From: Spartobacteria bacterium
Lineage (GTDB): Bacteria > Verrucomicrobiota > Verrucomicrobiia > Chthoniobacterales > UBA10450
Direction: 5' to 3'
Assembly: GCA_003167555.1 (NCBI GenBank)
Contig: PMSN01000012.1
Coordinates: forward strand, 143,989-197,488
Length of the DNA: 53,500 bases
Shown here: in pieces, positions 1-53,500 of the stretch
Position numbering within the stretch: the stretch's first letter is position 1
Layout of the letters: the number at the start of each line of letters is the position of its first letter
Position numbers and translations under genes: made by a program
Notes under the pieces: model-generated
Told to the model about the DNA's origin: nothing
Seen by the model: the letters and a program-made list of their open reading frames with translations, nothing else
Database searches by the model: none

Positions 1-33
1 TAATTCGCTCAGTCGTTAATTCGCTAATTGTCT

Positions 34-1719
34 TCACGTATATTTCAGCACTTCTTCGATCGTAGTGTCGCCGGCGAAGATGCTGCGCAACCCGTCCTGC
101 CGCAGCGTCACCATGCCCAGCTCGATCGCCTTGGCTTTCAGCGTCACGCTCGGCGCGCGTTCGTTGATCAATTCGCGGAGCGGATCGGTGATCTTCATCA
201 ACTCGTAGATGCCTTTGCGTCCTTTGTAGCCGGTCTGGTTGCACGCATCGCAGCCTTTGCCGTAGTAGAAACTCTTTTCGCCGATGTCGCGCCGCGCGAG
301 ACCGAGTTGCGCTAGCATCGTTTCGCCGGGCTGATACGCGATCCGGCATTGCGGACAAATGCTGCGGAGCAATCGCTGGCCGAGGACCGCTTCGAGCGTG
401 GAAGAGATGAGGAACGGCTCGACGCCCATGTCGATCAAACGCGTGACTGCGCCCGGTGCGTCGTTCGTGTGCAACGTCGTGAAAACGAGATGCCCGGTGA
501 GCGACGCCTGGATCGAGATCTGGGCCGTCTCGAGATCGCGCGTCTCGCCCACCATGATGCGATCCGGGTCCTGGCGCAGGAATGCGCGGAGCGCACGCGC
601 GAAGGTGAGGCCGATCGCTTCGTTCACCGGCACCTGGACGATGCCTTCGAGATCGTATTCGACCGGTTCTTCCGCCGTGAGCAGCTTTGAATCGATCGTG
701 TTGATCTTTCGCAAACAGGAATAGAGCGTCGTCGTTTTTCCCGAGCCGGTCGGCCCGGTGACGATGAAGATGCCGTTCGGGCGATTAATGATTTCGATGA
801 TGTAAGCGTGGATGTAATCGGGGAGTCCGAGCGCTTCGAGATCGAGATTGACCGTCGAGCGGTCGAGGACGCGCAAGACCACGCTCTCGCCGAATTGCGT
901 CGGCAACGTCGAAACGCGCAGGTCGACGCTGCGGCCGGCGATATTTTTCTGGATGCGTCCGTCCTGCGGGAGGCGGCGCTCGGCGATGTTCATGTTCGCC
1001 ATGACCTTGACGCGCGAGATGACCGGCAGCGCGAGATGCCGCGGCGGCGGCGCCATTTCGTAAAGCGCGCCGTCCACGCGGTAACGAATTTTGAATTCGT
1101 TTTCGAACGGCTCGAAATGAATGTCGCTCGCGCGATCCTGGATCGCCTGGAACAAAATTAGATCAACGAAGCGTATGATCGGCGTCGCGTTCGCTTCGGC
1201 TTCGACCGCGGATGTGTCGTCCGTGCCGCGCAAGGCCAACAGCTCGCCTGCTTCGCCAAGCTGCTTGAGGATGTCCTCCATGCTCGAGCTGTCGCTCCCG
1301 TAGTAACGCTCGATCCGGCCCTCGATCTGATCCGTTGGCGCGACGACGACATGGACGTCTTTCCCCAGCGCAAAACGCAAATCTTCCGCCGCGCGCAGAT
1401 CGAGCGGATCGACCAGCGCGACCGTGAGAGTGTTGTCGCTCGCGGCGATGGGAAGCGCGCGATGCAATCGTGCGAGGCCGCCCGGAATCAGCCGCAGAAT
1501 TTCCGGCGCGATGTCGCTATCGGAAACATCGACGAAATCGGTCCCGAGCGCGTCGGCGATGACTTGATAAAAGCCGCGCTCATCCACGAACCCGCTATCG
1601 ACGAGAGCCTGCTCGATGTTTTTCCCGTTCAGGTTCGCTTCCTGCAAAACATCGTCGGCTTGCGACGGCTGCAAGACCCGCTGCTCGACAAAAAGATCGA
1701 CGACCTGTTGCGCGTTCAT
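34..1719 (-). CDS. GspE/PilB-type secretion or pilus assembly ATPase (downstream copy)
   Basis: A cytoplasmic hexameric ATPase of the type II secretion / type IV pilus family, which powers pilin assembly. An N-terminal GspE_N (MshEN)-like region comes first. The catalytic core follows, with Walker A 'GPTGSGKTTTLYS', a Walker-B-like 'RIMVGETRDLETAQ', and a C-terminal tetracysteine zinc site (CPQC ... CDAC). The open frame extends 34 codons further upstream to 1821, but that extension is encoded by an inverted-repeat element and gives Arg/Ala/Cys-rich sequence. I therefore place the start at the ATG at 1719 (protein begins MNAQQVVDLF), giving 561 aa, normal for the family. It lies downstream of a second paralogue in the same direction, so the two are probably co-transcribed. 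Whether it serves pili or type II secretion cannot be told without the genes outside the window. Confidence 0.9.
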   Translation of the reverse strand: MNAQQVVDLFVEQRVLQPSQADDVLQEANLNGKNIEQALVDSGFVDERGFYQVIADALGTDFVDVSDSDIAPEILRLIPGGLARLHRALPIAASDNTLTVALVDPLDLRAAEDLRFALGKDVHVVVAPTDQIEGRIERYYGSDSSSMEDILKQLGEAGELLALRGTDDTSAVEAEANATPIIRFVDLILFQAIQDRASDIHFEPFENEFKIRYRVDGALYEMAPPPRHLALPVISRVKVMANMNIAERRLPQDGRIQKNIAGRSVDLRVSTLPTQFGESVVLRVLDRSTVNLDLEALGLPDYIHAYIIEIINRPNGIFIVTGPTGSGKTTTLYSCLRKINTIDSKLLTAEEPVEYDLEGIVQVPVNEAIGLTFARALRAFLRQDPDRIMVGETRDLETAQISIQASLTGHLVFTTLHTNDAPGAVTRLIDMGVEPFLISSTLEAVLGQRLLRSICPQCRIAYQPGETMLAQLGLARRDIGEKSFYYGKGCDACNQTGYKGRKGIYELMKITDPLRELINERAPSVTLKAKAIELGMVTLRQDGLRSIFAGDTTIEEVLKYT

Positions 1720-1728
1720 GGTTTTGTT

Positions 1729-1873
1729 CTGGGGAGCGCAGGCTGCCAGCCTGCACGTCTCGGCAGCTTGCCGAGACGCATCGCGCAAGGCGCGACGCGG
1801 AATCTGTTTGGTCGTCGCCAAATGTAGCCGGCAGGCTGCCGGCTACTGCAGGCTGGCAGCCTGCGCTCCCCAG
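1729..1873. repeat. 145-bp inverted-repeat element, family A copy 1
   Basis: The element is bounded by a perfect 26-bp terminal inverted repeat (1729-1754 and 1848-1873; it begins CTGGGGAGCGCAGGCTGC). It contains two further palindromes, one around GTCTCGGCAGCTTGCCGAGA and one around GTAGCCGGCAGGCTGCCGGC. A second copy with the same termini lies at 16929-17074. It has no coding capacity and ends 9 bp from the gspE start codon at 1719. It resembles REP/BIME or MITE-type sequence, and transcribed copies would fold into strong branched hairpins between the two ATPase genes. Confidence 0.9.
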
Positions 1874-1893
1874 AACTGAATCCCGCGCTCATA

Positions 1894-3597
1894 TTAGTTC
1901 ACGTCTCCCAGCGTGATCGAAATCACTTCCTCGGCCGACGTCATTCCGGCGAGGACCTTGCGCACGCCGTCCTCGCGCAAGGTGCGCATGCCGAGCTCGC
2001 GTGCGCGCTGGCGCAGGAGCAGGGTCGAGCGCCGGTTGTTGATCATGTGCCGCACGTCGTCGTCGATGATAAAGATCTCGAAAATCCCCATCCGCCCTCT
2101 GTAACCGGTGTGCCGGCACTCGTCGCAGCCGGTCGGTTTCATCACCTGGGCTTCGCTTAGTTGCGACGGTTCCAGGTTGAGCGCGCGCAGCTCCATCTCG
2201 CTCAATTCTCCGGGCTGCCGGCACTCCGCGCACAGCCGCCTAACGAGTCGTTGCGCCATGATCGCGCGCACCGAGGACGCCACGAGGAACGGTTGCACCC
2301 CGATGTCGACGAGACGCGCGACGGCCGAGGGCGCATCGTTGGTGTGGAGCGTGCTGAAGACGAGGTGCCCGGTCAGGCTGGCATTCGTCGCGATCGTCGC
2401 CGTCTCGAGATCGCGAATTTCACCGATCATGATGACGTTCGGCGCCTGCCGCAGGATGGAACGCAACGCGACCGGAAACGTCATGCCGACATCGTTGTTC
2501 ACCTGCACCTGATTGATGCCGGTCATCTGGTATTCGATCGGCTCTTCGACCGTGATGATTTTGCGATCGGGTTTGTTGATGAAATTCAAACACGAATAGA
2601 GCGTGCTCGTTTTGCCGGAACCGGTCGGGCCGGTCACGAGCAGGATGCCGTCCGGCAGCCGGAGCAGGCGCTCGAATGTCTCCTGGTCGTCGCTGAAAAA
2701 TCCCAGCTCGGGAAGGCCGAGCATCAGGCTCGACTTATCGAGGACGCGCATGACGACGCTTTCGCCATGGTTGGTGGGGATGGTGGAAACGCGGAGATCG
2801 ATCGGCTTGCGCGCGATCCGCACCTGGATGCGCCCGTCCTGCGGCAAACGCTTTTCCGCGATGCTCATCGAGCCGGTCATGATTTTCAGCCGGCTCACGA
2901 TCGCGGATTGCAATCGCTTCGGCGGCGCCTGCATTTCCTGGAGGACGCCGTCGATGCGAAACCGGACGCGGAATTTTTTATCGAGCGGCTCGAGATGCAC
3001 GTCGCTCGCGCCGAGCTTGTGCGCTTCGATGAGAAGCATCGAGACCATGCGAATGATCGGCGCGTCGGCTTCGTCGGTGCCGCTAATGTCTCCACCTTCG
3101 AGGATTTCGAGACCGAGATCGACGTCATGGCCGATCTGTTGCACCAACACGTCCGACGCTTCGTCGGCGGTGCCGTAATATTTGATCAAGGCCTGCCGGA
3201 TTTTTTGCGGGCTCGCGCAGACCAGCTCGATCTCGCGTTGCAGGAGGAAGTTCAAACTGTCGATCGTATCGATGTCGAGCGGATCGCTCACCGCCACGAT
3301 CAATCCGCTTTCGCCGAAGCCGACCGGAATGACTTTGAACCGGCGCGCGTCCCCGGCGGAAATCTGTTTGATCACCTCGGGCGGAATCACCTTGGCCGCC
3401 AGATCGATCCAATCCATATGGGCCTGGGCCGCGAGACTGCGCGACACGTCCGCCTCCGAGACGACGCCTTCCTCCACGAGCAAGTCGACGATGTTCGTCG
3501 TCCCGTTCAATTTCGATCTGGCCTGCTCGATTTGCGAGTGGGTCACCAGCCCCGCGTCTTCGAGAAGCTTGAGTACGTAATCTTCTTTTGGTTGCAC
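1894..3597 (-). CDS. GspE/PilB-type secretion or pilus assembly ATPase (upstream copy)
   Basis: A 567-aa paralogue of the ATPase downstream of it. The N-terminal MshEN/GspE_N-like region covers about residues 1-150. The catalytic part carries Walker A 'GPTGSGKTSTLYS' and Walker B 'NVIMIGEIRDLETA', and the C-terminal zinc-binding pair is CAEC ... CDEC. The start is a GTG at 3597: an in-frame TAA lies two codons upstream and there is no other Met until about residue 62. This is the first gene of the minus-strand pair. Two complete PilB-type motors side by side is unusual. One may serve pili and the other type II secretion, but the sequence alone does not say which. Confidence 0.9.
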   Translation of the reverse strand: MQPKEDYVLKLLEDAGLVTHSQIEQARSKLNGTTNIVDLLVEEGVVSEADVSRSLAAQAHMDWIDLAAKVIPPEVIKQISAGDARRFKVIPVGFGESGLIVAVSDPLDIDTIDSLNFLLQREIELVCASPQKIRQALIKYYGTADEASDVLVQQIGHDVDLGLEILEGGDISGTDEADAPIIRMVSMLLIEAHKLGASDVHLEPLDKKFRVRFRIDGVLQEMQAPPKRLQSAIVSRLKIMTGSMSIAEKRLPQDGRIQVRIARKPIDLRVSTIPTNHGESVVMRVLDKSSLMLGLPELGFFSDDQETFERLLRLPDGILLVTGPTGSGKTSTLYSCLNFINKPDRKIITVEEPIEYQMTGINQVQVNNDVGMTFPVALRSILRQAPNVIMIGEIRDLETATIATNASLTGHLVFSTLHTNDAPSAVARLVDIGVQPFLVASSVRAIMAQRLVRRLCAECRQPGELSEMELRALNLEPSQLSEAQVMKPTGCDECRHTGYRGRMGIFEIFIIDDDVRHMINNRRSTLLLRQRARELGMRTLREDGVRKVLAGMTSAEEVISITLGDVN

Positions 3598-3702
3598 AAA
3601 TTAATCGGGTGTTTTCGAAACGCAGGCGGCCAGAATTTTCAGCTTAGAGAAGGGCCCGGCAATATCCAAGCGCGGAGCGGAGGCGGGCGAGGGCGGCCGC
3701 GA

Positions 3703-3746
3703 AATTCACGCAACTGTCACTTGGCCGCCATACGTCCGTAACAATC
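3703..3746 (+). promoter_or_regulatory. Candidate Pho box array upstream of porin-pstS
   Basis: Four contiguous 11-bp units can be laid out: AATTCACGCAA, CTGTCACTTGG, CCGCCATACGT and CCGTAACAATC. The second to fourth fit the PhoB direct-repeat pattern (C-GTCAC/AT plus four bases). The string TGTCACTTGGCCGCC nearly recurs upstream of the second pstS gene. PhoB and PhoR are encoded 15 kb away in this window. This is a pattern match by eye, not a demonstrated site. Confidence 0.6.
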
Positions 3747-3833
3747 GCTCTCTAGCTTCGGGCGCGTGCAGACAAATGCCGCCGAGCGCGACGCTCTCCG
3801 GCCTTAACCCAACCGCAGGAACAAGGAGAATAA

Positions 3834-5309
3834 ATGTTATTTAAAAAGTTTGTGTTAATCGCAGTCGCAACCGGTTTGATGATCGGCGTCACGGCCCGCG
3901 CGCAGGACGCGGGCGCGCTGCTCGATCTGCTCGTCAAGAAACGCCTCATCACTGACCAGGAAGCTGAAGAAGTCCGCAGTGAGCTGACAAAAGATGCGGC
4001 CGCCACTTCAGCCGGGAAACTCAAACTCTCCGCGCCCATCACCGAGGTGGAACTCTACGGTGACATGCGGGTCCGCTACGAGACTCGCGAAGGGGCCACC
4101 GCCAGCACCGTCCCCGGCACTCCTGGGCCTAACGACACGTTGAAGAGAAGCCGGGAACGCTATCGTTTCCGACTGGGCTTGCGTGGAACGCTGGCGGACG
4201 ACTGGTTCTTTGGCCTGCGCCTCGAGACAAGCACCAACCCACGATCCACCAATGTCACCTTTGGCGACGACGCCGGTCCATTCGGCAAAGCCAGCGACGC
4301 CATCGGAATCGGTCAGGCTTACCTGGGTTACAGCGGCTTCCGCGACATTCGATTGACGGCCGGCAAAATGCCCAATCCGCTCGTGACGACCCTGATGGTA
4401 TGGGACGGCGACATCAACCCGGAGGGCTTGGCCGAGCAATGGAAACATTCCTATAATTTCAGTTTCGGCGGAGGCACCACGCCCGCGGCAGAGTCGTCCA
4501 GCAAGGACGGAAAAAACGTTGCCGCGGTCGAGTCGGAGCCGTTCAAGGTGAAGCTCGATCTCTTCATGAACCTGGCGCAATTCGTCTATGACGACTCGAA
4601 CCCGGAGAACCCGCTGGGAGTGCGCGCGGTTTCTGGCGGCAGGCTCGTTCCGAACAGCGACGCCTGGCTGCTGGCCTGGCAGATGGGAGCCAGGCTCAAC
4701 CTGCCGAAGAACGTCTACTTCCAGGTAGCTCCCGTCCTTTACAACTACACGGGTGCTGGAGACACGTTTAATAACTTTTTCGTTGGCGGCCAGCAAGGTA
4801 TCACCAACACGGCTTCGATGGCGCTGAACCAGGTCGGCATTAACAGTCTCCTCGTCCTCGAAGTGCCGGCGGAGTTTGGTTTCAAGATCGGGGAGCTGCC
4901 CGTCCGAATCTTTGGCGATTTCGCGGTCAACTTCGATGGCGGCGACCGTGCCATTGCGGCCGGCCATCCCGAGGCGCAGGACCAACGCTACGCTTATCAG
5001 ATTGGTGCGGGCATCGGACAGTTAAAGGTCAAGCACGACTGGCAGCTTCAGGCTTTCTGGCAGCATACCGAGCAATATGCGCTCGACCCGAACCTGGTTG
5101 ACTCCGACTTCTTCGATAGCCGAGTCAACGTTCAAGGTGTCGTCGTTCAGGGCGGCTACGCGCTCAGCGACGCGATCATTTTCAATCTCAGCTACGGCTA
5201 CGGCCGCCGCGCGGATAGATCGCTCGGCACCGGAGGCGTGGGCGATATCGGAATCAACCCGCTCGACAAATATCAGATATTTCAGGCCGACCTGAATGTA
5301 AAATTCTAA
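3834..5309 (+). CDS. Putative outer-membrane porin (phosphate-linked)
   Basis: A 491-aa secreted protein with an N-terminal signal peptide (cleavage probably after ARA at about residue 23). A short helical segment follows (residues 25-55, 'LLVKKRLITDQEAEEV'), and then a long beta-rich domain ending in '...QADLNVKF', the terminal-Phe signature of outer-membrane barrels. The architecture matches the putative-porin families common in Verrucomicrobia. A good Shine-Dalgarno (AAGGAG, 3823-3828) precedes the ATG. It is 33 bp upstream of pstS and downstream of a Pho box array, so by analogy with OprP/OprO it may pass phosphate into the periplasm. That selectivity is inferred from context only. Confidence 0.8.
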   Translation: MLFKKFVLIAVATGLMIGVTARAQDAGALLDLLVKKRLITDQEAEEVRSELTKDAAATSAGKLKLSAPITEVELYGDMRVRYETREGATASTVPGTPGPNDTLKRSRERYRFRLGLRGTLADDWFFGLRLETSTNPRSTNVTFGDDAGPFGKASDAIGIGQAYLGYSGFRDIRLTAGKMPNPLVTTLMVWDGDINPEGLAEQWKHSYNFSFGGGTTPAAESSSKDGKNVAAVESEPFKVKLDLFMNLAQFVYDDSNPENPLGVRAVSGGRLVPNSDAWLLAWQMGARLNLPKNVYFQVAPVLYNYTGAGDTFNNFFVGGQQGITNTASMALNQVGINSLLVLEVPAEFGFKIGELPVRIFGDFAVNFDGGDRAIAAGHPEAQDQRYAYQIGAGIGQLKVKHDWQLQAFWQHTEQYALDPNLVDSDFFDSRVNVQGVVVQGGYALSDAIIFNLSYGYGRRADRSLGTGGVGDIGINPLDKYQIFQADLNVKF

Positions 5310-5342
5310 CTCGTTAAGCAATCACGACGGAAACCAACACCT

Positions 5343-6155
5343 ATGAAAATCACTCATCTCGCATTGGCACTCGGGCTCGCCTTTGCCGCCACGGAAGCGC
5401 GCGCGGAGAAGCTGGTCATCAAGGGCTCCGACACGCTCGGCGCCAAACTCGTGCCGCAACTGGCGGAGCAATTCAAAGCGCAGCATCCCGGCACCACCTT
5501 CGACATCGCCGCCGAAGGTTCCACCACCGGCATCGCTGCGATCATCGACGGCACCGCGCAGATCGGCATGTCGAGCCGCCGCGCCAAATCATCGGAAGTC
5601 GGCGCGGCTTCCGCCAAAGGGGTTCACATGAAACCGACTATCGTCGCGTACGACGGCATCGCGGTCATTGTGAACTCAGCGAACCCGATCAAAAGCCTGA
5701 CGAAGAAACAGGTGGAACAGATCTTCGCCGGCGACATTACCGATTGGAGTGCAGTGGGCGGTTCCGGCGGAAAAATTTCCGTTTACACTCGCAACACTTC
5801 ATCCGGCACCTACTCGGATTTCAAGGAACTCGCGATGAAGAAGCGCGATTACGCGAGTGGCTCGCAAAAGATGGCGGGTAACGAGCAGATCGCGGCGGAA
5901 GTCGGCAAGAATTCAAACGGCGTCGGCTACGTCGGTCTTGCTTACACGAAAGCCGGCGGCATCAGAGTCGTGTCGATCGATGGCGTCCTGCCTTCTGTGC
6001 AGACCGTGCACGCGAAGACCTATCCCTACGCGCGCCCGACTTTCTATTACACGAACGGCGACCCGACGGGCCTGGCCAAACAATTCCTCGATTTCACGAT
6101 CAGCGCCGCGGGCCAGAAGATCGCCGCGCAGGTCGGTTTCGTTCCAATTCCATAA
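5343..6155 (+). CDS. pstS: Phosphate ABC transporter substrate-binding protein PstS (copy 1)
   Basis: A 270-aa periplasmic phosphate-binding protein: signal peptide (about residues 1-21, ending ARA), then a PBP-like domain starting '[19 protein letters not shown]'. The phosphate-contacting loops are visible: GSDT near the N-terminus, 'AEGSTTGIAA', and '[12 protein letters not shown]' in the second lobe. It captures phosphate for the PstCAB permease encoded at 13.4-16.8 kb. It is co-oriented with the porin 33 bp upstream and followed by a strong terminator, making a two-gene operon. It is clearly a close duplicate of the PstS at 10188-11000, differing mainly in scattered surface positions. Confidence 0.93.
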   Translation: MKITHLALALGLAFAATEARAEKLVIKGSDTLGAKLVPQLAEQFKAQHPGTTFDIAAEGSTTGIAAIIDGTAQIGMSSRRAKSSEVGAASAKGVHMKPTIVAYDGIAVIVNSANPIKSLTKKQVEQIFAGDITDWSAVGGSGGKISVYTRNTSSGTYSDFKELAMKKRDYASGSQKMAGNEQIAAEVGKNSNGVGYVGLAYTKAGGIRVVSIDGVLPSVQTVHAKTYPYARPTFYYTNGDPTGLAKQFLDFTISAAGQKIAAQVGFVPIP

Positions 6156-6183
6156 CGCAGCAGGACAACGCAGTTAGGTAAAT

Positions 6184-6218
6184 AGAAAGCCCGCCGGCTT
6201 CTCCCCGGCGGGCTTTCT
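6184..6218 (+). terminator. Rho-independent terminator after pstS
   Basis: A perfect 14-bp GC-rich stem (AGAAAGCCCGCCGG / CCGGCGGGCTTTCT) with a 7-base loop, followed by TGTCTTT. It lies 28 bp after the pstS stop codon and closes the porin-pstS unit. Confidence 0.9.
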
Positions 6219-6294
6219 TGTCTTTGAAGAGGAAGTTTGCTTCTCCTAGTGAAGAATCTTTCGATCCGCTCCAACATCATGCCTGCCTTTCCCA

Positions 6295-7074
6295 ATGAAT
6301 TCTGAATCGCCTCGGTCACACGATACGCTGACGCTGATTGCGATCGGTGTGGTGAGTTACATCTTCGCTGATCTCTGCCACGAAGCTCTTGGGCATGCTC
6401 TTGTTTGCCTCATCACGGGAGGAAAGGTTCTGGTGCTAACGTCGGTGTTCTTTCGCAGCGATCCGGGCTCGCGCCTGGTCGACGCTGCCGGACCGTGCGC
6501 GAATCTCCTCGCCGGCGCCGTTCTCTTAATGGCGCTGGCACGCGCAAGAAAGGTTTCGCTGCCAACACGTTTGTTCCTGGTCTTCGCGATGGCCTTCAAT
6601 TTTTTCTGGGGCGCGGGTTATTTCCTTTACTCCGGCGTTGCGGATGAGGGTGATTGGGCCCTGGTGATCCGCGGGTTGCCCGCGCCAATGTTCTGGCGAG
6701 CGGCGCTCGTCGTTCTTGGGCTCGTCGGCTATTCTCTTGCCACACGTCTGGTCGCTCGAGCCGTTGGCGGATTCGCGGGCGGCTCTGATATCAGACGCTT
6801 GGTTCTCATCCCGTACGTGGCGGCCGGCGTCGCGGCTTGTCTGGCTGCGCTGTTTGATCGCGGTGATCCGAGCGGAGCGCTCGCTGGCGCGGCGCGAGAA
6901 ACGTTTTTGGCCAACGTAGTGATGCTCGCGCTCCCCGGATCGGTTGCGCGACGCGCCGGGGTTGGTGCACCAGATGGCATTTATGTCGCGCGCAGTCTCG
7001 GCTGGATTATGGGAAGCGCGATCGTATTCCTCGTCTTCGCGGCCGTCATGGGACGCGGCTTCCGCCCAAGCTGA
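6295..7074 (+). CDS. Polytopic membrane protein with HEXXH motif (M50-like)
   Basis: A 259-aa hydrophobic protein with about six predicted membrane segments. Residues 23-35 read 'DLCHEALGHALVC', an HEALGH form of the HEXXH zinc-protease motif inside the first membrane helix. This is the layout of M50 (site-2-protease-like) peptidases. A distal NPDG- or DG-type third zinc ligand is not obvious, so activity is uncertain. No Shine-Dalgarno is obvious before the ATG. It follows the pstS terminator and precedes a Pho box, so it is probably its own transcription unit. It could be a degenerate M50 family member without protease function. Confidence 0.6.
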   Translation: MNSESPRSHDTLTLIAIGVVSYIFADLCHEALGHALVCLITGGKVLVLTSVFFRSDPGSRLVDAAGPCANLLAGAVLLMALARARKVSLPTRLFLVFAMAFNFFWGAGYFLYSGVADEGDWALVIRGLPAPMFWRAALVVLGLVGYSLATRLVARAVGGFAGGSDIRRLVLIPYVAAGVAACLAALFDRGDPSGALAGAARETFLANVVMLALPGSVARRAGVGAPDGIYVARSLGWIMGSAIVFLVFAAVMGRGFRPS

Positions 7075-7108
7075 TTGCTGCGTCAGCGTGCGCCCGATCG
7101 CATCGGTT

Positions 7109-7130
7109 CTGCCACACAAATGTAACAAAA
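7109..7130 (+). promoter_or_regulatory. Candidate Pho box upstream of metallophosphoesterase operon
   Basis: Two adjacent 11-bp units, CTGCCACACAA and ATGTAACAAAA, fit the PhoB direct-repeat pattern and closely resemble the pair upstream of pstC (GCGTCACACAA ACGTAACACTA). They lie 46 bp before the ATG at 7176. No canonical -10 is obvious at the expected spacing. Confidence 0.6.
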
Positions 7131-7175
7131 CTCGCTTTGTCGAGACGAGGTCGTGCCTGCTATTTTTGCAGCGAA

Positions 7176-8021
7176 ATGCAGACGCTCGATCCACCGGCCC
7201 GCATCAGAAACGTTCGCGTGGTCCGGGCGCCGACGCCGCGGCGGTTTCGCACGGCGTGGGTTTCGGACGTGCATCTTGGCACGCGCAGCAGCAATGCCGG
7301 CGCGTTCCTCGAATTCCTCCGCGATCATGAGTTCGAGACGCTCTACATCGTGGGCGATCTCATCGATGTCTGGCAGATGCGGCGCGGAATTTATTGGCCG
7401 CAACAGCACAACGACGTCATCCAAAAACTTCTCCGCAAAGCGCGCAAAGGCACGCGCATCGTTTACATCCCGGGCAATCACGATGAATTCGTCGGCGGCT
7501 TTTGCGGCTATTACGGCCACATCGCGATCGAAAAGCACGCGCTTCACATGACGGCGGGGGGCCGCCGCATTCTCGTCATTCACGGACATGAGCTGGATAC
7601 AGTCGTGCAGAATGCGCGCTGGCTCGCGTTCGCCGGCGACGTTGGTTACCAATTTTTGCTCGCGCTCAATCCGTTGATCAATTTCGTGCGCCGCCGTTTC
7701 GGCCTGGGCTATTGGTCGCTCAGCGCTTACGCGAAGAAGCGCGTCAAAGACGCCGTGAATTTCATCGGCGAATTCGAGAAGGCGGTGGTGCGTTACGCGG
7801 AGCGCTACCAAGTGGACGCGGTGCTCTGCGGGCACATTCATAGCGCCGGCATCCGCAAGATCGGATCGGTCGACTATTACAATTGCGGCGACTGGGTCGA
7901 AACTTGTTCCGCCCTTGTCGAAAACCTCGACGGCGAGATCGAGCTGCTGAATTTCAATCCATTCCAATCACCGGCCACGCCGCTCGTGGAAACGCCGGAA
8001 CTGACAGGAGCCGCATTATGA
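7176..8021 (+). CDS. Metallophosphoesterase, UDP-2,3-diacylglucosamine diphosphatase-like
   Basis: A calcineurin-like metallophosphoesterase of about 281 aa with all metal-binding motifs: SDVHLG, GDLIDVW, GNHDE, HGHE and GHIHSAG, ending in a 'YYNCGDWVETC' block. This resembles the LpxH-like UDP-2,3-diacylglucosamine pyrophosphohydrolase family (lipid A synthesis), but many members of unknown substrate share the pattern. The frame opens at 7137. I prefer the ATG at 7176 (protein begins MQTLDPPARI) because the Pho box at 7109-7130 would leave no room for a transcript start before 7137. Its stop overlaps the start of the next gene (ATGA), so it leads a three-gene operon. Control by phosphate suggests phosphate scavenging or membrane lipid remodelling. 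Confidence 0.82.
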   Translation: MQTLDPPARIRNVRVVRAPTPRRFRTAWVSDVHLGTRSSNAGAFLEFLRDHEFETLYIVGDLIDVWQMRRGIYWPQQHNDVIQKLLRKARKGTRIVYIPGNHDEFVGGFCGYYGHIAIEKHALHMTAGGRRILVIHGHELDTVVQNARWLAFAGDVGYQFLLALNPLINFVRRRFGLGYWSLSAYAKKRVKDAVNFIGEFEKAVVRYAERYQVDAVLCGHIHSAGIRKIGSVDYYNCGDWVETCSALVENLDGEIELLNFNPFQSPATPLVETPELTGAAL

Positions 8022-8362
8022 CATCGATCAAATACAAGAGGACCCGCACCAAAGCCGGGAACACATCGCCGGTGAGAGTGCTGGAGACGGAGTTGGAAAA
8101 GCTTCGGCAAGATCTGCGCGCGACTGTGCGGGCCTACGCTGCGCGTTTGGAAATCAATCTGGCCGAAAGCCGCGCCGCGCTCGGCTCACTGAAGCCTGCG
8201 GAAGAATTGTCGCGGGAGCGTCTGAATCAGTTGCGCGATCTGATGATCCATGTGCGAAAACGGAAGCTGAAGCCGGAGAAAGGGCGGCGGAAAGATCTGC
8301 GCAAGATCGATTCGCTCATCGAGGATCTGCAAATGCTGGTTCCGGACAAGGGCCAGGGGTGA
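8018..8362 (+). CDS. Small basic helical protein, unknown function
   Basis: A 114-aa protein, rich in Lys, Arg, Glu and Leu, with no signal peptide or membrane segment. Residues 20-75 are strongly helical with heptad-like Leu/Ala spacing ('LETELEKLRQDLRA'), and the C-terminal part is very basic ('RKRKLKPEKGRRKDLRK'). The start is fixed by an AGGAG Shine-Dalgarno at 8006-8010 and by ATGA overlap with the metallophosphoesterase stop. The frame is open further upstream, but that part is shadow coding. No family is recognised. The tight coupling to a phosphoesterase and an L,D-transpeptidase gene suggests it is co-produced with them. Confidence 0.7.
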   Translation: MTSIKYKRTRTKAGNTSPVRVLETELEKLRQDLRATVRAYAARLEINLAESRAALGSLKPAEELSRERLNQLRDLMIHVRKRKLKPEKGRRKDLRKIDSLIEDLQMLVPDKGQG

Positions 8363-8997
8363 TGGTGAGTTGGGCGCGCAAGGTTAGGCGCGGACGGCGC
8401 AGCGCGCCGTCCCTACCAGTGTGGGGTGTAGTGGCTCTGGTGTTGCTCTGCGCGCAGGCGGCAACGCGTGTTTACGCGGCCGGTTCCGCTCCTGAAATTG
8501 TCGTCAGCGTTGCGGATCAGGAGCTGGCGCTGATTGCGCGCGGCAAAGTCGTGAAGCGGTTTCCTGTTTCCACCTCAAAGTTCGGCACGGGTGACGCGGT
8601 GGGAAGTTATCGCACGCCGCTGGGCGAGACATTCGTGAGCGCAAAAATAGGTGACGGCTTGCCGGCTGGCGCGGTGATAAAAAATCGGAACGCGACCGGC
8701 GAAATCGTGAAGGCGAACGCGCCGGGCCGGGATGCAATCGTCGCGCGCGTGATCTGGCTGCGCGGGATGGACGGAACGACCGCGCACACGCGCGATCGCT
8801 GCATCTACATTCACGGCACGGCGGAAGAGCAGCGCATCGGTCGCCGGGCGAGCTTCGGTTGCATCCGGATGCGCTCGAAAGATGTCATCGCGCTCTACAG
8901 CCTGGTCCACATCGGAACTCACGTGCGGATCTCTGCGAAACCGCTCCAGGATTTTCTCCCGCCCGAAGAACCGAGCCTTCTCGCCCGCGCGGATTAA
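8362..8997 (+). CDS. L,D-transpeptidase family (YkuD) protein
   Basis: A 211-aa exported protein: an N-terminal membrane or signal segment (about residues 15-38), then a YkuD catalytic domain. The signature is 'HGTAEEQRIGRRASFGCIRM': a His 16 residues before the nucleophile Cys, and the GCIR block. The residue before Gly-Cys is Phe rather than the usual His of SHGC, a variant seen in some ErfK/YbiS-type proteins. Members cross-link peptidoglycan or attach proteins to it in the periplasm. The start is the ATG at 8362 (a GTG at 8359 is also in frame), overlapping the upstream stop as TGATG. The first 20 codons include a short GC palindrome that looks like inserted repeat sequence. Confidence 0.8.
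   Translation: MVSWARKVRRGRRSAPSLPVWGVVALVLLCAQAATRVYAAGSAPEIVVSVADQELALIARGKVVKRFPVSTSKFGTGDAVGSYRTPLGETFVSAKIGDGLPAGAVIKNRNATGEIVKANAPGRDAIVARVIWLRGMDGTTAHTRDRCIYIHGTAEEQRIGRRASFGCIRMRSKDVIALYSLVHIGTHVRISAKPLQDFLPPEEPSLLARAD
8392..8412. repeat. Short palindrome inside the L,D-transpeptidase leader
   Basis: GGACGGCGC and GCGCCGTCC are separated by three bases. The palindrome is in frame within the N-terminal codons of the L,D-transpeptidase, encoding a basic stretch before the membrane segment. It resembles the cores of the other intergenic palindromes in this window, but is short enough to be coincidental in GC-rich DNA. Confidence 0.4.
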
Positions 8998-9025
8998 TTC
9001 TGGAGCAGCGCCGCTGACGGCCGAA

Positions 9026-9712
9026 TCAGCGGTCGTTATTCGACGCCCGATGAGGGGCACGACCGCGGTCGGGTTCCCTGACACAACGATTGGCGAGAAC
9101 GCCAAGAGCTGCGCCGAGGATGGGCGCGATGAGATAAATCCACAGGCTGGTCAGCTTGAGCGAGACGAGGGCGGGGGCGAGCGAGCGGGCCGGATTCATG
9201 GACGCGCCGGTGATCGGACCGGCGAAGAGCGCTTCCAATCCGATGACGGCGCCGACCGCGATGCCGGCGGTAATTCCTTTTTCGGAGGCGCCGGTGGACA
9301 CGCCCAGGATCACGAACATCAGAATCGCAGTCAGTATTATTTCCAAGGCAAAAGATTGAAGCGCCGGACCCGCCGGCGTGGTGCTGCCGAGCGTGGCGTG
9401 GGCCGGGAAAAGCAATCGCAACAACAAACTCGCGGCGATCGCCCCGCTGCATTGGCTCACAACGTACGGCAGCACCTCCACCGCAGGCATCCGCCGTGCG
9501 GCGAAAAATCCGAGCGTGACGGCGGGATTAAGATGCGCGCCGGAAATGTCGCCGAGAGTGTAGATCATCGCGAGAACGATGAGGCCAAACGTGAGCGCGA
9601 CGCCGACGTGCGAGACGCCGCCGCCACTCACATCGTTGATGACAATCGCGCCCGTCCCGGCGAAGACCAGCGCGAACGTGCCGAGGAATTCGGCGACCAG
9701 TTTCTTCATCAT
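9026..9712 (-). CDS. MIP-family aquaglyceroporin (AqpS/AqpZ-like)
   Basis: A 228-aa six-helix channel with both half-helix NPA motifs (SGAHLNPAVT and GASMNPARSL). The open frame runs back to 10099, but the first 129 codons are an Arg-rich shadow of arsC. The real start is the ATG at 9712 ('[13 protein letters not shown]'), which overlaps the arsC stop (TGATG) and implies translational coupling. In some bacteria an aquaglyceroporin gene next to arsC (the AqpS type) lets arsenite leave the cell after arsenate reduction. The same role is likely here because no ArsB or Acr3 pump is encoded nearby. A general water or glycerol channel is the alternative. Confidence 0.85.
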   Translation of the reverse strand: MMKKLVAEFLGTFALVFAGTGAIVINDVSGGGVSHVGVALTFGLIVLAMIYTLGDISGAHLNPAVTLGFFAARRMPAVEVLPYVVSQCSGAIAASLLLRLLFPAHATLGSTTPAGPALQSFALEIILTAILMFVILGVSTGASEKGITAGIAVGAVIGLEALFAGPITGASMNPARSLAPALVSLKLTSLWIYLIAPILGAALGVLANRCVREPDRGRAPHRASNNDR

Positions 9713-10179
9713 CAAGCCGGAACGCCGGCGCTCCGTAGACAGACTTCTTCGCACCACACTTCGATCTTCGCGCGGATTTCGTCCCTGATCTTCCGCACGC
9801 CCGCCATTTTTTCCTCGTCGGTTCCCGTCAACGCTGATGGATCGGCGAAGCCCCAATGCAAACGTTTCGTAACCCCGCCGAAGATTGGGCATTTCTCCGC
9901 GCTCGTTTCGTCGCACACGGTCACGACATGCGAAAACAGTTTGCCGGACTTGAAGACATCGAAGACGGCTCGCGTTTCTTTTTCGGAAATATCGATCCCG
10001 GCTTCCTGCATGGCTCGGACGGCGAAAGGATTCAAAGTTCCGGGCTCGAGGCCCGCGCTCTCCGCCGCGAAAAATTCGCCGCAGACGTGATTGAGCCACG
10101 CCTCCGCCATCTGGCTGCGGGCGCTGTTATGAATGCAGATGAAGAGGACGTTCGACTTCACGCGAGGATCATAATGCAC
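9712..10179 (-). CDS. arsC: Arsenate reductase (thioredoxin-type, LMW-PTP fold)
   Basis: A 155-aa cytoplasmic enzyme that reduces arsenate to arsenite. The phosphate/arsenate-binding loop 'CIHNSARSQ' (CX5R) lies near the N-terminus, and Cys in 'VVTVCDET' and further Cys residues can serve the disulfide relay. The start is a GTG at 10179, 8 bp after the pstS stop. Its own stop overlaps the aquaporin ATG. The gene order pstS-arsC-MIP places arsenate detoxification under the same promoter as a phosphate-binding protein. This makes sense because arsenate enters through phosphate uptake systems. Confidence 0.9.
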
Positions 10180-10187
10180 GATCCGCT

Positions 10188-11000
10188 TTAATGAATCGGA
10201 ACGAAGCCAACATCGCCTACAATCTTCTGTCCAGCGGGACTGAGCGTGAAATCAACGAATGCCTTCACCAGGCCGGCCGGTTCGCCGTTGGTGTAATAGA
10301 AAGTCGGCCGCGCGTAGGGATAGCTTTTCTTCTGCACGCTCTCGACTGACGGAAACGCGCCGTCGATCGAGACCACTTTGATCCCTTTCGCCTTGACGTA
10401 AGCCAACCCGACGTAGCCGATGCCGTTCGCATTCTTCCCGACTTCCGCGGCGATTTGCTCGTTGCCCGCCATCTTTTGCGCGGAGGCCGCGTAATCGCGC
10501 TTCTTCATCGCGAGCTCCTTGAATTCCGAGTAGGTGCCGGAAGAGGTATTGCGCGTGTAGATCGAGATGGCGCCGCCGGAGCCACCGACCGCGCTCCAAT
10601 CGGCCACTTCGCCGGTAAAGATTTGTTCCACCTGTTTCTTCGTCAGGTTTTTGATCGGGTTCGCCGCATTCACGATGACGGCCACGCCGTCATACGCGAC
10701 GATTGTTTCTTTCAAGGTCACGCCCTTCGCGGCGGCGGCGGCGGCTTCCTCCGGCTTCGCGGGTCGGCTGGCCATGCCGATCTGCGCCGTAGAATCGATC
10801 AGCGCCGCGAAGCCGGTGGTGGAACCTTCCGCGGCGATATCGAAGGTGGCATCTGGTGTTTGCGTTTTGAATTGCTCGGCCAGTTGCGGGACCAGCTTCG
10901 CGCCGAGCGTGTCCGAACCTTTGATGACGAGACGCTCCGCCTGTGCTGCGGTGGAGGCGAGGCCGACGGCGGCGACAAGAGCGACGAGTGTTGTTTTCAT
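10188..11000 (-). CDS. pstS: Phosphate ABC transporter substrate-binding protein PstS (copy 2)
   Basis: A 270-aa periplasmic phosphate-binding protein, a close paralogue of the copy at 5343-6155 with the same GSDT, '[10 protein letters not shown]' and '[12 protein letters not shown]' ligand loops. The frame opens at 11069. The ATG at 11000 is preferred because it gives a proper signal peptide ([21 protein letters not shown]). No clear Shine-Dalgarno was found. It leads a three-gene minus-strand operon with arsC and the aquaglyceroporin, and has a Pho box array 48-80 bp upstream. The two PstS copies may differ in affinity or in phosphate/arsenate discrimination. The sequence does not settle this. 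Confidence 0.92.
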
Positions 11001-11047
11001 AGGAGATGTATTTCGATTGGTTTCCTTTTGTCTCTCATCTCTCACAT

Positions 11048-11080
11048 TTCGGCGGCGGCCAAGTAACAATCAGGTGACGA
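11048..11080 (-). promoter_or_regulatory. Candidate Pho box array upstream of pstS-arsC-MIP
   Basis: Read on the minus strand, three 11-bp units follow each other: TCGTCACCTGA, TTGTTACTTGG and CCGCCGCCGAA. The block TTGTTACTTGGCCGCC nearly repeats the porin Pho box. The first two units fit the PhoB pattern well; the third is weak. Confidence 0.6.
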
Positions 11081-11109
11081 ATTACGCACCGGTCGCACGC
11101 CGGCTGGCG

Positions 11110-11131
11110 CCGCCATCGAATTGTCACACAA
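11110..11131 (+). promoter_or_regulatory. Candidate Pho box upstream of CYTH-CHAD
   Basis: Units CCGCCATCGAA and TTGTCACACAA lie 86 bp before the CYTH start. The second unit is the same TGTCACACAA seen at other sites in the cluster. The next 11 bases do not fit, so this is the weakest of the five sites. It shares the divergent intergenic region with the pstS-arsC box. Confidence 0.45.
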
Positions 11132-11217
11132 AAGATTTTGACGGGTCCCGATGGTGAAACGAAACAGAAGAAGTCCCGGCAATGTTTTTTCCGTTCACGA
11201 AAATAAAGTTGGCGGAT

Positions 11218-11694
11218 ATGAGAACGACGAAGAAGCCGTCTCTACGTGAGATCGAAAGAAAATTTCTCCTGAAGCGGTTTCCGCCGGGCCTCCAGAAATT
11301 TCCGCACGATACCATCGAACAGGGCTATCTCGCGGTGGGGCGCGGCGGCTTGCAGGTTCGTCTGCGCAAGAAAGGTTCGGTCCGCTCGCTCACCTACAAG
11401 GAGGGCACGAAAGGCGAACGGGAAGAGCGCGAGATTCGGTTGAGCCTCGAGCAATTCAACGCGCTCTGGCCCGCCACAGTAGGCCGGAGATTGATGAAGG
11501 TGCGGTACGACGTGCCGTGGAAAACTTACACCATCGAGATCGATGTTTATCGCGGCCGGCACGACGGCCTCGTCGTGGCGGAGGTCGAATTCAAAAACCA
11601 AAGAAGCTGCAAGGCTTTCGAGGCGCCGGACTGGATCGGCCGCGATGTGACCGGGAACCCGAAGTACAGCAACGTCGCGCTCGCGCACAAGTAA
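11218..11694 (+). CDS. CYTH-domain protein (triphosphate tunnel enzyme family)
   Basis: A protein of about 158 aa with the hallmark ExExK strand 'EIERKFLL' near its start and alternating charged beta-strands ('LQVRLRKKG', 'REEREIRL', 'EIDVYRGRHDGL', 'AEVEFKN') typical of the triphosphate tunnel fold. CYTH enzymes hydrolyse or act on tripolyphosphate, thiamine triphosphate or polyphosphate. The frame opens at 11182, but I favour the ATG at 11218 because it starts close to the ExExK motif; neither start has a strong Shine-Dalgarno. It is followed after 12 bp by a CHAD-domain gene and preceded by a Pho box. A CYTH protein with a separate CHAD partner points to polyphosphate metabolism. Confidence 0.85.
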   Translation: MRTTKKPSLREIERKFLLKRFPPGLQKFPHDTIEQGYLAVGRGGLQVRLRKKGSVRSLTYKEGTKGEREEREIRLSLEQFNALWPATVGRRLMKVRYDVPWKTYTIEIDVYRGRHDGLVVAEVEFKNQRSCKAFEAPDWIGRDVTGNPKYSNVALAHK

Positions 11695-11706
11695 GCGCCG
11701 GAGACA

Positions 11707-12633
11707 ATGAGTTACAAGTTACGACAGGAAGAAACGCTCGGTGACGGTATTCGTCGCATCGTCTGCAAAGAGATCGAAGACGCGATCAGTGCCGGCAAGG
11801 CGGAACAGAACGGCAAAGGCTCGCCCGTTCATGAAACGCGGAAACATTTGAAGAAGGCGCGGGCCGCGTTGCGTCTTGTTTCGGGCGAGATCGACCGGGA
11901 TGTTTGGAAACGCGAAGACCGCTGTCTGGCGAAAGTGGGTCAGCTCATTTCGGAAGTCCGCGATGCCGAAGTGCGACTCGAGACGGTGCGGCAACTGCGT
12001 GAATTTGCGCGCGGAAAAAAACGCAGCTTTCAAGAGACGGAAGAACTTCTCGCCTTCGAGCTCGACAGTTTTCTGGCGGCGTTTTCCGAATGGCCCCAGG
12101 AGGCGGAAGAAAGATTGAGCCAGACGCTCGATCGCTTCCGGGAGTGGCCTTTGGACGATCTCAGCTGCAAACGGCTGCGGGAAAACGTGCAGAAAACCTA
12201 CAAGCGCGGACGCAGAGCCCTGAAGACGGCGATCAAGAAAACGAGAACGAAAAGACTGCACACGTTTCGCAAGCGGGCCAAAGAGCTGTGGTATCAATTG
12301 CGAATTTTGTGTCCGCTGGCGCCCGCGGTTTTCAGGGAACTGAATGACGAATTGCGAACGGTCGGAGACTACCTCGGCCAGGTCCACGATCTTGCTTTTG
12401 TCGCGCAGCGGCTCTCTTCGATCGGACCCGCGCGGAAGCAAGGCGATCGCATTCTCAAGGGTTTGATCGATTCCAGGGAAACGGAGCTCGAGGACACTGC
12501 GCTCGCGCTCGGCGAACGATTTTACGCCGAGCGCCCGCGGGAATTCGCCCGGCGCGTTTCCAAATATTTTTCCGAATGGGAAACGGCGAAGGTGCGTTGT
12601 GCGCCGGCCAGCCAGCCAGCGGTGCGCTCTTGA
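11707..12633 (+). CDS. CHAD-domain protein (polyphosphate-associated)
   Basis: A 308-aa, all-helical, basic protein. The conserved CHAD signatures are 'HETRKHLKKARAALRL' near residue 39 and 'HTFRKRAKELWYQLR' around residue 185. Conserved His, Arg and Lys on the inner helices of this family bind inorganic polyphosphate. It lies 12 bp downstream of the CYTH gene in the same direction. In many bacteria CYTH and CHAD are fused in one chain; here they are two proteins. It probably binds or organises polyphosphate granules in the cytoplasm. It converges with phoU (20 bp between stop codons). Confidence 0.85.
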   Translation: MSYKLRQEETLGDGIRRIVCKEIEDAISAGKAEQNGKGSPVHETRKHLKKARAALRLVSGEIDRDVWKREDRCLAKVGQLISEVRDAEVRLETVRQLREFARGKKRSFQETEELLAFELDSFLAAFSEWPQEAEERLSQTLDRFREWPLDDLSCKRLRENVQKTYKRGRRALKTAIKKTRTKRLHTFRKRAKELWYQLRILCPLAPAVFRELNDELRTVGDYLGQVHDLAFVAQRLSSIGPARKQGDRILKGLIDSRETELEDTALALGERFYAERPREFARRVSKYFSEWETAKVRCAPASQPAVRS

Positions 12634-12653
12634 ATTAATCGGAGCGGCGCTCG

Positions 12654-13346
12654 CTACTCGTTCGCCACGGGGACGAGATGCTGATGCCGGATGTCCTCGG
12701 CCGCCGCGGCGTAAACGGCGTCTTCCGCCATGTTCGTGGCGTGATCGCCGACGCGTTCGAGACAGCGAGAAACAAAAATTAAATTCAGATAGCCGCGCAG
12801 TTGTTCCGGATCTTCCGCCATCCGCTCGATCAGCCGGCGGCTGGCCGAGCTATTCATCTCGTCCAAAGCCTGGTCCCGGGGAACGACCGCGCGCGCGAGC
12901 TGGACGTCCTCGCGTACATAGGCATCGATGGCGTCCCGAAACATCGCCATCGCGTGCGTGTACATCGGCGTAATTAATTCCGTTTCGGGCAACGGCGGAT
13001 GTTGATTCAATTTGCGGGCGCGCCGGGCGATGTTTGTTCCTTGATCGGCCATCCGCTCGAGGTTCGACGATAGTTTCATCGCGGAAACGACGCGGCGCAG
13101 ATCGGACGCGACCGGTTGGAACCGCAGAAGCAGATCGATGCCGTCCTTGTCGACTTGCTTTTCCAATTGATCGATTTCCTCGTCGTCGGCGATCGCGATT
13201 GCGCAGAGCTCGTCGTCGCGTTGCCGCAAGCCCGTGATCGCGCGGTCGAGGCTGCGCTCTGTCAGGCTCGACATCATGAGGACGTTGTTGCGCAGAGAAG
13301 TGAGCGCCTCGTCGAAAGTTCCGAGGATATGTTTGGGTGCGATCAT
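12654..13346 (-). CDS. phoU: Phosphate transport system regulator PhoU
   Basis: A 230-aa cytoplasmic helical protein made of two PhoU repeats. The metal-coordinating E/DXXXD-type segments are visible ('RMADQGTNIARRARKL' in the first half and 'RVGDHATNMAEDAVY' in the second). PhoU couples the Pst transporter to PhoR and shuts the Pho regulon off when phosphate is plentiful. It is the last gene of the minus-strand pstC-pstA-pstB-phoU group, 42 bp after pstB. The length is normal. Confidence 0.93.
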   Translation of the reverse strand: MIAPKHILGTFDEALTSLRNNVLMMSSLTERSLDRAITGLRQRDDELCAIAIADDEEIDQLEKQVDKDGIDLLLRFQPVASDLRRVVSAMKLSSNLERMADQGTNIARRARKLNQHPPLPETELITPMYTHAMAMFRDAIDAYVREDVQLARAVVPRDQALDEMNSSASRRLIERMAEDPEQLRGYLNLIFVSRCLERVGDHATNMAEDAVYAAAAEDIRHQHLVPVANE

Positions 13347-13388
13347 TAGGGACGTGAATCGTTAAATCGTTGAAGCGTTACAACGGGA

Positions 13389-14228
13389 TCAACCGAACCG
13401 GCCGGTGATGTATTCCTCCGTTTGGCGTTGGGCGGGGTTGGAAAAGATTTTCGCGGTCTGATCGAACTCGATAAGGCGGCCGAGATAGAAAAAGGCGGTG
13501 TGGTCGGAGCAGCGGCCGGCTTGCTGCATGTTGTGCGTGACGATCACGATGGTGTATTGCTCTTTCAACTGGCGGATCAGTTCTTCCACTTTCGCGGTCG
13601 CGATGGGATCTAGGGCGGAGCACGGCTCGTCCATCAGAACAATCTCGGGTTCGACCGCGAGGGCGCGCGCGATGCACAGCCGCTGCTGCTGCCCGCCGGA
13701 TAGTCCGTAGCCGCTGACGTGCAACCGGTCCTTCACTTCCTCCCAGAGCGCCGCGGAGCGCAGACTTTTTTCCACCGCTTCGTCGATGAGGGATCGCTTC
13801 GTGATTCCCGCGATGCGCAAACCGTAGGCGACGTTGTCGTAAATCGATTTCGGAAATGGATTCGATTTCTGGAAGACCATCCCGACGCGCCGCCGGAGAT
13901 CGACGACGTCCACGCCGGGCGCATTGATATCGACGCCTTCGATGCGAATCGCGCCCTGCGTGATGCGCGCGCTGTCGATGAGATCGTTCATGCGATTGAG
14001 GCAACGGAGCAACGTGGTTTTGCCGCAGCCCGACGGTCCGATGAAGGCAGTCACCGCTCGCGCGGGAATGTTCAGGTTCACGCCGTGCAAAACCTGATGG
14101 GCGCCGTAAGCGAAATCGAGCTGCTCGATCTCGATCATGGCGCGCTCGATTTCCGCTTTCGGAACTTGCTCGGGCTGGTTGACGATGGTCGGTGAGGTTG
14201 TTTCCGGCATTTCGAGGGTGGCTACCAT
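13389..14228 (-). CDS. pstB: Phosphate ABC transporter ATP-binding protein PstB
   Basis: A 279-aa ATPase of the Pst importer. Walker A is GPSGCGKTT, the signature is LSGGQQQR and Walker B is '[13 protein letters not shown]'. The open frame continues upstream to 14432 inside pstA. The ATG at 14228, protein beginning MVATLEMPE, gives the usual length and overlaps the pstA stop by 7 bases, which is normal for this operon type. The first 35 residues are a non-conserved extension before the ABC core. Confidence 0.95.
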
Positions 14229-15247
14229 GAGAGGCGACTCCTGCTGCGTTCTCGCAAGACAATCGACGTTAACGCAATCAGCATCACGAGGAAAAGAAAG
14301 ACGAACGCGCTGCCATATTGGACGCGCTCGGTGTATTCGTTCTGCGGGATTTTCGAGCTGACAACATAAATGTGATACGGCAGGGCCATGACGCCCTGGA
14401 AAAAAAAGTCGGTGAACTTCGCCACCTGCCACGGCATTTCATCTTTCATGGCGTAGGCCGCCGTGAACATGATCGGCGCCGTCTCGCCCGCGACGCGCGC
14501 GATGCCGAGGATCGATGAGGTCAGAATTCCGGGCAGCGCGTAGGGCAAAACGTTCTTGCGGATCGTCTGCCATTTGCTCGCGCCGAGCGCGAGTGAGCCC
14601 TCGCGCAAACCCTGCGGCACGGCGCGCAATGATTCCTCGCTCGCGGTGATAATCGCCGGCAACACCATCAAGCCGAGCGTGAACCAGCCGGCGATGAGCG
14701 AAACGTTCCAGCCGAAAAAGATCACGAACAATCCGAAACCGAAGAGCCCGAAAACTATCGAGGGCACGCCGGCGAGATTGAGAATGGCGATGCGCACGAG
14801 ACGAATCCAGCGGCCGTTCCGGCTGTATTCGCTCAGGTAAATCGCGCTGCTGATTCCGATGCCGAGCGCGAGCGCCATCGATCCGATCACGAGCAGCGCA
14901 GTCCCGACGATGCAGGGCCAGATGCCGCCCGCGGAATACGCCACGCTCGTCGCTTCCACGTCCACGCCGGCATGCGCGCTTTTCCATTCGCGAAACTGGC
15001 GGTCGCTCAGTGTCATCTTTTTCCCGTCGTAATCGAAAACGTAAAGCGTCTGGGGTGGCTCAGTGAGGAACGGAAGGTTGATGAAGGGCGGGGTGGAAGT
15101 GAAAACGGTGCGGCTCCCTTTGATGCCAATGTCGAGAAAGATGTAGGTCGCGCAGGCGAGGATGAAGTAGGTCGCCAGACGGAGGAGCCAGAAAATGACG
15201 CGTTCGGTTCGGCGGGTCCGGCGGGATTTGAAAGCGATGGCGATCAT
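14222..15247 (-). CDS. pstA: Phosphate ABC transporter permease PstA
   Basis: A 341-aa inner-membrane permease. TM1 is at about residues 20-42, then an unusually long periplasmic segment (about residues 43-108, '[20 protein letters not shown]'), then the five-helix permease core. The EAA-type cytoplasmic loop '[21 protein letters not shown]' contacts PstB. It overlaps the pstC stop region at its start and pstB at its end. It is longer than typical PstA (about 280-300 aa) because of the periplasmic segment. Confidence 0.93.
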
Positions 15248-15248
15248 A

Positions 15249-16841
15249 TTATCCGATGCTCATCCGGTAACGAGCGACAAGCTTTTGTGCGAGGTAATTG
15301 ATCGCGAGCGTGATCGTGAAAAGAACAAGACCCACCATGAAGAGCGCGCGGTAATGCGTGCTCCCGCGCACCACCTCGCCCATTTCCTGCGCGATGATTC
15401 CAGTCATCGTGTGGACGGGTTGAAAAACGGCGCCCAGTCCCTGTGTGAAATCCGGAATCGCGATCCGGTTTCCCGCGCAAAGCAGGACTACCATTGTTTC
15501 GCCGATGACACGACCGAGGCCGAGCAGCACCGCCGAGACAATGCCGGATAACGAAGCGGGCACCAGGACGCGGCCGATCGTTTGGAGCCGGTTTGCGCCG
15601 AGAGCGTAGGAGGCTTCCTTGAAACCGCGCGGGACATTGCGAAGCGCGTCTTCGGCGAGCGTGAAAATCGTCGGCACTGCCATGAAGCCGAGCAGACAGC
15701 CCGCGGTGAAGATATTCAGGCGCTCGCTGATCGGGAAGAAGGAGATCCACTTCAAGAGCGACGATTGCGAAGCGGCCCGCACCGCTTGTCCGACGACTGC
15801 GATCCCAAAGAATCCCAGGACCACCGACGGGATTGCGGAAATGAATTCGATGTAGGGTTTGATCAGCCGCTTCTCGTGAGCCGACGCGATTTCGCTGACA
15901 TAGATTGCGGAAGCGATGCCGAGCGGGACGGCGAAAAACAACGCGACAATCGAAACGAGAATCGATCCGACCAGCAGAGGAATGATCCCGTACCAATCCT
16001 GCCAAAAACTCGCTGTGACCCATTCGCGGCCGAAGAGAAACGAGCTGATCGAGCGATACCACGGGATCGGCGCGTCCGGCGACCAGGTCCGTAGTTTTTC
16101 CGAAGCCGCGGGCAGGCCGGCGAGGTATTCGCGTGTCCGCGTTTTCCATTGTTCGAAAGCTTTTTGTCCGGCGGGATCCGGCAATGGCGGCGCTTCCGCG
16201 AGGAGATTGTAGAGCTTCGCGGTCATCTCCGCGCTGACAGATTCAAAATTCGCGGAGCCTTCGCGCAAGCGAGTCAGCGCCGCGGCGCGGTCGATTTCCG
16301 GGACGACGATTTTTTCTGCCGCAGTGGCGGCACCACTGCGTTCCAATTGCGAACGTTGAGCCAATAATTCGGCGCGCGCGAAGAGCTGCTCTTTCAGCTC
16401 GCTCGCCTGCTCGGTCAGGTCGGAGACAATGCCGTGCAGATTATCGGCGGTGTCGCTGAAAGCGCTGGCGAATCGATCGAAGGGCGCAAGCGCGGCGTTG
16501 ATCTCTTCGAGGGGCGCGTTTCGCTTTTGCGCCGCGCGCACTTCGCTCAGCCGGATCTCGCTCAGGTTCCGTGAGAGAGCTTCATGCCGTGACGCAACGC
16601 CGCGGATGATGTCGACGTATTCGAGGCCGGCCTGGCGATAGAGGCGAAGGTTCGAGAGATTCTGACCGAAGAATCCGAAACCTTCGCGGAAAAGAAAAAT
16701 GGTGATGAGCGCGAGGACGATGACGGCGACGAGCGCGTTGCCGCCAAAGAACGCTTTGATGCCTTGTTCGACGACCGCCTGCGCCCGGCGCGATTTTGTT
16801 CGCGGCGGAATGAGAATGCGGGAATCAGCGATGCCTTCCAT
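15249..16841 (-). CDS. pstC: Phosphate ABC transporter permease PstC with long periplasmic insert
   Basis: A 530-aa permease, against about 300-320 aa in the family. TM1 is at residues 36-54. About 220 residues of mostly helical, charged sequence follow (about 60-280, with coiled-coil-like heptads in '[19 protein letters not shown]'). The standard permease core begins at about 285 and contains the EAA loop '[20 protein letters not shown]'. The insert should lie in the periplasm, where PstS docks. PstA in the same operon also has an extended first loop. The gene is first in pstC-pstA-pstB-phoU and has a Pho box 46-67 bp upstream. Confidence 0.93.
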
Positions 16842-16886
16842 ACGAAGGGAATAATCGCGGAAGCGTCAGTCTTTCGGCAATTTGTT

Positions 16887-16908
16887 TAGTGTTACGTTTG
16901 TGTGACGC
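16887..16908 (-). promoter_or_regulatory. Candidate Pho box upstream of pstC
   Basis: On the minus strand two adjacent 11-bp units, GCGTCACACAA and ACGTAACACTA, match the PhoB direct-repeat layout. They closely resemble the site before the metallophosphoesterase operon. This is the cleanest of the five sites. A family A repeat element starts about 20 bp further upstream. Confidence 0.7.
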
Positions 16909-16928
16909 GCGTGGCGGCGATTCTTTTT

Positions 16929-17074
16929 CTGGGGAGCGCAGGCTGCCAGCCTGCCGCAGCCGGCAGCTTGCCGGCTGCACTTGGTGACGTGGATTAGATT
17001 TTCAACGCCGCGCGTCGTGCGGTGCGTCTCGGCAAGCTGCCCAGACGTGCAGGCTGGCAGCCTGCGCTCCCCAG
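16929..17074. repeat. 146-bp inverted-repeat element, family A copy 2
   Basis: It has the same 26-bp terminal inverted repeats as the element at 1729-1873 (here 16929-16954 and 17049-17074). The interior differs: a GCAGCCGGCAGCTTGCCGGC palindrome comes first and an imperfect GTCTCGGCAAGCTGCCCAGA one last. It lies between phoR and pstC and separates the two halves of the Pho locus. Confidence 0.9.
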
Positions 17075-17082
17075 AGCCGAGA

Positions 17083-18357
17083 TCAGCTTTCCCGGTGCAC
17101 CGGCAGAAAGACGCTGATCGTTGTTCCTTTGCCGGGCTCGCTCGCGGCTTCGACGGCGCCGCCATGCAGTTGCACGATGTGTTTGACGATCGACAACCCC
17201 AGCCCCGTCCCACCGAGCTCACGGCTGCGCGCCTTGTCGGCGCGATAGAACCTCTCGAAAATGCGCGGCAGATCGGCTTCACGAATACCGACGCCTTGAT
17301 CCGCTACACTGATGCGCACACGGTCGGCGACAACTTCGGCTCGCAACGAGACCGTCCCGCCCGGTTGAGAATATTTCACCGCGTTATCGAGGAGATTATA
17401 AATGACCTCCTGAAGACGGTTCTCGTCGGCCTGCAAGTGTGGTAAATCGGCCGAAAAATTGAGATGCGACTTGAGCTGCTTGGCGGCGAAGCGTTTTTCC
17501 CAATCGCGCATGATCGCGTGGAGCAGCTCCGCCAGATTGACCTCGGACAAATCGAGTTCCGTTCCCGGAGATTCGAGCCGGGCCAGACTGAGCACGTCTT
17601 CGACGAGCGCGTTCAAGCGATCGGAATGCCGTTCCATGATCTCGAGGATGCGAAGCAGTTCGCCGGGCGGCTGGTGCGGATCGTCCAGCAATGTCTCGAG
17701 ATATCCGCGGAAGATGGAGAGTGGCGTCCGCAGCTCGTGCGAAACGTTCGCGACGAAATCGCGCCGCATTTCCTCGACCTGGCGCAGTTGCGTGACATCG
17801 TGAAACAACACCACCGCTCCCTCCATCTGCGCGGAATTCTCCCCCAGCGGGACGGCGCTCACTTCCATTTCCCGGCCTTCGCTCGGTCCGCGCGACATCC
17901 GAATCGATTCCCGTTGCGGCTCTCTCGTGCGGATTGCTTCGATCACAAGACGGTCGATCGATGCATGGCGGATTAACTCGAGGAGCGGCGCGTCCGGCGC
18001 AGACTCCTCCAGTCCAAACACGCGCCGAAATTCGCGGTTCATCATGCGAACGCGGCGCCGATCGTCCACGACCACGAGACCATCGAGCATCGCGCCGAAG
18101 ACCGCTTGAACGCTGAATTCGCCCTCGCGGAAACGCTCCTCCAGCTCGCGTTGACGATTGGTCAACCGCTCGAACGCAAGCCCAATGCTGCGTGATTGCG
18201 GATTGGCGCTGATCAAAAATTTCCGCGGAGGCCGCTTGTCGACGACGGCCTGCGACAACTCTTCCACATCCTTCCACGGAACAATCCATCGTCGCCAAAC
18301 GGCGAGCATTGTCACCATCAAGACCGCGGCGAGCAGACAAAGCGCAAACCAGCCCAT
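17083..18357 (-). CDS. phoR: Phosphate regulon sensor histidine kinase PhoR
   Basis: A 424-aa membrane kinase. An N-terminal TM (about residues 3-20) is followed by a charged linker, a PAS domain (about 85-195, 'AMLDGLVVVDDRRRVRMMN'), HisKA with the phospho-acceptor in 'VSHELRTPLS', and HATPase_c with N ('LLDNAVKYS'), G1 ('DQGVGI') and G2 ('GGTGLGLSIVKH') boxes. With PhoU and PstCAB it senses phosphate status and phosphorylates PhoB. It begins 6 bp after the phoB stop. The location beside pst makes the PhoR assignment much firmer than domain content alone. Confidence 0.92.
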   Translation of the reverse strand: MGWFALCLLAAVLMVTMLAVWRRWIVPWKDVEELSQAVVDKRPPRKFLISANPQSRSIGLAFERLTNRQRELEERFREGEFSVQAVFGAMLDGLVVVDDRRRVRMMNREFRRVFGLEESAPDAPLLELIRHASIDRLVIEAIRTREPQRESIRMSRGPSEGREMEVSAVPLGENSAQMEGAVVLFHDVTQLRQVEEMRRDFVANVSHELRTPLSIFRGYLETLLDDPHQPPGELLRILEIMERHSDRLNALVEDVLSLARLESPGTELDLSEVNLAELLHAIMRDWEKRFAAKQLKSHLNFSADLPHLQADENRLQEVIYNLLDNAVKYSQPGGTVSLRAEVVADRVRISVADQGVGIREADLPRIFERFYRADKARSRELGGTGLGLSIVKHIVQLHGGAVEAASEPGKGTTISVFLPVHRES

Positions 18358-18363
18358 GGACGC

Positions 18364-19050
18364 TCAGCTTTCCCGAAGGCGATAGCCGAAGCCGCGCACC
18401 GTCTCGATGGCCGCGGAGGCTTTGCCGAGTTTCTTGCGGAGCCGGCGCACGTGCGTGTCCACGGTGCGCGTGTCGATTAAACTTTCGTAACCCCAGACTT
18501 CATTCAAGAGGCGGTCGCGCGCCTGGACCCGCCCTTTCCGCTTCATCAGCATGCTCAGCAATTTGAACTCGACGCTGGTCAGCCGCACTGCTTTCGCGCC
18601 AACGCTGACGTGGTGCCGCGCCGGGTCGAGCGTGATCGCGCCAATCGACATTTTCTCTTCCAGCGTTTCGCCTTTGCCACGACGCAGGATCGCGTTCACG
18701 CGAAGAATCAACTCGCGCGGACTGAACGGTTTCGTGACGTAATCGTCCGCGCCGAATTCCAAGCCGACGATCCGATCGATCTCCTCCGCCTTCGCGGTGA
18801 GCATGATGATCGGGATATGCCGCGTGGCCGAATCCATTTTCAGGACCTTGCAGATTTCGAGGCCCGGCATTTTCGGCAACATCAGATCGAGAATGATCAG
18901 AGCGGGTAGTTCTTCGCGCGCCTTGCGCAATCCGGAGGCGCCATCGGCCGCCGTGCTCACGTTGAACCCGCCCGCTTTTCGCAGCTGGAGCATGAGCAGA
19001 TCGATCACGTCTTGCTCGTCCTCGATGATCAGGATTCTAGTCCTCGACAT
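18364..19050 (-). CDS. phoB: Phosphate regulon response regulator PhoB
   Basis: A 228-aa OmpR/PhoB-family regulator. The receiver domain has the acidic pair in 'IIEDEQDV', phospho-Asp in 'LIILDLMLPKMPG', the conserved Thr in 'MLTAKA' and Lys in 'VTKPFSPREL'. The C-terminal winged helix carries the recognition region 'DTRTVDTHVRRLRKKLG'. It should bind the 11-bp direct repeats seen upstream of five units in this window. It is first in the phoB-phoR pair. I saw no convincing Pho box directly upstream of phoB itself. Confidence 0.94.
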   Translation of the reverse strand: MSRTRILIIEDEQDVIDLLMLQLRKAGGFNVSTAADGASGLRKAREELPALIILDLMLPKMPGLEICKVLKMDSATRHIPIIMLTAKAEEIDRIVGLEFGADDYVTKPFSPRELILRVNAILRRGKGETLEEKMSIGAITLDPARHHVSVGAKAVRLTSVEFKLLSMLMKRKGRVQARDRLLNEVWGYESLIDTRTVDTHVRRLRKKLGKASAAIETVRGFGYRLRES

Positions 19051-19116
19051 GGTGACCCGCGGCTTCGGGACGAGGAGCTTTGCAGACCGGAGCCCCGATT
19101 GTCAAAGAGCGTCGAC

Positions 19117-21015
19117 TTATTCCACGGTCACGCTCTTGGCGAGATTGCGCGGTTTGTCGACGTCGCGGCCGAGCTCGACGGCAAGATGATAGGCGAGGAG
19201 CTGGAGCGGGATGACCGTCAGGATCGGGCTGACGTAATCGGGGACATTGGGAATGGTGACAATATCGTCGGCGATTTTTGCGAGATGCTTGGCGCCTTTG
19301 CCGGAAGTGATGGCGATGACGGGACCCTTGCGCGCGCGGACCTGCTCGATGTTGTTCACGTTTTTCGAAAAGACGGCGTCATCCGGCGCGATGAAGACCG
19401 AGGGAAGATCCGGCCTAACGAGTGCAATGATGCCGTGCTTGAGCTCGGCGCTCGGATGGCCTTCGGCGAAGAGGTAGGTGATCTCCTTCAGTTTCAACGC
19501 GGCCTCGAGCGCGACCGGGAAATTGAACTGGCGGCCGAAGAAGAGCATGCCGGGGACGGATGCGTATTTCTTGGCGATCGCTTTGATCTGGTCGCTTAGC
19601 TTCAAGACTTCCTCGATTTGGGCGGGGAGCGCCTCGAGCGCATCGATGATGCGCGTGCCTTCGGAAGTAGAGAGATGCCGCATGCGGCCGAGGAGCAGCC
19701 CGATGGTTGTGAGAATCGCTACCTGTGAGGTGAAGGATTTCGTGGCCGCGACCCCGATCTCGGGGCCGGCGTGCATGTAGACGCCGCCGTCGCTCTCCCG
19801 CGCGATCGTGCTCGCGACGTTGTTGCAAATTCCGAGCGTGCGATAACCCTTGCGCCGGCTTTCGCGCAGGGCGCCGAGCGTATCGGCCGTCTCGCCGCTT
19901 TGGCTGATCGCGAAGACGAGCGTGTCGCGCGTCATGGGTGTGTTGCGGTGGCGAAACTCGCTGGCGTATTCCACTTCAGTCGGAATCTGGGCGAGCTGTT
20001 CGATCAAATACTCGCCGATCATCCCGGCGTGCAGCGCGGTGCCGCAGCCCGTCAGGACAATGCGGCCGACGTCGCGCAACTGCGCCGGCGTCATGTTCAG
20101 TCCGCCGAGCTTGGCGGTGCATTCCTCGGGGCTGAGACGACCGCGCATCGCGTCGCGCACGGAACCGGGCTGCTCAAAGATTTCCTTGAGCATGTAGTGC
20201 GGGTAATCGCCCTTCTTAATGTCGGCGTCGGTGAATTCGACTTTGCTGAGCTGGTAATTGCCCGCTTCGCCGGCGACGGAGCTGATCTCAAATTTGTCGC
20301 GCTCAACGGCGACGACGTCGAAGTCGTTCAAGTAAACGGCATCGCGCGTGTGGGCGACGATGGCGCTCACGTCGCTCGCGAGGAAATTTTCATCCTTGCC
20401 GACGCCGAGGACGAGTGGACTGCCGCGGCGCGCGCCGACGATGAAATCGGGGATATCGCTATGGACGAGTGCGATTCCATATGTGCCGATGACTTGCCGC
20501 AAGGCAGCGCGGACCGCATCGACGAGCCGCCCTTTTTTATTCGGGAGCGTGGCGGCAGCGTTACCGTTCGAGGCGGCGGGAGCCTCACTGGCGGAGGCGT
20601 CGTAGAGTTTGCCGATTAGGTGGGCCAGGACTTCGGTGTCGGTTTCGGAGGAGAAATTGCGATCGCCATCGAGGATGAGTTGATCTTTCAGCGCCTGGTA
20701 ATTCTCGATCACGCCGTTGTGCACGAGGGCGAGTTTTCCCGAGGCGTCGAAGTGGGGATGCGCGTTTTGATCGGTCGGCTTCCCATGAGTGGCCCAGCGG
20801 GTGTGACTGATGCCATAGGTGCCGGTGGGCGGTTTCGCGGCCATGAGCTTTCCGAGTTCGGCGATGCGCCCGGCGCATTTGCGCGTCTCGATGTGATCGC
20901 CATCCACGATCGCGACGCCCGCGGAGTCGTAGCCGCGATATTCCAGCCGGCGCAAACCATCGAGGAGGATGGGGGCCGCTTCAGAACGCCCGACGTATCC
21001 AACAATGCCACACAT
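19117..21015 (-). CDS. glmS: Glutamine-fructose-6-phosphate aminotransferase (isomerizing)
   Basis: A 632-aa enzyme that makes glucosamine-6-phosphate for peptidoglycan and lipopolysaccharide. The N-terminal glutaminase begins MCGIVGYVG, with Cys2 as nucleophile. The isomerase half has two SIS domains ('AISQSGETADTLGALRES' and the block ending 'SAELKHGIIAL'). The C-terminal tail is 'PRNLAKSVTVE'. It is about 20 residues longer than the E. coli enzyme because of an Ala/Ser/Asn-rich insertion at about residues 140-165 in the glutaminase part. No glmS ribozyme was recognised upstream. It is divergent from glgC. Confidence 0.95.
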   Translation of the reverse strand: MCGIVGYVGRSEAAPILLDGLRRLEYRGYDSAGVAIVDGDHIETRKCAGRIAELGKLMAAKPPTGTYGISHTRWATHGKPTDQNAHPHFDASGKLALVHNGVIENYQALKDQLILDGDRNFSSETDTEVLAHLIGKLYDASASEAPAASNGNAAATLPNKKGRLVDAVRAALRQVIGTYGIALVHSDIPDFIVGARRGSPLVLGVGKDENFLASDVSAIVAHTRDAVYLNDFDVVAVERDKFEISSVAGEAGNYQLSKVEFTDADIKKGDYPHYMLKEIFEQPGSVRDAMRGRLSPEECTAKLGGLNMTPAQLRDVGRIVLTGCGTALHAGMIGEYLIEQLAQIPTEVEYASEFRHRNTPMTRDTLVFAISQSGETADTLGALRESRRKGYRTLGICNNVASTIARESDGGVYMHAGPEIGVAATKSFTSQVAILTTIGLLLGRMRHLSTSEGTRIIDALEALPAQIEEVLKLSDQIKAIAKKYASVPGMLFFGRQFNFPVALEAALKLKEITYLFAEGHPSAELKHGIIALVRPDLPSVFIAPDDAVFSKNVNNIEQVRARKGPVIAITSGKGAKHLAKIADDIVTIPNVPDYVSPILTVIPLQLLAYHLAVELGRDVDKPRNLAKSVTVE

Positions 21016-21059
21016 GAAGGAGAGAGCGTGGCATCAAGGCATGATCGACGCAACCAATC

Positions 21060-21081
21060 GGCGGTCAGAGACCGCCGCTAC
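21060..21081. repeat. Single arm of repeat family B
   Basis: The 20-base string GGCGGTCAGAGACCGCCGCT is the same as in one arm of the element at 33373-33460. It is itself palindromic around CGGTCAGAGACCG. It lies in the divergent glmS-glgC spacer (21016-21196), where only one arm is present. Confidence 0.7.
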
Positions 21082-21196
21082 AGCGAAGATCTGTGCAAAA
21101 AGATTGATGGGAGGCGACGGAATTTGCGTTAATGGATTTGTGGAAACGAAAAACCGCTCGACCCGCGATTCCTTTGGAGCGAATCCAGTCGCCACG

Positions 21197-22495
21197 ATGC
21201 CCGCACCCGCTCTTCCTCCTGGCACGACGCAACGGACCCTCGCCATCATCATGGGCGGGGGCGCGGGCACGCGCTTGTTTCCATTAACAAAGGACCGATC
21301 GAAACCCGCGGTGCCGCTGGGCGGCAAGTATCGGCTCGTCGATATCCCGATTAGCAACTGCCTGAACTCCGGGCTGCGTTCCATTTACGTGCTGACGCAA
21401 TTCAACAGCATGTCGCTCCACCGCCATATCCAGGCGAGCTACAAGTTCGACAATTTTTCGCGCAGCTTTGTGGACATTCTCGCGGCCCAGCAAACGCCGG
21501 AAGGTTCGCAGTGGTATCAAGGCACGGCCGACGCCGTCCGCCAGAACATGCGCTACTTCCTGGAGAGACCGTTCGATTATTACATCATTCTGAGCGGCGA
21601 TCAGCTTTACCGGATGGATTTTCGCGCTCTGCTTCACCAGCACATCCGCTCTGGAGCCGACATCACACTCGCCACGAAACCGATGGGCCGCGCGCTCGTC
21701 TCGGACTTCGGCATCATGCAAAGCGACGAGCACCGGCGGGTGACGCGTTTTGTGGAAAAGCCGACGGACGAAAGTGTGCTCGGCGAATTCAAGATGGGGC
21801 CGGAGCTTCTCGCTTCCATCGGCTCCGGAGCCGAGGAGGAGTTGTATCAGGCGTCGATGGGCATTTACGTTTTCAATCGGGACGTTCTGGTGCAATGCCT
21901 CGAAAACGATCTGGTCGATTTTGGGAAGCACATCATCCCGCAATCGATCCAGGAGCGATATGTCAGCGCTTTCATTTTCAACGGTTACTGGGAAGACATC
22001 GGAACCATCCGCGCCTTTTACGAAGCCAATCTCGATCTGACGGATCTCCTGCCGCAATACAGTTTCTTCGACGCTTCCGCTCCGATCTATACGCATCCGC
22101 GCTTTTTGCCGGGCAGCAAAATTAATGGCGCGACGCTGCGGCAGGCCATCATCGCGGATGGCTGCATTATTTCAGACGCACATATTGAGCGTTCGGTCAT
22201 CGGCGTGCGCAGCACCATTCAGACGGGCGCCACGATTCGAAACAGCATCGTAATGGGAGCGGATTATTACGAAACCGAACCGGCCAATCTGGAGCGCGGG
22301 CTGCCGCCGATCGGGATCGGACGGAATTGTGTCATCGATCGCGCCATTATCGACAAGAACGCCAGGATCGCTGACGGAGTGGTGATCACGCCGGAAGGAA
22401 AACCGGCGGACTTGGATGCCGGTAATTATTTCATCCGCGACGGCATTGTCGTGGTGCCGAAAAACGCAGTGATTCCGGCCGGGTTCTGGATTTGA
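21197..22495 (+). CDS. glgC: Glucose-1-phosphate adenylyltransferase
   Basis: A 432-aa ADP-glucose pyrophosphorylase, the committed step of glycogen synthesis. The nucleotide-binding N-terminus is 'LAIIMGGGAGTRLFPLT', followed by 'KYRLVDIPISNCLNSG' and a C-terminal left-handed beta-helix with hexapeptide-like repeats ('CIISDAHIERSVIGVRSTI'). The open frame extends to 20969, but its first 76 codons overlap the glmS start and the intergenic repeat. The ATG at 21197 (MPAPALPPG) is the best start, although no clear Shine-Dalgarno is present. It resembles the plant/cyanobacterial-type enzyme in length and spacing. Confidence 0.92.
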   Translation: MPAPALPPGTTQRTLAIIMGGGAGTRLFPLTKDRSKPAVPLGGKYRLVDIPISNCLNSGLRSIYVLTQFNSMSLHRHIQASYKFDNFSRSFVDILAAQQTPEGSQWYQGTADAVRQNMRYFLERPFDYYIILSGDQLYRMDFRALLHQHIRSGADITLATKPMGRALVSDFGIMQSDEHRRVTRFVEKPTDESVLGEFKMGPELLASIGSGAEEELYQASMGIYVFNRDVLVQCLENDLVDFGKHIIPQSIQERYVSAFIFNGYWEDIGTIRAFYEANLDLTDLLPQYSFFDASAPIYTHPRFLPGSKINGATLRQAIIADGCIISDAHIERSVIGVRSTIQTGATIRNSIVMGADYYETEPANLERGLPPIGIGRNCVIDRAIIDKNARIADGVVITPEGKPADLDAGNYFIRDGIVVVPKNAVIPAGFWI

Positions 22496-22511
22496 GGAAA
22501 GGCGGATGAGC

Positions 22512-22727
22512 CTACCGGCGTTGTTGCGTGATCTCCGCCGCTTGTCCTTCGCGCTCCCACTTCTGTTGCTCGTTCCAAGGCAGGGCCGTTTCGTGGTTGG
22601 CGCCTGAATCAGAGATCAGTGGAGGCGGCTCTTTCGTTGCGCACGAGGCCAATGCGGCTGCCGCGCAAGAAAGCAGCAGAACTTTCCAGACGTGCGCCCA
22701 AACAGAACTACGAACCAGTGCCAGCAT
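22512..22727 (-). CDS. Small lipoprotein, unknown function
   Basis: A 71-aa protein with an N-terminal hydrophobic stretch and a lipobox 'AAALASC', then a short polar tail rich in Gln and Glu ('WNEQQKWEREGQ'). Lipid attachment at the Cys near residue 27 is predicted. The frame is open upstream to 22913 but is shadow coding there. The ATG at 22727 overlaps the end of the coiled-coil protein gene by 20 bp, so the two are probably co-expressed. Confidence 0.6.
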   Translation of the reverse strand: MLALVRSSVWAHVWKVLLLSCAAAALASCATKEPPPLISDSGANHETALPWNEQQKWEREGQAAEITQQRR

Positions 22728-23532
22728 AGACGACAGTATCTCCAGGTTGCACCTGGACCCCTCTGGCCAGGCTGCTGGTGATGATATCGCCGATGGCAGT
22801 CGCCGGTTCAACCGAGGAAATTCGAATTTTTCCGATGAACGAACCGCCGCGCAGAACAAGCATCTCGGTATTCGCCTCGACCCCCTGCCGGCCGCCCAGG
22901 CTAAGAACCACAAAATTGTAGGCCTGGTTGACCGCGAGGACGGTGCCGCGAATCCCGGGAACGCCTCCGGCCGCGGGGTGATGTTTCTTTTCTGCTTGCG
23001 GCGAGGAGGAACGCTCCTGGCTGGTTCGCATTTTGTCCGCGAGGAGAACCTTCTCGCGTTCCGCGGCGTCTAATTGCTTTTTCGCGTCTTCGAGCTGGGC
23101 TTGTAATTCGGACGGCGACGCCGTGGAAGGCACGGCCCCGGATTTTTTCTCAGCCTCCTCGATGCGCCGGCGAAGGTCCGCGATTTCGGTTTCGTTGGCG
23201 CGCACTTTCGCCTGCAGTTCGTTCTTTTCCGTCTGCGCCTTGAGCAGCTCCGCTTCGGTGCTGGCCGCTTTGGTTCTGGTATCGCCAAACTTCGCGGTGG
23301 CGGCGGCCACTGCCTCTTCGCGCGCTTTGAGCTCCTTCTCCCGGGACATTCGAGCCTGCTCGGTCGTCTTTCGCGCCGCCTCGCTCTGAATCACTTCCGT
23401 CCGCAATCCACGCGTCTTTTGCCCATTTAGAATTCCGAAGACAGCGGCGAGGGTGAGCAAAACCGCGGAAGAAATAATCAATGTTTTCGACGTGATCACG
23501 AAGAAAGGAGAAGGAAGTGCGACCGCTCGCAT
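22708..23532 (-). CDS. Membrane-anchored coiled-coil protein, unknown function
   Basis: A 274-aa protein with one N-terminal membrane segment (about residues 10-34) and a long coiled coil (about 45-170, Ala/Glu/Lys-rich heptads such as 'ANETEIADLRRRIEEAEKK'). A Ser/Pro linker follows, then a small C-terminal beta-rich domain (about 192-274, 'RGTVLAVNQAYNFVVLSLG') recalling domains in surface or flagellar-assembly-type proteins. No enzymatic motif was seen. It probably spans from the inner membrane into the periplasm. The overlap with the lipoprotein gene suggests the pair works together at the envelope. Confidence 0.7.
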   Translation of the reverse strand: MRAVALPSPFFVITSKTLIISSAVLLTLAAVFGILNGQKTRGLRTEVIQSEAARKTTEQARMSREKELKAREEAVAAATAKFGDTRTKAASTEAELLKAQTEKNELQAKVRANETEIADLRRRIEEAEKKSGAVPSTASPSELQAQLEDAKKQLDAAEREKVLLADKMRTSQERSSSPQAEKKHHPAAGGVPGIRGTVLAVNQAYNFVVLSLGGRQGVEANTEMLVLRGGSFIGKIRISSVEPATAIGDIITSSLARGVQVQPGDTVVYAGTGS

Positions 23533-23652
23533 CGCTCACTTGTATGCGGCCGGGATGGTGGATTGCAATTGCATTCGCGCGCTGCATCCTGCGCCCGGCG
23601 TTTTATTTTTTCGCGTTGCGCCGCCAGTTTTTCCATCCTATTAGAACGCGAT

Positions 23653-23811
23653 ATGGGCCAGCAACATCGGGTGAGAGTCAAACGGCGGCGACGGAGCGCA
23701 TATCTGGATAGGAAGAAAGCGGCGGCGAAAGCAGCCGCGCCCGCCCGGCGCGAACCGCCAAAGACCAAAGCCAAGGCGAAGAAACCGCCGGCGGCCGCGG
23801 CGGTGGAGTAG
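23653..23811 (+). CDS. Short basic Lys/Ala/Arg-rich protein
   Basis: A 52-aa, very basic protein beginning MGQQHRVRVKRRRRSAYLDR and ending in an Ala/Pro/Lys-rich tail. The opening pattern resembles short conserved proteins I associate with Verrucomicrobia, though I cannot verify this here. The charge and size suggest nucleic-acid or ribosome binding. The upstream extension of the frame to 23563 is not supported. It is followed at 64 bp by a YacP-like RNase-fold gene in the same direction. Confidence 0.6.
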   Translation: MGQQHRVRVKRRRRSAYLDRKKAAAKAAAPARREPPKTKAKAKKPPAAAAVE

Positions 23812-23874
23812 GCCCACCGCAGCGCCCTGGAGTCATGCAGTATTCCACGGCGGGAGAATGTTCGACCACGGAAG

Positions 23875-24279
23875 GTGCGCGCGCAGTATCTCATCGTTGA
23901 CGGGCACAGCGTTATTTTCGCCTGGCCCGAATTGCGCCAATTACATGCCCGCCGGACTTCGCTCGCTCGCGACGCGCTCGTGAGAAAATTGCGGGATTAC
24001 CAGGATTGGACTGGCGTGCGCGTGGCCGTGGTTTTTGACGGGAAGGGCTCGGCGGTCAGCGCGAGTGCCGATCCCGGGGAAATTCAGATCTTCTATTCGC
24101 GGGCGGGACAGACGGCGGATTCCGTCATTGAGCGGCTGGCGAGCAAGTATGCGCCGCGCTTCAAACTGCTGGTCGCAACCAGCGATGTCCTCGAGCAGGA
24201 AACGGCTAGCGCGAGCGGCGCCGAGTGCATCTCCGCGGAAGCGCTTCGATGGCTGCTGGACGAAGCGTCCCCGGCGTAG
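23875..24279 (+). CDS. YacP-like NYN-domain protein (putative ribonuclease)
   Basis: A 134-aa protein of the YacP/Rae1-like NYN (PIN-like) family. The start is 'YLIVDGHSVIFAWPEL', with the first catalytic-type Asp in VDGHS. The middle is 'RVAVVFDGKGS', and 'LLVATSDVLEQ' carries the later acidic residue. Family members are single-strand RNA endonucleases that act on translated mRNA at the ribosome in Firmicutes. The start is a GTG at 23875. The upstream basic peptide gene could be a functional partner. Confidence 0.78.
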   Translation: MRAQYLIVDGHSVIFAWPELRQLHARRTSLARDALVRKLRDYQDWTGVRVAVVFDGKGSAVSASADPGEIQIFYSRAGQTADSVIERLASKYAPRFKLLVATSDVLEQETASASGAECISAEALRWLLDEASPA

Positions 24280-24294
24280 TCTTACGGATTGCGC

Positions 24295-24741
24295 TTAAGC
24301 GGCGCCGGCCAAAACAGGATGGGGACCTGCGAGGGCTTCGCGGCGCGCCCGCTGCTGGCAGGTGGCGAGGACGCGTGAGAGAACGCAGTAAAGTTGTTCG
24401 ATCGGGAGATTCTTGCTCACGTAACCGTTCGCTCCGGCGCGTAACGCCGCATGCATTCGCTCCTCGTCGTATCCGACGCCGGTGAAAACAATGATCGGGA
24501 GGCTCTGGCTCATCTCGCGGATGAAAGCGATGAGGGAGATGCCATCGACTTTAGGCATATTGAGATCGACCACGACAACGTCGCACTTATGATGCTCGAG
24601 CCAGGCGGCTGTTTTGAAACCTTCCGTGAGGTATTCGCAGGTGTGGCCTTTTTGCTTGAGATAGGTGACGAGAAATTTCGTGATAGAGGGGTCATCATCG
24701 ATGAGGAGGAATTCGACAGCGTCGCGAGGCAGGATTTTCAT
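24295..24741 (-). CDS. Single-domain response regulator (CheY-like)
   Basis: A 148-aa receiver protein with no output domain. Visible are the acidic pair in 'LLIDDDPSI', phospho-Asp in 'CDVVVVDLNMPKVDG', conserved Thr in 'VFTGVG' and Lys in 'YVSKNLPIEQ'. It may relay signals between the histidine kinases encoded at 26-33 kb and unknown targets, but no cognate kinase is adjacent. The 228 bp between its start and the aldolase stop holds no recognisable gene. Confidence 0.85.
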   Translation of the reverse strand: MKILPRDAVEFLLIDDDPSITKFLVTYLKQKGHTCEYLTEGFKTAAWLEHHKCDVVVVDLNMPKVDGISLIAFIREMSQSLPIIVFTGVGYDEERMHAALRAGANGYVSKNLPIEQLYCVLSRVLATCQQRARREALAGPHPVLAGAA

Positions 24742-24969
24742 TAGGTAGCCGTGTTTATAATTACTAGGCTGAGTATAAGCACTAACCTTGCCAAGCTCTC
24801 TCCCGGCGCATTTTTCTCTTCAAATGCCTCGACTCACTGACGAGTTCAGCGGGAGGTGCGACGGATTAGGTGCATAATGCGCTTCCGAGACTGATCGCAA
24901 GCTGGAAGCTCGCGCTGCACTTAACCAAAACTGAGTTCGCGCCGGCAGTCCCTGGCAGCCGTGCTGCGC

Positions 24970-25923
24970 TTACGCACCGACGCTGGCGCGCACGGCATCA
25001 AGCTGGCCGGCAGAGCCCAACTTCTCGTTTTTGTGGGCGATGAATTTCGCGTACTCCTCGACAAAGATTTTGCCCGGCGGACGGAAATCAAATTCAGCCG
25101 GATGATCTCGAAAATACTCGCGGTGAACACGGGTCCAGACCAAACGGCCGTCGGTGTCGATGTTCACCTTGGTCACCCCGAGCTTGGCGGCGGGCAGGTA
25201 TTCGTTTTCGTTTACCCCGCGCGCCGAAGGATCGAGCTGACCGCCAGCGGCATTGATACGCTGCACTTCTTCGACCGGCACGCTCGAACTGCCGTGCATC
25301 ACGATCGGCATGCCGGGGATCAGCTTCTTGATCTCCTCGATCACTTCGAAATGGAGGCTTTGCTGGCCTTTGAACTTGTAGGCGCCGTGGCTCGTGCCGA
25401 TCGCAGCCGCGAGCGAATCGCAGCCGGTCCGCTTCACAAATTCGACCGCTTCCTTCGGATTCGTGAGGGAAGCGTGACCTTCGTCGACCTTGATGTCCTC
25501 TTCGACCCCGCCGAGCTGTCCCAACTCTGCTTCCACGCTGATGCCTTTCGCATGCGCGCGATCCACCACGCGTTTTGTGATTGCGATATTCTCCTCGAAG
25601 GACTCGTGGCTGGCATCGATCATGACGGAGCTATAAAAGCCCGAAGCGATGCAATCGTAACAATTTTCCTCGTCGCCGTGATCCAGATGCACGGCAAAGA
25701 TCGCTTCCGGAAACATCTCTTCCGCGGTGCGGACCATCGCCTCCAGCATCCTCTTGTCGGCGTATTTCCGGGCGCCTTTAGAGAGCTGGATGATGAAGGG
25801 CGCGCGGCTTTGCACGGTGCCGCGGAACAATCCGAGCAATTGTTCCATGTTGTTAATGTTATAGGCGCCGATGGCGAACTTTCCGTAGGCGACTTTGTAC
25901 AGTTGAGCGGTGGTAACGATCAT
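24970..25923 (-). CDS. fba: Class II fructose-bisphosphate aldolase
   Basis: A 317-aa zinc-dependent aldolase of glycolysis/gluconeogenesis. The zinc and substrate motifs are 'FAVHLDHGD', 'AAIGTSHGAYK', 'IVMHGSSSVP' and 'KVNIDTD'. The pattern suits the class IIB / tagatose-fructose bisphosphate aldolase subgroup, so activity on tagatose bisphosphate cannot be excluded. The stop codon is at 24970-24972. A short inverted-repeat element lies immediately upstream of its start. Confidence 0.92.
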   Translation of the reverse strand: MIVTTAQLYKVAYGKFAIGAYNINNMEQLLGLFRGTVQSRAPFIIQLSKGARKYADKRMLEAMVRTAEEMFPEAIFAVHLDHGDEENCYDCIASGFYSSVMIDASHESFEENIAITKRVVDRAHAKGISVEAELGQLGGVEEDIKVDEGHASLTNPKEAVEFVKRTGCDSLAAAIGTSHGAYKFKGQQSLHFEVIEEIKKLIPGMPIVMHGSSSVPVEEVQRINAAGGQLDPSARGVNENEYLPAAKLGVTKVNIDTDGRLVWTRVHREYFRDHPAEFDFRPPGKIFVEEYAKFIAHKNEKLGSAGQLDAVRASVGA

Positions 25924-25927
25924 GGCG

Positions 25928-26031
25928 ATATTTCAGATTGAAGATTGTCGATTTCAGATTGGCGCGGCAGACACGCCATCCAAGAGAAGTGCACCTTAAG
26001 TCTGAAATCTGAAATCTAAAATCTGAAATAT
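25928..26031. repeat. Inverted-repeat element, family E (TTTCAGATT type)
   Basis: Each arm holds imperfect tandem copies of TTTCAGATT / AATCTGAAA (25928-25960 and 25999-26031). The outer ends ATATTTCAGATT and AATCTGAAATAT are perfect complements. The element fills the whole space between the aldolase start and the stop of the histidine kinase gene. It is A/T-rich, unlike the GC-rich repeats elsewhere. Confidence 0.8.
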
Positions 26032-26034
26032 TGC

Positions 26035-28035
26035 TCAGTGCCCGTTCGGGCTGGCCGGCAGCATGACGCTGACGGAGGTCCCGTGAGGGTTGGAGTCAAT
26101 ATCGACCCGTCCGTTGTGGTCGAATACCGTTCGTTTCACAATCGGCAACCCGAGGCCCATGCCTCGCGCCTTCGTGGTGCAAAAAGGCGAGAAGACCTTC
26201 TCCTGCAATTCCGGCGCGATTCCCTTGCCGTTGTCCTGCACGGTCACGACGACGCCGCTGGCGTGTTCCCCTTCGCGAATCGGTTTCACCGCCAGCGTGA
26301 TGCGCGGTTTGTTCTGGCCGGAGGTCGCTTCGGCCGCATTGGCGACCAGATGCGCGAACGCTTCGGTAAGCGCCCTCTCGTCGCCGAGGACCTTCGGAAG
26401 GTCGTTAGGCATGGTCGCATCAATCGCGAGGCCATTTTTTGCCACGCGTTCTCGCGCCAGCTCGATCGCCTTCTTAACCGGCGAACGCACATCGAGGGGC
26501 TTCATGATCAATTCCAAGGGATGAGCGAAGTTGTTGATCTGCGTGATGATTTTGTCCAGCCGATCGATTTCCTGGACCACGATCTCATTGAAATCCTTCC
26601 GGAAATCCGCGTCGTCGAAACGTTCCGGAAGAAGTTGGGCAAACGTCTTGATCGCCACGAGCGGATTTCGGATTTCATGGGACATGCTCGCGGCCAGATC
26701 GCTCCAGAACGCAGCCCGATCCACCAGGTCCTGCTTCTGGCGCAACGTGACTTCGGCGGTCAAATCGTGCACGACGGCGACCGCGCCGAGAGGCATTTTC
26801 TTGTCGACCAGGCGTCGTGTTTCGACGGAGAGAGAGCGGCGCGTGGTTGGGTCGATCCATTGCCGGGGTGGAAGATTTTCTTTTGCTTCCAGCGTTTCCC
26901 TTAGAAACGCAGCCAGGCGAGAGCCGACCGCTTCGATGGGTTGATTCAAAGCTTCCGCGGCCGCCACGCCCAGGATCTTCTCGGCGGTCGGATTAAACCA
27001 GCGCACCGTGGCTTCTTCATCGGTCGCGATAATGCCGGGCGGGATCGCTTTGAGGAGAGTTTCCGCGAGGGTTTTTTGAAGCGCGACCTCCTCATAGAGA
27101 AGCGCGTTCTCGAGGACGGTGGAGACATGTTCGGCCAGGAGCATCAACCCTTCGAGATCGTGGTAGTCGAAGCGTTGGCCCGTGACGCGATGGCCGAAAA
27201 AGAGCCATCCGATGATGCGGCCCCGAGCGTGCAGCGGCACGATAACTTCGGCGCCGAAGGTATCGAGCGCACGCCGCATGACGTTGCGCTGAGCCTGGCT
27301 GATGGCCTGGGTGAGGTTGCTTCGGCAAATGAGATGCGCGTGCAGCTCGAACCAGCGGACGAGGGGATCGCGTTCGCCATATTCGATCTCATACGTTTCC
27401 GGCAGGCAGCGCAGCCCAGCCCGCAAACGATAGCGGTCGCTCTGCCTGATCTTCGAAAAAATGCCGACGCGCCCGACGCCGGTGGTGTCGGCTACGCCTT
27501 CGACGACGCTGGCGAGCAAAGCCTCGACGTTATCGAAACGCCGGAAGACGCGCGGAAAACGCAGGAGCGGCATCGATGATTCGCGCCGGTCGGACGCGGC
27601 TTCGATCTGCTGAAGCGGTTGGGACATCGCGGGCGCGATGGCTTGATCTCGCAATTCCCGATTCTCTTGTAACACCCGCAAATGCTCGAAGGCTCGCGCC
27701 ACCAGCGCCTGCAAGCGGCGCCGATCGATTTGCAAATCCTCCGCGGCGTAAATGCCCGCTTGCTCGGCGTCGCGCAATGGCTCGGAGCGCGGTGTGCCGA
27801 AAGCCACCATCAGAATATCAGGCCATTCCTCCTGGATCTGATCGACCAGATCTCGTCCTTCTTTCGCGCGCAAATCCAGCAGAAGCAGCGCGGGGCTGGT
27901 TTGCTGAAGGACCGCATCGAGCCGATCGGGAATGCTCACATGGCGCACTTGGGCCAGCGCGCCCACAAACGCTTTCATGCGCCTGACGAAATCGGTGTCC
28001 TGCGAATAGAGCAGGCAGATCGGGGGCGAGATCAT
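26035..28035 (-). CDS. Cytoplasmic sensor histidine kinase with pseudo-receiver, GAF and PAS
   Basis: A 666-aa soluble kinase. The N-terminal receiver-like domain (about 1-125) keeps an Asp in 'LLLLDLRA' but lacks the paired N-terminal acidic residues and the conserved Lys, so it is probably not phosphorylated. A GAF domain (about 165-315), a PAS domain (about 325-430), HisKA with 'MSHEIRNPLVAIKTFAQL' and HATPase_c with 'DNGKGI' and 'GMGLGLPIVK' follow. The start overlaps the stop of the next kinase (ATGA), so both are made from one transcript. The H-box region is strikingly like that of its partner (shared KTFAQLLPER), suggesting duplication. Confidence 0.88.
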   Translation of the reverse strand: MISPPICLLYSQDTDFVRRMKAFVGALAQVRHVSIPDRLDAVLQQTSPALLLLDLRAKEGRDLVDQIQEEWPDILMVAFGTPRSEPLRDAEQAGIYAAEDLQIDRRRLQALVARAFEHLRVLQENRELRDQAIAPAMSQPLQQIEAASDRRESSMPLLRFPRVFRRFDNVEALLASVVEGVADTTGVGRVGIFSKIRQSDRYRLRAGLRCLPETYEIEYGERDPLVRWFELHAHLICRSNLTQAISQAQRNVMRRALDTFGAEVIVPLHARGRIIGWLFFGHRVTGQRFDYHDLEGLMLLAEHVSTVLENALLYEEVALQKTLAETLLKAIPPGIIATDEEATVRWFNPTAEKILGVAAAEALNQPIEAVGSRLAAFLRETLEAKENLPPRQWIDPTTRRSLSVETRRLVDKKMPLGAVAVVHDLTAEVTLRQKQDLVDRAAFWSDLAASMSHEIRNPLVAIKTFAQLLPERFDDADFRKDFNEIVVQEIDRLDKIITQINNFAHPLELIMKPLDVRSPVKKAIELARERVAKNGLAIDATMPNDLPKVLGDERALTEAFAHLVANAAEATSGQNKPRITLAVKPIREGEHASGVVVTVQDNGKGIAPELQEKVFSPFCTTKARGMGLGLPIVKRTVFDHNGRVDIDSNPHGTSVSVMLPASPNGH

Positions 28036-30530
28036 GCCGCGGCCACCTCCTGCTTGAAGCGGACGAGCGGCAGCAAAATATGGAACGAGGTTCCTTTCGC
28101 GAGCTCGCTCTCCACTTCAATCTGCCCGTCATGCTCCTGGATGATGCCGTGCACGACGGATAACCCGAGCCCTGTGCCGTAATCTTTCGTCGTGAAAAAC
28201 GGATCGAAGACATGCGGAATATCCTCGCTCTTGATGCCTTCGCCGTTGTCGCGGATCGTGATGCGCAAGACCTCATGCACATCGCCATTTGTGCCGGTGA
28301 TGGCGGCCACCCATTCGTCCGCCGGGCGGATTTCGGTGGAAACGGTCATCTCGCCGCCGCGTTTCATGGCGTCCATGGCGTTGAGGAAAAAGTTAAGAAA
28401 AACTTGCTCGAGCTGATCCGCATCGGCCCGGATTGTATCGACATCGGCCCGCCAGGAACGAGTTAATTTGATTTCTTTTTGGTAAAGCCGGTGCCCAAGA
28501 AGCTGGAGCGATTTCTCGAGCACGGAATGAACGTGCATTGGCTTCAGCACCGGCTTGGCCGGACGCGCAAAGCGCAGGAGCTGATTGACCAGTGAATCGA
28601 TGCGATCGATTTCGTGCCCGATCAGGTTCGAGAACGTTTCCCGGAAATCGGAGTCTTGATAACGTTCCGGCAGGAGCTGCGCGAACGTCTTGATCGAGAC
28701 GAGCGGGTTCTTGATCTCGTGCGCCATGCCCGCGGAAAGCGTGCCGAGGCTGGCGAGCCGGTCGCTGCGGCGAATCTGCAATTCGAGGCGCTTGAGTGCT
28801 GTGATGTCCGTGAGCACGACGAGCACGCCCAGCATCTCGCCCTGTTGGCCATGAAAAACTGAGCTGCTCGCCCGCACCACGACGCTGCCATTTTCTGCCT
28901 CCAGAATAAGCTCGCGATCTTCCTGGCGTTCCCCGGAACGAAGCGTCTCGCGCACCAGTTCACGAAGCGACTCGGGGAGATCGTCAACCGGCCGATCCAG
29001 AAGATCTTCGGATTTCGCGCCTGTGATCTGCCCGGCTTCGTTGTTAAAAACGGTGATGCGCCCGTCGGCGCCCGCGGCGATCACGCCGGTGGTAAGATTC
29101 TGCAAAAGTATCTCGTTATAAATCTTTGCGTTTTGCACTTCGGTAAAGAGCTGCGCGTTATCGACCGCGATGGCCAATTGCCCGCAGAGGACCTGGAGCG
29201 CGTTCTGTTCGACGGTGCCGTAGATCCGTCCCGAGAGGCGGGGGCCGAGGAGCATGACGCCGGCGAGATGTTCGCGCGCGAAGATGCCCATCGCCACCGC
29301 GATGTGCAGCGACGCCATCTGTTTCTCGACGCCTTCCAACTCTGGTGTCTGCCGCATCCGGTGCAGCTCGTCGAGGACGAGAGGCTGTTGGTAAGTTTCG
29401 AGGTAGCTGATGGTCGCGTCGTCTTTGCTTAGAGCCAGAAGCGAATCTCGGCGTTCTGGCGAAGGCCGCGGGTACTGCTGGGAGAATCCCTGCTGAACCG
29501 GCAGCAGGATGAACACATTATCGGTCGCGACCGCACCGGCGATTGTCCTGGCAAAGCGTTCGAGCAAATCCTCGAGCGTTGTGACCGACTTCAAGATCGC
29601 CGCCGCCTCATTCATGGTGGAACGAAAATCCAGCCGGCGCGCGCCAAGGAAAAGCTTATCCGCCAGCGATCGAGAAACGCCGCGCGCTGGAGCCATCGCA
29701 AAAGCGATGACGATCGCCGCTGCGACGTGCGCCACGGAACGTGCGTCGCCAAGCATAGGGATGAGTGCCGTCGAAACCAGCCACCAAACCAGACCGTAGA
29801 GAGCGAGAAGATATGCGGCCAGAACTGCGTAGGACGTAACGCGTCGGATAAAAAATCCGACCTCCATAATTTTCCGGGTCGAAATGCCGTAAGCGATGAT
29901 GAGGCTGAAAACCACCACCCTGAAGGGAGCAAACGTGACGGCGACGGCACGCTCGACGAACGGGGTGAACGCGACCAGGGCGAATAAGGTCGCGCTGCCC
30001 GCGATCAGAAACTGCAGTTCCACCCTCTGCATTCCACTGGCGCGGCGAAGATCTCTCAAATAAAGAACGACCACAAGCGCCACGGAGATTGCAAAGAACC
30101 AAAAATAAAGTGGAAACAACGGGCCGTAGATCGCTCCCGGAATTTGTCCCGTCCGCAGTTCGACGGAGCGCAAGAAGAGCGGTGTGTAACACAACCCGAT
30201 TACCAACAGACTGGGCGCCAGCAACAGGAAGGAACGCTTTCCGATCTCACGCCATCCCCTCTCCCGGTGGACGATCGCCAGTCTTAACAGATCAAATCCA
30301 TTTACGATCAACAGTCCGATCGACGAGGCGTTCCGAATCCACAGCTCAGCCTCCTCCGCGCGAATGGCGTTATGAGCGAAATGGAGCGAGAGGAGCCAAC
30401 CGCAAATTATGGCCGAAACCAGCAAGAAGCTTTGATTGGCATAATTCCTCGGATTCCCCCGAAACACTGCGAGCCCGAGCCCCAGCTGCATGAAAAGCGC
30501 CAACCACAGCGGGAGGCTCTGCGAATTCAT
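28032..30530 (-). CDS. Membrane sensor histidine kinase (multi-TM, GAF, PAS)
   Basis: An 832-aa kinase. About eight hydrophobic segments in residues 1-290 form a membrane sensor. A GAF domain (about 320-470), a PAS domain (about 480-590), HisKA ('MAHEIKNPLVSIKTFAQL') and HATPase_c ('DNGEGI', 'GTGLGLSVVHG') follow. The plan resembles PrsK-type membrane kinases of EPS/PEP-CTERM systems, but no PEP-CTERM genes are seen. It is the upstream gene of the pair. No response regulator is adjacent in the operon, so the output partner is unknown. Confidence 0.88.
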   Translation of the reverse strand: MNSQSLPLWLALFMQLGLGLAVFRGNPRNYANQSFLLVSAIICGWLLSLHFAHNAIRAEEAELWIRNASSIGLLIVNGFDLLRLAIVHRERGWREIGKRSFLLLAPSLLVIGLCYTPLFLRSVELRTGQIPGAIYGPLFPLYFWFFAISVALVVVLYLRDLRRASGMQRVELQFLIAGSATLFALVAFTPFVERAVAVTFAPFRVVVFSLIIAYGISTRKIMEVGFFIRRVTSYAVLAAYLLALYGLVWWLVSTALIPMLGDARSVAHVAAAIVIAFAMAPARGVSRSLADKLFLGARRLDFRSTMNEAAAILKSVTTLEDLLERFARTIAGAVATDNVFILLPVQQGFSQQYPRPSPERRDSLLALSKDDATISYLETYQQPLVLDELHRMRQTPELEGVEKQMASLHIAVAMGIFAREHLAGVMLLGPRLSGRIYGTVEQNALQVLCGQLAIAVDNAQLFTEVQNAKIYNEILLQNLTTGVIAAGADGRITVFNNEAGQITGAKSEDLLDRPVDDLPESLRELVRETLRSGERQEDRELILEAENGSVVVRASSSVFHGQQGEMLGVLVVLTDITALKRLELQIRRSDRLASLGTLSAGMAHEIKNPLVSIKTFAQLLPERYQDSDFRETFSNLIGHEIDRIDSLVNQLLRFARPAKPVLKPMHVHSVLEKSLQLLGHRLYQKEIKLTRSWRADVDTIRADADQLEQVFLNFFLNAMDAMKRGGEMTVSTEIRPADEWVAAITGTNGDVHEVLRITIRDNGEGIKSEDIPHVFDPFFTTKDYGTGLGLSVVHGIIQEHDGQIEVESELAKGTSFHILLPLVRFKQEVAAA

Positions 30531-30684
30531 TGCGGCAGGAGATCAGCGATCAGAGTAATGCCAGCGCTCCATTTTGGGCGACACGATTCTGCGTTCACCT
30601 TGGGCGGAATGACCTTATGGCTGGACATGGAGCAAAACCTCAGATGAACGTCGTGTGGTCCTAACATAGCAATCGTCGAACCAT

Positions 30685-31938
30685 TCATGCGGCTTGGTCC
30701 ATGACTGGCCGCTCCACTACGAGCGAACTGGTGCTCCCCCCCAAGCCTCGAACGTTCATCAATATACAATCGAGTCTCGCCTTTCGCGGTCGACCAGGGA
30801 CAAAGTCCAGATCACAGGCCGGATCTTCCACTTCATAGTTCGCAGTGGGCACAACCATTTGATCGCGAAAGCTCAAGGCACACGCCGCGATCTGCAGCGG
30901 TCCACCCGCCGCCAAAGGATTCCCCGTTACGCCTTTGATCGAGCTGATCGGAATCGAGTACGCACGCTTACCGAAAACCTCTTTGATGTAGTGGACTTCA
31001 GCTGCGTCCAACACGGGATGTCCCGGGCCATAAGCGGAAATGTAGTCGACCTCGTCGATCGTGCGCGCGGCATTTGCCAGCGCAAGTCTCATCGTCTCCA
31101 CGAGACCCGATCCCGGCGCTTCCGGAGCGTGGTCCCGCTGTCTCGCGTAACCAGAAATCTCCAGATAGATTTGCGCGCCGCGGGCTTGCGCTCGCTCCAT
31201 GTTTTCCAGGACGAACATCCCGGCACCCTCGGAAATTACACCGGAGTCGCGCTCGAGGTCGAAAGGCCGGCTCGCTCTTTCGGGCTCGCCGTTGCGACAG
31301 GAACTGAGTCCGGTCGACGTAAACGCAGCGAAAGTGTGTTTCGTGATCGGGGCATCGGCTCCCCCTGCGATGGCGAGTTCGGCCTCGCCTGATTGAATCA
31401 TTTTCGCGGCGAGCGCGACGGCATCCAGGCCCGATGGACACGCAGAAGAAACAGTCGTGGCATGCGCGTTGGCGCCAATTCGATCCGCGATAAAATTTGC
31501 CGCTGCTTGAGGTGTCAACGCCCCGACAGCGGTGGGAGATATGCCGCGCAGCCCGCGACGTTCAAACTCGCTGATGGAATTCTCGATAATATCCATCGCA
31601 CTGGTGCTCACACCCACGACAACCGGCGTCGGACTTGGCAGATCGGTTTCGCAGATTGTCAAGCCCGCGTCCTGTATCGCCATCACGGCGGCGGCGTACG
31701 CGAGCTGCGTATGCCGGGCCAATCGGTTCGGCTTAAGTTCCGCTTCGATGTAATCTCGCGGATCGAAATTCTTTACTTCTCCGGCAATCCGGCTCCGAAG
31801 ATCGCTCGCGTCAAAAAATGTAATCGGCCCGATGCCGCTGCGGCCGGCGAGGAGCGACGACCAAAAGGATTCGAGTCCGGTGCCGTTGGGCGCGAGCACT
31901 CCCATGCCGGTGATAACAACTCGATTGCGTCTGTTCAT
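30685..31938 (-). CDS. Beta-ketoacyl-ACP synthase-like protein with altered catalytic His residues
   Basis: A 417-aa KAS I/II-family protein. The fold markers are intact: start 'RVVITGMGVLAPNG', nucleophile Cys167 in 'VSSACPSGLDAVAL', and Lys335 in 'SSIKGVTGN'. Aligned to E. coli FabF, however, the first catalytic His (NAHGTST) is Tyr303 in 'SAYGPGH', and the second (TGH) is Asn340. The usual Cys-His-His triad is therefore Cys-Tyr-Asn. The oxyanion/Gly-rich C-terminal loop is 'GLGGSTSSL'. No other fatty-acid or polyketide genes are adjacent. It could be a non-condensing acyl-binding or chain-length partner, or an enzyme with changed chemistry, rather than housekeeping FabF. Confidence 0.85.
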   Translation of the reverse strand: MNRRNRVVITGMGVLAPNGTGLESFWSSLLAGRSGIGPITFFDASDLRSRIAGEVKNFDPRDYIEAELKPNRLARHTQLAYAAAVMAIQDAGLTICETDLPSPTPVVVGVSTSAMDIIENSISEFERRGLRGISPTAVGALTPQAAANFIADRIGANAHATTVSSACPSGLDAVALAAKMIQSGEAELAIAGGADAPITKHTFAAFTSTGLSSCRNGEPERASRPFDLERDSGVISEGAGMFVLENMERAQARGAQIYLEISGYARQRDHAPEAPGSGLVETMRLALANAARTIDEVDYISAYGPGHPVLDAAEVHYIKEVFGKRAYSIPISSIKGVTGNPLAAGGPLQIAACALSFRDQMVVPTANYEVEDPACDLDFVPGRPRKARLDCILMNVRGLGGSTSSLVVERPVMDQAA

Positions 31939-32199
31939 GGTCTAAGGGGAGAGTAAAATAATTGGTTAATCAGTAAGACCAACGGTGCATTCTAAGCATT
32001 ACATTAAATGGAGTCATTATCTTTATCGCACACTTTCACCCAATGTTATTCACCAAATTTCCGACTTATTCACAAGTTAATCTTGTGTCCGGCAAAAAAA
32101 GTTTCATCTTTGAACTCGAAGTTGAAACCAAGCGCGGCGGGCTTTTTGCCAAAATACAATGCATCAGCGGCACGCGCTTAGCTTCTTTTCCCTGCCAAA
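31939..32199. other. A/T-rich divergent intergenic region
   Basis: A 261-bp spacer between the divergent ketosynthase and receiver-kinase genes. It is clearly more A/T-rich than the surroundings, with runs such as AAAATAATTGGTTAAT and CAAAAAAAGTTTCATC. It should hold both promoters. No specific operator or RNA structure was recognised. Confidence 0.5.
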
Positions 32200-33351
32200 A
32201 TGACCGTCACCACCGAACTCCCTCAAGTCCTGGTCATTGATGACGAAATGGGTCCGCGCGAAAGTTTGCGGATGCTCTTGAAGCCCAATTACCGGGTCCA
32301 CACGGCCGATAACGTGGAAGCCGGCCTTCGCATCCTGCGTGAGAAAAAGCCGGACGCCGTGATCAGCGATATCCGCATGCCCGGGACCAGCGGCATCGAA
32401 GGTCTGCGCAAAATTCGGGAGATCGATCCGCATGTTGCCGTGATCATGCTAACTGGTTTCGGCGCGCTCGAGACTGCGAAGGAAGCGTTGCGCCTGGGCG
32501 CGAACGATTACATCAGCAAGCCATTCGATGCGCGCGAAATGCGGGAAGTGATCAGCCGCAATGTTGAGCGCACCCGGCTTCATCGGACCGGCGTGAACGC
32601 GGCCACGGAGATCAAGGAATTGAATAATCGCTTGCTCAAGGAGCTGGCTCAAAAGGAACGGCTCGCCTCGTTAGGCCAGGCCTCCGCCGAATTCGTCCAC
32701 GATCTCGGCAACCCGCTCACGATCGTTTGGGGTTACGTCCAGCTCCTGGCCAAGAAACTGGAGGAATCCGAGAAAGAAAACGGCGCGGCGAACCAGACGT
32801 CGAAAGAGCTCAACATTATCGAACAAAATGTGCGGCTCTGCCGCGAGCTGCTCACGATGTGGCAGAGCTACGGGAGCGTTGAAGCCTCGCCGCACAAACC
32901 AATCTCGGTCGCGCAAATTGTCAGCGAGGTGGTGAAAGGCGTGAGCCCGATGGCCGTGCAGAACGGGGTCCAGCTCGACTGCGAGATCTGCGACGATCCC
33001 TGTACTCTTCTGGGCGAGTCCGTGCAGATCACACGCGCCATTCAAAATGTGATCATCAACGCGCTCCAAGCGTCCGCGGAGAAAAAGGGCAAGGTCGCCG
33101 TCAGTTGCGAGCGCAAGGATTTTTATGTCGACGTGCGGGTGCAGGACACCGGCTACGGAATTACGCCGGCGCAAATGGCGAAAATCTTTGATCCTTATTT
33201 TACGACCAAGCAAGGCAAGAGCGGCACTGGCCTCGGTCTCTACATCACGAAGAAAGTCCTGGAAGATCACAACGGCTCGATCAAAGTGGACAGCACACCG
33301 CAAGTCGGCAGCACGTTTACGATCCGCCTGCCACTCCTGAATAATAATTAG
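32200..33351 (+). CDS. Receiver-histidine kinase protein
   Basis: A 383-aa soluble protein with the order reversed relative to a typical hybrid kinase. An N-terminal receiver comes first (acidic pair in 'VLVIDDEMG', phospho-Asp in 'AVISDIRMPG', Thr in 'MLTGFG', Lys in 'YISKPFDARE'). A HisKA-like region follows with the acceptor in 'EFVHDLGNPLTIVWGY', then HATPase_c ('DTGYGI', 'GTGLGLYITKK'). The receiver could regulate its own kinase or accept phosphate from one of the two kinases encoded just upstream on the other strand. It ends 21 bp before an inverted-repeat element. Confidence 0.87.
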   Translation: MTVTTELPQVLVIDDEMGPRESLRMLLKPNYRVHTADNVEAGLRILREKKPDAVISDIRMPGTSGIEGLRKIREIDPHVAVIMLTGFGALETAKEALRLGANDYISKPFDAREMREVISRNVERTRLHRTGVNAATEIKELNNRLLKELAQKERLASLGQASAEFVHDLGNPLTIVWGYVQLLAKKLEESEKENGAANQTSKELNIIEQNVRLCRELLTMWQSYGSVEASPHKPISVAQIVSEVVKGVSPMAVQNGVQLDCEICDDPCTLLGESVQITRAIQNVIINALQASAEKKGKVAVSCERKDFYVDVRVQDTGYGITPAQMAKIFDPYFTTKQGKSGTGLGLYITKKVLEDHNGSIKVDSTPQVGSTFTIRLPLLNNN

Positions 33352-33372
33352 CGGAGGACAGGATTGCCCTTC

Positions 33373-33460
33373 CTGGAGCGGCGGTCTCTGACCGCCCAAG
33401 ATCGAGAGCGAAGAAAAGCTCTTTGGCCGCGCGGTCGGCGGTCAGAGACCGCCGCTCCAG
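33373..33460. repeat. 88-bp inverted-repeat element, family B
   Basis: Perfect 24-bp arms (33373-33396 and 33437-33460, beginning CTGGAGCGGCGGTCTCTGAC) flank a 40-bp interior. Each arm is also partly self-complementary around GGTCTCTGACC. A single related arm is at 21060-21081. It lies between the receiver-kinase gene and the LanB-like gene. Confidence 0.9.
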
Positions 33461-33520
33461 AAGAAAGCTCGCACTACACTTTAACTTGTCACCGCCAGCG
33501 CGTTCCGTTCTGTTGCAGGA

Positions 33521-35944
33521 GTGGCTGGAAGTTATCGTGTTGCGCCGATTTTTTTGATTCGCATGGCCGGTGCGCCATTCGAGCCGCTCGAAAGGCTCGC
33601 CACCACCAGGACGGTCGCGCTCGCGCGTGAAGTAGTCGTTAGGCGAGGAGAATTTTCCCGCGCGAAAGCAGAGGTCGAACATCTCCTGCGGCGCCGCGGC
33701 CATGGGCTTTCCGAGGAATTGTTTCGCGCCTGGCGCAAGGCGATTCGCTCCGGCACGATGCCGCCCGCGGCGGATGCTCCCTCCAGTGCGTTCGCGGATT
33801 GCTGGCAGTGTGCGGCGGACTTGGCCAAAGCAGAAGAGCAGATGAAACAATCGCTCGAGCAGGAACTCGATCGCGCGCGCCGGGCCCTGCTCGACTCAGC
33901 GGGCCAATTATTGCCGCCGTATCTCGTGTTTGTCAGCGAGGGCTTGCGCGAACGTCTGGCGAAACAAAGCGCTTTCGATCTCGGGGCTCTTCCGCCGCGC
34001 AAGAAACAAGACCGCGCTCACGAGCGGCATTTGCTTTTGTATCTCCAGCGCATTTGCGCGAAGAACGATTCCCTGAGCGAGTTTGGACCGGAAGGCTGGG
34101 GGACCATCGCGGGCGCACCTCGCGCATTGGAACTCGCGCCGGATCCTGGCGTCGCGGCGCGAGAGACTTTTCTGGAACGCTGGGCCGCGCATGGCGCCGC
34201 CGCCGCGCTGAACTCCGACCCGGAGATCCGACTCGAACTTTCGCCTCGACTCCACCCCAACGGGCGCATCGAGGGCGACGAATTCATTTTCACCGATGCA
34301 GCGGCGACGGCGCCGCTCGATCCGAAGCGTGCTGAGATGATCCGCCGTTGCGATGGCGCAACGCCGGCGCATTTGTTCGGCGACGAAATCGCGGCGCTCG
34401 AGGAACTCGCCGCGCAAGGCATGATCCGTTGGGAAGTCGAAGTGCCCGCGCTCGCTCCTCACGCATTCGATGTTCTTTTATCCGATGTTACGCGCTGGCG
34501 CGACGGTCCGGTGCGCGCGCGCTGGCTCGAAGTCCTTCAGCCGATTGCGGCGTTGCCGACACGATTCGCGCGGACAAAGGAGGCCGCCTCCCGCGCCGAA
34601 ATCATGGATGAAGCGCGGCGCCAGTTGGAAAATCTCGGCGCGGCCCGGACCGCTTCCGGCCGTTTCCTTTACTCGGCGACGAATCCCATCGGCGAAGAAT
34701 GTTTTCGCGAGTGCCACTTTTCGATCGGCGAGGAACTGATTAATGAGGTCGCGACGGATGCCGAGCCGTGGCTCGATCTCTGGCGGGACAACTACGCGTT
34801 TGCCGCCAGCCGGGTCGCGGCGGGATTGCGCGCGCTTTTCGAAAAAGCTCCGCTGCAGAATGGCGCGCTCCCGTTGCCGGCATTTTTGCGGCACTGCGAA
34901 ATGCTGAAGATGCCGCTCACGGGTCCCGCTCTCGTGGCTTTTGCCCACATGGCGTTTCAGGAAGTGAAGGCCGCTTTTCGGCAGCGAATGCAAAATCGTC
35001 CGGACGAAGAGGAATGGGAACTCACGGTCGATGATTGCCACTTCATTCGCCGAGACTTTCCGTACGAGAAGTTCGATGAGTTCACGTATCCCTCGGCCGA
35101 TTTGCAACTCGAAGCCAGCTCCGTGGAAGCAGTCGCCCGTGGCGATTATCGATGGATCCTGGCGGAACTTCATCCGCCGGTCGCGCTGCTCCATCACGGT
35201 TTCTACTGGAGTTGTCCCGATAAAACGGCGCTCCGGGATGCGCTGGCGGCGACGGTGAAAGGTCGACCGAGTTTTCACTTTGGTTTTTTCGCAGCCGATT
35301 TTACCGCGGCCACAGCCGTGCGGCAGCTCGATGCCACTCCGGAGACGATGAGTTTTGTTGCACCGCAGCGGGGCGATCCGCGCTGGCGAGTTATCCCGCC
35401 TGCTGAAGTCGAAGTTTTCGTCGAAGAAAAAAACGGCGACGTCTGTCTGCGCGCGCGCGGCTCGCGCGAATACCTCGGCTCGTTCGCCCGCGCCTGGGTG
35501 ATTCCGCTTGGCTTTCATCCGTTTCATTTCGGCCGCGCGCCGCACATGCCGCGGTTACGTTGCGGGCGGGTCATCGTGCAGCGCCGCTCCTGGACGGTCA
35601 CGCTCGAAGAACTCGGAGCAGGGGACTACACGGGCATTTCGCGCGATCTTCTGCTCGCGGTCGAGCGGCTGCGCGCCGAGAAAGGATGGCCGCGCCACAT
35701 TTACATTCGGCCAAGCGAGCAGGCCTTGCGCAGAAGCGGCGCCGAAGGCCGCGATAAAGACACCAAGCCAGTTTATGTCGATCTCGAAAGTTATTTGTTC
35801 CTCGAAATCTTCCACCGCTGGCTGAATAAAGCGGGCGAGTTGGAAGTGAGCGAGATGCTGCCCGATCCCGATCACTTGCTCTGGCGGGAACCGGACGGCC
35901 GTCGCAGTTTCGAGCTGCGCACCCAGATCGTGCCACGCGAATGA
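33521..35944 (+). CDS. LanB-like protein (lantibiotic dehydratase N-terminal/glutamylation domain only)
   Basis: An 807-aa protein covering the whole N-terminal domain of lantibiotic dehydratases. It opens 'YRVAPIFLIRMAG', has the family hallmark 'YLQRICAKNDSLSEFGPEGW' at about residues 174-193, and ends with 'YVDLESYLFLEIFHRWL' and 'EMLPDPDHLLW'. Full LanB enzymes (about 1000 aa) also carry a C-terminal elimination domain (SpaB_C), which is absent here and from the neighbours. In this superfamily the N-domain uses aminoacyl-tRNA: split dehydratases glutamylate Ser/Thr, and PEARLs add amino acids to peptide C-termini. The start is a GTG at 33521, keeping the conserved N-terminus. It overlaps parA by 4 bp. 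No precursor peptide was identified. Confidence 0.87.
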   Translation: MAGSYRVAPIFLIRMAGAPFEPLERLATTRTVALAREVVVRRGEFSRAKAEVEHLLRRRGHGLSEELFRAWRKAIRSGTMPPAADAPSSAFADCWQCAADLAKAEEQMKQSLEQELDRARRALLDSAGQLLPPYLVFVSEGLRERLAKQSAFDLGALPPRKKQDRAHERHLLLYLQRICAKNDSLSEFGPEGWGTIAGAPRALELAPDPGVAARETFLERWAAHGAAAALNSDPEIRLELSPRLHPNGRIEGDEFIFTDAAATAPLDPKRAEMIRRCDGATPAHLFGDEIAALEELAAQGMIRWEVEVPALAPHAFDVLLSDVTRWRDGPVRARWLEVLQPIAALPTRFARTKEAASRAEIMDEARRQLENLGAARTASGRFLYSATNPIGEECFRECHFSIGEELINEVATDAEPWLDLWRDNYAFAASRVAAGLRALFEKAPLQNGALPLPAFLRHCEMLKMPLTGPALVAFAHMAFQEVKAAFRQRMQNRPDEEEWELTVDDCHFIRRDFPYEKFDEFTYPSADLQLEASSVEAVARGDYRWILAELHPPVALLHHGFYWSCPDKTALRDALAATVKGRPSFHFGFFAADFTAATAVRQLDATPETMSFVAPQRGDPRWRVIPPAEVEVFVEEKNGDVCLRARGSREYLGSFARAWVIPLGFHPFHFGRAPHMPRLRCGRVIVQRRSWTVTLEELGAGDYTGISRDLLLAVERLRAEKGWPRHIYIRPSEQALRRSGAEGRDKDTKPVYVDLESYLFLEIFHRWLNKAGELEVSEMLPDPDHLLWREPDGRRSFELRTQIVPRE

Positions 35945-36714
35945 AAATCATCGCGATCGCAAATCAAAAAGGCGGCGTCGGCAAAACGACGACCGCGGTG
36001 AACCTCGGATTCGCCCTCGCGGAAGAAGGTGTGCGCGTCCTGCTCGTCGATCTCGATCCGCAGGGAAATGCCACCAGTTCGCTCGGTATGCAGGAACTCG
36101 AAGGCGAAAGTTTATATGAACCGCTTCTGGGTGGTGTTTCCGTCGCCGAGAGAATTCTGCCGACGCGACTGCCGCGCCTCTTCATCGTGCCGGCCGATCT
36201 CGATCTCGCCGGCGTCGAAGTGGAAATCGCGCGGATGAGCGATCATTTGACCCGGCTGAAGGAAACGCTTCTGCCCCTGCGTGCGGACGACACCTTCGAT
36301 TACGTGCTGCTCGATTGCCCGCCCTCTCTCGGCATCCTGATGACGAACGCGCTCGCCGCGGCGGACGAACTGCTCACGCCGATTCAATGCGAATATTTCG
36401 CGCTCGAGGGACTGGTGAAAATCGTGCGCGTCATTGAACAGGTGCGCGGATCGGGCGCGAACGATAATTTGGAAATCGGCGGGATTGTCATGACGATGTT
36501 CGACAGCCGGACGAACCTGAGCGCGCAAGTCGTTGCCGATGTGCGCGAACATTTCGGCGAACGCGTCTATGAAACAGTGATTCCGCGGACAGTCCGCTTG
36601 AGCGAAGCGCCCAGTTTCGGCAAATCTGTTTTCGAACACGATTCGAGTGGCGCTGGAGCGCGGGCGTATCGCGCGCTCGCGAAGGAATTCATCCAACGCC
36701 ACGGATCGGCTTAG
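35941..36714 (+). CDS. ParA/Soj-family ATPase
   Basis: A 257-aa deviant-Walker ATPase. The motifs are 'NQKGGVGKTTTAVNLG', 'VLLVDLDPQGNATSS' and 'YVLLDCPPSLGILMTNAL'. It is of chromosome-partition ParA type by length and motifs, but no parB follows; the next gene is convergent. The ATGA overlap with the LanB-like gene implies translational coupling. The role may be chromosome segregation with a distant ParB, or positioning of another cargo. Confidence 0.88.
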   Translation: MKIIAIANQKGGVGKTTTAVNLGFALAEEGVRVLLVDLDPQGNATSSLGMQELEGESLYEPLLGGVSVAERILPTRLPRLFIVPADLDLAGVEVEIARMSDHLTRLKETLLPLRADDTFDYVLLDCPPSLGILMTNALAAADELLTPIQCEYFALEGLVKIVRVIEQVRGSGANDNLEIGGIVMTMFDSRTNLSAQVVADVREHFGERVYETVIPRTVRLSEAPSFGKSVFEHDSSGAGARAYRALAKEFIQRHGSA

Positions 36715-36740
36715 CTGCTGCCCCAAGCGGGAAGCCTGCG

Positions 36741-37085
36741 TTACTTCTCGCTGACTGCGCCGCGGTAATGCAGTGCGCGAACTTTCTCCATCGTCACCAA
36801 TCCTCCGGTGATCATTCCATCGAGCACGGGCAGGAAGCTCTGGATTTTTTCCTCGCTGTCGACGATCTCGATGATCATCGGTAAATCCATCGAGAGCCGC
36901 AGGATTTTCGACGTGTGCATCCGGCTCGACTTGCCGAAGCCAATCGGGCCGCGCAACGCGGTCGCACCGGCCAGATGCATCTCTCGCGCTTTCAAAATGA
37001 TCGCTTCATAAAGCGGCCGATGCTCGTAGCGATCGCTTTCGCCGATGAAAATCCGCAGGAGCGTGGCTTCGTGCGGGATTTCCAT
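36741..37085 (-). CDS. DUF190 family protein (fluoride-export associated)
   Basis: A 114-aa small protein of the DUF190 family (PII-like ferredoxin fold): 'LLRIFIGESDRYEHRPLYEA', 'GATALRGPIGFGKSS' and 'DLPMIIEIVDSEEKIQ'. Members are commonly encoded beside crcB and are thought to modulate fluoride export. The start overlaps the GNAT stop (TGATG). It is third in the crcB-GNAT-DUF190 unit. Confidence 0.85.
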   Translation of the reverse strand: MEIPHEATLLRIFIGESDRYEHRPLYEAIILKAREMHLAGATALRGPIGFGKSSRMHTSKILRLSMDLPMIIEIVDSEEKIQSFLPVLDGMITGGLVTMEKVRALHYRGAVSEK

Positions 37086-37603
37086 CAGCGCCCGTTCCTT
37101 TCTTCGCGATTGATGGCGAAAACAATCGCCGGGAAACCTCGAAAGGTAGTTTGTTTCTCCGGTCTCATTCCATTCTTCTCCGCCACGCGACGCGACGCGA
37201 TGTTATCCGGATGGATGAGTGAGATCACGCGTGAAAGCTCAAGGTCGTTGAAAGCGTGATCGCGGACCGCGCAGGCCGCCTCGGTCGCGAGGCCACGCCC
37301 CCAGTAAGAAGGATCGAGACGGTAACCGATCTCCAGCTCTTCCATATCGTCGACGTTTTGGAGGAAGAACCCGCAGTAACCAACCAGATGTTCGTCGCCG
37401 CGCACGATCACGGCGAATTGCGATGGCAACGCGGCCCGGTCGCGGGCCCGCACTTTCTCGAGAAAGCTCGCGGTCTGCTCGCGGGAAAAAACGCCGAGCG
37501 AAAAACGCATGAAATCGGCGTTGGCCATGAGCGCCGACATTTCATCGAGATCGCTTTCCGCAAACGGGCGCAGATCCAGGCGCTGGGTTTGGAGCGTAGT
37601 CAT
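37085..37603 (-). CDS. GNAT family N-acetyltransferase (RimJ/RimL-like)
   Basis: A 172-aa acetyltransferase. The start is 'LQTQRLDLRPFAESDLDEMS' and the acetyl-CoA loop is 'YWGRGLATEAACAVRDHAF', followed by 'LIHPDNIASRRVAEKNGM'. This matches the RimJ/RimL-like branch that acetylates protein N-termini, amino sugars or small molecules. The substrate is unknown. It sits between crcB and DUF190, separated from crcB by 6 bp. Its presence inside a fluoride-export pair is not standard. Confidence 0.85.
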   Translation of the reverse strand: MTTLQTQRLDLRPFAESDLDEMSALMANADFMRFSLGVFSREQTASFLEKVRARDRAALPSQFAVIVRGDEHLVGYCGFFLQNVDDMEELEIGYRLDPSYWGRGLATEAACAVRDHAFNDLELSRVISLIHPDNIASRRVAEKNGMRPEKQTTFRGFPAIVFAINREERNGR

Positions 37604-37609
37604 ACGTAT

Positions 37610-38005
37610 TCACCGGCTGATGGCGGCGGCACAAAGATGTCCGAGCCAGACCGCGCCGAGGCAAAGCGCCACCGAGAGGACCACGTTCGCCGCGGCGCGC
37701 AACCAATCGCCCTCCATCCCGAGGTTCAGCGTTTGTAGACTGAAGGAAGAAAAGGTTGTGTATCCGCCGCAGACGCCGGTCATGAACGCCAAGCGCCATT
37801 CCGGGCGAACCAGGATGCGGCCTTCGGTTCCCGTGTAAGTGGCGAAGAAGCCGATCACGAGACAGCCGCTCACGTTCACGAGCAAGGTGCCGAAAGGAAA
37901 TGTTTCGCCGAAACGCCGGCCGACGACGCCGGAGAGCCAGTAACGCGCCACGCTCCCGAGCGCACCGCCGCCGGCGACAAGCAAGTAATCCAGGCGATTC
38001 ATCAT
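37610..38005 (-). CDS. crcB: Fluoride exporter CrcB/Fluc
   Basis: A 131-aa four-helix protein. It begins 'LLVAGGGALGSVARYWLSG' and has the conserved 'FPFGTLLVNVSGCLVIG' and 'GVCGGYTTFSSFSLQTL' blocks (Asn and Phe of the fluoride pathway visible). It forms dual-topology dimers in the inner membrane. First gene of the three-gene unit. I looked for a crcB-motif fluoride riboswitch in 38006-38126 and did not see one. Confidence 0.92.
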   Translation of the reverse strand: MMNRLDYLLVAGGGALGSVARYWLSGVVGRRFGETFPFGTLLVNVSGCLVIGFFATYTGTEGRILVRPEWRLAFMTGVCGGYTTFSSFSLQTLNLGMEGDWLRAAANVVLSVALCLGAVWLGHLCAAAISR

Positions 38006-38126
38006 CGTTCATGTAGCAAAACCAAATGCGCGCGCCTAGTTTTAATCAAGGAATCGCGGCAGCGCGCGTCCGCGCATTTTGTGGCGGGCCTCCGCGCCGC
38101 GCTCAACGCTTCCAAAAAAAAATAAA

Positions 38127-38669
38127 CTAAGGCGTGGCTGACGCGGCAGGCGAAGGAGCGGGTGAAGCTGAGGGCGACACGGAAGGAGAAGAGGACGCTT
38201 CCGGCTTGGGCGATTTCTTTTTCTCGGCCTTGGCCTTCTCAGCCTCAGTCATCGGCCCGAGCTTGACCTTCTTCGCTTCCAGCGTTCCATCGGCGGCTTT
38301 CCAATAGGAGCCGCGGGCCTCTTCGTTTACCAACACGTCCTTCATCGTCGCAGGCATGCCGGCCTTCGAGAGGAGGGTTCGTTCCGTAACCTTAAACACG
38401 CGCGATTTTTGCTTTCCCGCGATGGTAAAGGTCTTCGCCTTTTGATCGACCGCCGAGATCATTCCATGAAAGGAGATGGCCCGCGTCGTCGGAGCGAAAG
38501 GAGTAGGGGATGGCGTAGCTTTCGCGGCCGGCGATGGGCTCGCTGCCGGCGAGCTGCTTGGCTTGGCGGCTGGTGAAGGTGATTTCTTCGTGGCAGCGAA
38601 CGCTGCGAGTGGCGCGGATAAGGCAAGGGCCGTGACGCACGCGAGGAGGAATTGCAGTTTGTTTTTCAT
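38127..38669 (-). CDS. Secreted Ala/Pro/Ser-rich protein
   Basis: A 180-aa exported protein: signal peptide (about residues 1-25, ending AAFA), a low-complexity Ala/Pro/Ser/Lys region, then a small beta-type domain (about 60-135, 'ISFHGMISAVDQKAKTFTI') resembling the OB-like modules of DUF5666-type secreted proteins. The tail is again Ser/Pro/Ala-rich. The frame opens at 38744, but the ATG at 38669 gives the signal peptide. Function unknown. Confidence 0.7.
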   Translation of the reverse strand: MKNKLQFLLACVTALALSAPLAAFAATKKSPSPAAKPSSSPAASPSPAAKATPSPTPFAPTTRAISFHGMISAVDQKAKTFTIAGKQKSRVFKVTERTLLSKAGMPATMKDVLVNEEARGSYWKAADGTLEAKKVKLGPMTEAEKAKAEKKKSPKPEASSSPSVSPSASPAPSPAASATP

Positions 38670-38725
38670 GGGCAGTTTCTGGGTTGAGGAATTGAGTCTT
38701 ATCGAGTTGGAGTCGAGAAAGCAAT

Positions 38726-38831
38726 GGTGGATCGCGCGCTCCACAGCCTGCCCGCCGTGGAGGGCGCGATGCCGATAGATCCCGGCTTCGCCGGCATAGC
38801 TAACATCGAGCGACGGAGCGCTCGATCCACC
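38726..38831. repeat. 106-bp inverted-repeat element, family D
   Basis: The arms GGTGGATCGCGCGCTCC (38726-38742) and GGAGCGCTCGATCCACC (38815-38831) are complementary with one mismatch. The right end touches the stop codon of the asparaginase gene. An inner palindrome is CCCGGCTTCGCCGG. No coding capacity. Confidence 0.85.
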
Positions 38832-39943
38832 TAGTCCTCCGGCTGGCCTTCCAGGAGTGGCTCACACGGAACTGTCGCCGGTCCTTTCTCGGTGCAGACA
38901 GCATAGCTCGCCGACGGATACATCGAGACTCCCGCGTACTCTCCCTTCGCATTCAACGCGTAGAAATTGATGTTGAAATTCGGGTTGCCCTTGTTGTTGA
39001 GGAGCCGCTTCTCCACGGTGTTCCCCTTGATCCGCCGGCAAGCCTCGAGTCCCGCGTCTTTCGGGTGCATTCCTTTGCGCATGTTCTCCACGATCAGGAA
39101 CGAACAAAGATTGTAGAGGTTCGCTTCCCCGCGTCCGGTCGATCCCGCCGCGCCTACTTCGCCATCGACGTAGAGACCCGCGCCGAGAATAGGTGAATCA
39201 CCCACGCGCCCCGGGATTTTCCAAGCCAGACCGCTCGTCGTCGTGACGCCGCAAATTTCACCTTTCGCATTGATCCCATCGCAATTGATCGTCCCGTAAA
39301 TGTGCTGCCGATCGATCAATCCCTCCGCCACCATTTCCATCATGACACGCCGGCCGGCTTCCGCGCGCTTCTGCGGGTCGAGGTAATGCGACGGATCGGT
39401 CCGGCGTTTCCATTCCAGCCAAAGCTTCCGTGATTCCTCCGTGTTAAGGTCATCCTCAATCTTGAATCCAAGTCCGCGCGCGAAACTCTGCGCGCCGGCT
39501 CCGACGATGAGATGATGGTCTGTCTGTTCCATGACTGCCTTGGCCACGAGTGAAGGTGTGCGCACGCCTTCGAGCGCAGCGACACCGCCCGCGCGCTTCT
39601 TCGGCCCGTGCATGCAAGAGGAATCCAACTGCACGATCCCATCCGCGTTCGGCAACCCGCCGTAGCCGACGCTGGTATCGAGTGGATCAAGCTCCACGAT
39701 GTTCACACCCGCGATCAACGCGTCGAGCACATCGGTTCCTTGCGTCATCATGCTGAAAGCCTTCTGCACACAAGTCATGTCACCGCCATTCTTAAACTTG
39801 TTGCCATTGGCGGAGGAGATCACGACCGGCTTGATGGATTTAGAATTCATAATGGTAGGAGCCTGGGCAAAGAGCGCGCGCGGAGTCACAGCCGCCGTGA
39901 GACCCACGGCCGCGCTCGAGTAAACAAAACGGCGTCTATTCAT
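38831..39943 (-). CDS. N4-(beta-N-acetylglucosaminyl)-L-asparaginase (glycosylasparaginase)
   Basis: A 370-aa Ntn-hydrolase of the asparaginase type 2 family. The N-terminus is a Tat signal (MNRRRFVYSSAAVGL ... ALFAQ). Autoproteolysis should occur before the Thr in 'IYGTINCDG', which becomes the nucleophile of the beta subunit. Downstream the substrate loop 'GLAWKIPGRVGDSPILGAG' and 'GSTGRGEANL' are conserved. It would cleave the GlcNAc-Asn bond of glycoasparagine outside the cytoplasm. Unlike a generic L-asparaginase, the motif set fits the glycosylasparaginase branch well. Confidence 0.9.
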   Translation of the reverse strand: MNRRRFVYSSAAVGLTAAVTPRALFAQAPTIMNSKSIKPVVISSANGNKFKNGGDMTCVQKAFSMMTQGTDVLDALIAGVNIVELDPLDTSVGYGGLPNADGIVQLDSSCMHGPKKRAGGVAALEGVRTPSLVAKAVMEQTDHHLIVGAGAQSFARGLGFKIEDDLNTEESRKLWLEWKRRTDPSHYLDPQKRAEAGRRVMMEMVAEGLIDRQHIYGTINCDGINAKGEICGVTTTSGLAWKIPGRVGDSPILGAGLYVDGEVGAAGSTGRGEANLYNLCSFLIVENMRKGMHPKDAGLEACRRIKGNTVEKRLLNNKGNPNFNINFYALNAKGEYAGVSMYPSASYAVCTEKGPATVPCEPLLEGQPED

Positions 39944-40007
39944 GCCCCATCAAAGCACGGTTTGGTGCTCCCTGGCAATGAGCAACGTGTGCGCAGAAGC
40001 GGCCAGC

Positions 40008-40082
40008 TGTAGCCGCGGTCCCGCGGCTGCGGGATCGCCGCGTTCGCGGGGAGGGGCGCCCCGACAGAGCGGGGCGGCTACA
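40008..40082. repeat. 75-bp inverted-repeat element, family C
   Basis: The short arms TGTAGCCGC and GCGGCTACA flank GC-rich inner palindromes (CCGCGGTCCCGCGG and GGGGCGCCCC). It lies 11 bp from the stop of the giant twin-domain protein gene, so it may act as a transcription end or mRNA-stabilising structure. Confidence 0.75.
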
Positions 40083-40093
40083 AGCGACAGCCG

Positions 40094-43000
40094 CTACTTC
40101 ACGTTGTAGATCTCGATCAGGCCGATTCCGGTGCCCGGGGATTGCCCGGCCAGGATCGCGGTAAATGCGCCCGGTGGCAGCGTCGTGAAGATGCCGGCCT
40201 CTTTCACGTTCTGCGGCGCGAGTCCGTTCGTGGTCAGTTGCGCGGCGGAGACTGGGTCGTCCTGCCAGTTGTCGTTCGAGATCAGCAGGGCGCCGTTGGC
40301 GTTGTGCAGTTCGAGGGTGGGATCGGCCAGGACGTTGCTCGCACCGAAGAATTGAGCGAGCGATGGTCCGAGACCGCGCACGGCGATCCGGGTCGGGTTG
40401 TTGTTACCGCCCAGCATGAAGCCGCCAATCATGACGTTGTCCGCCGCCTGGACGAAGCCGCGCGTGCTGATGTTAGCCAGCTGTGAGTCGACGGCCTGGC
40501 CATTGTCGTATACTTCTACCAGACCTATGCCGGTGGTCTGGTTCTTTCCGGTCAGGATGGCGGTGTAATTCCCGGGTGGCAACGTCGCCACGATGACCGA
40601 CTCGCGATCGTCGGTGGGCTGGAATGGTGTCCCTTCAATCAGCGGACGCTGGTCGTCTTTCCAGTTATCGTTGCGCATGATCAAGGCGCCGTTCGCCCCG
40701 CGCAACTCGAGCACGGGATCGGCCAGCACTAGATTGGCTGGAATGTTCGAGGCGGTGAGTGACGGTCCCATTCCGCGCAACACCACTGGCTTGTTCGCAT
40801 TCCCGGTGATGATGAAGCCGCCAATCATGACCTTGTCGCCTACGTCTACCCGCAGGCGCGTGGAGATGTTCAGCGCCTGGGCCGGTGTCGGTGTCGGCGT
40901 CGGTGTCGGTGTCGGAGTAGCGGTAGGTGTCGCCGTCGGAGTCGCAGTAGGTGTAGGCGTCGGCGCTTCGTTGTCGACGATTGTTATAGTCGATATCTGC
41001 GGCGAGCCCACAGGCGCGCCGGCGACCGCAAACAGCGTCGCGGTGAATGTTTCGTTGCCTTCAGAAATTGTGTCATCGAGGATCGTAACCGGGACATTCT
41101 TGCTGGTCTCTCCCGGCGCGAAAATTATTTCACCTGAGCTGGCGACATAATCGGAGCCGGCTTTTGCCGTGCCATCAGCCGTTGAATAACGCACAAAGGC
41201 TTGCTGCGAGGCGTCCCCAGTTCGCGTTACCGTTAACGTCACACTTCCTGCGTTCTCATTCACGCTGTAAGCAGGCGAGCTCCATTGCAGCGAAGGTGGC
41301 GCAGCGACATTCAGCGTGAAGGTTGCATCCGTCGTCACATTACAGTTGTCGGTCGCACGAATTGTGATCGTGTGTGCTCCGCCAGGTGCCGCGTTGCTGA
41401 TCGAAACGACACCCGCGCCGTTCACCGAAATCGCCCCGGTGTAGGTCCCCTGTGATTGAACAACGACACTCGCAACACTTCCGTTGTCACTTGGCCCGGT
41501 CGCCGGATTGATCGTCGTCGAGCCGCCGTTAGCCACCGAAGCAGTGTTATAAGTCAAGGTCGGCGCCGTGTTCGCGGTAACATTGAGGGTGTAGTTAGCC
41601 GTCGAGCTTCCACTGTTTGAATCCGTCACGGTCAATACAACCGTGTTCGCTCCCACAGTCACACTGCAAGCAGCCGCCACGGTTGCCGTGACTGTTCCGT
41701 TGTTATTTGTAATGCCCGTTACGGAAATGCCGGACGGAACTGTTGTTGCCGTGACGGTCAAGCTTCCCGCCGATTGATCCGGGTCGCTCACGGTCGCGAT
41801 CGTAGCGGTTGTTCCAGCGCTTCCCTGTTGTCTTGTCACTGCAGCACCCGCCGTAATGACGGGCGCGTTGTTGGTGACATTGAGCGTGACTGTCGCATCT
41901 GTTGTTAAACCGCAGTTGTCGGTCGCACGGATCGTGATGGTGTGCGATCCGATCGGACTAGCATTGCTGATCGAAACAACACCGGTCACATTATCCACCG
42001 AGATCGTTCCAGTGTAGGTTCCCTGTGATTGAAGAACGATACTCGCAACGCTTCCGTTATCACTCGGCCCGGTCGCCGGATTGATCGACGTCGAGCCGCC
42101 GTTAGCCACCGAAGCAGTGCTATAAGTCAATGTCGGCGCAGTATTCGCGGTAACATTGACCGTGAAGTTTGCGGTTGCGGTTCCACTGTTTGAATCCGTT
42201 ACGGTCAAGACAACCGTGTTTGCTCCAACAGTCGCACTGCAATTAGCCGCTACGGTTGCCGTTACCGTTCCGCTGGTGTTTGTAATGCCCGTTACTGAAA
42301 TGCCGGACGGAACAGTTGTCGCCGTGACGGTCAAACTGCCCGCGGATTGATCCGGGTCGCTAACGGTAGCGATCGTAGCGGTCGTTCCCGCACTTCCCTG
42401 CTGTCTTGTCACCGGAGCACCTGCCGTAATGGCCGGTGCGTTGTTGGTTACATTCAGCGTGAAGGTCGCATCGGTCGTCGTGCCGCAGTTGTCGGTCGCA
42501 CGGATCGTGATCGTATGCGATCCGATCGGCGCCGCGTTGCTGATCGAAACAACACCGGTTGAGTTATTCACCGAGATGGTTCCCGTGTAGGTTCCCTGTG
42601 ATTGAACAACGATACTCGCAACACTTCCGTTATCACTCGGCCCGGTCGCCGGATTGATCGACGTCGAGCCGCCGTTTGCCACCGAAGCAGTGCTATAAGT
42701 CAATGTCGGCGCGGTATTCGGATTTACGGTTACGGTAAGTGTTGCCGTGTTGCTTAGGCCGCCGCTGTCGCTTACCTTCAAGGTGAAGTTCGCGCTGCTC
42801 GCGCCGCAGGCCGCTACGACATCGGCTGTTACCACGCCGGACGCATTGACGCTCAGGTTAGATACAGTTACACCCGTCACTGTAGCGCTGGAGCCATTGT
42901 TGACCGTAACACCCAGGGTATTCCTGGCATCCTCAGCGTCATCAACTTGAGCAATGGTAGAATTGACACTGGCGCTTCCAGCGGTGCGCGCAACGCCGGC

Positions 43001-45700
43001 GGTGGTGATCGTCGGAGCGCCGTTCACGTGAAAGATGGTCGGGTTGCCGGCGCCTGCCACACCCGGATCGTCGGTCACGGCCGATGCCTCATTGGTGCCG
43101 TTGCCGTCTGCGTCGTAGGCGATCGAGCCTTGATTCGAGATGTTGGTGCCGCCCGCATTGTTGTTGATTGTCGCAGAAATGGTGATGGTAACCGAACCGC
43201 CTCCGGGCACTATGCCATCCCAGCTGACGGTGTTCGATGACGCGATCGCGGTGCCGCTGGTCGCACTAGCCGAAACCAGCGTAAGACTGGATGGGAGGAT
43301 GTCGTTGAATTCATGTCCCGGATTGTCGTGCTGGGCCAGGGCGCTCGCGTTCGACAGTACAACCGTATAGGTGATCGATCCCCCCGGCTGAAATGTGCCC
43401 GTTACTGTCTTTGTTCCCGACAAGGAGGATGGCGACCGGAAAAAGTCGTCGATGTTGTCAAAGCCGGCGCCGATGCCCGTAGCTGTTCCCTTTTGACCAT
43501 CAAGCGTCCCCGGCCCTGTCGGCGTAATGGTCGCCCCGGAAATCGCGGAATTGTCGAGCTTGTCGGCGCCCAGGCCGCCGTCAATCTTCTGGGCGATACT
43601 GCCGGCGGCTCCAAAGACAAAGGAGTCCGCGGCCGTGCCGCCACTCAAAGACTCAACACTAGAAAACGAACTCGCGGCCCCCGGAATATTGCCGCTGCCC
43701 GCACCGGTTATGTTCCACGTTTGTGGGACGTTGGTGCCGATGAGGGTGTCATTGCCTGCGCCGCCGTCAAAGGTGGTCGGGATGCCGGTCTGGTCGAGCG
43801 TGAAGACGTCGTCGCTGTTGCCGAGCTGGATGGAGACATTGAGGAGCTGCGCGACGGGGACGAATCCGGTATCGCCATCCATCGTCAACGTCACCGGGCT
43901 CGTGTTGAGCATCGAGCCGGTATCGGCGGCCGCGGTGCCGGCGAGCGTGGTCAGGTTCGCGGCCGTCGTGGTCGTGGCGTAGATGAACGGCTGGAAGCCG
44001 GTGCTGGCGCTGATGTCGGTTCCGCTGGCGAGCCAGGGATCGAAGGTGGCCGGACCGCTCACCTTGGCGGCGACGTTCGCTGCGAGGTTGCTGCCCCAGT
44101 AGTTGGTCAAGGCGGTGACTGGATTCGCCGTCAGATTCTTCAACCCGAAGCCTGTGTTGTTGCTCAGATCATTGTCGATGATGATAATTGCGGGGAGGGT
44201 GGTCGCCGTAGCGTCGAACAGCACTCCATCGCCCGAGCCTCCGGAAACGAAGCTGTGGTCGATCCCGTTCGGATTCGCGCCGAATCCAGCCAGCTTGCCA
44301 GTGACAATATGAACGCCGCCGCCCGCGCCGCTGCCGGTGATGACATCGGTCTCGAGGTGGGCAACTCCGTTCGACTGCACGAGCACGCCGGTGTCGCAGT
44401 TCGTGATCGTGTCGTCAATCAATCGCACGGCCAGATTCCCGGAGAAGTTCGATCCGGCAAGCCACTGGTATCCGATGTTCGCGCCATTGACCGTATTGCC
44501 GCTGTAGGTGACGGTCGTGGTCGCCGACGAATGCGAGGTCACGCGGAAGGCACGCTCGAGGTTGAGCGACGGACTATTGCCCACGGCGTCGTTGATGAAG
44601 CTGTTGTTGGAGATCGTAATGTTGCTGGTGTGCGCGCTGCCGTTCTCCCAGATCCCGATGATCACTTCCGGGTTGGCCGACTGTGCATTGAGCACATGGA
44701 TAACGTTGTTGGAGATGTTCAGGCCGTTGTAGACGTTTCCACCGCTGGGATTGGACTGCATGGCGACGCTGGTGGAGAAGTTCCCGGCGCCGGTGTCGCT
44801 GACGCCGTCGCCCGCGATTTGGAAACTGTTGTTGGAGATCGTCTGGTTCGTGCCAAAGCTGAAGTTGATTCCGATGTTCTGGCTGACGTCGGCTGGCGCC
44901 ACGGTGGCGTTGAGATCGGTCGGAATGCGGATGAAATTGTTCGTGATGGTGGTGTTGTTGTAGTCGCTCACGCCGACCGCAAACATTCCGATGGAGAGGT
45001 CGAAGTCGAGAATGCGCAGATTCGAGATCGTCCAGCCCTGGCTGGCTCCGGAAAGGGAAGAGTCAAAGACCAGAAACGCCTCGAGGTTGACGGCCGCCAG
45101 ATCGCCCGGTCCCTGAATCGTGGCGGCACCGAGCGAGTTGGCGGTGAGCGTAATATTGTTGAGGCCGGTGGTGACAAGGACCTCGTAGTCGTCGCCTGTG
45201 CCGGCGGTGTTGTCATTCCCGAGCGCCCACGCGGCCGCCGCGAACGGCTGGGTAAAATCAAACGTGCCGTTAAGGATGATCGTGTCACCGCTGACCGCTG
45301 CGTTGAGTGCATTTTGGATCCGCCGGTAGTCGTTATTGTTGGCATCAATATCCGGGCCGGCATTCACCGTCACCGTATTCGAGGTCTTCGCCGTGACCGA
45401 GAAATCGTCAATTGCCAGACGATGATCGACGCCCGCGGTTCCCGTCGTATTCGAGATGATGGTCGTATAATCGATGGTGTCGCCTTCCCGCGCGCGACCA
45501 TCGGGATGGCTCGGGAACGCGCCCGTCTGCGTGGCCTTTACATCCGGCGCGACAGGAGTGATGGCCAATAGGTCTCCGCCGCTGAAGAGAAGCGCCGCGA
45601 AGAGGATCAACTGAAAGCTGCGAGCCGCCGCCTTAAATCGGGCGGCAGATAAGCACTGGACCAAGGTAGCTGGGTTGACTTGCAAAGGGCGGTTAGTCAA
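40094..45700 (-). CDS. Giant secreted beta-repeat protein with C-terminal twin domain
   Basis: An 1868-aa surface or secreted protein. An N-terminal hydrophobic export segment covers about residues 28-48. A right-handed beta-helix region follows (about 120-560, repeated 'NTTITNNFIRI', 'LNISNNVIHVL'). A DUF11-like domain (about 790-930) and 2.5 tandem 191-aa units of Ig/cadherin-like sequence (about 995-1465) come next. A Calx-beta domain ('YSVNENAGSVTLTVTRTGD') is followed by a Thr-Pro linker (about 1583-1609) and two homologous domains of about 130 aa ending at the C-terminus (1610-1868, ISTR ... VMIGGF ... RGMGPSL ... NDNW ... GLVEVY). The same twin module ends two other proteins in this window. 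No enzyme motif was seen; adhesion or matrix function is inferred. Confidence 0.8.
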   Translation of the reverse strand: MTNRPLQVNPATLVQCLSAARFKAAARSFQLILFAALLFSGGDLLAITPVAPDVKATQTGAFPSHPDGRAREGDTIDYTTIISNTTGTAGVDHRLAIDDFSVTAKTSNTVTVNAGPDIDANNNDYRRIQNALNAAVSGDTIILNGTFDFTQPFAAAAWALGNDNTAGTGDDYEVLVTTGLNNITLTANSLGAATIQGPGDLAAVNLEAFLVFDSSLSGASQGWTISNLRILDFDLSIGMFAVGVSDYNNTTITNNFIRIPTDLNATVAPADVSQNIGINFSFGTNQTISNNSFQIAGDGVSDTGAGNFSTSVAMQSNPSGGNVYNGLNISNNVIHVLNAQSANPEVIIGIWENGSAHTSNITISNNSFINDAVGNSPSLNLERAFRVTSHSSATTTVTYSGNTVNGANIGYQWLAGSNFSGNLAVRLIDDTITNCDTGVLVQSNGVAHLETDVITGSGAGGGVHIVTGKLAGFGANPNGIDHSFVSGGSGDGVLFDATATTLPAIIIIDNDLSNNTGFGLKNLTANPVTALTNYWGSNLAANVAAKVSGPATFDPWLASGTDISASTGFQPFIYATTTTAANLTTLAGTAAADTGSMLNTSPVTLTMDGDTGFVPVAQLLNVSIQLGNSDDVFTLDQTGIPTTFDGGAGNDTLIGTNVPQTWNITGAGSGNIPGAASSFSSVESLSGGTAADSFVFGAAGSIAQKIDGGLGADKLDNSAISGATITPTGPGTLDGQKGTATGIGAGFDNIDDFFRSPSSLSGTKTVTGTFQPGGSITYTVVLSNASALAQHDNPGHEFNDILPSSLTLVSASATSGTAIASSNTVSWDGIVPGGGSVTITISATINNNAGGTNISNQGSIAYDADGNGTNEASAVTDDPGVAGAGNPTIFHVNGAPTITTAGVARTAGSASVNSTIAQVDDAEDARNTLGVTVNNGSSATVTGVTVSNLSVNASGVVTADVVAACGASSANFTLKVSDSGGLSNTATLTVTVNPNTAPTLTYSTASVANGGSTSINPATGPSDNGSVASIVVQSQGTYTGTISVNNSTGVVSISNAAPIGSHTITIRATDNCGTTTDATFTLNVTNNAPAITAGAPVTRQQGSAGTTATIATVSDPDQSAGSLTVTATTVPSGISVTGITNTSGTVTATVAANCSATVGANTVVLTVTDSNSGTATANFTVNVTANTAPTLTYSTASVANGGSTSINPATGPSDNGSVASIVLQSQGTYTGTISVDNVTGVVSISNASPIGSHTITIRATDNCGLTTDATVTLNVTNNAPVITAGAAVTRQQGSAGTTATIATVSDPDQSAGSLTVTATTVPSGISVTGITNNNGTVTATVAAACSVTVGANTVVLTVTDSNSGSSTANYTLNVTANTAPTLTYNTASVANGGSTTINPATGPSDNGSVASVVVQSQGTYTGAISVNGAGVVSISNAAPGGAHTITIRATDNCNVTTDATFTLNVAAPPSLQWSSPAYSVNENAGSVTLTVTRTGDASQQAFVRYSTADGTAKAGSDYVASSGEIIFAPGETSKNVPVTILDDTISEGNETFTATLFAVAGAPVGSPQISTITIVDNEAPTPTPTATPTATPTATPTPTPTPTPTPAQALNISTRLRVDVGDKVMIGGFIITGNANKPVVLRGMGPSLTASNIPANLVLADPVLELRGANGALIMRNDNWKDDQRPLIEGTPFQPTDDRESVIVATLPPGNYTAILTGKNQTTGIGLVEVYDNGQAVDSQLANISTRGFVQAADNVMIGGFMLGGNNNPTRIAVRGLGPSLAQFFGASNVLADPTLELHNANGALLISNDNWQDDPVSAAQLTTNGLAPQNVKEAGIFTTLPPGAFTAILAGQSPGTGIGLIEIYNVK
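41300..42720 (-). repeat. Tandem 573-bp coding repeat array
   Basis: About 2.5 near-identical units within the 1868-aa gene. The marker ACCGAAGCAGTG recurs at about 41535, 42108 and 42681, exactly 573 bp (191 codons) apart. Most differences between units are synonymous or conservative, so the array is recent or kept uniform by recombination. Each unit encodes two Ig/cadherin-like domains. Confidence 0.85.
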
Positions 45701-45741
45701 TCGGCTTGGTTTTTACCGGGACTGCGGAAACCTGTCGAGAC

Positions 45742-46086
45742 TTATTTTGTGACGTTCGCCGCTCCCTGTTTCGTTTCCTGCCGCGCTCTGATCAGATCCT
45801 CATTTTTTCCCGCGATCGCCTTTTCAAACTCCAGCAGCGTCCACCCCAGGGTGTGGGCGAGCGCGAACTTGGTCGTCTCGCTCAGCGGGCGGCGCATGCG
45901 CGAATAGAAGATGCGATCGAGCCGCATCTTCACGGCGGAGTGCGACTGCACAACGCCCGCCCCTTCTTTGAGCGCCTGTTTCAATCGCTCAAGAAATTGA
46001 TCGCTCGTTAGACCGAGCTCTTTTTGTCGCCTCTGGATCCGCGCCACTTGCGCGTCCGAGAGGAGTTCCGGGGTTCCCCAACGCAT
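45742..46086 (-). CDS. Small helical protein, possible HTH regulator
   Basis: A 114-aa protein starting at the ATG at 46086 (MRWGTPELLSDAQ). Helix-rich sequence follows: 'QVARIQRRQKELGLTSDQFL' and 'RLDRIFYSRMRRPLSETTKF', with a tail rich in Gln and Lys. The layout loosely recalls XRE-like helix-turn-helix proteins, but no firm match. The open frame extends to 46704, where it is the antisense shadow of the plus-strand gene at 46150-46680. The giant secreted protein gene starts 41 bp downstream, so the two may be co-transcribed. Confidence 0.5.
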   Translation of the reverse strand: MRWGTPELLSDAQVARIQRRQKELGLTSDQFLERLKQALKEGAGVVQSHSAVKMRLDRIFYSRMRRPLSETTKFALAHTLGWTLLEFEKAIAGKNEDLIRARQETKQGAANVTK

Positions 46087-46149
46087 AACGAATTTGTGAG
46101 AGGATGCGGAAGGGGACCGGCTCGCGACGTGCTTGCCTCCCAGAAATTG

Positions 46150-46680
46150 ATGCGCAACGGCAGCCTGCAATGGACCGGCTGGAAAGACCTCGTCCGCGCA
46201 GGCGGCGATCTTCCGCCCAGCGTCGCGCCGGTCGCGCCGGTCTTTCCGACTGCCGTGCCTCCCGTCGCCCCCGGCATCGAAATCCGTTTCCGCGCCCTGG
46301 TGAAACAAATCAAAGGCAGCTCCGCTTACAATACCGCTATCGGCCAGGCCCTCGGCATCGAAGGCGCGCAACAAACCGGCCCCGATCTCACCACCATTCA
46401 GCCTGACATCACTGCCGACATCAGCGGCACCCACGTCAACGTCGGCTGGGGCTGGGGCTGGGGCGGCGAGGGCGCGTATCTCGACATCTGCGAAATCGAG
46501 GTCGACCGCGCCGACGGCAAAGGCTTCGTCCTGCTCACCTTCGACACCACGCCGAACTACACCGACACCACGCCCTTCCCGGCCACGCCCACGAAGTGGA
46601 CCTACCGCGCCATCTACCGCGTCGGCGACTCCCGCGTCGGCCAGTGGAGCAAACCGGTGAGCGTGACGGTGGGGGGGTAG
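46150..46680 (+). CDS. Verrucomicrobial-type conserved protein, apparently 5'-truncated
   Basis: 176 aa from the ATG at 46150. The C-terminal 130 residues look like a real fibronectin-like/beta domain: 'FRALVKQIKGSSAYNTAIGQ', 'ALGIEGAQQTGPDLTTIQP', 'WTYRAIYRVGDSRVGQWSKP'. Such proteins in related bacteria, as I recall, carry a longer helical N-terminus before this point. Here that part is replaced by a Pro/Val/Ala-rich stretch, so the gene may be a remnant. The Gly-Trp repeat 'VGWGWGWGGEG' is a local curiosity. It overlaps nothing on the plus strand. Confidence 0.5.
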   Translation: MRNGSLQWTGWKDLVRAGGDLPPSVAPVAPVFPTAVPPVAPGIEIRFRALVKQIKGSSAYNTAIGQALGIEGAQQTGPDLTTIQPDITADISGTHVNVGWGWGWGGEGAYLDICEIEVDRADGKGFVLLTFDTTPNYTDTTPFPATPTKWTYRAIYRVGDSRVGQWSKPVSVTVGG

Positions 46681-46776
46681 AGGAAGCCGGAAATCAGAGG
46701 ACAAACATCAGCAATTAGAAATCGAAGCGGCCGGATGGAGAATATCCGACCATGTTTCTGGGTGAACGACGAGACC

Positions 46777-47211
46777 CTAACGACGTCCGCTGTGGGTCTT
46801 CAGCAACCGCACAATCGTATCGAATCGTAAATAGCAAAAACTCTGCGGAACAGAATTCTTAGGAAGAATATTACGCAGAGCTGCAGGTTTGCGAAGCTTC
46901 CAAACCGCGCCGACTACAATCGCGTAGCCGGTCGATCGAGTCCCGTAATACTTCGAGAACTCAGAGTACTCGATAGCTCCAACATTTCGGAATTCTCGCC
47001 ATAGGCCAATCGGTGTACGCTCTTTGATGTAGGCCACTTCAAAGAATGCGACAATTTGCTGCACAGGTGTGCTCGCATAAAGGACGATGTACCGAGGCGG
47101 TTGACTAAATCGCGTCTTTCGAAACTCGACTTTCTTTTCGCCAGCGATTATCGCGTCTGCGAAACGCGGTTTGATGGCTAAGAGTGCTACTGAAGTTGAG
47201 TCTGAATCCAT
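46777..47211 (-). CDS. ASCH/PUA-like domain protein
   Basis: A 144-aa protein of the ASCH/EVE (PUA-like) fold: 'LLAIKPRFADAIIAGEKKVE' followed by 'FRKTRF' is the typical ligand or RNA-binding opening, with 'YIVLYASTPVQQIVAFFEV' as the central strand pair. ASCH proteins bind modified nucleotides or RNA and often accompany toxins or defence genes. The start overlaps the end of the PIN-GNAT gene by 25 bp, so the two form a unit. The DNA is visibly more A/T-rich than that of neighbouring genes. Confidence 0.78.
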   Translation of the reverse strand: MDSDSTSVALLAIKPRFADAIIAGEKKVEFRKTRFSQPPRYIVLYASTPVQQIVAFFEVAYIKERTPIGLWREFRNVGAIEYSEFSKYYGTRSTGYAIVVGAVWKLRKPAALRNILPKNSVPQSFCYLRFDTIVRLLKTHSGRR

Positions 47212-48650
47212 CTTCGCGCAGAAAGGTTAATTTTAGTGATTGATTGCGGAGCTGCAGCGATAATTCTGTTTCGCAACAAGATGTCGAGAACTATTGGGGT
47301 CCCGAGCACCCGAGCCTGCCTGAACAAAATCGCGAGCACCTCCTTTTCACACATGCGTTCAATCTCTCGGAAGGGATATACCGTTCGCTTGCCGACGTAC
47401 CGGGCAATGTCAGTCGCGCTGTCGGAGATAAGCGTTTCCTCTGCGACTCCCACCACAGTTAGGGCTTTTACATCTTCCGAGCGGTAGAATGCGAGGATTG
47501 CTCCCGGCGTAATTTCCCGTGAGCCGGAATTGCACAGGTACGCTTTCCGAAGGGCGTTGCCACACGGGGTTTGGCCCTCGAAAAATTGGATCTGCGGGGT
47601 TGCTTCGGGGAAGAGCATGTCGTGGTATTTCGGCTTAATCGGGATAATAAATCCCGGAGTATTCGTCCATTTTATCGCTGACGGGCCAAACCGTTTGTTG
47701 AATTCCAGCGGATCTAATGTGGACAAGTCTTCATCTGTGAAAGTTAATTTCTTTCCTAAGCGTAGTTCGCCACGGTCGGTGTTAATTCCAATATCAAAAA
47801 ATCCAAATTCTCCAAAGAGTGCGATCAGCGCTTGGTGACGTGGGAAAACCTCTACGAACAAAAACACGAACGCATTTTGCTCCGCGTGATGCAACACTTG
47901 GCGTAGTAGCAGTTCGCCATATCGGAAGCCGCTGTGAACATCAGAGACCTTGAACATGCAAATCTTTAATGTCTTCCCGCCTGGCCCAATATCCGTCCGA
48001 TCTTCTCGATTTACGATCGAAGCAGCCGCGTAGGTATTGTCGGGTGCGCGTATCACCCATGCTTGGCGGTGTTCGCGTTTGCACTTGATCAGCCATTTAT
48101 CGAAGCTTGGATACTCTGCTCGAACCGACAGAAAGATGGGATCTTCGTTATCAAGGCTGTGTGCTTTAAGGTCCTCGATGGCTGGCCGGTTGGCGGGCAG
48201 TGTATCGAATAGGGCATCCAGCGCTGCAATAGCATCAGCGACATAGGTAACACGGTGTTGCAGCCCTAACCGTTTGGCCTTTCGATGAATGCCAGCGTCC
48301 TCGGTAATCAAATAGTCGACCGCATCGGCGTGAAGGGCGGCGAGTAATTGGTGATCCACCCAATCGTTACTATCGATGGCTGGCGAGCCTAACACTCCCT
48401 CTATACGTTGAGTGGAAGGCGGTTCTGGTAAGACCGGGTATTTTCCAAGCAGCGTCTCCCGAAGTCGTCGCCTCTCATTATTCTCATCGTTTGATATATC
48501 CCTGGTCTGGGCGGGATGCACAAAAAGCGACGATCCCGCGCGATTCGCCCTTTGTGCGAAAGAAGTGGCCCTGGACGTCAAGGCACCGACATCGTTAGGT
48601 CCCGTCGGTTCGAGAGGAATGAAAACGTTGGTATCGATGAGATATTTCAT
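47187..48650 (-). CDS. PIN-GNAT-PUA-like fusion protein
   Basis: A 487-aa three-part protein. Residues 1-150 form a PIN nuclease-like domain with Asp6 in 'YLIDTNVF', acidic residues near 55 ('NDENNE'), Asp96/Asp99 in 'SNDWVDHQLL' and Asp118 in 'YLITEDAGIHRKAKRLG'. Residues 165-300 are a GNAT-like acetyltransferase fold ('ICMFKVSDVHSGFRYGELLL', then 'LIALFGEFGFFDIG'). Residues 360-440 resemble a PUA/EVE domain ('PGAILAFYRSEDVKALTVVG', 'RTVYPFREIERM'). An ASCH-like gene overlaps its 3' end. Relatively A/T-rich; probably acquired. The mix of RNase-type, acetyltransferase and RNA-binding parts suggests a toxin or phage-defence role, which is inference. Confidence 0.78.
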   Translation of the reverse strand: MKYLIDTNVFIPLEPTGPNDVGALTSRATSFAQRANRAGSSLFVHPAQTRDISNDENNERRRLRETLLGKYPVLPEPPSTQRIEGVLGSPAIDSNDWVDHQLLAALHADAVDYLITEDAGIHRKAKRLGLQHRVTYVADAIAALDALFDTLPANRPAIEDLKAHSLDNEDPIFLSVRAEYPSFDKWLIKCKREHRQAWVIRAPDNTYAAASIVNREDRTDIGPGGKTLKICMFKVSDVHSGFRYGELLLRQVLHHAEQNAFVFLFVEVFPRHQALIALFGEFGFFDIGINTDRGELRLGKKLTFTDEDLSTLDPLEFNKRFGPSAIKWTNTPGFIIPIKPKYHDMLFPEATPQIQFFEGQTPCGNALRKAYLCNSGSREITPGAILAFYRSEDVKALTVVGVAEETLISDSATDIARYVGKRTVYPFREIERMCEKEVLAILFRQARVLGTPIVLDILLRNRIIAAAPQSITKINLSARRWIQTQLQ

Positions 48651-48827
48651 CGATATGAATCCGAGTTTCGTGCAGTTTGGGTTAAGAACATTTGGGGAGA
48701 AACGGAGGCACGGTTCTTTTTACCATGATTGCTGTTTCGAGGCTATGAAATACCAAGAAAAAAAATCGGCGCTGGCACCGTGGACAACCGCCCAACGCTA
48801 AAGCTCATCCGGGTCGGGGAGACGATC

Positions 48828-48990
48828 TCACAGTAATCTTGCCGCTCGGGCCACATACACGGTGCTGGCGCAATCGCGAGCGCGTGAAAGAATTGTTCGT
48901 CGGGCGGATCGTCCGACCACATGGCAAAGACGCCGCCGGGGAGGAGGTGGCTCAGGGGTTTACCGGGAAGGAACGGGTGACATCGGCGCG
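48828..48990 (-). pseudogene. Remnant of a spermidine-synthase-like gene
   Basis: On the minus strand 'LSHLLPGGVFAMWSDDPPDE' (about 48900-48960) reads as the Rossmann-fold methyltransferase/spermidine-synthase C-terminal region. After a frame change and an apparent internal deletion, 'ASTVYVARA' follows and then a stop at 48828. A second fragment with the same 'ASTLYVAR' ending is at 53.3 kb. No intact copy is in the window. The rest of the 375-bp gap (48651-49025) holds no other gene I can support. Confidence 0.6.
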
Positions 48991-49025
48991 GCGAACCGAG
49001 GTCAGGTGACACAATTTCGCCTGCG

Positions 49026-50678
49026 CTATTGCAGGTCGTAAACTTCCACCAACCCAATGCCGGTTGTGTTGTTCTTCCCGCGCACAATCGCGGTGTAGTT
49101 GCCGGGAGCCAGCGTGGCGATCAGGGCCGATTCCAAATCATTAGGTGGAGGAATTGTCGTGGCGCGGATAGCGGCTTCCTGGGATTGGCCGGTCTGATCA
49201 TCGATCTTCCAGTTGTCGTTGGTCGCAATCGTCGCGCCATTTACGTCGTGCAATTCCAAGGTTGGATCGCCCAAAGGACCGGGGACGGGAACCGATGGTC
49301 CAAGCGCGCGCACAATCACTTTGGCAGTACCGTCGCCGCCCCCGACAATCAGGCCGCCGATCATGACGTTATCACCTGTGTCCACAAATCCACGAGTGCT
49401 AATGTTCGCCAGCTTGGAATTGGCGCCTTGCGCGAGATCGTACACTTCGACTAAACCCACGCCCGTTCCTCCATTCTTACCCGCTAGGATCGCGGTATAC
49501 GACCCCGGACTAAGACTTATCACGATGGCTGATTCCAAATCGTTGGAAGGGGGGATTGTCGTGGCGCGAATGGCAGCTTCCTGCGATTGGCCGGTTTGAT
49601 CGTCGATCTTCCAGTTGTCGTTGGTAGCTAGCGTCGTGTTGCCTTGATGGAGTTCCAGAGTCGGATCGGACAAAGTGACGCCAACGCCATTGAGGGAAGG
49701 ACCCATCCCGCGAATGATTACTCTTTTGGGGTCGGATCCTGTGATGATAAAACCACCGATGAGCACCTGGTCGCCGGTCAGAACTCGCATTCGCGTGGAG
49801 ATATTGAGGGGCATGCCACTCGGCGGCTCAAAAGCGAGAAAGGTGGGCACTCCAATCCCGCTGGCAAAAGTCGTTTTGGCGCCTTGAGGCGTAAACCTGA
49901 GAACCATTCCGCTTGTGCTATCAGCTTCAAAGAGATCGCCGGCCGAGTTGAACGCGAGGCCCCAAGAACCGCTCAGACCTGAAGCAAAAGTGGTCTTTGC
50001 GCCGCCGGGTCCGAATTTAAGAATTGAGCCTGTGTTGAACTCACCAACGAAAAGATTCCCGTCCGAGTCGAAAGCTATTTCCTCCGGATGTCCAAGCCCA
50101 GACGCGAACATCGTCTTCATGCCGGCAGGCGTGAACTTAAAAATCATGCCGCTCGCATAGTCCGACTCATACAGGTTTCCGGCGACATCGAATGCCAGCC
50201 CTGATGGATTGCTCAATCCCGAGGCAAACGTGACCTTGCTGCCGTCGGGAGCAAACTTGAGAATGGCGTTACCGCTGAAATTTGCGACAAAGAGGTTGCC
50301 CGCTGCGTCAAAGGCGAGCGCCGTTGGGACGTTTAAGTCAGAGGCGAACGTGCTCTTGGTGCCGGCAGGCGTGAACTTGAAAATTGAGTTGGTATCCTTA
50401 TCCGCGACAAAGAGGTTGCCGCCGCGATCAAATGCCAAGCCGAACGGACCGGTTAGACCGGATGCAAACGTGGTCGGTGTCCCAGCGGCATCAAACTTCA
50501 AAACCAAACCATTGCCGAAGTCCGAGACGTAAAGATCCCCGGAGGAGGCGAGCGCACTACTAAGAGTCTCGGCCAGCATTAGAATGCCGGCGACGAGACC
50601 GAGGCGGCAAACGCGATCGACGGGAAAACGTTTTAGAACGGGTCGTTCTGTCGGTTCGATTTTGAGAGCCGGTCTCAT
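49026..50678 (-). CDS. Secreted NHL-like beta-propeller protein with C-terminal twin domain
   Basis: A 550-aa exported protein. The N-terminal hydrophobic segment is at about residues 25-46. A propeller of six or more repeats with consensus 'FASGL ... PTALAFDAAGNLFVA' (about 48-285) resembles NHL/SMP-30-type repeats. The twin module fills the rest (copy 1 about 291-422, copy 2 about 423-550), ending 'GLVEVYDLQ'. The twin module is very similar at DNA level to that of the next gene upstream. Regular repeats with little enzyme-site conservation argue for a binding scaffold rather than a lactonase. Confidence 0.82.
   Translation of the reverse strand: MRPALKIEPTERPVLKRFPVDRVCRLGLVAGILMLAETLSSALASSGDLYVSDFGNGLVLKFDAAGTPTTFASGLTGPFGLAFDRGGNLFVADKDTNSIFKFTPAGTKSTFASDLNVPTALAFDAAGNLFVANFSGNAILKFAPDGSKVTFASGLSNPSGLAFDVAGNLYESDYASGMIFKFTPAGMKTMFASGLGHPEEIAFDSDGNLFVGEFNTGSILKFGPGGAKTTFASGLSGSWGLAFNSAGDLFEADSTSGMVLRFTPQGAKTTFASGIGVPTFLAFEPPSGMPLNISTRMRVLTGDQVLIGGFIITGSDPKRVIIRGMGPSLNGVGVTLSDPTLELHQGNTTLATNDNWKIDDQTGQSQEAAIRATTIPPSNDLESAIVISLSPGSYTAILAGKNGGTGVGLVEVYDLAQGANSKLANISTRGFVDTGDNVMIGGLIVGGGDGTAKVIVRALGPSVPVPGPLGDPTLELHDVNGATIATNDNWKIDDQTGQSQEAAIRATTIPPPNDLESALIATLAPGNYTAIVRGKNNTTGIGLVEVYDLQ
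49029..49808 (-). repeat. Twin-domain DNA duplicated in the neighbouring gene (copy 1)
   Basis: This stretch encodes the C-terminal twin domain. It matches 50761-51549 closely, including an identical run from about 49209 to 49273 (also at about 50938-51002). Only the C-terminal module is duplicated; the passenger parts of the two genes are unrelated. Confidence 0.85.
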
Positions 50679-50707
50679 GGCATCTGGTTTGTAGGATTCG
50701 TAGGGCG
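50613..50707. repeat. 95-bp direct repeat, copy 1
   Basis: It differs from 53406-53500 at only two positions that I can find. It spans the start codon, the first 22 codons and the 5' leader of the propeller gene. It contains the short inverted repeat AGAAC ... GTTCT. It may carry the promoter and translation start of this gene family. Confidence 0.9.
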
Positions 50708-50757
50708 GCGCAGCTCAATCGCGCTCCCGATTTCGAGTATTAGCGTGGTAGCCCACC

Positions 50758-53217
50758 CTATTGGAGATTGTAGACCTCGACCAGCCCCACACCCGTCGTG
50801 TTGTTCTTGCCGCGGACGATCGCGGTGTAGTTGCCAGGAGCTAGAGTGGCGATCAAGGCCGATTCCAAATCATTAGGTGGCGGAATTGTGGTGGCGCGAA
50901 TCGCGGCTTCCTGGGATTGGCCGGTCTGATCATCGAACTTCCAGTTGTCGTTGGTCGCAATCGTCGCGCCATTTACGTCGTGCAATTCCAAGGTTGGATC
51001 GCCCAAGGCGCCGGTTACCGGAACCGATGGCCCCAGTCCGCGCACAATCACTTTGGCAGGAGTGCTGCAGGTTCCTCCTCCGACGATCAACCCACCGATC
51101 ATGACGTTGTCGGCTGTGTCCACAAATCCCCGCGTGCTGATGTTCGCCAGCTGGGAGTTCGCGCCTTGTCCCAAATCATACACCTCGACCAGGCCGACAC
51201 CCGTTCCTCCATTCTTCCCCGCAAGAATTGCGGTATATGGCCCTGGAGTAAGAGTTGTCAGGATGGCCGATTCCAAATCATTAGCCGGAGGAATTGTCGT
51301 GGCGCGGATGTCAGCTTCCTGTGATTGGCCGGTCTGATCGTTGATCTTCCAATTGTCGTTGGTGGCTAGCGTCATGCTGCCTTGATGGAGTTCCAAAGTC
51401 GGATCAGACAAAGTAGCGCCAACCCCATTGAGCGAAGGGCCCATCCCGCGAATAATAACCTTCTTTGGGTCGTTTCCCGTGATGATAAAACCACCGATAA
51501 GCACTTGGTCGCCAGTCAGGACGCGCATTCGCGTGGAAATATTGAGCAAAGTGGCAGCTGGACTTGGCGCCGGCGTCGGGGTCGACAGAGTAAAAGCATA
51601 AACCTTGTTGTCATTGGCGATATAGACGCGCCCGCGAGCTGCGATGCCGGTATTGAATCTGCGGGTGCCGGTCATTAGCTCGTTAGCGCCGCCTCCGGCG
51701 TAAACGACCTTGCCGGTATCACCGTCGTAACCGTGCAAGCGCTGGTCGCCTTCGGACCCGACCACCCATACAGTCACGTCGTTGGCGCCATCGGTGGAGG
51801 TAACGAAGGGTGAGCCGCGCCCGCTCTGGCTTACACTCCACGCGCTCGTGATAGTGGGCGGATTGGTGGGATTGATATGAAAAGCAGTCAGATTGGTGTT
51901 GCTATCGCGAAAAGCTACATAGGTGCCCGAGCTAGTCCGGTAGGTGGCTGCCGCTTGAATGATCTGGTTGCTGGAAACGTGCGACTGCGCGACTGGGTTA
52001 CTAACGCCACCGAGGTTGCTGCGATTGACCAAATACGCATTTCCATCTTTGCCGAGTGCAACCACAAGCTGAGAAGGCGTGGCGCCGGGAACGTCCACGA
52101 GCAATGCGCCGGACCCACCCAGGTCGATGTCACCGTTGTCGAGCGTTTTCCAGTTGTTGGGCGCCCAGTAATCATTGGTGACACCACTAAACACCGGACC
52201 GGATTGGAAGCGGATGATCGCTTCACCACCGCTCCATGCGGTCGCACCAAAAGTGTTCCCCGTAGCTATAAATGGAGTTGCTCCGTCGCTGGCAACGCCG
52301 CTGACTGCCCAGGCGCCACCGCCGGTCACGGGAGTGGCCCATGCGGTTACGCTCGCAGGGTTGTTTATTGGCACGCCGACGAGCCAGCCGTGGTAATTCC
52401 CGCAGTCGCCGAAATGTCCGCCATACGGGACATAAACAACGTTATTCACGATGGCCAACGCGCCACGCTCATTCTGGACCGAGGAGGTAAAGGTGGTGCT
52501 TCCCGACACGGCGGTGGCATCCACATCCACCGGCCAACCGGAATTGATGGCGTCGGTGTCGACGTTCAGGGAAAAAATGAGGTGTTTCTTGGTCGTGCCA
52601 CCATCGGGTGTAGTCATGGCGTCGAAGAAGAGTGAGCGCGAAGCAAAATCCACGATGGGGGTGCCGGTAATGCCGAGCGGATTGATGTCGCCACACGGGA
52701 GATTGGCTACCGGCACGGGTATGCCGACGTTGCGTTGCCAGATGATGCTGCCGTTTGCCGCGTCGAGCGCATAAACATTGTTCGACTCTGTCACGGCGAT
52801 GATCATTGCCCTGCAGCCAGGGCCGCCCTCGATGTAAAGTGGCTGCGCGTAAACGTTGCCAACGATCGTGCCGTTAAAGTTTGGATCGCGCGTCAGATTG
52901 GCGGCGGCGGCCTGGGTGAACGCGGGGTCAATGTAAAGACCGTCGCGCGAATCATGGTTGTGATGCTGGGTGACGTTGACTGCCGTGGCCGCGGCTGTTG
53001 CTTCGCCGGCGTATGGCACCAGCGGATCCGGCAATTTTCCTGCTGCATAAACTTCATGCACAGCAGGAGAGGTGGGCCCGCGGGTCCGGCCGGTCAGAGA
53101 CCGCTCGAATGAGACGGCGAGAATCACGGCCGCGCCCGCGACCAGATATGCGCCCCGATTTGTCCATGCGATGACCCTCATAAGCAATCCTTTCTCGTTC
53201 TTGAACCCCTTCCGCAT
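50758..53217 (-). CDS. Secreted PQQ-like beta-propeller protein with C-terminal twin domain
   Basis: An 819-aa exported protein with an N-terminal membrane or signal segment (about residues 18-42). A PQQ-like/quinoprotein-type propeller follows (about 75-545), with blades such as 'YALDAANGSIIWQRN', 'GKDGNAYLVNRSNLGG' and 'DGDTGKVVYAGGG'. A Pro/Thr/Ala linker (about 545-556) leads to the twin module (557-819), ending 'GLVEVYNLQ'. The quinone-binding residues of true dehydrogenases are not obvious, so a scaffold or binding role is as likely as an enzyme. The ATG at 53217 is used; an ATG at 53181 is possible and would still keep the signal segment. Confidence 0.82.
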   Translation of the reverse strand: MRKGFKNEKGLLMRVIAWTNRGAYLVAGAAVILAVSFERSLTGRTRGPTSPAVHEVYAAGKLPDPLVPYAGEATAAATAVNVTQHHNHDSRDGLYIDPAFTQAAAANLTRDPNFNGTIVGNVYAQPLYIEGGPGCRAMIIAVTESNNVYALDAANGSIIWQRNVGIPVPVANLPCGDINPLGITGTPIVDFASRSLFFDAMTTPDGGTTKKHLIFSLNVDTDAINSGWPVDVDATAVSGSTTFTSSVQNERGALAIVNNVVYVPYGGHFGDCGNYHGWLVGVPINNPASVTAWATPVTGGGAWAVSGVASDGATPFIATGNTFGATAWSGGEAIIRFQSGPVFSGVTNDYWAPNNWKTLDNGDIDLGGSGALLVDVPGATPSQLVVALGKDGNAYLVNRSNLGGVSNPVAQSHVSSNQIIQAAATYRTSSGTYVAFRDSNTNLTAFHINPTNPPTITSAWSVSQSGRGSPFVTSTDGANDVTVWVVGSEGDQRLHGYDGDTGKVVYAGGGANELMTGTRRFNTGIAARGRVYIANDNKVYAFTLSTPTPAPSPAATLLNISTRMRVLTGDQVLIGGFIITGNDPKKVIIRGMGPSLNGVGATLSDPTLELHQGSMTLATNDNWKINDQTGQSQEADIRATTIPPANDLESAILTTLTPGPYTAILAGKNGGTGVGLVEVYDLGQGANSQLANISTRGFVDTADNVMIGGLIVGGGTCSTPAKVIVRGLGPSVPVTGALGDPTLELHDVNGATIATNDNWKFDDQTGQSQEAAIRATTIPPPNDLESALIATLAPGNYTAIVRGKNNTTGVGLVEVYNLQ
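50761..51549 (-). repeat. Twin-domain DNA duplicated in the neighbouring gene (copy 2)
   Basis: Partner of 49029-49808. The two halves within each module are also homologous to each other, so four related segments are present in 2.5 kb. Confidence 0.85.
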
Positions 53218-53279
53218 TTTCCCGGTGAAGAGAGCAGGTGCTTGGGACGCCTGACAAACTTAATGTCGCGTACTTTTTC

Positions 53280-53471
53280 TCAGAATCGACGCGGTGTGTC
53301 AAGCGTGGCCCTGAGGGTTCGCGCCACATACAAGGTGCTGGCGCACTCATGCTCCGCTAAAGGACTCGGGAACGTGACGATGTGCGCTCGTGTATCGGCG
53401 AAGGCGCGATCGACGGGAAACCGTTTTAGAACGGGTCGTTCTGTCGGTTCGATTTTGAGAGCCGGTCTCAT
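53280..53471 (-). pseudogene. Chimeric remnant: twin-domain gene 5' end fused to spermidine-synthase-like fragment
   Basis: A 63-codon frame. The first 22 codons are identical to the start of the propeller gene at 50678 (MRPALKIEPTERPVLKRFPV and on). The rest, 'TFPSPLAEHECASTLYVAR', reads like a spermidine-synthase C-terminus. It is in frame but far too short for either family, so it looks like a recombination scar. The rest of 53218-53500 contains nothing else recognisable. Confidence 0.6.
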
Positions 53472-53500
53472 GGCATCGGGTTTGTAGGATTCGTAGGGCG
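53406..53500. repeat. 95-bp direct repeat, copy 2
   Basis: Near-identical to 50613-50707. It runs to the window edge, so the duplication may continue beyond it. Confidence 0.9.

Follow-up and report, generated by a model that had tools for sequence, protein, structure and literature searches.

A putative PEARL-type ligase gene next to a variable ketosynthase and sensor kinase cassette in Chthoniobacterales

What is the role of a lone lantibiotic dehydratase (LanB)-like protein whose gene overlaps that of a ParA-like ATPase? This question is raised by a window of 53,500 nucleotides, the whole stretch of DNA analysed here, from a Spartobacteria bacterium. The window encodes an 807-aa protein of the LanB-N type (33521..35944, + strand, GTG start) and a 257-aa ParA/Soj-like ATPase (35941..36714, + strand; PF13614, 189 bits; Walker A motif intact in 38/38). 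As the second ORF starts at 35941 and the first ends at 35944, the 4-bp overlap reported in the first-pass annotation is real. Split LanBs need a separate elimination protein, whereas PEARLs are ATP- and aminoacyl-tRNA-dependent amide ligases, with ATP-site residues described for BhaB7 (PMC11962472). No paper on the locus or on a LanB-ParA pair was found among the papers listed from a library of open-licence literature.

Fold and active-site residues of the ligase

The 807-aa protein matches PF04738 (Lant_dehydr_N) with 56.5 bits (Pfam cut-off 28), and 30 of 31 orthologues match this family at E <= 0.01. In its AlphaFold2 model (pLDDT 78.7, pTM 0.77), residues 8-804 align with the glutamylation domain of TbtB (Z 24.5, 684 residues, rmsd 4.5), so the N-domain is complete, and no elimination domain is fused to it, which agrees with the initial description of the ORF. 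Since full-length orthologues occur across the host family and dN/dS is 0.10-0.19 in four pairs, the ORF is not a chance one. A match to D-Ala-D-Ala ligase (Z 5.9) is too weak as proof of an ATP-grasp fold, and Rfam gave no hits at gathering scores between positions 24000 and 40000.

With regard to catalysis, R14, Y174, R177, D527, E549, R688, Y728, E798, and R800 were placed against PEARL residues by published numbering, motif, and spacing only. R177, D527, E549, R688, E798, and R800, which correspond to Arg208, Asp558, Glu575, Arg715, Glu813, and Arg815 of BhaB7 as numbered in PMC11962472, are invariant in the 31 orthologue rows of the alignment. In a second alignment, which contains Streptomyces relatives, all are again invariant except E549, which is found in 10 of 12 rows. 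The last five of these residues make up the ATP site described for BhaB7, all of which is matched in 31/31 rows by this spacing-based mapping. Of the residues described there as binding the 3'-CCA end, Tyr205 corresponds to Y174, which is Y or F in the orthologues, and Arg208 to the invariant R177. R14, equivalent to Arg34 by alignment and spacing (PMC11962472), is nearly invariant, the single gap belonging to a shortened row whose full frame keeps it. The 3'-CCA-binding residues of BhaB7 also include Gln201, Arg197, and Arg429; by spacing, Gln201 and Arg197 fall on H170 and A166, a mismatch. The true LanB of a host-family relative keeps R14, R177, and E798 and exhibits V, N, L, and I at the positions of D527, E549, R688, and R800, thus lacking four of the five PEARL ATP-site residues.

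It is very improbable that the protein supplies the glutamylation step of a split lantibiotic dehydratase, with an elimination partner encoded elsewhere. Its best solved matches do include the glutamylation-domain proteins TbtB and GodF, whose fold it shares, but an elimination protein was not found in 60 of the 61 host-family genomes. The one genome with PF14028 (Lant_dehydr_C) carries this domain in its own full LanB gene, together with LanC genes, and the LanB compared above lacks four residues invariant in the ligase. PF14028 is absent from the source genome (98% complete), as is the LanC-like PF05147, found in 3/61 genomes of the family. Because the ATP-site residues are invariant here and four of the five are missing in the true LanB, and because no co-occurring elimination partner was found, we read the 807-aa protein as a predicted PEARL-type ligase rather than half a dehydratase. 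The choice between these two, left undecided in the first-pass annotation, is thereby shifted to the PEARL side, and the role outside lanthipeptide synthesis suggested there is probable. Like TglB, BhaB7, and AmmB, the ligase combines the LanB-N fold without elimination domain with the ATP-site residues and with putative counterparts of the 3'-CCA-binding Tyr/Arg, as mapped by spacing. In contrast to these PEARLs, it is linked to a ketosynthase and kinases, no carrier peptide was seen nearby, a RiPP recognition element (RRE) is missing in several lineages, and two further tRNA-contact residues mismatch by spacing.

Could such a ligase belong to a pearlin pathway and extend a ribosomal carrier peptide whose gene is unlinked to the locus? 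We regard this as possible but rather unlikely. Peptides are the usual acceptors of known PEARLs, and the ligase contains an RRE-like stretch (residues 236-305; 34226..34435, + strand), which matches the RRE of PbtF (8t19, Z 6.3) and TruD (4bs9, Z 6.4), Z values unconvincing alone, and gives weak PqqD sequence hits. This stretch is kept in 25/31 orthologue rows, and PEARLs have been described to act even on peptides from which the segment bound by the RRE is missing (PMC11962472). Against a carrier peptide, the stretch is absent in six rows, which corresponds to three changes on the tree, and purifying selection continues in an RRE-less ligase pair (dN/dS 0.115); no precursor-like ORF was seen by eye in the ligase-ParA gap of 23 loci, where gaps of 0-190 bp are short, overlapping, or filled with repeat-like DNA; pearlin-type maturation enzymes were not seen among the neighbouring genes; and three of five inspected relatives are housed in NRPS/ACP clusters. 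The same is the case for SnaE, the PEARL of an NRPS-PKS cluster of Stackebrandtia nassauensis, described as lacking a carrier peptide (PMC11212132). SnaE, as described, is likewise a LanB-like ligase in a cluster without such a peptide, whereas at the present locus no NRPS was seen and the ketosynthase is a lone FabF-like enzyme without both catalytic His.

Gene block around the ligase

Four genes, assigned by domain matches, lie to the left of the ligase. These are RRHK, a 383-aa receiver and histidine kinase protein (32200..33351, + strand; PF00072, PF00512, PF02518), the FabF-like ketosynthase KS (30685..31938, - strand; PF00109/PF02801), the histidine kinase HK5 with 7TM sensor, GAF, PAS, and kinase parts (28032..30530, - strand), and the histidine kinase HK6 with GAF, PAS, and kinase parts (26035..28035, - strand). 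HK6 adjoins HK5 in most loci with long enough DNA and was not seen in the stretches of genome G016. A fructose-bisphosphate aldolase-like gene, read from its translation (24970..25923, - strand), forms the left border of the block. The ligase start is preceded by a conserved promoter-like element, CTTGTCA - 12 nt - GTTnTGnTG (33485..33514, + strand), the CTTGTCA of which is conserved in 18/20 aligned loci; its role as a promoter is putative. No DNA-binding output regulator or exporter was seen in the block.

Among 197 genomes of the order, the ligase is found in 38, the KS in 37, and RRHK in 35, every one of the latter with the ligase. The ligase and the KS are common to 36 genomes, and the three mismatches are all at contig ends. 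Since the block genes are contiguous nearly everywhere, their co-occurrence is explicable by one deletion or transfer. In G016 (locus L101), the ligase lies beside ParA, with KS-HK5 and RRHK on two other contigs; all are retained on these three contigs. This scattering lowers the probability of the block as a unit and slightly raises that of a partnership with ParA.

With regard to the origin of the ligase, transfer is likely, because a profile built with the Streptomyces relatives, run over 387 genomes of the phylum with at most two candidates scored per genome, found only three, all in the host family; no donor was found in this search. A plasmid search for characterised PEARLs gave only Streptomyces, Kitasatospora, and Nonomuraea records. 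Seven PF04738 hits in other Verrucomicrobiota outside the family (regions fetched as L116-L122) were rejected as short, partial, and under cut-off, and in L116, L117, L119, and L121 the match lies inside an ORF that, by eye, starts like MutS.

Variable ketosynthase and sensor cassette

The FabF alignment shows Cys167, Tyr303, and Asn340 in the KS in place of Cys-His-His. These residues are conserved in the orthologues (C 30/30, Y 28/28, N 28/28), whereas the four other KS of the source genome exhibit C-H-H. In HK5, the 7TM sensor, about residues 1-240 (29811-30530, - strand), is hypervariable in the cassette comparison. HisKA_7TM is recognised in 12 of 21 HK5 orthologues at E <= 1 (best 1.6e-10), though not in the copy of the window. 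The AlphaFold2 model of HK5 is multi-helix (pLDDT 75.6), and a fold search with its sensor gave nothing at E <= 0.001 and weak GPCR-like 7TM matches only, which were set aside.

The KS and the sensor half of HK5 form a hypervariable cassette. Between L097 and L103, DNA identity is 56-83% in the cassette, inside flanks of mostly 90-99%, and the divergence spans the whole KS and ends near the sensor/kinase border. The dip is less clean in two more pairs, where the flanks are uneven (two of the three dipping pairs). Two cassette alleles each recur in two contigs, and the KS exhibits a dN/dS of 0.03-0.04 in the two pairs with measurable dS. As the KS and the HK5 sensor are adjacent, one recombination tract would move both. 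Among nine partial Mantel tests, those for KS-ParA, HK5 sensor-LanB, and LanB-ParA were also significant. The cassette matches the pattern of an allelic synthase and receptor sensor in a conserved background, with both roles putatively assigned.

Proposed role of the block

The fold, the conserved residues, the co-occurrence, the synteny, the absence of the block in ParA-bearing relatives, and the cassette polymorphism were all observed; from them we infer the chemistry, substrate, product, and signalling. We consider, on balance, that the PEARL-type ligase and the KS would together produce a small amidated compound, which would probably serve as a signal for the kinase. The ligase would probably use ATP to activate a carboxylate in an ATP-grasp-like site; attack by the amine of an aminoacyl-tRNA would then probably join the amino acid to the acceptor. 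This acceptor is probably a small acid rather than a leader-guided RiPP precursor, and may plausibly involve the Cys-Tyr-Asn ketosynthase; as a counterpoint, peptide carriers are the usual targets of PEARLs. The aminoacylated product would probably be the signal read by HK5. A further reading, which we put forward only tentatively and consider rather doubtful, is that the block represents a new cell-cell signalling system of soil Chthoniobacterales, in which the product of the KS and the ligase is sensed by the 7TM kinase, with KS and sensor exchanged between lineages as pherotype cassettes.

Two other explanations concern the partners of the ligase. It might work with ParA, for example by modifying ParA, ParB, or a cell-pole factor, which we consider improbable. 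The two genes are adjacent on the same strand in 38 of 41 loci, with a gap of at most 7 bp in 24, and the pair is intact in G016 despite the scattering of the other block genes. However, six genomes of genus g5 keep ParA in matching loci without the ligase and four neighbours, ParA also occurs in further families where the ligase is absent, and the co-occurrence of the ligase is with the KS and RRHK. Since the larger gaps hold repeat-like insertions, tight spacing is not required. The conservation of the pair in related genomes, proposed as a check in the first-pass annotation, is confirmed, whereas the functional partnership hinted at there finds weak support at best. We therefore regard ParA as probably a conserved neighbour outside the functional unit, and somewhat favour a ligase that functions with HK6, HK5, KS, and RRHK. 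The other explanation, to which we give a substantial but less than even chance, is that the KS/HK5-sensor polymorphism reflects ordinary recombination or relaxed constraint, carries no information on signalling, and that the block encodes a metabolic pathway under regulation. Histidine kinase sensors generally vary faster than kinase domains, the KS and HK5 genes are direct neighbours, variable windows occur in LanB as well, and the sensor differs even between some close pairs whose KS has changed little (L091/L093); the uneven flanks point the same way. In contrast, the end of the L097/L103 divergence near the sensor/kinase border with inclusion of the whole KS, the recurrence of both alleles, the low dN/dS of the KS, and the adjacency of KS and HK5 kept in G016 argue against this explanation.

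A small signal made by the ligase and the KS would have parallels in known polymorphic systems. The Vfm quorum-sensing locus of Dickeya is described as having recombining variable regions (51-76% identity inside 93-99%), which include vfmW, encoding an oxoacyl-ACP synthase, and a membrane gene for a putative co-sensor (PMC9306890), comparable to the KS and the sensor here. As described, however, Vfm is a 26-gene cluster with adenylation domains for which no PEARL is named in the passages cited, and its polymorphic membrane gene is an ABC permease, as opposed to the HK5 sensor. ComQXPA likewise pairs a synthesis gene with a kinase that varies in its N-terminal membrane domain but is conserved in its cytoplasmic part (PMC4008528), but its signal is a modified peptide made by other enzymes.

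The PEARLs of the cited papers belong to natural-product pathways. If the proposed role is correct, aminoacyl-tRNA chemistry would extend to a probable signal, with the ligase kept across most of the host family, and the swappable KS/sensor cassette makes the signalling idea directly testable. The hosts of the block seem to live in soil, and nearly all of those covered here are known from metagenomes.

Minor features were also recorded around ParA. A ParABS partition operon, with ParB beside ParA, was not seen: the two ParB_N matches are both on other contigs than ParA, and the listed ORFs up to about 1.5 kb from the stronger match include no ParA. In L077, L090, and L099, the start sequence of ParA is repeated at the beginning of the ligase-ParA gap. 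A GNAT acetyltransferase gene, assigned by domain match, lies near the right side of ParA (37085..37603, - strand) and is beside ParA in 6/7 g5 stretches; remnants of the aldolase-like gene are found at the matching place in 2/7 of these stretches.

Putative active-site residues and fold of the ligase

Both ORFs described in the first-pass annotation are present: the 807-aa LanB-type protein P0001 (33521-35944, plus strand), hereafter the ligase, and ParA (35941-36714, plus strand), with an overlap of 4 bp. The ligase matches Pfam PF04738 with 56.5 bits. Its AlphaFold2 model, built on 31 sequences (pLDDT 78.7, pTM 0.77), matched only LanB-type structures in the PDB below an E-value of 0.001, namely GodF, TbtB, MibB, NisB, and MadB, and aligned with TbtB by VIA-align over 684 residues (Z 24.5, 17% identity). 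The dN/dS values in four pairs were 0.109, 0.099, 0.115, and 0.19, and the gene is under purifying selection. In close pairs, e.g. L077/L090, residues 1-300 (the N-terminal third) diverge faster than the C-terminal part.

Two options had been left for this lone domain: half of a split dehydratase, or a PEARL, i.e. an ATP- and aminoacyl-tRNA-dependent amide ligase. For the PEARL BhaB7, excerpts of PMC11962472 assign Asp558, Glu575, Glu813, and Arg815 to the ATP/Mg site, Arg715 and Phe755 to the adenine, Arg34 to the vicinity of the carboxylate, and Tyr205, Arg208, Gln201, Arg197, and Arg429 to the 3' end of the tRNA; mutation tests of several such residues, in BhaB7 or TglB, are reported there. 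R177, D527, E549, R688, E798, and R800 of the ligase are invariant in 31/31 family rows, position 174 is Y or F, and the spacing of 40 between BhaB7 residues 715 and 755 is also that between R688 and Y728. However, the positions of Gln201 and Arg197 are occupied by H170 and A166, which counts against the match. In a 12-sequence alignment with Streptomyces relatives (21-23% identity to P0001), R14, R177, D527, R688, E798, and R800 are invariant, and E549 is present in 10 sequences. In contrast, P0013, a true full-length LanB from the family genome G010, has V, N, L, and I in place of D527, E549, R688, and R800, while retaining R14, R177, and E798; it belongs to a class I lanthipeptide-like locus with two adjoining LanC-like genes (L123, 4705-11375). 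PF14028 was found in only 1 of 61 family genomes. Because the residues are invariant, P0013 differs, and PF14028 is this rare, the ligase is likely of the PEARL type rather than a dehydratase half, as judged from a residue comparison by published numbering rather than from tree placement.

Distribution and genomic partners

A ligase orthologue was identified in 44 of the 61 genomes of the family, covering 13 of 14 genera; the 17 genomes lacking one, of unequal completeness, are 13/13 of genus g5 and four others. At the order level, the ligase is present in 38 of 197 genomes, every one from this family, and a profile including the Streptomyces relatives was positive in 3 of 387 genomes of the phylum, all from this family. 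A scan of named genomes gave 41 loci, nearly all from MAGs, titled Verrucomicrobia, Verrucomicrobiota, Chthoniobacterales, or Spartobacteria; titles with depths in cm and 'palsa' suggest a soil origin. Six-frame PF04738 matches in other Verrucomicrobiota (L116, L117, L119, and L121) lie inside ORFs with a MutS-like beginning and are probably false positives.

At most loci, the histidine kinases HK6 (26035-28035) and HK5 (28032-30530) and the FabF-like ketosynthase KS (30685-31938) lie on one strand (minus in the window), and RRHK (receiver and histidine kinase, 32200-33351), the ligase, and ParA on the opposite one. Under strict thresholds, the same 197 order genomes contain the ligase in 38 cases, KS in 37, and RRHK in 35. 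Ligase and KS are found together in 36 genomes, the mismatches (G007 and G009, ligase only; G028, KS only) all being at contig ends, and all 35 RRHK genomes contain the ligase, the three ligase genomes without RRHK being fragmentary in that region. As these genes are contiguous, their co-occurrence is weaker as proof of joint function. In genome G016 (L101, L153, and L154), none of the block genes lies within 6 kb upstream of the ligase (L101); the block is scattered over three contigs, with KS and HK5 on C97, RRHK on C118, and ligase-ParA on C106. The retention of these scattered parts, with KS and HK5 still paired, supports a functional unit, and the ligase still lying beside ParA supports the ParA link initially proposed.

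The adjacency itself is conserved, a same-strand ParA lying 3' of the ligase in 38 of 41 loci. Measured from the last position of the protein match, including the stop codon, the gap is <=7 bp in 24 loci and 27-190 bp in 14. Two of the remaining loci (L071 and L079) run out at contig ends; in the third, L070, no ParA was seen, and an additional, incomplete copy of the C-terminal part of the ligase (10035-10571, 79% identity to the window protein) lies 3' of the full gene near the contig end. The larger gaps inspected hold repeat-like sequence. In L077, L090, and L099, the gap opens with a duplicate of the ParA start, and GC-rich repeat-like DNA comes next; an element may have inserted at the ParA start.

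ParA is present in 9/9 genomes examined around g5 (six from g5 and three from other families), and the ligase is dispensable for its presence. Seven stretches of the six g5 genomes share the window's gene order, GlmS-GlgC-MreC then ParA-GNAT being seen in four (L133, L134, L136, and L138) and partially in the other three, and none of the seven matches HK6, HK5, KS, RRHK, or the ligase at E <= 1e-5. Decayed remnants of a fructose-bisphosphate aldolase gene adjoin ParA in L133 (9211-9434) and L138 (6853-7376). The two ParB matches in the window's genome are both on contigs other than that of ParA. The proposed functional link to ParA is favoured by the scattered genome and opposed by g5, where ParA is kept without the ligase; we consider it fairly probable that the ligase works with KS and the kinases rather than with ParA.

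Possible acceptor substrate

Outside the family, the highest-ranking matches are to Streptomyces proteins annotated as 'lantibiotic dehydratases', with 23-26% identity and 79% query coverage. Of five relatives whose regions were opened, three lie with genes of NRPS, adenylation, or acyl carrier protein type, the fourth relative lies beside other LanB-like and hypothetical genes, and the fifth has none of these neighbours. A characterised analogue is SnaE, described in part of PMC11212132 as a PEARL that uses a non-ribosomal acid and no carrier peptide. Residues 236-305 of the ligase resemble a RiPP recognition element (RRE), with weak PqqD matches and Z-scores, modest taken alone, of 6.3 to 8t19 and 6.4 to 4bs9. 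This stretch is absent from 6 of 31 rows; on a tree of the 31 rows, with the RRE columns excluded, its distribution requires three changes, forced by the starred branches, which we read as losses. Repeated loss counts against a leader-guided peptide substrate, an argument tempered by the RRE seeming dispensable in PEARLs in any case (PMC11962472, in excerpt). A small, non-RiPP acceptor has about an even chance of being correct. The G016 ligase has no RRE.

Ketosynthase and variable sensor segment

KS aligns to FabF with both catalytic His replaced; in the covered orthologues, Cys167 (30/30), Tyr303 (28/28), and Asn340 (28/28) are invariant. The four strongest of six further KS-like matches in the window's genome are all Cys-His-His. 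By comparison with the FabF mechanism, a KS lacking both His would probably carry out acyl transfer or another reaction rather than decarboxylative condensation.

KS dS is saturated in two of four pairs, with ligase dS of 0.28 and 0.49. Six segments were compared across the 22 loci carrying all six. Between L097 and L103, identity is 95% for the ligase, 96% for RRHK, and 98% for the HK5 kinase half, versus 75% for KS and 73% for the HK5 sensor half; in 250-bp DNA windows, it is 56-83% over sensor and KS and mostly 90-99% elsewhere, except for 71% and 88% in two windows past ParA. The sensor-KS segment shows 53-73% in L096/L095 (65-94% outside) and 46-74% in L077/L090 (mostly 70-90% outside, with a second dip, 55%, at the ligase start); in the same comparison the dip is absent in L069/L074 and only mild in L077/window. 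Two alleles recur: by KS and by sensor, the pairs are L095/L097 and L096/L103; by the ligase, they are L095/L096 and L097/L103. Among 17 close pairs, which come from few lineages and are not independent, mean flank distance is below 0.13 in all, and KS distance exceeds 0.2 in nine; in these nine versus the rest, sensor distance is 0.328 versus 0.227 and ligase distance 0.209 versus 0.204. Of nine partial Mantel tests, four were significant: KS-sensor (r 0.45, p 0.0002), KS-ParA (0.35, 0.0004), sensor-ligase (0.38, 0.0002), and ligase-ParA (0.32, 0.0036). KS-ligase (-0.01) and the other four were not. The sensor is modelled as a helical bundle (pLDDT 75.6); 12 of 21 orthologues match HisKA_7TM at E <= 1 (best 1.6e-10), and the window's own copy gives no match.

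According to excerpts of PMC9306890, the Vfm quorum-sensing locus has variable regions of 51-76% within a 93-99% background, including an oxoacyl-ACP synthase gene, and biosynthesis-gene variation tracks signal specificity; in the ComQXPA kinase, as excerpted from PMC4008528, the N-terminal membrane domain is variable and the cytoplasmic part conserved. On these partial accounts, the KS/HK5 locus resembles both in variation pattern alone, without being assigned to either. A cell-cell signal with exchangeable specificity is a tentative and rather doubtful reading.

Directly before the ligase start, a promoter-like element (33485-33514) comprises CTTGTCA, present in 18 of 20 aligned loci, then GTTnTGnTG. 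The RRHK-ligase gap (33352-33520) contains a long imperfect inverted repeat (GGAGCGGCGGTC...GACCGCCGCTCC) resembling a repeat element. Further downstream, three large minus-strand proteins (40094-45700, 49026-50678, and 50758-53217) have in common, as read by eye, a module at the C-terminus that contains a motif resembling NISTRxRVxxGDxVxIGGFIITG.
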